A stretch of 27,981 bases of DNA from a virus. Of this stretch, positions 1 through 27,981 are shown one piece after another. The notes beneath the pieces were generated by a model that was given only the letters and a program-made list of their open reading frames with translations, was not told where the DNA came from and made no database searches. The position numbers and the translations under genes are program-made. The DNA lies in IMG/VR virus record IMGVR_UViG_3300031920_000531, positions 1-27,981 of that record; one strand, given 5' to 3'. Numbering within the stretch: position 1 is the first letter of the stretch; each line of letters begins with the position of its first letter.

Positions 1-240
1 ATATTTAGATAGTTTAACACACTTTATGCCAATTATTGGAGTATCTTTCTCACGTAAAATTTTACACTCAGCGTTGGCTCTGATTACTCTATTAGCCTTG
101 GTGGCATTCAATCTTACTTGATCTCTCAATCTTGCTTGATCTCTTTGGTCAAAAAAAACAACAAACCAAACAATTAAACCTAATACTAGTAATGCCCAAG
201 TAAGTGCTACAAAATCAATATTATTGTGTTTATTTTTCAT
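1..240 (-). CDS. Small membrane-anchored protein, 3' end cut by window edge
   Basis: An open frame runs from an ATG at 240 to the window edge (80 codons, no stop), so the protein continues outside. About six polar residues are followed by one strongly hydrophobic segment (residues about 9-30, FVALTWALLVLGLIVWFVVFF), then a charged Arg/Gln/Asp-rich stretch (DQRDQARLRDQ) that looks helical. This fits a single-pass inner-membrane protein with a cytoplasmic or periplasmic coiled segment; a spanin or other lysis role is possible but not shown. The start is supported by AAGGAG nine bases upstream. It overlaps the preceding 27-codon ORF by 11 bases. I do not recognise the family. Confidence 0.6.
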   Translation of the reverse strand, partial: MKNKHNNIDFVALTWALLVLGLIVWFVVFFDQRDQARLRDQVRLNATKANRVIRANAECKILREKDTPIIGIKCVKLSKY

Positions 241-313
241 ATACCATTTCTCCTTCAACTTGTCTTGTTTCTTGTGTTATATACAAAAGCTTGTTTGCTT
301 TTTCAGTAGACAT
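230..313 (-). CDS. Possible 27-residue small protein
   Basis: A 27-codon ORF fills the gap between two genes. Its ATG (313-311) overlaps the TAA stop of the preceding gene by one base (TAATG), and its TAA stop (232-230) lies just past the ATG of the next gene at 240. The product begins MSTEKANKLLYITQETR and is polar, with no membrane segment or known motif. No good Shine-Dalgarno precedes it, so translation would depend on coupling to the upstream gene. It may only be a leader that brings ribosomes to the next start, because the AAGGAG of the next gene lies inside it. The arrangement, not the sequence, is the reason for listing it. Confidence 0.4.
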   Translation of the reverse strand: MSTEKANKLLYITQETRQVEGEMVYEK

Positions 314-540
314 TATAAACTAACCCTAGGAATCGTGATCCTAGTTTTTTCACCGTCTTTGTTAACTAAAAAGACTTCACCTCTATCAGCAATTGTACCT
401 AGTACTAAGGCAGCAATGTCTATAGCAAACTTTACAGCATCTGATTTAGTTGTAACTCTAGTCTGTTCCTGAATATCTTCAACTTTAGCAATAGTATCCA
501 TAATCATTTGAACTTGTACTAGTTTTGATTTCGTTGTCAT
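313..540 (-). CDS. Small ribbon-helix-helix-like protein (putative)
   Basis: 75 residues. The N-terminal half is amphipathic helix. Residues about 30-70 (TKSDAVKFAIDIAALVLG, then EVFLVNKDGEKTRITIP) resemble the pattern of many small predicted ribbon-helix-helix regulators: a T-K/R-S-x-A/V helix, a second hydrophobic helix, then a beta-hairpin ending in a basic or polar strand. If right, it is a dimeric DNA-binding protein. This is fold-pattern recognition only. The ATG overlaps the helicase stop by four bases (ATGA) and is preceded by AAGGAGGT at good spacing, so it is co-translated with the helicase. It could instead be an unrelated small phage protein. Confidence 0.6.
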   Translation of the reverse strand: MTTKSKLVQVQMIMDTIAKVEDIQEQTRVTTKSDAVKFAIDIAALVLGTIADRGEVFLVNKDGEKTRITIPRVSL

Positions 541-1601
541 GATGACCTCCTTACTGTCATGTTTGTTCCGTCATATTTTTGAAAAATATCCTTACGCATC
601 ATAGCTTTTATCTTATAAAGCATTATTTCCTGTTTCTCAAAGTCTTTTGTCTTACTATCTCCACACCTGTAGTAGAATTTTCTAATGTTTTGTGGATGTT
701 TTCTCAATACTCTTGCAAAAATTTGATTTGAAATATCTACACTGGTACTACATCTTAGGTCAAATATGCCTGTAATGTTATTATCAGAGAACCCCAAGAT
801 ACCACGTTGTACTACCACTAAAGTGTCGTATTCACCTCTTTTGAAGGCCTCAACAACTCTATTGTTAATATCATCTTTGTGAGTAGATAGGGCTACCTTT
901 CTGCCAATACTCTTCATGTGGTATGCAACATTTTGAGCTTCACTTATTCTATTTACAGCTATCATTATTTTATCTGTATTTTGCCCTTTTCTTTTTGCAT
1001 GTTTCAACATCTCTATAATGGACTCTCTTGCATTCTTTTTGTATTTTACAGATATAACATCTAAATCAACAGAAGAAAATATATCATTTCTTACCAATTC
1101 TTCTCCAGATATATAGGTTATCTCAAACTTTCTACCAAGCTTTTTAAGCCTGTTAAACTCTGCAGGAGAACCTGTCAGTAATACTTGGTGTTTAGGTTTT
1201 TTGTTTAATATAATGTTTTGTACCATCTTTTTCAAGTAAAACTCGTGACACTCATCTACTATAAGTAGATCGATACTGTCATGTGGGTATTTCTTGATAG
1301 AGTGAGGTAAGCCAACCTGAACTTGGGCATTGCTTCCCAGTTCTCCAAACGAGAAATCTATTTTAACATTTGGATTTCTTAGATTTTCAAGGTATTGATT
1401 TTTAAGTAGATTTTGCCCATGAGTAAGGACTAATATGTTGGCTTTAGGAAATTTTTCAAGATAACTTGAAATCACAATTTGAGATATCGTTGTTTTGCCG
1501 CAACCAGGTGTCCCAGCAAGAACACTAGCCTCTGTGCTAGGTTTTAAAACACCTTCTATTACTTTTTTTGCTGAATGTATTTGATAACTGTAATCACTCA
1601 T
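537..1601 (-). CDS. SF2 DNA/RNA helicase (DECH box)
   Basis: 354 residues with the helicase superfamily 2 motifs in order: Walker A AGTPGCGKT (29-37), motif Ia region LVLTHGQNLL (57-66), Walker B/motif II DECH (116-119), motif III TGS (143-145), a motif V-like region with GILGFSDNN (267-275) and motif VI QIFARVLRK (293-301). It is a compact two-RecA-domain helicase like phage UvsW-type or other ATP-dependent DEAD/DEAH enzymes, which remodel replication and recombination intermediates. The exact substrate cannot be read. No Shine-Dalgarno stands at normal spacing; instead a promoter -10 element ends six bases before the ATG, so the mRNA may be leaderless. It is the first gene of a small non-structural unit that continues into the ribbon-helix-helix-like gene. 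Confidence 0.88.
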   Translation of the reverse strand: MSDYSYQIHSAKKVIEGVLKPSTEASVLAGTPGCGKTTISQIVISSYLEKFPKANILVLTHGQNLLKNQYLENLRNPNVKIDFSFGELGSNAQVQVGLPHSIKKYPHDSIDLLIVDECHEFYLKKMVQNIILNKKPKHQVLLTGSPAEFNRLKKLGRKFEITYISGEELVRNDIFSSVDLDVISVKYKKNARESIIEMLKHAKRKGQNTDKIMIAVNRISEAQNVAYHMKSIGRKVALSTHKDDINNRVVEAFKRGEYDTLVVVQRGILGFSDNNITGIFDLRCSTSVDISNQIFARVLRKHPQNIRKFYYRCGDSKTKDFEKQEIMLYKIKAMMRKDIFQKYDGTNMTVRRSS

Positions 1602-1607
1602 GTACCT

Positions 1608-1636
1608 ATCATATCACAGATAAGTACATGTTGCAA
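1608..1636 (-). promoter_or_regulatory. Sigma70-type extended -10 promoter of the helicase gene
   Basis: Read on the minus strand: -35 TTGCAA (1636-1631), a 17-base spacer, then TGA-TATGAT with -10 hexamer TATGAT (1613-1608) and an extended TG. Six bases (AGGTAC) separate the hexamer from the ATG at 1601, which puts the expected transcription start at or beside the A of ATG. The promoter lies between the stop of the acidic protein gene at 1645 and the helicase start. Confidence 0.6.
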
Positions 1637-1644
1637 CAAAAAGT

Positions 1645-2151
1645 CTAGGCTTGACCTATAACATCATCAGTTTGATTGTTTTCTTCAGTTTCTTCTTCAT
1701 TATCCCACTTTTTAAGCAGGGATTTTATTTTTTTGGAACTTTTAGATTTGTCTTTTTTGTCTTCTTCTTTTATTTGAGATTTGTGAAATGATTTCAACAA
1801 ATCTGTAGCATTTATTTTTCCCTCATTTTTCACATAATCTTCAAGCTCATCAATAGCCCCACCTAGATCATCACCTTCTTCAGGTGGAAGTTCTTCTTCA
1901 GGCATTTCTTCTTCCATACCCTCTTCTCCCATCATTTCTTCAGGCATCATTTCCTCTTCACCACCCATCATGGCAGCCTCTTGATCCATAGCAGCTTGCT
2001 CTTCCATCTGTGCTACTTGCTGCTGCAGAGCTTCCATTTCGGCATTTCTAGCCCCTTCCTCTACACCAAGTCTAAAGGAAACATCTATTGCGTTCATATA
2101 TTTCGAGCGAAGTTCTTCATACTTACTCTTCCAATTAACTTTGCTGGCCAT
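1645..2151 (-). CDS. Acidic Glu/Met-rich protein, possible scaffold or prohead core protein
   Basis: 168 residues. The N-terminal 55 residues are predicted helix/coiled coil (WKSKYEELRSKYMNAIDVSF, then EALQQQVAQMEEQ). Residues about 60-95 are almost only Glu, Met, Gly and Pro (EEMMPEEMM, EEGMEEEMPEEE). A Lys-rich region (about 128-148) and an acidic tail follow. It is directly downstream of the portal gene, where many tailed phages encode the scaffold, core or portal-associated protein, and its charge and helical content fit such a role. The evidence is position and composition only. The start has GGAGAA upstream. The acidic motifs resemble those of the 739-residue protein encoded at 18725-20944. 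Confidence 0.6.
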   Translation of the reverse strand: MASKVNWKSKYEELRSKYMNAIDVSFRLGVEEGARNAEMEALQQQVAQMEEQAAMDQEAAMMGGEEEMMPEEMMGEEGMEEEMPEEELPPEEGDDLGGAIDELEDYVKNEGKINATDLLKSFHKSQIKEEDKKDKSKSSKKIKSLLKKWDNEEETEENNQTDDVIGQA

Positions 2152-2185
2152 AATTTATTCTCCTATATTACATTTTATACAAATT

Positions 2186-3997
2186 TTACTCATCACTTTC
2201 ATCCAACATATCTTGTTCTAACATTTTCAACAGTTCCATAGCATCTGGTCTGTAAGCATAGTAAGCTTTTACAGCATTTGGATTCATTTGACCTAACAAT
2301 TCTATTTGTTGGAAGAAAAAGCCATCTCTTTTGAATTTCAAAACAGGATCAAAATAATATGCAGGATCAATCTTTTCTCCAGCATATTTTCCAACATCTA
2401 AATATTTATCTACAATTACTTGGTATCTCTCGTTAAAATCTACATCACCAGCAAGATGCTTTCCAACACCTCTTTTGTCTACATTTTCAAGAACCTCGTC
2501 CATAGTCATATGGATAGGCATATCTTGTTGTAATCTCAACGCTTCATCTTGTCTAGTGTCAGCATCAAGCCCTGAAAGCTGTATGGTACATATCTCTGCC
2601 AACTCAGGGTCTATTAAAGGGAAAAGCTCTTCATTAATAAAATCTTGAAATTTCAATATAAGAGGTCTTATACCAGTATCTCTAGCTGCAGTAAGTTTGT
2701 ATTCGTTATTTGCTTCTGACAAAGATTGTTGGTTTGTTCCTTTTGACAGATGTCCATAACCTGGCAATTCATCAGGGGACATACCAAATGCTGATAGAAT
2801 ATTTCTAGATACAGAGTCGTATAAAAACTGAAACTCCCCATCTTTCTTTTGTTGATTCATCGGCTCCCAACGAACATTGTCTTCAGAACCAACTCCAAAA
2901 ATAGGAGTTCTAAAAGAATTACCAACACTATTGATGGAAGCATTAAACTGTTGTTTAATCCCTTCAATTGTAGCTTGATCTATCTCATCTGATTGTATAA
3001 TCAAAAGACCTTTTGTCGCTCTACCGTTGGCAAAGTATAATTTATTATAAGTTTCAATAGAAATATGAGTGGTCACAGCTTGCATAATTGTATCTAAAGG
3101 TGTAACAGGATACCCATTGTGCTCAATATCTGTTGAAGGGTAAAGGTTTGATACAAGCATTTCATCTTGTGTAAAGGCTTGTCTAGGGACACCTTCTATA
3201 ACTTGAATCCAAGAATAACTTCCAGCTAATGCTGTACTTGCGTCAATTTTAGAACCTGTAGCCTCTTCTAACAACCTAATAGAAGACTGTCTAACACTAT
3301 CGGCATATTCACCTTTTTTGACAGCTCTCATTATAGTACCAGCATCTATTGGTCTAAATCTATGGAATACCTTATCTCCAATATCATCTTCTTTGTAGAT
3401 AACTTCCGTAGCATGTCTACCAAAAGCTAGTCCATTTTGAGCTTGTATGTAAAAATACTCAGAAAGAAGTATTCTATCTTCATTGGAAACACCATCATTA
3501 CTACCGCAATTCATAAGGATAGTCAAGGATTTGTCTTGTCTTTGTTTTATCTTTTCTCTTTGGTCTGGTGTTATAGTGTCTTCGTATTCTGATTTAATAA
3601 CAGATTCAAGTCCAATATCAAATCTATCCTTTCTAATACGACCAAACATAGACATTGTATTACCTCTAGCACGTAATATAGATGCTACGAGATGATCCTC
3701 TTGTCTGATTCTTTTTATAGTCCAATCAGGTAATAGTCTCTTTTTGTTTTTAAATAGACCGAAATAATTATCTTTAGTAACTGGGTCTTCGGTGAATGCA
3801 ATTCTAGGAACAGTTGTTTTGTTTGTTCTCTTAGCATTACCAGAAGCTGAACCTATCAAATCTGCCAAACTCTTTTGAGCATCAGGATTATCCATGTAAG
3901 ACTTGTTCAGCTCACCACTTATCTCATTTGCAAAAGTAACAAGAGTCTTCTGTTTGGAAGGGTCACTTTTGTTTAAATCCTTTTTATCGTCAGACAT
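2186..3997 (-). CDS. Portal protein
   Basis: 603 residues. The portal dodecamer forms the DNA channel at the unique capsid vertex and docks the terminase. Typical segments are IRQEDHLVASILRARGNTMS near residue 100 (the common D..V...L..R...V region of portal proteins), a central part with FFANGR-like YFANGRATKGLLI, and RNILSAFGMSPDELPGYG followed by an SLSEANNEY helix, equivalent to the I..AFGVPP..LG and wing/stem region of HK97/SPP1-type portals. An acidic C terminus (LEQDMLDESDE) is also common. The gene lies between the large terminase, with a small gene between, and the scaffold-like gene, the usual order in packaging modules. Confidence 0.85.
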   Translation of the reverse strand: MSDDKKDLNKSDPSKQKTLVTFANEISGELNKSYMDNPDAQKSLADLIGSASGNAKRTNKTTVPRIAFTEDPVTKDNYFGLFKNKKRLLPDWTIKRIRQEDHLVASILRARGNTMSMFGRIRKDRFDIGLESVIKSEYEDTITPDQREKIKQRQDKSLTILMNCGSNDGVSNEDRILLSEYFYIQAQNGLAFGRHATEVIYKEDDIGDKVFHRFRPIDAGTIMRAVKKGEYADSVRQSSIRLLEEATGSKIDASTALAGSYSWIQVIEGVPRQAFTQDEMLVSNLYPSTDIEHNGYPVTPLDTIMQAVTTHISIETYNKLYFANGRATKGLLIIQSDEIDQATIEGIKQQFNASINSVGNSFRTPIFGVGSEDNVRWEPMNQQKKDGEFQFLYDSVSRNILSAFGMSPDELPGYGHLSKGTNQQSLSEANNEYKLTAARDTGIRPLILKFQDFINEELFPLIDPELAEICTIQLSGLDADTRQDEALRLQQDMPIHMTMDEVLENVDKRGVGKHLAGDVDFNERYQVIVDKYLDVGKYAGEKIDPAYYFDPVLKFKRDGFFFQQIELLGQMNPNAVKAYYAYRPDAMELLKMLEQDMLDESDE

Positions 3998-4005
3998 ATA
4001 TAACC

Positions 4006-4392
4006 TTATTTAGCTGTAATGAAGTAGACTTGTAAGTCGCTTGCACTATTGTTTGTAATACTTATGCTTTCAATATCTGCAGATAGAAGATATATCCCTT
4101 TTTGAGATGTAGTTCCTACAATTAGAGGTTTTACAGTCGTAACCTCTGCCCCACTATTTAGTATAATATCACACTCTGCACTCGCTTCTAAATATATAAA
4201 TTTCTTTGCATCAATTGTAGGTACAGAAAAAAGAGATTTTGTAGTTGAAGCTGCTACAGTTACATCTTGAATGTTTTCGTCTGAAACACTAATCCCCACA
4301 TATTGAAGATTTCTTCCAAAATTAGGATAACAAGTGTTGGAATTACCGTTATCGTACCCTTTTATATCTATTGATAAATTCATGTTAGCCAT
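4006..4392 (-). CDS. Small beta-rich protein, probably virion-associated
   Basis: 128 residues with alternating hydrophobic strands, for example KFIYLEASAECDIILN, GIYLLSADIESISITNN and DLQVYFITAK at the C terminus. This layout (a value constraint, a glycine turn, then S-x-T-N-x-S-x-x-D-x-x-V-x-x) is common in single-domain beta-sandwich phage virion proteins, such as decoration or fibre-associated proteins. I do not recognise a named family. It lies between terminase and portal and starts nine bases upstream of the portal gene's reading direction, so the two are co-expressed. AAGGAA precedes the ATG and an AATCTTTA motif lies 25 bases further upstream. Confidence 0.6.
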   Translation of the reverse strand: MANMNLSIDIKGYDNGNSNTCYPNFGRNLQYVGISVSDENIQDVTVAASTTKSLFSVPTIDAKKFIYLEASAECDIILNSGAEVTTVKPLIVGTTSQKGIYLLSADIESISITNNSASDLQVYFITAK

Positions 4393-4417
4393 TTTTATTC
4401 CTTATAAGTGTTTGTTT

Positions 4418-4426
4418 TAAAGATTA
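4418..4426 (-). promoter_or_regulatory. AATCTTTA motif ahead of the 4392 gene (candidate late promoter element)
   Basis: Minus-strand TAATCTTTA lies 25 bases upstream of the ATG at 4392, in the 51-base gap after the terminase stop. The same octamer stands ahead of the genes starting at 16173, 16781, 23702 and 27275. It is not a sigma70 consensus. Confidence 0.4.
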
Positions 4427-4443
4427 CCTTTACACAAGTGTCA

Positions 4444-6291
4444 TTATATATCCCACACGATCCCCTTCTTTTCACCTGATTTCTTTGAGTTATCTGGTTT
4501 TTCACCCGATAATTGCCTTATTTTATCGCTAATACTATTAGGCCCTTGGGTTGAAGACGGTCCATCATAGGAAAATAGTATTTTAGAACCTTTACCAAAC
4601 ATACTATGGAAGAAATATCTAATCATATCCATAATATCAGCAGTTCCATCTTTCCCATGCTCTGGCTTGTTATCTATAGAATTTCCTTTTCCGTCTATTT
4701 TCCATTTATACACCTCAAACGAGTTAAATACACGCTCATTGTTCCTTGTTTTCAACACTTTAAAGTGTCTGTTATTGTTAGCATCAACAATTTTAGATTG
4801 AACACAGGTTATTCCGTCAATTACTGAGTCGATTCCCTTTTTAACACCAATAGCTGGTATTTTCCCATATATTGTATTTGTTTTCCTAAGCATTTTAATA
4901 TAGGCAGGGTAATTGGAGTCACAATACCACTGTTTTATGTTGTAATTGTTGGTATAGTCTTTACATTTTTCTATAATTTCAGGTATTTCCATACCAGCGG
5001 CTGATGTAATATCAATCAACCAAGACTTTCCACCCGATAGTTTGGCAAAAATACCCAACGAAGTCTCATCAGTGTTTCCCCAATCGGCCCCACCATAGAA
5101 TTCAATACCAAGGTCATGCATATATTTAACTAATTCAGACAAAGTTCTATCTTTCTCTTCTTCTCCAGATAAGTATTCATAAGCCTCATCGATAGTGATT
5201 CCATTTTCTTCCCCATCAAAACGTGGATATACAAGTCCTGACGAACTTGGTTTGTTACACAACAGTTGAGCCTCTCCCATTTCAGGAGATGTTTGTTTAA
5301 AGTTGTTATGGACCGCTGTTATTGGTTTGTATAGGTTTTCAACATTATCTTGAGGTCTATCTACTAGGTAATTTTTTATAATAGACAACATAGGATGTTC
5401 TGCAATTCCAGCATACGCTTCAAATGCTTCAAATTTACTTTTTGATTCATCGTTTAATTCTTCAAAATCTTCTGGTGATATATTCTTAAGTGGAAGAATT
5501 CTAGATATATATCTCAAAACCTTTGGCTCATTAACTCTAGCTTCTTCTTCAGAAATTCTTTCAGTCACATCTATGATATTCCATTTTAGAATCTCGCCAC
5601 CTGACCTTATAGTATCTTTTAGAGTTTTTTCCATCATACCACCAGCATACTTTCTAGTAGAAAGATATACAGTTAGCGGAAAGAAAGTTTCTCCCAAAGA
5701 GTTCTTATAAACACAGGGAATCATTTTAGCTTCCTCTAGTGCTCGTGGGTCTTGGACAACATCTACTTCGTCAATTGCTAAAAACGGAACATGTTCCGAG
5801 TTCATACCAGCAACAGTAGCAACAACAACTCTAGCAAAACAAAGCCACCCATTTTCATCTAACCAATCGGTTCTTGACTTACTTTCAGATATTTTTTGCC
5901 AACCATTTTCAACCAAATACATGTCTATCTTTCTAAAATGTCCACCAATATATTGAATCATCTTGTCGGACTGTGCTTTAATCGCCCCAGCTGTGGCTAG
6001 TTGTAGTCTAAAATGAACCATGAGAACAACAATCATAGCACTAGCGGCCAAAGTTTTGTAAGAATCCCTGCTCGCCAACATAGTTACTTGAGGCACATGT
6101 TTACTATCACCTGTTTTGTACAGTTCATAAATACGCCACATAGCATCAATTGGAGCATGTGTTGAATCTGGATAAACAGTTCCCATTGGAAACTTTATAT
6201 CCAAATAGGTGTAAATCCAATTTTGAAGTTCTTCTTTGCTATTTAGTCTCTGTAGTAGAAGTTTTGATTTTATTTCTTCTATGCCATCCAT
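4444..6291 (-). CDS. terL: Terminase large subunit (packaging ATPase/nuclease)
   Basis: 615 residues. TerL pumps DNA into the prohead and cuts it. N-terminal ATPase: Walker A-like ASRDSYKT (73-80), Walker B FLAIDE (170-175, D174 and catalytic E175) and a coupling-type segment LSTRKYAGG (210-218). C-terminal RNase H-like nuclease: first acidic strand YGGADWGNTDETS (D403), second YCDSN (D458), and third in DGTADIMDMIRYF (D549/D552). The length fits the family. The P-loop is unusual because the expected small Gly before Lys-Thr is Tyr (SYKT). The start overlaps the upstream coiled-coil gene by 13 bases. The C-terminal Ser/Lys tail is probably flexible. Confidence 0.9.
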   Translation of the reverse strand: MDGIEEIKSKLLLQRLNSKEELQNWIYTYLDIKFPMGTVYPDSTHAPIDAMWRIYELYKTGDSKHVPQVTMLASRDSYKTLAASAMIVVLMVHFRLQLATAGAIKAQSDKMIQYIGGHFRKIDMYLVENGWQKISESKSRTDWLDENGWLCFARVVVATVAGMNSEHVPFLAIDEVDVVQDPRALEEAKMIPCVYKNSLGETFFPLTVYLSTRKYAGGMMEKTLKDTIRSGGEILKWNIIDVTERISEEEARVNEPKVLRYISRILPLKNISPEDFEELNDESKSKFEAFEAYAGIAEHPMLSIIKNYLVDRPQDNVENLYKPITAVHNNFKQTSPEMGEAQLLCNKPSSSGLVYPRFDGEENGITIDEAYEYLSGEEEKDRTLSELVKYMHDLGIEFYGGADWGNTDETSLGIFAKLSGGKSWLIDITSAAGMEIPEIIEKCKDYTNNYNIKQWYCDSNYPAYIKMLRKTNTIYGKIPAIGVKKGIDSVIDGITCVQSKIVDANNNRHFKVLKTRNNERVFNSFEVYKWKIDGKGNSIDNKPEHGKDGTADIMDMIRYFFHSMFGKGSKILFSYDGPSSTQGPNSISDKIRQLSGEKPDNSKKSGEKKGIVWDI

Positions 6292-6635
6292 CTAAAAAAC
6301 CTACTAAAAAATCCTTTTTCTTTTTCTTTTTTTGATAGTAACCCTATAGCTTCGGAAAAAACTTTATGTTGATTTGATAATAATTTTTCCATACCTTGTA
6401 TTCTATAAATATAGCTATCTATTCTTTTTTCTATATTTTGAATTTGATACATCTGATCAATGGCAGCTTGTTCACATCTAGCATTAACTCTAGCCTGTTC
6501 CAAAACAGCTTTCTTTGTTTTTAGAACAACCTTTCTTATATCTATATCTTCCAACTCTTTTTGAAAAGCATCTTCATGTCTTTTTAGGGCATCTGTTACT
6601 TGCCCTTTTGTCATTCCTAAACTTGAGTTTTCCAT
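6279..6635 (-). CDS. Coiled-coil protein next to terL, possible small terminase
   Basis: 118 residues, almost all helical: an N-terminal helix (TKGQVTDALKRHEDAF), a long charged coiled coil (about 20-95) and a basic-aromatic C terminus (KEKEKGFFSRFFRWMA). It overlaps the start of terL by 13 bases, the classic place for the small terminase subunit, which is usually a coiled-coil oligomer that recognises DNA. I see no clear helix-turn-helix, so the role rests on position and coiled-coil content only. The C-terminal FFSRFFRWM amphipathic patch could contact membrane or a partner. It begins one base after the chaperonin stop. Confidence 0.5.
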   Translation of the reverse strand: MENSSLGMTKGQVTDALKRHEDAFQKELEDIDIRKVVLKTKKAVLEQARVNARCEQAAIDQMYQIQNIEKRIDSYIYRIQGMEKLLSNQHKVFSEAIGLLSKKEKEKGFFSRFFRWMA

Positions 6636-6636
6636 A

Positions 6637-8424
6637 TTATGCCCTTATATTTGCTTCGTTTCTAAATTCGTCAGCATTATTTGTGGCTCTATTGAAGTCT
6701 TGCTCTTCTTTCCACGCTTGTATTTCTAATTGATTATCTCTTGGAGAACATATAATGCCACCAAGATTACCCATTACACTAGCTATAGAGCCGCTGTTTT
6801 CCAATGCTTGAGTCAATGCCTGCGTAGCATCGAAAATACCAAGGTCTTCAGGTAGTCCAAATTCCATATTTTCTATATCGTACACCATGTCAGTGTGTAA
6901 AAAATAATCTGTTATAATTTTCGTAACTTCTTCATGGTCATATCCTGCATTGTCTAAAAGTTTTCTTAGAGGTTCCATTAAACTCTCAATCAAAACTGTT
7001 TGCACTAAGTTGTAATCTCTATGACCTTCTTGGTATTCACTATCCAATTGCAACGCTAGATTTACTAAGGTTCTACAGCCACCTGGAGAACAGCCATGTT
7101 TTATAGCACTTCTTACAGCACATACAGCGTCTTCACATCTGTCATGTTTTTCTTTAAGTTCACCATTTGAAGCACCATATATTTTCAATTTAGCAATACC
7201 ATTAGTTAATTTACCCAACCTTTCTTCTAGGTCAAGTTTTTCAGCAATACTTGCAGCATTTGAAAGCTGTTGCCCTAGCTCTTCAGCTCTTTCTTCTATT
7301 AGAAGCTCTTCAGGATCACCAACTACTGTTGATCTAAACCTGTAAGATTCAAAGTTAGTCATCTCACTGCCTAAATCTGTAATCTTTGCTTTGGCAACTT
7401 GGTTTGTCATATCAAAAATCTTAGCACCTGTAAAGGCTGAAAGATCATATAAGAATTCTAGTCTTGAGTTTTTAATATTTGTCATTGGCGTAGATAGTGG
7501 TAATATATTTAAGCCACTAGGATTTGCAAAGTTATAGGCTAAATTAGTAATGACAGCTTCTGAAAACCCATGGGCTACAAGTACAACACTCATATAGTTT
7601 GAATCATTTTCATCAAACGCCTTAGCACCAATTTGATCTATAATAGGTAAAAAAGAGACTATATCATTAACCATGCCATCAAACAAAATAAATAACGGCT
7701 TGTCCATCTTACATCTTTGATTACCTTTGTCGTTTACGAATGCTGTATGAAACTTCCCTACAGACTCTTCTAGACCAATAGCAATTGGAAGTCCCTCTAT
7801 CAAGTCTACTTCATAGCCACCTGGTCCTGACAATTCTTGAAGAGTTACATGAGATGACTCTCCAAACCCTACTAAATCAAACGCTTCCATTACAGCATCT
7901 GCCATTTCTTCATCACCATTTGCAGATACCTGAGCAACTTTCTTCAACAGATGTTGGTTGTCTATATCTATGGTTATGGAATCTTTTTTTATTGCAGGAA
8001 TGAGTTCTTTTTTTATAATTTTATTCAAAACCCTAGTAGCTCTTTGTGGAGACTCTTTAGGGTTATTGCGACAAAAACTAAATAATGACTTCACTAGATG
8101 GGCTGAGATGATTGTAGTAGCTGTCGTACCATCACCAGCTTCAGAAGCGGTTCTTTGAGCTGCATCTCTAGTTTGCTCTATAATTAAGTGTTTATAAGGG
8201 TCAGCTGAACCTAATGACTTAAAAATAGTAACACCATCTTTCGTATTTTTGTTAGGAATTCCAGGGTAATCACTTTCAATCAGGGTGTTTTTACCGCCTG
8301 GGCCGTAGCTAGACCCTACAATTTCAGAAACTTCGTCCATCGTTTCAGATGTAATCTGTTGCAACCTATCAGGATCGGAACAGAACATTTTAGCTGGTGA
8401 TTTTGTTTTTTTTACCGTGGACAT
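6637..8424 (-). CDS. Phage-encoded GroEL-type (group I-like) chaperonin
   Basis: 595 residues, slightly longer than GroEL (548). Equatorial-domain ATP residues are kept: GPGGKN (41-46; GroEL GPKGRN), TKDG (61-64, D63 matching GroEL D52), GDGTTAT (97-103, D98 matching D87), VSANGDEE (166-173; GroEL ISANSDE) and RCEDAVCAVRSA (429-440, D432 matching D398). GIFDATQALTQAL (529-541) matches GroEL GIIDPTKVTRSAL. The apical part (about 200-370) is very divergent and the C terminus lacks the GGM tail, so substrate and co-chaperonin use may differ. No groES-like gene is seen in the window. It probably folds phage virion proteins. AAGGGAG precedes the ATG, and an extended -10 promoter lies 35 bases upstream. 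Confidence 0.92.
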   Translation of the reverse strand: MSTVKKTKSPAKMFCSDPDRLQQITSETMDEVSEIVGSSYGPGGKNTLIESDYPGIPNKNTKDGVTIFKSLGSADPYKHLIIEQTRDAAQRTASEAGDGTTATTIISAHLVKSLFSFCRNNPKESPQRATRVLNKIIKKELIPAIKKDSITIDIDNQHLLKKVAQVSANGDEEMADAVMEAFDLVGFGESSHVTLQELSGPGGYEVDLIEGLPIAIGLEESVGKFHTAFVNDKGNQRCKMDKPLFILFDGMVNDIVSFLPIIDQIGAKAFDENDSNYMSVVLVAHGFSEAVITNLAYNFANPSGLNILPLSTPMTNIKNSRLEFLYDLSAFTGAKIFDMTNQVAKAKITDLGSEMTNFESYRFRSTVVGDPEELLIEERAEELGQQLSNAASIAEKLDLEERLGKLTNGIAKLKIYGASNGELKEKHDRCEDAVCAVRSAIKHGCSPGGCRTLVNLALQLDSEYQEGHRDYNLVQTVLIESLMEPLRKLLDNAGYDHEEVTKIITDYFLHTDMVYDIENMEFGLPEDLGIFDATQALTQALENSGSIASVMGNLGGIICSPRDNQLEIQAWKEEQDFNRATNNADEFRNEANIRA

Positions 8425-8459
8425 TTAGTCTCCCTTCTTTTTTAAATATTCTTATTAAT

Positions 8460-8468
8460 ATAGTATCA
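8460..8468 (-). promoter_or_regulatory. Extended -10 promoter element of the chaperonin gene
   Basis: Minus-strand TGATACTAT, part of TTTGTGATACTATATTAATAAG, gives TGn plus a -10-like TACTAT. No convincing -35 is seen. It overlaps the stop of the Cys-cluster gene and leaves a leader of about 30 bases containing AAGGGAG before the chaperonin ATG at 8424. Confidence 0.5.
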
Positions 8469-8657
8469 CAAACTTGAGTATTCTTCATCTTTTTTTTCAA
8501 AACATTCTTTACAAAAGCTTTTTTTATCCAAACCCTCTTTAACAGCCAGCCTGTGATAGGAGGAATAGTAAAACACTTCTTCACATATTTTTTTGCACCC
8601 TCTCTTAGAGCATGTAAAGTCTTTTTTTATCTCATGATTGGTTTGTTGTCCTTCCAT
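8466..8657 (-). CDS. Small Cys-cluster (zinc-ribbon-like) protein
   Basis: 63 residues. Two cysteine groups, C16-x4-C21-x3-C25 and C49-x2-C52 (FCKECF), separated by about 24 residues, form a plausible structural zinc site; H35 or C25 could be the extra ligand. The rest is Lys/Glu-rich. This is the kind of small zinc-binding accessory protein often seen in phages; function unknown. The ATG lies 31 bases inside the end of the phosphoesterase gene and has AAGGA seven bases upstream. An alternative ORF in another frame (8390-8584) conflicts with the chaperonin start and has no such motifs. Confidence 0.65.
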   Translation of the reverse strand: MEGQQTNHEIKKDFTCSKRGCKKICEEVFYYSSYHRLAVKEGLDKKSFCKECFEKKDEEYSSL

Positions 8658-9337
8658 TCTACTGTCCTTGGTTTGTAGTGTACATTATACTGATCATTAA
8701 GCTGTGAAGCATTTACAAACAAAATACCATTAAGCCTAGATACCCCATGTTCTTCGTGGATATGTCCGAAAATATGCAGTTTAGGCTTAACCCTATCAAA
8801 AACAGCATTTCTAAGGTGTGGACACCCAACATTTACACCGTTTTTATTGAAAAAATCTGAAACCGAATCTCGAACACCCTTTGGAGGGCCATGTGTTATT
8901 AAAATGTCTGTATCGTTTGGGATCAAATCCCAATGTGGCTTGATTATTTTGTGTTTTGAGTATTTCTTTGTTGGCTCTATATCTCTATTAAACGCCCAAT
9001 CACAAAATGTAGGCTGCACAGGACTACCCCATATTTTAATATCCTTACCAGTATCAAAATCCTTAACAGTGTATCCAGAATCGTTCAAATAAACAATTCC
9101 ATATTTTTTACACATGTCAACATATATATCAGAGTTTTTCTCAAAACCCCAATCATGATTTCCAGCTATGAGTATTTTGTATGCAAAGTCTTGTTCACTG
9201 TACCATTTTAGAAAATCGCCAATTTCTCTAGAAGTTCCTCTGCTAGTTGCATCACCAGCGTGTATTAAAACATCTCCACAATCTAAATCTATTTGATCAT
9301 GTTGGTTGTGGGTGTCTGAAATCATTACTATTTTCAC
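8627..9337 (-). CDS. Calcineurin-like metallophosphoesterase, MPPED (UPF0046) type
   Basis: 236 residues with the complete two-metal signature: SDTH (7-10), HAGDA (26-30), GNHD (59-62), THGPP (148-152) and GHIH (191-194). Segments GSPVQPTFCDWAFN (104-117), DILITHGPPKG and VGCPHL (170-175) are characteristic of the MPPED1/2 group, members of which hydrolyse phosphodiesters including cyclic nucleotides in vitro. The true substrate here is unknown. The start is GTG, chosen because MKIVMISDTHN is the normal N terminus of the fold; the only other option is ATG four codons later. No standard Shine-Dalgarno is present; the 21-base leader is nearly filled by three TATACC repeats (GGTATA on the coding strand). 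Confidence 0.88.
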   Translation of the reverse strand: MKIVMISDTHNQHDQIDLDCGDVLIHAGDATSRGTSREIGDFLKWYSEQDFAYKILIAGNHDWGFEKNSDIYVDMCKKYGIVYLNDSGYTVKDFDTGKDIKIWGSPVQPTFCDWAFNRDIEPTKKYSKHKIIKPHWDLIPNDTDILITHGPPKGVRDSVSDFFNKNGVNVGCPHLRNAVFDRVKPKLHIFGHIHEEHGVSRLNGILFVNASQLNDQYNVHYKPRTVEWKDNKPIMR

Positions 9338-9340
9338 TAC

Positions 9341-9358
9341 TATACCTATACCTATACC
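9341..9358 (-). repeat. Three perfect hexamer repeats in the phosphoesterase leader
   Basis: TATACC three times on the plus strand (GGTATA on the coding strand) occupies almost the whole gap between the AAA+ stop (9359) and the GTG start (9337). Each unit carries an AGG that could act as a weak ribosome-binding core, so copy-number change would move the spacing by six bases. Confidence 0.8.
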
Positions 9359-10363
9359 TTATTGGGTCAATCCTAGTTTGTTTTTTACTTTTTGAAAAGC
9401 TTTTTCTATTTTCTTCTTGTGCTCTCTCATTTCAACTATAACTTCTCCAAAAGTTTTATCATGCAACTCAGCTCTAATTATAATTTCAGAAATATGAGCG
9501 ATACTTAAATCTTCTGCATCTTTGCTTTTTAGAGACTTTATTTCATCAGAACAAAGCTCTCTATTGGCAATGTAAGTACCTAAAGCAACTCTTTCTTCAC
9601 CATTTGGTCCAGCTAATTCAAACATTTGATCAAAACGACCTGGACGATCAGCTAGTGATTTTAATAGATTTTCAGGTGTGTTAGTGGTAGCTATTATAAA
9701 TGTTGGCAACTTAAAACTTACAGACGCACCGTCAAGCAATTCCAAAAGACCTGAATCAGCTGTTTTAGGACCATGATAGTCTTCAGCATTTCCTCCACCA
9801 ATATCTTCCATTACAAACAACATTCTAGTGCATTTTTTATTAAACTTAGAACCAGTTGATAAGAATTTACTTATCGAACTTGCAGATATGTCCGAAGTGT
9901 CCCAAAAAACTACAACAGTTCCTTCATCTTCTTCTACAAACTCTCCACTTAATTTAGCTATGGTACTAGACTTTCCCATGCCAGGTTGTGAATATAATAA
10001 AATAGACCTTTTAGCCTCTTTTTTGTATTTCTCATAAATATGCAGTTTGTTAAAAAAAAGCTTTGCCTCTTTTTTTATCAAAGCTGTGTTGTTAGCAGTT
10101 TCTAATAGATTGTGAGTTTTCAAAGGTAGCTTTACTAGTTTTACACCAGCATTTGTGTTTTGAAACGTCCACACTCCTGGTTTTATAATATATTGCTCTT
10201 TATCATCTTCTTCATCGATATACTCGTACTGAACAATGTGAGTATCTGTTTGTATACACAGATCAGATTCTGGCAATTCTTTCACATCACCATCGGACAA
10301 ATCTTCTAATCTAGTCACACCGATCAATTTAAATCTACTGTCATCTTCTTTAATTGTCTTCAC
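9359..10363 (-). CDS. AAA+ ATPase
   Basis: 334 residues from the GTG at 10363. This start has AAGGAG six bases upstream; a longer frame reaching an ATG at 10390 has no Shine-Dalgarno and would overlap the upstream gene more. Numbering below is from that upstream ATG. Walker A SQPGMGKS (134-141), Walker B LFVMED (191-196), sensor 1 ATTNTPENL (234-242) and arginine-finger-type DRPGRFD (248-254) define an AAA+ domain of the Bcs1/FtsH-like classic kind. The first 110 residues are an unrelated beta-rich N domain that may bind substrate. It probably remodels a protein or complex as an oligomeric ring; it sits two genes upstream of the chaperonin. The target is unknown. Confidence 0.87.
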   Translation of the reverse strand: MKTIKEDDSRFKLIGVTRLEDLSDGDVKELPESDLCIQTDTHIVQYEYIDEEDDKEQYIIKPGVWTFQNTNAGVKLVKLPLKTHNLLETANNTALIKKEAKLFFNKLHIYEKYKKEAKRSILLYSQPGMGKSSTIAKLSGEFVEEDEGTVVVFWDTSDISASSISKFLSTGSKFNKKCTRMLFVMEDIGGGNAEDYHGPKTADSGLLELLDGASVSFKLPTFIIATTNTPENLLKSLADRPGRFDQMFELAGPNGEERVALGTYIANRELCSDEIKSLKSKDAEDLSIAHISEIIIRAELHDKTFGEVIVEMREHKKKIEKAFQKVKNKLGLTQ

Positions 10364-10598
10364 TGAAAGCTCCTTTTTGGTGAAATGCATATTTGCTTTT
10401 ATTGTTTCCGATTTCTAAATCTTCATATTCGCCATCTTTTCCACGCACAAAGCACTCTATCACATCGTTTGTGAAAAATTTCCTTTGAATATTAAGGCGA
10501 TAGCTTTTCAAACCCATAAAAGGCTCTTCTCTAGCTCCATAGGCGAATCCCCAATCATCCAGCCATGGTTTGTTCTTCTTTTTGATAAAACTTCCCAT
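10350..10598 (-). CDS. Hypothetical protein (82 residues)
   Basis: 82 residues, starting MGSFIKKKNKPWLDDWGF and rich in aromatic and charged residues (KSYRLNIQRKFF, RGKDGEYEDLEIGNN). It is probably a small alpha/beta soluble protein. I see no catalytic motif, signal or membrane segment. Its ATG directly follows the TAA of the previous gene, and its end overlaps the AAA+ gene by 14 bases, with that gene's Shine-Dalgarno lying inside it. It is therefore co-expressed with the AAA+ ATPase and could be a partner. Confidence 0.6.
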   Translation of the reverse strand: MGSFIKKKNKPWLDDWGFAYGAREEPFMGLKSYRLNIQRKFFTNDVIECFVRGKDGEYEDLEIGNNKSKYAFHQKGAFSEDN

Positions 10599-11198
10599 TT
10601 AGTCCCATATCCCTTTTTTCTTGGTTACTATTCTCTTTTCTACAATAGCATCTTTCTTTTCTTCTGTCAACACTTTGGTCGGCTTTAATTTGGTTTCGTA
10701 ACACTCTTTAGATACGGGAGTATCAGGTTCGTCTATTATAGTGTAATAAGTGTTTTCTTTTAAATTAATCTCTAAATCTTCTCTACCTTTAGGAAATGTA
10801 ACTCCCTCATCTATCTCGTATCCTGAATCCTCAATCTCTTTGGTAAAATACTCACCAACAGATGGTGGTTTACTTGAGTCGCCACCCAATTGAGCAAAAT
10901 ACTCATGAGTCGGCATGGGTTTACCTATATCGCCTTCTTTGATATTGGCTCTTATTTTTGCCATTTTAACCTCTATATTGTTAGCCCTTAGCCTGAACAC
11001 TTCTTGCTCGTAAAACAGCTCTACGAGCTGAATTTCAGGCTCATATAAGGCTCTTTTGAGTAGGCCGCTCTCTTCCACATATTCTTTGGTGGTTGGAACT
11101 GCTTTTATCCAATTGTGAGGGTCACCTTCGCTTGAAGGGAAGGTTAGTTTAAAATCTGAAAGGTTTCCTGTAAAAATACATTTTCTTTTTTCGCTCAT
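10599..11198 (-). CDS. Hypothetical protein, first gene of the non-structural cassette
   Basis: 199 residues beginning MSEKRKCIFTGNLSDFK. A five-residue longer frame starts at 11213, but that ATG lies inside the promoter -10 region, so 11198 is preferred. The middle (EIQLVELFYEQEVFRLRANN, then VKMAKIRANIKEG) is probably helical; the C-terminal third is charged and Thr/Lys-rich (KVLTEEKKDAIVEKRIVTKKK). I recognise no family. There is no Shine-Dalgarno before the start; the -10 hexamer TACTAT ends five bases upstream of the ATG, predicting a leaderless mRNA. Confidence 0.6.
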   Translation of the reverse strand: MSEKRKCIFTGNLSDFKLTFPSSEGDPHNWIKAVPTTKEYVEESGLLKRALYEPEIQLVELFYEQEVFRLRANNIEVKMAKIRANIKEGDIGKPMPTHEYFAQLGGDSSKPPSVGEYFTKEIEDSGYEIDEGVTFPKGREDLEINLKENTYYTIIDEPDTPVSKECYETKLKPTKVLTEEKKDAIVEKRIVTKKKGIWD

Positions 11199-11203
11199 AC
11201 CAC

Positions 11204-11212
11204 ATAGTATCA
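11204..11212 (-). promoter_or_regulatory. Extended -10 promoter element of the non-structural cassette
   Basis: Minus-strand TGATACTAT, just after the tube-gene terminator. Only GTGGT separates it from the ATG at 11198. The -35 region is poor (TTGGTT or TTTAAT at off-consensus spacing). A new transcript would begin almost at the start codon. Confidence 0.5.
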
Positions 11213-11232
11213 TAGTTTTTAGGTATTAAACC

Positions 11233-11259
11233 AAAAAAACCGCCCATACGGGCGGCTTT
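11233..11259 (-). terminator. Rho-independent terminator after the tail tube gene
   Basis: On the minus strand AAAGCCGCCC-GTAT-GGGCGGTTTT forms a strong GC hairpin (core CCGCCC/GGGCGG, four-base loop, extended by G-U and A-U pairs) followed by a run of seven T. It is by far the most GC-rich stretch nearby. It ends the tail gene unit and separates it from the cassette promoter about 20 bases downstream. Confidence 0.9.
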
Positions 11260-11319
11260 ATGTTTTCCAGGGGAGGAAATTTTAAATCATACTAGATGAT
11301 TAAAGCTGTTTTTACTTGT

Positions 11320-11775
11320 TTATGAAGGAAGTGAAGCTGCTTGATCGGCTTCATCTTGATCTCCGTCCTCATCAGAAAGTGTAGTTCCGATATACGTTAT
11401 GTTGAATCTTGTAGTTCCCTTGGCCTGTTGAGCTTCACCCCAATTTGAAGGAACACAATTTTTAACAATCATGATATTCTTACCTGTCTGTCTATCTTCT
11501 ACTTCTAACTGTACTGATTCAAAATTTAACAAATCTTGTAACTTAGGTGCAGCAGGAAGAACATGAACACCTTGATCTATTATTCTAAATCCAGAACAAG
11601 CAACTTGGACAGCTTCATAACTTGTAATAGAGATTTCATCAGCTGAATATCTACCAAGAATATGAATAGGTTCTGTCCCTATATTTGCACCGTATTGGCA
11701 AGAATCGAAGAGTCCAACGATTTGTCCGTTAACCCTCACTTTTGCTCTTGCACCGACCATTGTCTTTTGAACCAT
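11320..11775 (-). CDS. Tail tube protein
   Basis: 151 residues. Located directly after the sheath gene in transcription order, the standard sheath-tube pair of contractile tails. The sequence has the pattern of tube proteins: an opening strand AKVRVNGQIVGLFDSCQYG, then HILGRYSADEI, a middle GFRIIDQGV, strand VQLEVEDRQTGKNIM and a closing strand TRFNITYIGTTL, followed by an acidic C-terminal tail (SDEDGDQDEADQ). The protein would polymerise into the inner channel inside the sheath. It could be another small sheath-adjacent structural protein, but order, length and strand pattern agree. AAGGAG precedes the ATG. Confidence 0.75.
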   Translation of the reverse strand: MVQKTMVGARAKVRVNGQIVGLFDSCQYGANIGTEPIHILGRYSADEISITSYEAVQVACSGFRIIDQGVHVLPAAPKLQDLLNFESVQLEVEDRQTGKNIMIVKNCVPSNWGEAQQAKGTTRFNITYIGTTLSDEDGDQDEADQAASLPS

Positions 11776-11790
11776 TTTATTTCTCCTTAT

Positions 11791-11811
11791 TTTGTTATCT
11801 TATATATTATC
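11791..11811 (-). repeat. 21-base sequence shared with the start of the GIY-YIG gene
   Basis: In the 44-base gap between sheath stop and tube start, the minus-strand sequence GATAATATATAAGATAACA plus two more A is identical over 21 bases to 26836-26816, which encodes the first residues of the GIY-YIG endonuclease (from the second base of its codon 1). Here it is non-coding and precedes AAGGAG. Confidence 0.7.
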
Positions 11812-11819
11812 TTAAATAA

Positions 11820-13979
11820 TTAAGCACTTGTACTTGATTGGATTGGACTAAGTTCTAACTGTACAGGTATAAATAGAATGGCAGTTGCGAGCTTCGCTTC
11901 AACCTTAATTTCAGCAATAGGGCCATTTATATTAATACTAAGCCCTTTATACCCAAGAGGTGCATCATCGGAAGCTCCGATAACTTTAAGTTTTCTAAAC
12001 TCTTCCATTTTTTTAGCAATTTGACCAGCAATCGCTGCTGCACCAATGTCAGCAAGAGACTTACCAACAATAAATTTACCAAGAAAATCTGCCAACTGAA
12101 CAGATAACACATCTGACATATACATTGCTTGCAATGAGTTGTAAACAAAATTACTATCAAATCCGTAAGTTGTTTGGTCAACAATCCATTTACTACCTGC
12201 AGTTTCAGACTGTAAAGACATTAAACCTGCATCAATAGCACCTTCAGTGTCGTCAAAGTTTCCAGAATCATAACCACTAGGGTCTGTAAATCCAATAATA
12301 TTGGCAAATTTACCAGCTAGTGACTTATAAAAACCAGCAGATTGCATACCTGCAGCGATACAAGATGTATGCCATGGTAAGTAGTCTACAATCTCGTTTA
12401 CAGAGTTTGTTTGTGTACTTTTTTGAAAACACACTAATGATCTAAAAGATGCTAGTGTTTGGGAATGATTTTTGATATTTGCATAAGTATCCCACTTACT
12501 AAGCATTGCAAGTCTGTTCCTTTTTAATTTAACAGTTGACATAGCAAGTGCATGAGATTTTACAGCAAAATTAATAGCATCAATAGTATATGTTGAACCA
12601 CTGTCAGTGTCTCCATCAGCAATATCATCGATAGCATCTCTTGAAAATAAAGGTATTACAAAATTTACCTTAACACCTTCTGCAGGAGCTATAGCATTTA
12701 TAATGTCAGAAGATTTTGTTGCACCTCTAGTTCCACCTTCTAAAAATTGAGCCGTAGCCATTTCAGATGGTAACCCAAAAGAAACATCAAAAGACATATC
12801 AAGTGTAGAACTTTCTCCAAGCTTAAGAGCCATGTTATAGGCAGATTTTTTAATTCTACCAGATTCTACGATTCCTGTAGAACAAATTCCTACAGCAGTA
12901 ACTTCATCTAATCTTATAGGTGCTAGGTTAATTGAGCCTGCTTCTGAACTTGCAGAATAACCATCTTGAGTAGCTATAAATATGGCAAGATCGTTCATTG
13001 TAGTGTATAAGTTTAAATCAATATTTAAATTACCACCAGCACCACCTACAACAGTAGTTGTCAATATTCCACCAGAAATGTCAATTGTACCACTTGTTCC
13101 AACGTAACCTATTGTTAGGGCTATTTCACCTTTTACAATGTGGGATTCGTTTGTGTTTGTATCTTGTCTAACTATAGCAACTTGAATTTCAGGTTCTTGA
13201 GAAGAAACTGTCAAACCAACAACATGTCCTAAAAACGCTAATTCACCTATGGTTGAGTCAATAATTTCAAAAGACTTACCTTGACCTTTTCCATTAGCAT
13301 CAGTATCAACATCTGATTTAAAAATCAAAGCATCAGTTGTACCTTCTACACAAGAAAATCCAGCTGGAAGTTGTATATCAATTTCAGCAGCTAATTTTGT
13401 TATATCATCATGGTCACCCAAAGCAGAACTAAGATTTATTACAGTTGCAATATCGCCATTTCCACGGAATGAAAAAGATAGACCATCAAAAATAGAACCA
13501 TCACCAATTATAACGTCAGTACCTTGTATACTTGGCCCAACCTCATACTCAACATTGGTTATTTGGTATTTGTATTTGTTACCATCAATTCCGTATTTTT
13601 TGTCTGTCAAAGCACCATATACACCAGCTGGTGAAGCTACTATGTCTTTGGTAGCTTGTGTTCCTATATTTGTTTTTACGATATAAACTCTACCAGCAGA
13701 GCCTGTTATTCCAGTGTCATTGCTTGGAGATGTTAAAGCTGCCATAGCATCGACGATTGGACCACTTATATACTTGTTTCTAACTCTATCAAGTTGAGTA
13801 GGTGTGTAGAAGTTGTCTTTTAGCGTTTCTTGTGTAATATCTGCACCACCACTAGCTTCACCTATAATTACGATGTCGCCAGTATTTGTAATACCTACTG
13901 GTGTGGATTTTACTGTAGTTTCAACGTAAGCTCCAGGTACATTGGTGTTTACAAATGATGTTGTAAGTCTTTGAGCCAT
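11820..13979 (-). CDS. Tail sheath protein
   Basis: 719 residues. The sheath polymerises round the tube and contracts to drive it through the host envelope. The N terminus has the hallmark VPGAYVE (14-20) and TTVKSTPVGITNTGDIVIIGE, found in many myovirus sheath proteins. The C-terminal third (about 600-719) is the conserved sheath domain: a cysteine-poor alpha/beta part with DFLGKFIVGKSL, then the closing LSININGPIAEIKVEAK and AILFIPVQLELSP strands that interlock neighbouring subunits. The middle (about 120-370) is a variable, Thr/Ile/Gly-rich surface insertion. GGAAGGAG precedes the ATG. The tube gene follows 44 bases downstream. Confidence 0.88.
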   Translation of the reverse strand: MAQRLTTSFVNTNVPGAYVETTVKSTPVGITNTGDIVIIGEASGGADITQETLKDNFYTPTQLDRVRNKYISGPIVDAMAALTSPSNDTGITGSAGRVYIVKTNIGTQATKDIVASPAGVYGALTDKKYGIDGNKYKYQITNVEYEVGPSIQGTDVIIGDGSIFDGLSFSFRGNGDIATVINLSSALGDHDDITKLAAEIDIQLPAGFSCVEGTTDALIFKSDVDTDANGKGQGKSFEIIDSTIGELAFLGHVVGLTVSSQEPEIQVAIVRQDTNTNESHIVKGEIALTIGYVGTSGTIDISGGILTTTVVGGAGGNLNIDLNLYTTMNDLAIFIATQDGYSASSEAGSINLAPIRLDEVTAVGICSTGIVESGRIKKSAYNMALKLGESSTLDMSFDVSFGLPSEMATAQFLEGGTRGATKSSDIINAIAPAEGVKVNFVIPLFSRDAIDDIADGDTDSGSTYTIDAINFAVKSHALAMSTVKLKRNRLAMLSKWDTYANIKNHSQTLASFRSLVCFQKSTQTNSVNEIVDYLPWHTSCIAAGMQSAGFYKSLAGKFANIIGFTDPSGYDSGNFDDTEGAIDAGLMSLQSETAGSKWIVDQTTYGFDSNFVYNSLQAMYMSDVLSVQLADFLGKFIVGKSLADIGAAAIAGQIAKKMEEFRKLKVIGASDDAPLGYKGLSININGPIAEIKVEAKLATAILFIPVQLELSPIQSSTSA

Positions 13980-14003
13980 TATTCTTCTCCTTCCTTATAA
14001 TAA

Positions 14004-14273
14004 TTAAATTTTATATCCAAAATGTTCAACACCTTTATCAAACAATTCTTTTTTATTATGTTTTATTGTTTTTAAATGAACCCAGATAACTTCCTCTAAA
14101 TACTTATCTAATTTCAAGTCTTTACTGAGTTTTAAGAAATATCTTCTAAAATCATCTCTATCATCACTCTTTTCTTCAACTGGAGTTTTATCTATTGCTA
14201 ATGCTAGTCTTCTTTTTCTCGCTTTTGCAATTATTTCTTCTTCAGTCTCTTCTTTCTTTTTACTTTTAGCCAT
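14004..14273 (-). CDS. Small charged helical protein upstream of the sheath gene
   Basis: 89 residues: a Lys/Glu-rich N terminus (MAKSKKKEETEEEIIAKARK) followed by helices RDDFRRYFLKLSKDLKLDKY, then EEVIWVHLKTIKHNKKELF and FGYKI. No known motif. It sits between the internal-virion-like gene and the sheath with a good GGGGGAG leader, so it is probably a late gene product. A small neck or assembly role would fit, but the sequence alone does not show it. Confidence 0.6.
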   Translation of the reverse strand: MAKSKKKEETEEEIIAKARKRRLALAIDKTPVEEKSDDRDDFRRYFLKLSKDLKLDKYLEEVIWVHLKTIKHNKKELFDKGVEHFGYKI

Positions 14274-14292
14274 CTTAAACTCCCCCTATTGT

Positions 14293-16173
14293 TTATCTAT
14301 TTTTAGAAGTCCCTCTCAATCTATTTCTACCTGCTTCTATTCTATCCATCAAGTTTTTGCCTCTTGGTGTGGCATTTTGTCTACCACCAACTACATTTTC
14401 CTGATAATTACCTCTAGTAGGTCTTTGGGTTTTAGGTTCCATCCTACCCATATCTCTTTTAAAACTATTCCTATCACCTGTTACTGGATTAGCCCCCATT
14501 CTGTTAGAAGATTGCTCTTGCCTATTTCTAATTTGACCTGTTGGGTTCAGTCCAGATCGGGAATCTTTTGCGTTTTGTATTCTAGCATTGCGATTTCTCG
14601 CTTTGTCTACATTTTTATTTCCAGAGGGAGTGTTTTTACCATCAAACTGATCACGGTTAAACTGTGTCTTACCTTCCCTTGTCATTGGCTTATTGTTTCC
14701 CTGCTCTTGTCTTGCTGGAGCTTGTTTTTGTCCCATTTCTTCTTTGTGTTTTGTGTGAAACTTTCCTGTTTTACCTGTTTTGGGGTTTTTCCAAGTAAAA
14801 TCTTTCTTACCTTCAGCTCTAGCTGTGTCAAAAGCTTGACCAAATGCTGATCTCTTTTTTGCTGCAGGTGCTTGTCCAACCTCTTTTGCTGCAATAGCAT
14901 TAGACTTAGCTGGAGTACTCATGTCGTTAAAACCTTTTTGAGGACCTTTTTGGCCTATATTCATATTATTAGGCTTTTTTTTTGACGATTGAGGAGCACT
15001 TTGCTTAGAAGTAGACCCTACCCCTTGATTAAAGCTTTCACTTGCCGCCCTTGAACTTCCTTTTGGAGCATTTTGCATTACAAATTGTCCAGCATCTTTA
15101 GATTGAGGACTATTTTGAGATTGTTGAGCAGTAAAACTAGCAGGAGGTGCCACTTTTTTAGAAGCTATATCTGTAAAAGATTTAGTTTCTGCTTTTTGAA
15201 ATCTCTTTAATTTATCAAAACTTCCTTCAGACTTTTTAACCATGTCTCCACATTTTTCTAAAGGTCTTTTGAAATTTTCCTTATCTTTATCAGACTTGTG
15301 AGGTTTATCATAGTCAACACTATTAGTTGCCTTCACTGTCTGGTCTGTGTTTTTTTCCATATTACTTTTAACATCATCACATTCGCAATCACACCCTTTG
15401 TCATCTTTGCATTTTTTGAGGTTTTTATCTTCAGATTTTAAAACACCCTCATCTCTCATTTTTGATCTGCGTTTTTTTGCAGCTTCTATAAATTTAGATT
15501 GATCACCTCTATCTGACTTCTTACTTCCAGGTTTTGTAGCATTGATCATGTTGTTTTGGTCTTTAGTCCACTCAACATCTTTCTTTTCTCTATCAAAAGA
15601 TGATAGTTTCTTATCTCCACTATCTTCTTTTCCTTCTTCACCTTTATTAACAGGTAATTTTGGAGCACCTGGCCATCCAATTTGAGATGCTATGGAGGGT
15701 TTGGATGTGGCAGGTTTTGCACTATTCATTCCTGCAGCAGCTCCAAAAGCTCCTTTTTTCATTGTTTTGTATGTTATATTGTATCCACAATCTTCTGATT
15801 TTTTAAAATCAAAATCATCTTCTTCTTCAGTTTCTTCTTCTTCAGTTTCTTCGTACCCTTCTTTATTGTATTTCTTTTTCTCTTTATCTTCTTCGCTTTC
15901 TTCTTCGTCTTCATCTGAATAAGAATCTTCACTATATTCTGAGTGATCCATGGATTCAGAATTCCCTGAACTCTCAGACCCATTTGCAGCCAAAGAAGCT
16001 GGACATTCAGCATCATCATTGTTAGGCTCTTCCCCTGCATCAATTTCATGAGCTGAATTTGAAGATTTCTTCAAATTTGCCACACCTAATTCGTGTTTTT
16101 GTAGACAGTCACGAAGTCTTTCAGCCATTATTTTAGCTACTTCTACTGGACTATATTTTTTATCATCAGACAT
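14293..16173 (-). CDS. Large low-complexity charge-polarised protein, possible internal virion protein
   Basis: 626 residues, mostly disordered by composition. Residues about 70-125 are highly acidic (Asp/Glu/Ser runs); 200-330 mixed with Lys-rich segments and a Cys cluster CKDDKGCDCECDD (255-267); 340-440 Ser/Gln/Pro-rich; 480-626 basic and Asn/Arg/Gln-rich (for example RNRNARIQN, RIEAGRNRLRG). One island, SAFGQAFDTARAEGKKDFTW (442-461), closely resembles a short Phe-Ala-Ala-x-Arg-x-x-G-x-x-x-Phe-x-Trp motif that I know from internal virion and scaffold-like proteins of tailed phages. A DNA-contacting or ejected internal protein is plausible but unproven. An AATCTTTA motif lies 25 bases upstream. 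Confidence 0.6.
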   Translation of the reverse strand: MSDDKKYSPVEVAKIMAERLRDCLQKHELGVANLKKSSNSAHEIDAGEEPNNDDAECPASLAANGSESSGNSESMDHSEYSEDSYSDEDEEESEEDKEKKKYNKEGYEETEEEETEEEDDFDFKKSEDCGYNITYKTMKKGAFGAAAGMNSAKPATSKPSIASQIGWPGAPKLPVNKGEEGKEDSGDKKLSSFDREKKDVEWTKDQNNMINATKPGSKKSDRGDQSKFIEAAKKRRSKMRDEGVLKSEDKNLKKCKDDKGCDCECDDVKSNMEKNTDQTVKATNSVDYDKPHKSDKDKENFKRPLEKCGDMVKKSEGSFDKLKRFQKAETKSFTDIASKKVAPPASFTAQQSQNSPQSKDAGQFVMQNAPKGSSRAASESFNQGVGSTSKQSAPQSSKKKPNNMNIGQKGPQKGFNDMSTPAKSNAIAAKEVGQAPAAKKRSAFGQAFDTARAEGKKDFTWKNPKTGKTGKFHTKHKEEMGQKQAPARQEQGNNKPMTREGKTQFNRDQFDGKNTPSGNKNVDKARNRNARIQNAKDSRSGLNPTGQIRNRQEQSSNRMGANPVTGDRNSFKRDMGRMEPKTQRPTRGNYQENVVGGRQNATPRGKNLMDRIEAGRNRLRGTSKNR

Positions 16174-16198
16174 TGTTATCCCCTAATTTTCTATATGT

Positions 16199-16207
16199 TA
16201 AAGATTA
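16199..16207 (-). promoter_or_regulatory. AATCTTTA motif ahead of the 16173 gene (candidate late promoter element)
   Basis: Minus-strand TAATCTTTA followed by ACATATAG lies 25 bases upstream of the ATG at 16173, in an 83-base gap that holds no ORF of note. AGGGGATAACA, a usable Shine-Dalgarno, sits between the motif and the start. Confidence 0.4.
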
Positions 16208-16256
16208 ATTCAATTACGTTATTCTAAACCTAAAACAAATGATTTCAATAGTTTAT

Positions 16257-16781
16257 CTAAGAATCCTCACTAGCAGCCATTGGATATTCAAGGTCTTTTC
16301 TAGATGGGGTCTTTGGTTTATCTTTGAGTTTTCTTTTTAGGTCTCCTTGACTTTCTTTAGGAAACTTAGCTGATCTAAACTTATTACCTTTTTCATCAGG
16401 TTTTGTCCATTTTTCTTTCTTTTTAGGTTGAAAGTCTTTGTTTCGCTCTTTTCTTTCTTGCTTCTTTTTATCAACATTAGGTTCTAAATCATCTATTTTA
16501 GCTTTTTCCATAAGATAAGCTTTTGAAATCTTCTCAAACTTGTTTAGAAAATCAAAAACAAATTCTTCATGCTTTTCTATACTCTTACCTTTGTTTAAGG
16601 TACTGGTTTTATTGGCAGGAACATCGTCTGGAGACATTTCGGCAACTCTGTCTTTGTCAAACAGGTCTTTAATAGCATCTTTTTCTTTTACTTTTTTGAT
16701 ATGTTTGTTTTTTGCTTTTTTAACATTTCTATACATTGATTTTGTTAAAGTTTCAATTTTTTCTTTTAGACTATCGTTCAT
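16257..16781 (-). CDS. Basic hydrophilic protein of unknown function
   Basis: 174 residues from the ATG at 16781, preferred over a GTG two codons upstream because GAGG then stands five bases before it. The N-terminal 40 residues are a Lys-rich helix (LKEKIETLTKSMYRNVKKAK); residues about 68-95 form a second helix (KHEEFVFDFLNKFEKISKAYL); the last 70 residues are Lys/Pro/Asp-rich and probably disordered (KKKEKWTKPDEKG). No motif recognised. It lies between the tail-terminator-like gene and the large low-complexity protein gene, so a virion or assembly role is likely. An AATCTTTA motif starts 22 bases upstream. Confidence 0.6.
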   Translation of the reverse strand: MNDSLKEKIETLTKSMYRNVKKAKNKHIKKVKEKDAIKDLFDKDRVAEMSPDDVPANKTSTLNKGKSIEKHEEFVFDFLNKFEKISKAYLMEKAKIDDLEPNVDKKKQERKERNKDFQPKKKEKWTKPDEKGNKFRSAKFPKESQGDLKRKLKDKPKTPSRKDLEYPMAASEDS

Positions 16782-16795
16782 AAACACCTCTATTT

Positions 16796-16803
16796 TAAAG
16801 ATT
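16796..16803 (-). promoter_or_regulatory. AATCTTTA motif ahead of the 16781 gene (candidate late promoter element)
   Basis: Minus-strand AATCTTTA, followed by AAATAGAGG, lies 14 bases upstream of the ATG at 16781 and within 10 bases of the stop of the preceding gene. It is the closest spacing of the five copies. Confidence 0.35.
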
Positions 16804-16811
16804 TATTCTTA

Positions 16812-17798
16812 CTAATCCTTAGCTACCCATGGTTCGCATTCTGTATCAATGATTTCAGGTATTTCACCACCATCTTTACCAATAATAACAAGACCTGCTC
16901 CGTTATCTGTGTCAAAATCTTTAAGAACTACAGATTCTAAAACTCTCTTTGGAGCTTTTAACCAAGTGTTCTCAACTTGACCTGTTATTGTAATGAAGCG
17001 ACTATATGCGTTTTCTCCAATATTTTGGAAATTTTCATTCCTTACCAAGTCACTAGTTTCTATAGTTGAAAGTTGAAAGTTTCTACTTTCCAATATACCT
17101 TCCCTGTATCTAAGTAGACCATACATCATAAAGGAGTATAGCCACAATAATGAATTTGGGTCTCCATGGGTGTGACAGCCTAAAACTACCCTTTCTTGAA
17201 AGGTGGCTATCTCTCTTCTTGCCATAAATGTTCTATATTGTGGTAAAATGCCAACTTCAATTGCCGTAACATCTGTTCCAGCAGCTATAAACAAGCTATG
17301 ATTGCTTTTGCTAACAATTACATACCCAGTTCCAGTTTTAGGGTCAATAATCACCATTCCAGCTTGTATGATGGACAAGTCAACCACTGCTGTGTCTACT
17401 ACGAACTCACCCTTGATTTGATCATACGATGTGTACCCAAAAGGTTCTACGATGTAGGGTATTGTTTTCCCAATATCACTAGCTTCATATGTTTCAACAG
17501 TTGCGGTTTGGTCTGCTAGTCTAGCTAAACTCTTATCTTCTGTGTTTGATCCTATAGAAATGGTTATGCAAGGAAATTTCTCAACATCCATCCTGTGAGG
17601 TAGAAGTACTGATATTTCATTATCTCTCAGCCATTTTTTGGCGTTTTCTATCTCTTTTTGTCCATATATAGACGAAAGCATGGGATCGGAGGTAAAGTCC
17701 GAAAGCACATCGTCGATGAGCCATTCATTCTCTCTTAAATCTTGCAATGTTAATTCGATGATTCTACGAAAAAAAACATCTCCCTGGAAAATAGCCAT
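16812..17798 (-). CDS. Tail terminator / neck-type structural protein (putative)
   Basis: 328 residues from the ATG at 17798 (MAIFQGDVFFRRIIELTLQ). A TTG five codons upstream opens a longer frame, but the stop of the 55-residue gene overlaps the ATG as TAATG and GGAG stands nine bases upstream. Two conserved-looking regions stand out: FPCITISIGSNTEDKSLARL (about residues 76-95) and, in the C-terminal half, VVLGCHTHGDPNSLLWLYSF followed by YGLLRYREGILESRNFQLST. This layout (a P-x-I-x-I-x-x-G-S-x-x-E-D strand and a G-x-H-x-x-G-D-P helix start) is what I know from phage neck and tail-completion proteins. Upstream and downstream genes are also neck-like. Confidence 0.6.
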   Translation of the reverse strand: MAIFQGDVFFRRIIELTLQDLRENEWLIDDVLSDFTSDPMLSSIYGQKEIENAKKWLRDNEISVLLPHRMDVEKFPCITISIGSNTEDKSLARLADQTATVETYEASDIGKTIPYIVEPFGYTSYDQIKGEFVVDTAVVDLSIIQAGMVIIDPKTGTGYVIVSKSNHSLFIAAGTDVTAIEVGILPQYRTFMARREIATFQERVVLGCHTHGDPNSLLWLYSFMMYGLLRYREGILESRNFQLSTIETSDLVRNENFQNIGENAYSRFITITGQVENTWLKAPKRVLESVVLKDFDTDNGAGLVIIGKDGGEIPEIIDTECEPWVAKD

Positions 17799-17965
17799 TA
17801 TAAAGGTCTCCAAATTAAACTTAAAATTACCAAAGTGGGCAATATTATTATAAACATACGTTCTTTTTTTTCAAAAAATTTACTACCATCTTTCCCAAAC
17901 AACATAAAAATATTGACAATTTGAAACAGGAAAAATAAAGCTATAACATTGTTATTTTGATTCAT
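17798..17965 (-). CDS. 55-residue two-helix membrane protein in the neck gene cluster
   Basis: A 55-codon gene too short for many gene finders. It begins MNQNNNVIALFFLFQIVNIF; residues 7-24 form one hydrophobic helix, GKDGSKFFEKKER (24-36) a short basic loop, and MFIIILPTLVILSLIW (37-52) a second helix, so a hairpin in the membrane with both ends on the same side is expected. The start overlaps the previous gene by 14 bases and the TAA overlaps the next ATG by one base (TAATG), strong signs of coupled translation. AGAAAGA is a weak Shine-Dalgarno. Size and topology fit a small holin-like or other membrane accessory protein, but no family is recognised and the location among structural genes is not typical of lysis genes. 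Confidence 0.7.
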   Translation of the reverse strand: MNQNNNVIALFFLFQIVNIFMLFGKDGSKFFEKKERMFIIILPTLVILSLIWRPL

Positions 17966-18725
17966 ATTTCTTTCTCAAAGCTGGTATCAATTCTCGTTGG
18001 TAAGTGTCTTGTACCCACTGAAAAGTATCTATCATGATGTTTTCAGGTGGTCTACCAGGGTGTACCCATGTTCCCTTAGACCTACTCTTGTCTGAGATAA
18101 CCCTAAAGGTCATTATACTTCTTTCTACCTTGCCTGTTTTTGCATTTTTGTTTTGGAAAACACTAACGCCTTGGACATTTTTAGAAAGAGATTTGCCACT
18201 TTTGCTGTTGTTTAAATCTTTAATGCTAAAGCTATGTATTTTGCCAATTCTAGGACTACCATTACTGTCCGTAGCTAAAGCTTTGTTTTTACTATATCTT
18301 ATACCTTTTGATCTGAAGAAAGTTTTCAACTCACCTACAAGATCGTCACCAGAAGTAGAAGTTTTTTTAGCAGTATTCTTTTTTTCAATAGGTATTATTC
18401 TATACTTGCTTCCATCCTTAGCAGTTTTACCGTTTTTAAGCAGTTCACTCATAAAACCGCCCTTTCTACCTTCTTCAATCCATAGAGCTTCTTCTCTTAT
18501 TCCTACTGTTATAAAATTCTCAGACTGTTGTTCTATATATATGTTTTCTTTATATTTGTTACCCAAACTATTTGGCAGTTGATCAGCGAGCTTTTGGGCG
18601 TGTTTAACAGCACCGTCCCCGAGAGATTTGGCTATCAACTTCATATCACTTTCAAATTGCTTCTTTACTTTTTCTTTTACTTCTTTCAAAATGTCAGATG
18701 TTTTTATGTCAAATGTCAACTTCAT
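17952..18725 (-). CDS. HK97-gp10-like head-tail joining protein (putative)
   Basis: 257 residues. N-terminal helix (residues 1-45) with SDMKLIAKSLGDGAVKHAQK, then strand ENFITVGIREEALWIEEGRK followed by GGFM, a Lys/Ser-rich middle (about 115-195) and the closing FRVISDKSRSKGTWVHPGRP, then PPENIMIDTFQWVQ and a C-terminal helix. The alternation of an N-terminal helix, an E-x-G-R-K-G turn and a final W-x-H-P-G-R-P-P region resembles the HK97 gp10 family of neck/tail-completion proteins. It is translated right after the cyclase-like protein (TAATG overlap at 18725) and just before a small membrane protein and the tail-terminator-like gene, which supports a neck role. Confidence 0.55.
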   Translation of the reverse strand: MKLTFDIKTSDILKEVKEKVKKQFESDMKLIAKSLGDGAVKHAQKLADQLPNSLGNKYKENIYIEQQSENFITVGIREEALWIEEGRKGGFMSELLKNGKTAKDGSKYRIIPIEKKNTAKKTSTSGDDLVGELKTFFRSKGIRYSKNKALATDSNGSPRIGKIHSFSIKDLNNSKSGKSLSKNVQGVSVFQNKNAKTGKVERSIMTFRVISDKSRSKGTWVHPGRPPENIMIDTFQWVQDTYQRELIPALRKKYESK

Positions 18726-20944
18726 TATTGTTTTACCGCTGGTGAAGATTTTGGTTTACGAATAGAAATAGGACTATTTCCTTTAGGTCCAATCGGGTCT
18801 CCAGCAGGGTCTTCAGCCAAACCTCTAGAACCATCTATCCACTGTGCTCTTCCAGTTTCATTGTCTATATCTTTAACCTTATATCCCTTCTGTGTTCCTT
18901 CAGGGTTGTGAGGTTTTGTTGTGTGTTTTGTTGTCTGTTTAGTAGCCAATTTGCTCTTTTCTAATTTTTTATCTTTTTTTTTTAAAAACTTAGAAAGCTT
19001 TTCTACATCTTCACTCTTGCTAATTCCACCTTTTTCTTCGTTTTTACCACGACAGCTGAACTTCTTCCTTGCAGAACATAGTGGAGAGTTTTTGTCATCA
19101 TTAGATCGGCAATCTTTACCAGAAGTTGTCATTTTTTGGTGAGATTTAGCACAAAAAGAGTTACTGCCCCCTCCAGAGCTTTTACCTTTGTTTTTCTTTT
19201 TTTCATTTATTTCAGCAGCACTTTTGGATTTATTCTTTTTCTTGCCACCTTTTTTCTTACTAGCACCTTGTTTTTGCTGTTCTAGTTTTTTTTTTACTTT
19301 TTCCTTCATTTCCTTAATACTCATATCTTCATCTTTCAGAAGATTCATTTTAGATATGATAGCATTTGTTTTTCTCAATAGTGAAACGAAATTTTCTGTT
19401 TTTTCTATTTCATCTTCTTCAGGATATTCTTCTTCCATACCGTCTTCAAGCATTTCTTCTTCTTCTTCTTCAGAATCTACAGCAAAATCGTCAGGATTCA
19501 TGTCATCTTCCATCTCTTCTTCTATGGCCTCACCTTCATCCATGACTTCTTCGCCCATGACTTCATCTTCTTCATTGAGCATGTCATCTTCCATACCCTC
19601 TTCCATACCCTCTTCCATGTTGCCATATCCGAGTTCACGAGCCATTTCAATCATAGCTTGAAGTGTATAAATAAGAGCATCGTATAGTTCTGGATTTTCT
19701 TGAGAAACCATTTCTAAATATTCTCTGTTTTCTTTGAAACTTTGAAGACTTTCAAATATGACGGTTTTTAAATCTTCAGTAGGATCACCTTCCCCTTCCA
19801 TACCGTCTTCAGGATACTCTTCTCCCATTTCTTCTTCAGGATACTCTTCTCCCATTTCTTCTTCCATTTCTTCTTCGGGGTATTCTTCTTCCATTTCCCC
19901 TTCCATACCCTCTTCAGGGTATTCCTCTTCCATACCCTCTTCTATACCTTCTTCCATACCCTCTTCAGGATATTCTTCTTCCATACCGTCTTCAAGCATT
20001 TCTTCTTCTCCCATTTCGCCAGCTATAGAGTCTGAAAGTTCGCTAGAATCTTCGTCTAAAACTTCATCATTATAATCTTCTTCATCACTATATTTTGAAT
20101 CACTTCTTTCTGCCATAACTTCTTCGTGCTCTACATCACCATCACCATCAAGGTCATCACTAGGTAGAATCTCACCATGATCTTCTTCAACATCTGGTTC
20201 ACCATCAAGGTCAATATCTTCATCCATAACACTATTCGATTCCGACATGTCGTCTATGGCATCTCCTTCTATTTCCTTTTCCCCTTCTATATTTTCCTCT
20301 TCTTCGTACTCCATATCTTCTTCAACATTTTCTTCAGGGTCTCCTTCTGGTAACATATCACCAGTAGCTCCTGAATCACCTTCTTCGGCTACCTGTTCTT
20401 GTTGAACTTCTTCTTCATCGCTTTGCATTTCGGTAGAATCATGAATAGCTTTATCTTCTGCATTGAGATGCTTTTCATGTTCTGGAATATCACCTTCGCT
20501 TTCACCTACAACTTCCTCTTGGTTTCCTTGCTCTTGATAACCACCAGATATAGCTTGCTGCATAGCCTGCTCCATCTCTGGAGAGTAATCTGTAATTTGA
20601 TTTTTACCATTCATCTTTGCGTATATCAATGCTTTTGCAGCATCAGATACCTTCTCACCAATACCAATGGAAATTGTAAATCCAGTTTTGTCTACATATT
20701 CGTCTTTTAAATTTTCCAAATCTGGAATGCTAGTTACAGGAACTTGAAATATAGCTTCATCGGAACCGCTACTAATAACCGACCCACCATTGAACTCAGC
20801 CCATTTGGAAAAAATCTGAACACCAGTATTGATTGCTTCTGATAGCTTAGATAGCTGGCTTGTGTCATCAGAAAGTACAGCGTTTCCTACACTTTCTCCC
20901 ACATTATCAGCATCAATTGCAACGTATGTCATTTGCTCTTTCAT
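18725..20944 (-). CDS. Cyclase/polymerase-like (GGDEF / mCpol type) domain fused to a very acidic repeat protein
   Basis: 739 residues. Residues 1-118 look like a Cas10-palm/GGDEF/mCpol domain: YVAIDADNVGES (7-18, metal-site Asp at D11/D13), a helix, then VISSGSDEAIF (56-66, the GGDEF-like SGSDE turn), SIGIGEK (92-98) and ALIYAKMNGKNQI (105-117), the usual A-L-x-x-A-K-x-x-G-x-N end. Residues about 135-515 are extremely acidic with M-E-E-E-Y-P-E-E repeats and an EF-hand-like DLDGDGDVEHEE (about 263-274); a short helical domain lies at about 388-440. Residues about 545-590 are Lys-rich, and a four-Cys segment (SFCAKS... to KKFSC, about 596-631) precedes a basic tail. Nucleotide synthesis is possible but unproven; a scaffold or core role is suggested by acidity and position. 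AAGGAA precedes the ATG. Confidence 0.75.
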   Translation of the reverse strand: MKEQMTYVAIDADNVGESVGNAVLSDDTSQLSKLSEAINTGVQIFSKWAEFNGGSVISSGSDEAIFQVPVTSIPDLENLKDEYVDKTGFTISIGIGEKVSDAAKALIYAKMNGKNQITDYSPEMEQAMQQAISGGYQEQGNQEEVVGESEGDIPEHEKHLNAEDKAIHDSTEMQSDEEEVQQEQVAEEGDSGATGDMLPEGDPEENVEEDMEYEEEENIEGEKEIEGDAIDDMSESNSVMDEDIDLDGEPDVEEDHGEILPSDDLDGDGDVEHEEVMAERSDSKYSDEEDYNDEVLDEDSSELSDSIAGEMGEEEMLEDGMEEEYPEEGMEEGIEEGMEEEYPEEGMEGEMEEEYPEEEMEEEMGEEYPEEEMGEEYPEDGMEGEGDPTEDLKTVIFESLQSFKENREYLEMVSQENPELYDALIYTLQAMIEMARELGYGNMEEGMEEGMEDDMLNEEDEVMGEEVMDEGEAIEEEMEDDMNPDDFAVDSEEEEEEMLEDGMEEEYPEEDEIEKTENFVSLLRKTNAIISKMNLLKDEDMSIKEMKEKVKKKLEQQKQGASKKKGGKKKNKSKSAAEINEKKKNKGKSSGGGSNSFCAKSHQKMTTSGKDCRSNDDKNSPLCSARKKFSCRGKNEEKGGISKSEDVEKLSKFLKKKDKKLEKSKLATKQTTKHTTKPHNPEGTQKGYKVKDIDNETGRAQWIDGSRGLAEDPAGDPIGPKGNSPISIRKPKSSPAVKQ
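19800..19990 (-). repeat. Degenerate tandem repeats coding M-E-E-E-Y-P-E-E units
   Basis: About seven imperfect units, mostly 24-27 bases, encode variants of MEEEYPEEG or MGEEYPEEE (residues about 320-380 of the 739-residue protein). A second, weaker block (MEEGMEEGM, EDGMEEEYPEED) lies at about 19415-19620. Unit number may vary between related phages through slippage or recombination. Confidence 0.8.
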
Positions 20945-20946
20945 GT

Positions 20947-21843
20947 TTATTCCTTATTTATATTTTTCAAAGTTTTCAGTAGCATTTCTATATTTTCAGA
21001 ATCCATACTTTTTGGGAACTTCATTTGGATATTCCTTTCTGTTTTCTGGATTTTTATGCTTTTGTTCCAATCATCACCATAGCAAATACAAAGTGTGAGC
21101 TTACTGCCACCTTTGTATAGATCAGAACCACAATCTGGGCAATCTATATTTTCTCTTTTCTCAATTTGAGCTTCTTCTATTTTTTCTTTTTGTTTTTTTA
21201 GGAAACCTTTTAGTTTTTCCGACTTACTCTCTTCTTCATGTTCTTCATGCTCTTCATGTTCTTCATGCTCTTCATGTTCTCTGTGAGCAGATAGAGCTTG
21301 CGAAAGTCTTTCTTTTACCAATATCTCAACAGCATCTCTTTGGGCTATTTTTTGATCAACAACCCTAGATATTAAAGAGTGAAGTTGGAGTCTTTCATCT
21401 ATAACAGATTGCAATTTGGATATATCAAATGTTTTTTTCTCTTCCTCTCTTGCATCTTTGAGACTATCAATGTCATACAATTCAAATGTTGTCATAATCA
21501 CAAGACCAACACCTGGAATCGATCTTTGTGTAAATTCGTTTATTTTCTTGCCTTTTGAATAGAAATACCCACTGAACGTATCTTGGTCTTTCTTTATAAT
21601 ATACATATAAGAGCCAATAGCAAAAGGTAGCTCTATTTCTTTGTTGTCTCCCTTTTCTAAGTGAGTCAAGTTTGAAATTAAAAAAGACATAACAGCTCTA
21701 GGTACTATTTTCAAACCAGTAGCCATCTCACTAGTACTGGTAGCGTTTTGCTGATACATCTTGTAAACATCAGATTTCTCCATAATTTCAAAGAAATCAT
21801 CGCCTAATATAGATTTTATAAGTTGATCTGGTTGTATTTTCAC
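20947..21843 (-). CDS. Protein with His-Glu-Glu repeats and C-terminal zinc ribbon
   Basis: 298 residues from a GTG start (AGGT upstream). N-terminal part (1-130) is mixed alpha/beta (FAIGSYMYIIKKDQDTFSGY, then IPGVGLVIMTTFELYD), residues 140-185 are helical, 188-204 consist of five H-E-E units, followed by a Lys-rich coil. The C terminus has a zinc-ribbon-like cluster C235-x2-C238 ... C252-x-C254 (DCPDCGSDLY, LCICYGDDW). Similar C-terminal Cys knuckles occur in several phage head or assembly proteins, so a virion assembly role is possible, but I cannot name the family. The stop is two bases before the ATG of the cyclase-like gene, so the two are translated together. Confidence 0.6.
   Translation of the reverse strand: MKIQPDQLIKSILGDDFFEIMEKSDVYKMYQQNATSTSEMATGLKIVPRAVMSFLISNLTHLEKGDNKEIELPFAIGSYMYIIKKDQDTFSGYFYSKGKKINEFTQRSIPGVGLVIMTTFELYDIDSLKDAREEEKKTFDISKLQSVIDERLQLHSLISRVVDQKIAQRDAVEILVKERLSQALSAHREHEEHEEHEEHEEHEEESKSEKLKGFLKKQKEKIEEAQIEKRENIDCPDCGSDLYKGGSKLTLCICYGDDWNKSIKIQKTERNIQMKFPKSMDSENIEMLLKTLKNINKE
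21235..21279 (-). repeat. Five tandem 9-base units coding His-Glu-Glu
   Basis: Alternating GAAGAGCAT and GAAGAACAT units on the minus strand give an 18-base higher-order repeat. It encodes the H-E-E run at residues about 189-204 of the 298-residue protein. The near-perfect units suggest recent expansion. Confidence 0.85.
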
Positions 21844-21851
21844 AAATTTAC

Positions 21852-22238
21852 CTATGGGTTAACTCTAACTACAGTAGTGTCTACAAGTTTATAAATATGA
21901 AGTGTTGCTGCAGAGGTTCTGATAAAAGCATTAGAACCTACTGAATATTTTACAAACTCACCTGAATCAAATACAGGAAAAACATTGTCAGCTGGAACTG
22001 TTGGTGCAGCAGGAGCTGAATCATCTATTGCAATATATCCTATTGCTCCTGAAAGATTTAGAATATACAAAGCATCACCTTTTTCAACCTGAATACCTCC
22101 AGATGCATCCCCAATATACTCAAGAGCAGGACCTACTTCTACTATTTTTCTAGCCCCTACACATTCATTGTATTCTAAATTATCAATCGAATGACTGTCT
22201 TCAAACAATCTTGCATCTTTATTTCTCTTAACACTCAT
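21852..22238 (-). CDS. Small beta-rich protein, probably virion-associated
   Basis: 128 residues: a charged N terminus (MSVKRNKDARLFEDSH), then strands ARKIVEVGPALEYIGDASGG, DALYILNLSGAIGYIAI, a Pro/Ala linker (APAAPTVPADN) and closing strands EFVKYSVGSNAFIRTS and TLHIYKLVDTTVVRVN. The pattern is that of a single beta-sandwich or beta-barrel accessory virion protein, as also suggested for the gene at 4006-4392, but the two do not look homologous by eye. A decoration or fibre role is possible. AGGAG precedes the ATG, and it is co-transcribed with the genes on both sides. Confidence 0.55.
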   Translation of the reverse strand: MSVKRNKDARLFEDSHSIDNLEYNECVGARKIVEVGPALEYIGDASGGIQVEKGDALYILNLSGAIGYIAIDDSAPAAPTVPADNVFPVFDSGEFVKYSVGSNAFIRTSAATLHIYKLVDTTVVRVNP

Positions 22239-22250
22239 ATATTTCTCCTA

Positions 22251-23156
22251 TTACCCTATATCATTCATGTCTACTTTTACTTTATAATCACCAATAGTTT
22301 CTACAGGTTTTTGAGGCTCTTCTATATCACGAACCTTTTGTTCTCTATCTTGATTTTTGTCAACATCATTGTTTTGATTATAATAAACGTATTCTCTTTG
22401 TACAACTGCTTGATAAGACATTCTCTGTGGACATCTTTCTCCTTTTTCATTTGTACCCTGTATAACTCTTACTTCATTGGGTATTTCTGTAATATACCAA
22501 TGAGCATTGTATTTATATCTCATGGAATATATGTTTCCCTTACCAGTTTCAGGATCAATTCCAGGGTTTCCCTTTCCATTAATCCATTTTATCTGACCGT
22601 CTTGTATCTTAAAGTGATAGCCACATTTATACTCTTTGTTCGCACTGTCTATCAAATACTGAACAGATGTAACAGGAAACTGTGCCCTATCTACTCCACC
22701 TGCATTATATTGCATTCTTTGGTAGTTTGAGACTAACACTTCCATATCTTTTATGAAAACTCTATCTCCAGGTGCTAGGTGAATTTCTTCTCCATCGGCC
22801 ACTGCATTTTTGTTGTAAAATCTAGGCACTAACATTCTAGCTGTCGAATAGTCAAAAACTCCACCCTCATTAGGTGTTTTTCTTTTTTGGTTAGAAACCA
22901 GTGTAGCTGTAAAACATCCAGCTTCTTTATATATCATACCGTTAGAAGATATAGTGTCATACTGACCGCTTCTTCTATAATCTCCCCTGTCTTTTAATCC
23001 AATTGGAGAAGGTATAGCAATATAATGAATAAATTCCACACCCCTACCTGTAACTAAATCGTCATCTTTCCCCAAATCCAAAGTGATTTGAAACAAGTCT
23101 TTAGGTGATTTAGGAAGGGTAGGTATTTGTAAACCCTTTTTTTCTTTATTTGCCAA
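22251..23156 (-). CDS. Probable virion structural protein (301 residues)
   Basis: 301 residues from a TTG start, supported by AGAGGT five bases upstream; no in-frame ATG lies near. The sequence looks like an ordered beta-rich structural protein: FIHYIAIPSPIGLKDRGDY, GMIYKEAGCFTATLVSN, DYSTARMLVPRFYN, PGDRVFIKDMEVLVSNYQRM and FPVTSVQYLID. Cysteines are few and no catalytic motif is visible. The C-terminal 45 residues are charged and probably flexible. Position in the neck/structural run and fold character suggest a neck or head-tail connector component; I do not recognise a named family. Confidence 0.6.
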   Translation of the reverse strand: MANKEKKGLQIPTLPKSPKDLFQITLDLGKDDDLVTGRGVEFIHYIAIPSPIGLKDRGDYRRSGQYDTISSNGMIYKEAGCFTATLVSNQKRKTPNEGGVFDYSTARMLVPRFYNKNAVADGEEIHLAPGDRVFIKDMEVLVSNYQRMQYNAGGVDRAQFPVTSVQYLIDSANKEYKCGYHFKIQDGQIKWINGKGNPGIDPETGKGNIYSMRYKYNAHWYITEIPNEVRVIQGTNEKGERCPQRMSYQAVVQREYVYYNQNNDVDKNQDREQKVRDIEEPQKPVETIGDYKVKVDMNDIG

Positions 23157-23165
23157 GATAAACCT

Positions 23166-23702
23166 CTAAAATTTCTTTTCAATTTTTAAACCATTCTCTT
23201 TAGCGTATTCTTTAATCGCTTTGCCTAAATTGTTACTTAGCTCTTTTTTGTTCAAATTAGAAAGTCTACTTTCATTTTTGAAAGTTTCTTCTAAAGTGAT
23301 TGTGTCACCACATTCACTAGCTTGAATGGAGAATATTTCAAAATTATGCTTAGTAACTTTGAATTCTATTTTTTCGTTCTTTTTTATGGTATATATGTCT
23401 AAACCTAGAACATTTTTCTGGGTGGAGTTTAAGTTATGAGAATAGTTAGAAACATCAGACATAGAGTTAGATTCACTCTTTGTCATACTTTGTTCAAACC
23501 CTTCCTCGAATTTCTTCGCAATTTGATGAGACACAATTGCAGGATGAGAACCAACAGCTAATATGTCACTGTTTTTACTGTTTTTACTTTTTTTACCCAT
23601 ACCAATGTGAAAACCACCCTTTAGGGATACTATTTTAACTTCAGAACCATTTAGGGTCCCTATTTTTTTTACTTCTTTTATTTCATCTTCTTTGATTTCC
23701 AC
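23166..23702 (-). CDS. Hypothetical protein (178 residues)
   Basis: 178 residues from a GTG start with AAGGAG six bases upstream. A beta-like N terminus (KIGTLNGSEVKIVSLKGGFH, GMGKK) is followed by a Ser/Asn-rich section (KSESNSMSDVSNYSHNLNST) and a mixed C-terminal domain (KIEFKVTKHNFEIFSIQASE, then a helix ending KEYAKENGLKIEKKF). No motif or family recognised. An AATCTTTA motif 18 bases upstream marks it as the probable first gene of the long structural unit that runs down to the tail tube terminator. Confidence 0.6.
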   Translation of the reverse strand: MEIKEDEIKEVKKIGTLNGSEVKIVSLKGGFHIGMGKKSKNSKNSDILAVGSHPAIVSHQIAKKFEEGFEQSMTKSESNSMSDVSNYSHNLNSTQKNVLGLDIYTIKKNEKIEFKVTKHNFEIFSIQASECGDTITLEETFKNESRLSNLNKKELSNNLGKAIKEYAKENGLKIEKKF

Positions 23703-23720
23703 AATAATCTCCTTATATTG

Positions 23721-23729
23721 TAAAGATTA
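23721..23729 (-). promoter_or_regulatory. AATCTTTA motif ahead of the 23702 gene (candidate late promoter element)
   Basis: Minus-strand TAATCTTTA followed by CAATATAAGGAG lies 18 bases upstream of the GTG start at 23702, in a 59-base gap after the stop of the 86-residue gene. The gap holds no other feature I can support. Confidence 0.45.
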
Positions 23730-23761
23730 TTTCAGATATTTTAAATTCAAAACGTATCTGT

Positions 23762-24022
23762 TTAAAAAATATCCAAATCATCAAATTCAGAATCCTTCTC
23801 TAAAAATCTTTGCATATCAAATTGACTATGTACCATATCCGTCTTCTCTTTTTCCCATATTTCCAATTTGATTTGTAGCAATTTTAAATAGTTACTATCT
23901 TTTTCTATTGATATAGCTGTTGATATGAGTATAATATCGTAAGACAAAGCATCCCAATCAAGTTTTTTAACTTGGATATCAAGTTCTTCTCTTATGAGCT
24001 TTTCGTTCCTAACCTTAGACAT
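23762..24022 (-). CDS. Hypothetical helical protein downstream of MazG gene
   Basis: 86 residues, predicted nearly all helix: KVRNEKLIREELDIQVKKLD, then a hydrophobic helix ALSYDIILISTAISIEKDSN and a Trp-containing charged helix KLLQIKLEIWEKEKTD, ending in an acidic tail (EKDSEFDDLDIF). No family recognised. Its ATG overlaps the end of the MazG gene by eight bases, so the two are co-translated, and it may be linked to nucleotide metabolism only through that neighbour. Confidence 0.6.
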   Translation of the reverse strand: MSKVRNEKLIREELDIQVKKLDWDALSYDIILISTAISIEKDSNYLKLLQIKLEIWEKEKTDMVHSQFDMQRFLEKDSEFDDLDIF

Positions 24023-24425
24023 CTTCTTCTAGTATCTTACGCTCTTTGGCTAAATCCCTGTTTTCAGCTAATTCTTCGGTAAATTTATCAGGATATCGAG
24101 CAGATAGCTTGTCTATATTTGTTTGCATGACCGATCCAAAGTCAGTATCAAGAGCCTCTAGAGCAATTGCGACATACCACAGTAAATCACCTAACTCTTC
24201 TTTTAGATTGGTTGTATCTAGTTTTTTTCCGTAGAATACATGTTTTTTGAGTGCATCAGTAAATTCAGCAGCTTCCGTAGAAAGCCCCATAGAAGCATGT
24301 AATAGGTCCAATGCTTTTTTGCTTGGGCCAAATAGGTCATCTGTACCTACCGCCCTTCCAGCTGCCCCTTTGTAGTTTGGGGTATTTGTCCTAAGTGCTG
24401 ATTTTTGATAAGTTTTGTTGTCCAT
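24015..24425 (-). CDS. MazG-type nucleotide pyrophosphohydrolase
   Basis: 136 residues. The all-alpha NTP pyrophosphatase fold hydrolyses (d)NTPs to monophosphates. The metal-binding signature is complete: E51-x2-E54 in GLSTEAAEF and E77-x2-D80 in EELGDLLWY, followed by the family-typical NIDKLSARYPDKF (103-115). Phage MazG proteins often clean the nucleotide pool or affect host alarmones; which applies here is unknown. AAGGAG stands close before the ATG, and an extended -10 promoter lies 19 bases upstream, so it can be expressed apart from the transglycosylase gene before it. Confidence 0.9.
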   Translation of the reverse strand: MDNKTYQKSALRTNTPNYKGAAGRAVGTDDLFGPSKKALDLLHASMGLSTEAAEFTDALKKHVFYGKKLDTTNLKEELGDLLWYVAIALEALDTDFGSVMQTNIDKLSARYPDKFTEELAENRDLAKERKILEEDV

Positions 24426-24443
24426 TTAATCTCCTTTAGATAC

Positions 24444-24452
24444 ATAGTATCA
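24444..24452 (-). promoter_or_regulatory. Extended -10 promoter element of the MazG gene
   Basis: Minus-strand TGATACTAT (in TTAGTGATACTATGTATC) with a weak -35 AAGACA 18 bases before TACTAT. A leader of about a dozen bases containing AAGGAG follows before the ATG at 24425. It overlaps the gap after the transglycosylase stop at 24453. Confidence 0.5.
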
Positions 24453-25298
24453 CTAATTGGAGCTGTTGTCTTTGAATTGTTCGGATAATTTGGGATTTGT
24501 TTCTATATTTGTTCTATTTTCATGATATTTTTTCACGTAATCATGGTTTTTATAGTCACCATGTTTTTCATTAAAAGCACTGTTTTTTATGTTCGATCCT
24601 TGGTTCCAAGAATATGACATTTTCGATTCATCTCCACCAAACTTGTCTTGAAGTCTGTTTGCTAGATGTGTTGCCACCTCTTTTTCATGATCTGGATTGT
24701 TTGCCATACTCTCTCCAATTTGGCTATTGTCCATATTTCTATATTGCCTATAAAGAGGATTCTCTTTTCCCATTCTACCTACAGTTTCTTTTATCGTATT
24801 CGGCATTAAACCGTATTTTCCCACTGCAGAGTCTCCATCATGTATTCCACCCTTCATCTGTCTGTGGTTTAAATTTCTACCACCAGATGATTCATTCATA
24901 GAAATTGCGTTTAAAAATGACCCTACCTTCTGGTCACGATAACTTCCAACATCAGCCCTAGCTGTCTCTTCAGGTTTTGGTGCCACTTCTTGCGAAACAT
25001 TGGCAGGACCCCTAGTTTTTGCTTGACTAACCACTTCTGAAGGAGAAGAGTCAGCATTTGACTCATTTCCTACATTACCTGCATAGTGAGCACCATGAAC
25101 TAAAGCTAGTATGGACATGCCATTCTTAAAAGCGGTCTTAAGATTTTTTTCAAGTTGATCAGTTGTAAGTTCTGGATATTCAGAAGCTCTGTTTATGATA
25201 AAATTTTTAAGAATTTCAGTAGCTTCACTTTTGGAAAGTGTTTTTTCCGATTTTTGAAAATTTCCTGATTCAATTTTTTCTAAAATATCTTTGTACAT
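24453..25298 (-). CDS. Virion lytic transglycosylase (SLT-like)
   Basis: 281 residues. Residues about 126-235 carry the lysozyme-like transglycosylase pattern: FLNAISMNESSGGRN (catalytic Glu probably E136), SAVGKYGLMPNTIKE (157-171, the G-x-x-Q/M-P-x-T segment) and SYSWNQGS (229-236, in place of A-Y-N-x-G). It would cut peptidoglycan during DNA entry. The N-terminal 75 residues are a helical domain with a mildly hydrophobic patch (GMSILALVHGAHYAG); 75-120 is a Ser/Pro/Glu linker, and the C terminus is polar. No signal peptide is seen, in line with a particle-borne rather than secreted lysis enzyme. Confidence 0.75.
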   Translation of the reverse strand: MYKDILEKIESGNFQKSEKTLSKSEATEILKNFIINRASEYPELTTDQLEKNLKTAFKNGMSILALVHGAHYAGNVGNESNADSSPSEVVSQAKTRGPANVSQEVAPKPEETARADVGSYRDQKVGSFLNAISMNESSGGRNLNHRQMKGGIHDGDSAVGKYGLMPNTIKETVGRMGKENPLYRQYRNMDNSQIGESMANNPDHEKEVATHLANRLQDKFGGDESKMSYSWNQGSNIKNSAFNEKHGDYKNHDYVKKYHENRTNIETNPKLSEQFKDNSSN

Positions 25299-25305
25299 AG
25301 TTATC

Positions 25306-26139
25306 CTAAATGTTAGACATGAAATACTTATTATAATAGATTTTTCTTATTTTCTTTATGAGCATATCTTTTTTACCTACAAGTTCCCCGATTCTTGTCT
25401 GATATGCAGCAGGGCCTGGGTTAGAGCTAGACTGAGAAATCCCATCATGACTAACAGATATGCTTGTGCTTAGGTTCTGAGGTCCTAAATTGCCAAGAAT
25501 TTCGATGGCAGCAATTGCTCCTATTAATTCATTAACTACCATGGGAACTTGACCTTCAGCACTACAGACTCCTGTGGTGTACTCGACCTCCCAATAACTT
25601 GGAACCCAACCAATTCCACCGTTCATCGCAGCTATAAAGGCTAAACCAGCAGCTCCTGTGGGTTGTCCTGTGGTTATACCTGTGGCACCAACAACAGTTA
25701 GAGGTATTACATTGATTTGTTTTTGGAAAAACCTAGCAGATTCAATCCAATCAGGTGGTATGGAAAATATGTCAATATCATTGGAACTTTTAATGCCAAA
25801 TTTCTCCAAAGAGCTTATCGGGCCAAAGTTCGTCATAACATGCACAAACTGCTGGTATAAATTTCTGTCGAAGGGGTGTTTTTCCTTCCTTTGAATGGGA
25901 GTAATAGGTACATCTATGAGTATTTCAGCCTCACTAATTGCCAAGGTTATCCTATCTTTTAATTCGTCATTTGTCCAATCTGAAACGTCAAGACCTTTTA
26001 AATATCTGGATATTAACTTGTCAGGTGTCAAAAGAGACTCTACTCTTTTTACCAAACCACTAGTACTTTTGGCTAAGACAGGATAATTTGATACCCCATA
26101 ATTTATTGGATAATCACCCTTTTCATTAATAAATGCCAT
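25306..26139 (-). CDS. Head-completion / neck-type structural protein (putative)
   Basis: 277 residues. The N-terminal third is helical (VKRVESLLTPDKLISRYLKG, then DELKDRITLAISEAEILIDV), the layout seen in head-tail adaptor proteins of the HK97 gp6 / SPP1 gp15 type. The middle has FSIPPDWIESARFFQKQINV and a Gly/Ala/Thr-rich stretch (VVGATGITTGQPTGAAG), followed by WVPSYWEVEYTTGVC, VNELIGAIAAIEILGNLG and a basic C terminus. A structural role next to the transglycosylase is likely; the exact place in the virion is inferred only. AGGAG precedes the ATG. A free-standing GIY-YIG gene separates it from the previous structural gene. Confidence 0.6.
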   Translation of the reverse strand: MAFINEKGDYPINYGVSNYPVLAKSTSGLVKRVESLLTPDKLISRYLKGLDVSDWTNDELKDRITLAISEAEILIDVPITPIQRKEKHPFDRNLYQQFVHVMTNFGPISSLEKFGIKSSNDIDIFSIPPDWIESARFFQKQINVIPLTVVGATGITTGQPTGAAGLAFIAAMNGGIGWVPSYWEVEYTTGVCSAEGQVPMVVNELIGAIAAIEILGNLGPQNLSTSISVSHDGISQSSSNPGPAAYQTRIGELVGKKDMLIKKIRKIYYNKYFMSNI

Positions 26140-26148
26140 CTTATTCTC

Positions 26149-26838
26149 CTAAGTATCTAAAGTCAGTAGTTCAAATTCTGTATTATTTTTTCTACTACCA
26201 TCTAGTTTTTTTGACAAACTTCTTCTATTTATATTGTTAGCTTTTGCACATTCTGTAATAGTTATCCAAACTTCTTTGGTTTTAACATTAACGACCCTCT
26301 TTTTAAGGGAAGGCAAGTGTGGTTTTTTCACATCTACATATCTCAAATCTGTATCATTTCCTGTATGACCATTTAACTTGCTTGATAGTGAAGATCGGTT
26401 TTTGCCAAGTTTTTTAGCACATTCTGTAACAGATACCCAAATTTCACCAGTTTCAATATCCATGACCTCTTTTCCATTTTTTATATTGATTTTGTGCCAG
26501 TCATTATTGGACTTTCTTCTTTTTTCTATAGTTTCCTTGCTTTGTTTGCCACTAGCACCACCACCTTCCATCATGTTGTAACCATTGGGGTGTAAGCTGT
26601 TGTGTTTATGTACTAATAACCACTCTTGATAATTTAACTCAGTTATACTATTAGCACCACCGATTTCTTCTATGGTGAATTTGTCAAATCCATACTTATT
26701 CATAGCGCGGTACATTGGTGTATTTGATTTTTTTGTAAAATAGTTTTTATGGCAAACCCATCTCCTGTTCAGTTTTTGAATTGTCTGCCCTATGTAAACT
26801 TTATTATTAATTGAATTTGTTATCTTATATATTATCAC
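26149..26838 (-). CDS. Free-standing GIY-YIG homing endonuclease with two NUMOD1-like repeats
   Basis: 229 residues from GTG. The start is fixed because IYKITNSINNKVYIGQT (residues 3-19) is the first strand of the GIY-YIG domain. R25/R26 and E72 (NYQEWLL) are the expected catalytic residues. NGYNMMEGG (85-93) and GKQSKETIEKRRKS (97-110) match the NUMOD3-type DNA-binding linker. Two tandem NUMOD1-like units follow: DIETGEIWVSVTECAKKLGK (127-146, to about 168) and NVKTKEVWITITECAKANNI (184-203, to about 225), each ending in a helix-turn-helix-like R-x-S-L-S-x-K-L. It is a selfish gene that cuts intron-less alleles. No Shine-Dalgarno is present; TAAAAT ends six bases before the GTG. Confidence 0.92.
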   Translation of the reverse strand: MIIYKITNSINNKVYIGQTIQKLNRRWVCHKNYFTKKSNTPMYRAMNKYGFDKFTIEEIGGANSITELNYQEWLLVHKHNSLHPNGYNMMEGGGASGKQSKETIEKRRKSNNDWHKINIKNGKEVMDIETGEIWVSVTECAKKLGKNRSSLSSKLNGHTGNDTDLRYVDVKKPHLPSLKKRVVNVKTKEVWITITECAKANNINRRSLSKKLDGSRKNNTEFELLTLDT

Positions 26839-26844
26839 AGTTTT

Positions 26845-26853
26845 ATTTTACCA
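26845..26853 (-). promoter_or_regulatory. Extended -10 promoter element of the GIY-YIG gene
   Basis: Minus-strand TGGTAAAAT (TGn plus -10 TAAAAT), then AAAACT and the GTG start at 26838. The six-base spacing predicts transcription starting at the start codon. No clear -35 at 17 bases. Confidence 0.45.
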
Positions 26854-26885
26854 CATTGCAAGGAGATACACTACAAAAAAGACCC

Positions 26886-27275
26886 TTAACAACTCCCTGC
26901 ATCTAACAAATCAACCACTATAGCTAAATCTACTCTAAATTGACTAATAACTGCATCTTCACTAATTGACATTTTTACAGCACCAGCATTTGGAACTTCT
27001 GTGGCCAATAAATCTATATACCAAACAGACTTGTCATCAGCGAATGGTTGGGTAGCTATTTTTACAATCTCAGAACCGTCAACAACACTCAAAAAAGTCA
27101 CAGTAACAGGTCCAAGAACCGTTGCTTGACTTAAATACCTTAAGTCTCCCATTTGCTTGTCGATTAGTTGGAAATGCAATCTGTGGGCAGAACCCTCAGA
27201 AACGTCCCATTGGTCTACATAGTCAAAATTGTTGACACTTTCTACATTTATCAAGAACTTAGCTGATAATTTCAT
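26886..27275 (-). CDS. Beta-rich protein, probably virion-associated
   Basis: 129 residues beginning MKLSAKFLINVESVNNFDYV. The rest reads as successive strands: RLHFQLIDKQMGDLRY, GPVTVTFLSVVDGSEIVKIA, KSVWYIDLLATEV and AVKMSISEDAVISQFRVDLA. The style (a short Asp/Gln turn, 'V-T-V-T-F' strands and a closing 'S-x-x-x-D-A-I-I' strand) resembles small virion or baseplate-associated beta domains; no named family recognised. TATAGGAG precedes the ATG, and an AATCTTTA motif lies 19 bases upstream. It shares the 54-base divergent intergenic region with the plus-strand kinase gene. Confidence 0.55.
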   Translation of the reverse strand: MKLSAKFLINVESVNNFDYVDQWDVSEGSAHRLHFQLIDKQMGDLRYLSQATVLGPVTVTFLSVVDGSEIVKIATQPFADDKSVWYIDLLATEVPNAGAVKMSISEDAVISQFRVDLAIVVDLLDAGSC

Positions 27276-27294
27276 ATTTTCACTCCTATATAGG

Positions 27295-27303
27295 TAAAGA
27301 TTA
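27295..27303 (-). promoter_or_regulatory. AATCTTTA motif ahead of the 27275 gene (candidate late promoter element)
   Basis: Minus-strand TAATCTTTA, followed by CCTATATAGGAG, lies 19 bases upstream of the ATG at 27275, in the divergent gap shared with the kinase promoter. Confidence 0.45.
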
Positions 27304-27314
27304 ATACGACTTTA

Positions 27315-27323
27315 TGATACTAT
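27315..27323 (+). promoter_or_regulatory. Extended -10 promoter element of the plus-strand kinase
   Basis: TGATACTAT, then ATCTAT and the ATG at 27330: six bases from the end of TACTAT to the start codon, so the mRNA is probably leaderless. No convincing -35. This is the only promoter found on the plus strand. Confidence 0.55.
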
Positions 27324-27329
27324 ATCTAT

Positions 27330-27872
27330 ATGAAAAGAAAGATAAGATGTATATATATTGATGGTGTTGAAAAAAGTGGAAAAACCTCTATTGTCAGGGA
27401 AATCCGCAGATTCCTTAAAGAAGAGAATAAAGACCTCCATGAGATAAATGGTATAGACCTTCCATCTCTTAGTAAACAAAAAGCTCTCTTAGAAGATAGC
27501 AATGAATCTTTTATATTAAAAGAAAACGGTTTATTGTCGGTATTTTACGATGAATTCAAGAAATATCACGGGGTTAAATATATAGAAAAAAATCACAGAG
27601 AATTAATACACCAAGAAAGAATTCTAGACCATGGATATGGTGCTGTTCATTTTTTTTTAGTTCCAGAAAGCCTTCAAACGATTGCTGGAAGATTTGAGGC
27701 AGATAAAATGCCAGATTATTTACCAACTGTGGTTGATTTTTACAAAAGCATCAATCTATATTCAATAGCACAAGGCCTTGATATTAGATTGATAACTTTC
27801 GATGAATTTGATAAGATATATAATGTTAGAGATAAGATAGTCAAATCTCTAAAAAATGATTACGAAATTTAA
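27330..27872 (+). CDS. P-loop kinase, deoxynucleotide-kinase-like
   Basis: 180 residues. Walker A GVEKSGKT (12-19) in YIDGVEKSGKTSIVREI is typical of thymidylate/nucleotide kinases. The middle has ERILDHGYGAVHFFLVPESL (possibly replacing the DR-Y/H substrate motif) and RFEADKMPDYLPTVVDFYKS, and the C terminus is helical. A dNMP or other small-molecule kinase is likely; a clear lid motif is not visible, so the substrate is open. It is the only plus-strand gene; its TAA (27870-27872) overlaps the TAA of the convergent minus-strand frame. No Shine-Dalgarno precedes the ATG. Confidence 0.75.
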   Translation: MKRKIRCIYIDGVEKSGKTSIVREIRRFLKEENKDLHEINGIDLPSLSKQKALLEDSNESFILKENGLLSVFYDEFKKYHGVKYIEKNHRELIHQERILDHGYGAVHFFLVPESLQTIAGRFEADKMPDYLPTVVDFYKSINLYSIAQGLDIRLITFDEFDKIYNVRDKIVKSLKNDYEI

Positions 27873-27981
27873 TCTTTTTTCTTAACAATCTTCTTTTTAA
27901 TTTTATCCAAAATACTCTCAGCTTTATCTACTTTTTTGCAGCATCCTTGGCTTCTTTAGCTTCTTTAGCAGCTATAGTTTT
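27869..27981 (-). CDS. C-terminal end of a Lys/Ala/Glu-rich protein with a probable -1 frameshift
   Basis: The gene enters from beyond the right edge. Its zero frame reads KTIAAKEAKEAKDAAKK and then stops at TAG (27930-27928). Directly before the stop lies the heptamer A-AAA-AAG (27937-27931), the most efficient bacterial -1 slippery site type. After a -1 shift the frame continues with VDKAESILDKIKKKIVKKKD and ends at TAA 27871-27869, which overlaps the stop of the convergent kinase gene. The extended product stays in the same charged, coiled-coil-like style. A sequencing error (one missing A in the run of six) would give the same picture. Function unknown. Confidence 0.55.
27931..27937 (-). 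other. Canonical -1 ribosomal slippery heptamer A-AAA-AAG
   Basis: In the incoming frame the codons are GCA AAA AAG TAG, so the heptamer is in the correct X-XXY-YYZ phase and a stop codon follows at once. No clear downstream hairpin or upstream Shine-Dalgarno-like stimulator is visible within the sequence available. Confidence 0.5.

Follow-up and report, generated by a model that had tools for sequence, protein, structure and literature searches.

A minimal CRISPR polymerase domain in a near-core virion-operon gene of large contractile-tailed phages

Introduction

Why would a gene in the structural operon of a tailed phage begin with a domain that resembles the enzymes making cyclic nucleotides? 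The question arises at a locus in virus record IMGVR_UViG_3300031920_000531, of which we analysed a stretch of 27,981 nucleotides (the window). A preliminary description of this DNA had pointed to a palm-cyclase-like domain fused to a long acidic protein, had treated the fusion as one of its kind, and had left two readings side by side: a nucleotide-signal enzyme or a palm reused for structure.

As a bacterial enzyme, the minimal CRISPR polymerase (mCpol) is known for making a product that restrains a suicide effector, and for sensing phages that remove cyclic nucleotides. In Panoptes, effectors are held off by the mCpol product and are released once the product is removed (PMC12657218, PMC12657230). 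The synthase, OptS, forms dimers and tetramers (PMC12657218). In KpOptS the metal is held by D6 and D57, and no product is made when either is replaced by Asn (PMC12657218); S30 and N34 select adenine (PMC12657230). On the phage side, Iyer et al. 2017 proposed packaging and delivery for multidomain polyvalent proteins, whose GGDEF domains might interfere with host nucleotide responses (PMC5512222).

Results

The gene (18725-20944) is real and lies on the minus strand, a point that the preliminary description left unsaid. It runs from an ATG at 20944 to 18725, its stop shares one base with the start of the next gene, and its product of 739 amino acids has homologues at loci L002-L035 and L084-L095 and in Myxococcus phage Mx1. 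The protein is headed by an mCpol domain (residues 7-119; 20588-20926, minus strand, as for every part of the gene given below). The further features ascribed to it, an acidic stretch with repeats, a Lys-rich stretch and four cysteines, are all there. The acidic region (residues 126-515; 19400-20569) comprises 390 residues with 43% Asp plus Glu and a net charge of -158, and contains tandem repeats of the MEEEYPEE type. Residues from about 394 to 447 (19604-19765; ..IFESLQSFKENREYLEMVSQENPELYDALIYTLQAMIEMARELGYG) are predicted by AlphaFold2 to be helical, with a local pLDDT of about 71-88, and this region is kept in relatives, in Mx1, and at two loci (L173 and L176) that have no mCpol domain. 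The Lys-rich stretch (residues 516-600, 29% Lys plus Arg) carries a four-cysteine segment, C598-C631 (Cys 598, 612, 623 and 631; 19052-19153), which among the relatives inspected is confined to the window clade. Finally, residues 669-733 (18746-18940) form a conserved C-terminal motif domain (PxGTxxxG-x-KV..W....PIS-R), and a profile of it built on 12 relatives also matches genomes G001 and G002 and Mx1. The AlphaFold2 model of the C-terminal half of the protein is poor (pLDDT 54), and a PHROGs search with the mCpol protein gave no useful match. At five loci (L020, L023, L025, L027 and L084) a separate open reading frame of roughly 80-95 amino acids just after the mCpol gene matches the mCpol protein, and is probably a separate gene for its C-terminal domain.

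The N-terminal domain contains, in the order originally reported, YVAIDADNVGES, VISSGSDEAIF, SIGIG and ALIYAKMNGKNQI. A profile search and a structure prediction had been proposed as checks, and both identify the palm cyclase specifically as mCpol. Pfam PF18182 (mCpol) matches residues 7-119 at 58.2 bits (cut-off 26.4; E=1.3e-15), covering positions 1-113 of a profile of 114, and NCBIfam NF033576 (mCpol) scores 50.9 bits (cut-off 40). Single-sequence phmmer comparisons of the window protein with OptS/mCpol crystal chains gave E=2.6e-9 and 4.1e-9. The AlphaFold2 model of the domain, with 21 natural sequences as input, has a mean pLDDT of 94.7. Its best Foldseek matches in the PDB are all Panoptes OptS/mCpol, with 9mnr_A (KpOptS) at TM 0.83/0.89 and 1.5 A over 116 columns. 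GGDEF diguanylate cyclases and the Cas10 palm have the palm fold and the motif order in common with the window domain, but their likeness to it is weaker in both sequence and structure than that of OptS/mCpol; in Foldseek they rank well below (E from 3e-6, with GGDEF chains at TM about 0.5-0.7). We rejected a Cas10 identity, with Cas10-Cmr2_palm2 at 16.4 bits against a cut-off of 27 and no further Cas10 domains (HD, Zn), and likewise a GGDEF diguanylate cyclase, with GGDEF absent from the Pfam matches of the protein and a search of the window record with PF00990 empty. A tblastn search with KpOptS matched no phage record. Judged by its sequence and its modelled fold, the N-terminus of the window protein is a true minimal CRISPR polymerase domain.

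The neighbours of the mCpol gene are virion genes, in agreement with the structural-operon setting first proposed. On the same minus strand, a virion structural protein (phrog_1004; 22251-23156, by PHROGs and synteny) and a 298-residue virion-operon protein (20947-21843, kept in synteny) are encoded upstream. The next gene downstream (17952-18725), a conserved partner of the mCpol gene, encodes a 257-residue, phrog_16819-like product that by similarity and synteny is a probable neck/tail completion protein. It is followed by a probable tail terminator (SP10_terminator-like; 16812-17813; Pfam 1.4e-5, just below the cut-off) and the tail sheath (11820-13979; phrog_279, E=6.8e-14). The large terminase subunit (4444-6291) and the portal protein (2186-3997) are encoded on this strand as well. 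A phage-encoded GroEL-like chaperonin lies beside the terminase (6637-8424; phrog_5725, E=2e-81), and a gene for a GIY-YIG homing endonuclease is found inside the virion operon (26149-26838); homing endonuclease genes recur near the neck genes of several relatives.

Most of the viral contigs examined retain the gene order virion structural protein, 298-residue protein, mCpol, 257-residue neck protein, terminator and sheath. It is kept in outline in Mx1, where the mCpol homologue, annotated only as hypothetical, lies directly upstream of the neck gene. We began the count of its spread independently, from the neck gene, and found 68 viral loci, 58 of them with at least 1.5 kb of upstream DNA. 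In 55 of these 58 the gene immediately upstream of the neck gene encodes an mCpol. The helical region is kept in two of the three loci without mCpol (L173 and L176, the third being L177). From these counts and these two loci we concluded that the helical part is constant and that mCpol is a nearly constant N-terminal module. In the place of mCpol, L173 (3547-4986) and L176 (3408-4790) encode repeats rich in CxxC (e.g., DCQYC), and the helical region comes after them. Two other loci have the neck gene (L026, 2574-3347; L027, 7856-8611) and the mCpol gene called on opposite strands, possibly through a local inversion. A one-off fusion is rejected by the 85 phage domain sequences that could be aligned (52 at 90% identity). 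Far from being a unique fusion, the mCpol gene belongs to the near-core genes of the virion operon across a broad group of large phages with contractile tails.

Alignment to KpOptS places window D11 and D62 at D6 and D57, and S35 and N39 at S30 and N34; both S35 and N39 are kept throughout the window clade. Because these four residues align with the catalytic and base-selecting residues of KpOptS, the window clade has the complete residue set. Two metal-type Asp and a further key Asp had been singled out in the preliminary description. D11 and D62 correspond to the KpOptS catalytic pair, whereas a catalytic role is not established for D13, which is almost invariant among phage mCpols. The view that activity was not excluded stands, in that the catalytic residues appear intact in the window clade. 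The window motif is GSDE; the canonical GGDE is found in most phage relatives and is nearly universal among D-type members.

To describe conservation across the family, the 85 aligned domain sequences were reduced to 52 distinct ones (less than 90% identical; mean identity 36%). The D11-D13-D62 triad is kept in 35 of the 52, and 33 of those 35 also have E63 and K110. In 13 others D11 is replaced by Asn with D13, D62, E63 and K110 kept, and the remaining four (Mx1, L195, L167 and L175) have a degenerate site. Sixteen D-type proteins (mean identity 43%, minimum 25%) share 11 invariant columns out of 115: D11, D13, G16, D62, E63, G94, G96, A105, L106, K110 and G113. That D11, D13, D62, E63 and K110 all fall among these 11 has p=3e-6, a value that is optimistic given shared descent. 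In 12 N-type members D13, D62, E63 and K110 are invariant and position 11 is invariantly Asn. Only two or three events are needed on the trees for the D11 changes; the larger tree, in which one row labelled Cas10 (L050) carries a meaningless translation in the wrong orientation, was used only for this count, and the smaller tree was preferred. That the phage mCpols form one clade is unproven by the tree (p-AU 0.49). The choice initially posed between a signal enzyme and a reused palm is best answered by a split within the family, given these three site types and three loci without the domain. We read this as the record of a domain that would ancestrally have been a live enzyme and was kept live in most lineages; one old branch with Asn for Asp probably binds without turnover, and a few copies decayed.

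In T4, phiKZ and SPN3US, head proteases recognise short motifs and cleave after Glu (PMC5694885). KSE recurs in the proteins described here. As a non-circular test we used the gene that immediately precedes the one for the major capsid protein (the scaffold position), chosen by position, in 12 phages. KSE occurs there 41 times against 5.2 expected (8-fold), and other orders of the same letters occur 1-5 times. A hydrophobic residue stands two positions before the Lys in 46 of 53 K[SA]E sites in this gene, against a background of 23%. In mCpol proteins, beyond the domain, hydrophobic-x-K-[SA]-E was observed 36 times against 6 in shuffles and 0-4 for scrambled versions. In genome G001 the motif is found 18 times on the structural side (3.7 expected) and 9 times in the rest (6.7 expected). 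The scrambled-order controls and the independent gene chosen by position led us to reject the possibility that KSE is a by-product of a composition rich in Lys, Ser and Glu. Because the motif is enriched before the major capsid gene and the T4, phiKZ and SPN3US proteases cut after Glu, hydrophobic-x-K-[SA]-E is likely the head-protease site in these phages.

The K[SA]E motif is found in 21 of the 31 mCpol proteins examined, the window protein included; about a third have none, among them those at L020, L008, L028, L029, L089 and L091. Two putative sites lie in the window protein (minus strand). Motif statistics point to GIS-KSE (residues 643-645; 19010-19018), and alignment and motif statistics to EIE-KTE (residues 515-517; 19394-19402), whose KTE aligns with KSE in L003, L005, L006 and L007. 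Other proteins encoded on the minus strand of the window have candidate sites: a 626-residue protein has four hydrophobic-x-K[SA]E sites (14293-16173), and a protein identified by similarity as SLT-like has two hydrophobic-x-KSE sites within 26 residues of its N-terminus (24453-25298). The SLT-like protein is probably another processed head protein. Its two sites resemble the cleaved propeptide of a head-packaged lysin.

Discussion

What might such a protein do? We tentatively favour, at a little short of an even chance, a head- or neck-associated polyvalent protein that delivers a usually live cyclic-dinucleotide synthase and so disturbs host nucleotide-based immunity. The mCpol domain would probably work as a dimer, like OptS, and the long acidic linker would join it to a helical region that is conserved and to tail domains that vary. 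In this model the protein would most likely enter the prohead, be cut by the head-maturation protease at the hydrophobic-x-K-[SA]-E sites, and pass into the new host together with its DNA cargo, a route proposed for polyvalent proteins. For presence in the particle, the protease-site-like motifs are support of an indirect kind. The delivered domain would then make a cyclic dinucleotide from ATP, for which 2',3'-c-di-AMP is our first guess from the KpOptS alignment. This product could disturb host immunity, for example if it kept a Panoptes-like effector inactive or competed with the host's own signals. The data show the domain and its fold, the conserved residues, the synteny and the enriched motif; for the further steps our confidence is greatest for ATP binding and falls, in order, through cyclic dinucleotide synthesis by D-type members, prohead entry, cutting at K[SA]E and delivery to interference with immunity. 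The GSDE of the window protein in place of GGDE counts against this explanation, as do the position of the mCpol gene among neck and tail-completion genes, away from the capsid gene, and the third or so of mCpol proteins without the K[SA]E motif. In addition, because 13 Asn-11 and four degenerate copies exist and three loci lack the domain (two of which keep the helical region), the basic role of the protein does not need catalysis.

The main rival is structural reuse, in which the palm would serve a neck or prohead protein as an oligomerisation module and would have lost signalling, with nucleotide or metal perhaps only a structural ligand. The dimers and tetramers of OptS (PMC12657218) and the fixed place in the virion operon agree with such a role, and the Asn-11 clade and the degenerate site of Mx1 show that the domain persists without catalysis. 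Because N-type and decayed members exist, structural reuse must, by their sequences, hold for at least part of the family. However, a pure scaffold would not need catalytic residues that are among the most conserved D-type columns, nor a nearly universal GGDE, and some members do without the domain; we regard structural reuse as unlikely.

Another explanation is a nucleotide sponge or sensor, in which the domain would hold ATP or a cyclic nucleotide without converting it and would so soak up host immune signals. For the N clade, in which D13, D62, E63 and K110 are kept and D11 is Asn, binding alone is the simplest reading. The window clade keeps D11 and S35/N39, which a sponge would not need, and known Acb sponges have folds other than mCpol, making this an improbable explanation. 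Equally improbable is a late-made, unpackaged protein that acts in the producing cell, against superinfection or against Panoptes-like effectors freed by phage nucleotide depletion: a phage enzyme would restore the product whose removal frees those effectors (PMC12657218, PMC12657230), but the late virion operon, the acidic and helical regions of virion type to which the domain is fused, and the protease-site motifs fit a particle better.

The delivered-synthase reading invites comparison with Panoptes. The window domain and OptS/mCpol (PF18182; KpOptS 9MNR and 9PD0; mCpol 9NWN) have the same family, fold and catalytic Asp pair, and the window clade shares the base-selecting Ser and Asn. OptS is a stand-alone bacterial enzyme of roughly 14 kDa whose two-gene operon also encodes a 2TM-beta effector, whereas the window mCpol heads a 739-residue phage protein in a virion operon with no effector gene seen nearby; many of the phage homologues have GGDE, and some have Asn for Asp. 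A stand-alone Panoptes operon inside a phage was not seen: the neighbours are virion genes, with no S-2TM-beta, CARF-2TM or similar effector. A search of 10 phage records with PF18153 gave no match, and no positive control matched either. Nor do we class the gene as bacterial anti-phage defence; the window is a virus record and the gene is part of the virion operon of a tailed phage. We hold it possible, though doubtful, that the capsids of this whole group of large tailed phages deliver an active synthase, as a virion-borne counterpart of Panoptes that supplies or forges a second messenger at infection, and that in one branch the change from Asp to Asn has made it a nucleotide binder (sponge).

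The near-core mCpol protein is also consistent with the polyvalent-protein idea of Iyer et al. (PMC5512222). Polyvalent proteins are coded with virion genes, as is the mCpol gene, and GGDEF, ART, NUDIX and GNAT domains are described there. Passages of that paper retrieved by search name GGDEF, and not mCpol, in polyvalent proteins, and here one domain is fixed N-terminally in a near-core gene. A single enzymatic domain is recognised in the window protein; GNAT-like domains are added in relatives at L085, L088 (weak) and L089. The Mx1 operon encodes one GNAT/ART-PolyVal/NUDIX protein and one GNAT/kinase protein with hydrophobic-x-K[SA]E sites. Internal proteins and Alt of T4, and ejection proteins of SPN3US and phiKZ (PMC5694885), resemble what we describe in their short protease motifs ending in Glu and in acidic or variable internal proteins. 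The putative motif here differs from theirs in being hydrophobic-x-K-[SA]-E, as deduced from sequence.

Other palm cyclases were seen in related genomes. Mx1 encodes a second one, a GGDEF protein between the prohead protease and major capsid genes (L110, 17173-17904). In three Mx1-like genomes (G809, G810 and G811; L113, L114 and L115) GGDEF lies near the C-terminal end of an open frame of 1237-1367 amino acids, apparently a relative of the Mx1 protease region. An open frame of roughly 2000 amino acids in record 3300009503_000022 (L094/L112) carries both mCpol and GGDEF, together with stretches that by eye look primase-, sigma- and LigD-phosphoesterase-like. A 60-residue segment from the N-terminus of the major capsid protein recurs in another open reading frame (G809:C1:17158-17319), and a similar segment (AGNFNAxPSTLxxGSAxQ) in the Mx1 protease suggests a shared sorting or propeptide signal.

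As far as the literature searched goes, with most subscription papers outside its scope, no phage or virion mCpol has been described, nor mCpol as a near-core virion-operon gene. Direct tests are feasible in a cultured phage group, with Mx1 isolated, though its copy is degenerate, and natural active-like and Asp-to-Asn versions are on hand for comparison. The proposed maturation-protease motif would allow other packaged proteins of these phages to be listed from sequence. A near-core phage mCpol with mostly intact catalytic residues suggests that phages may carry their own second-messenger synthase.
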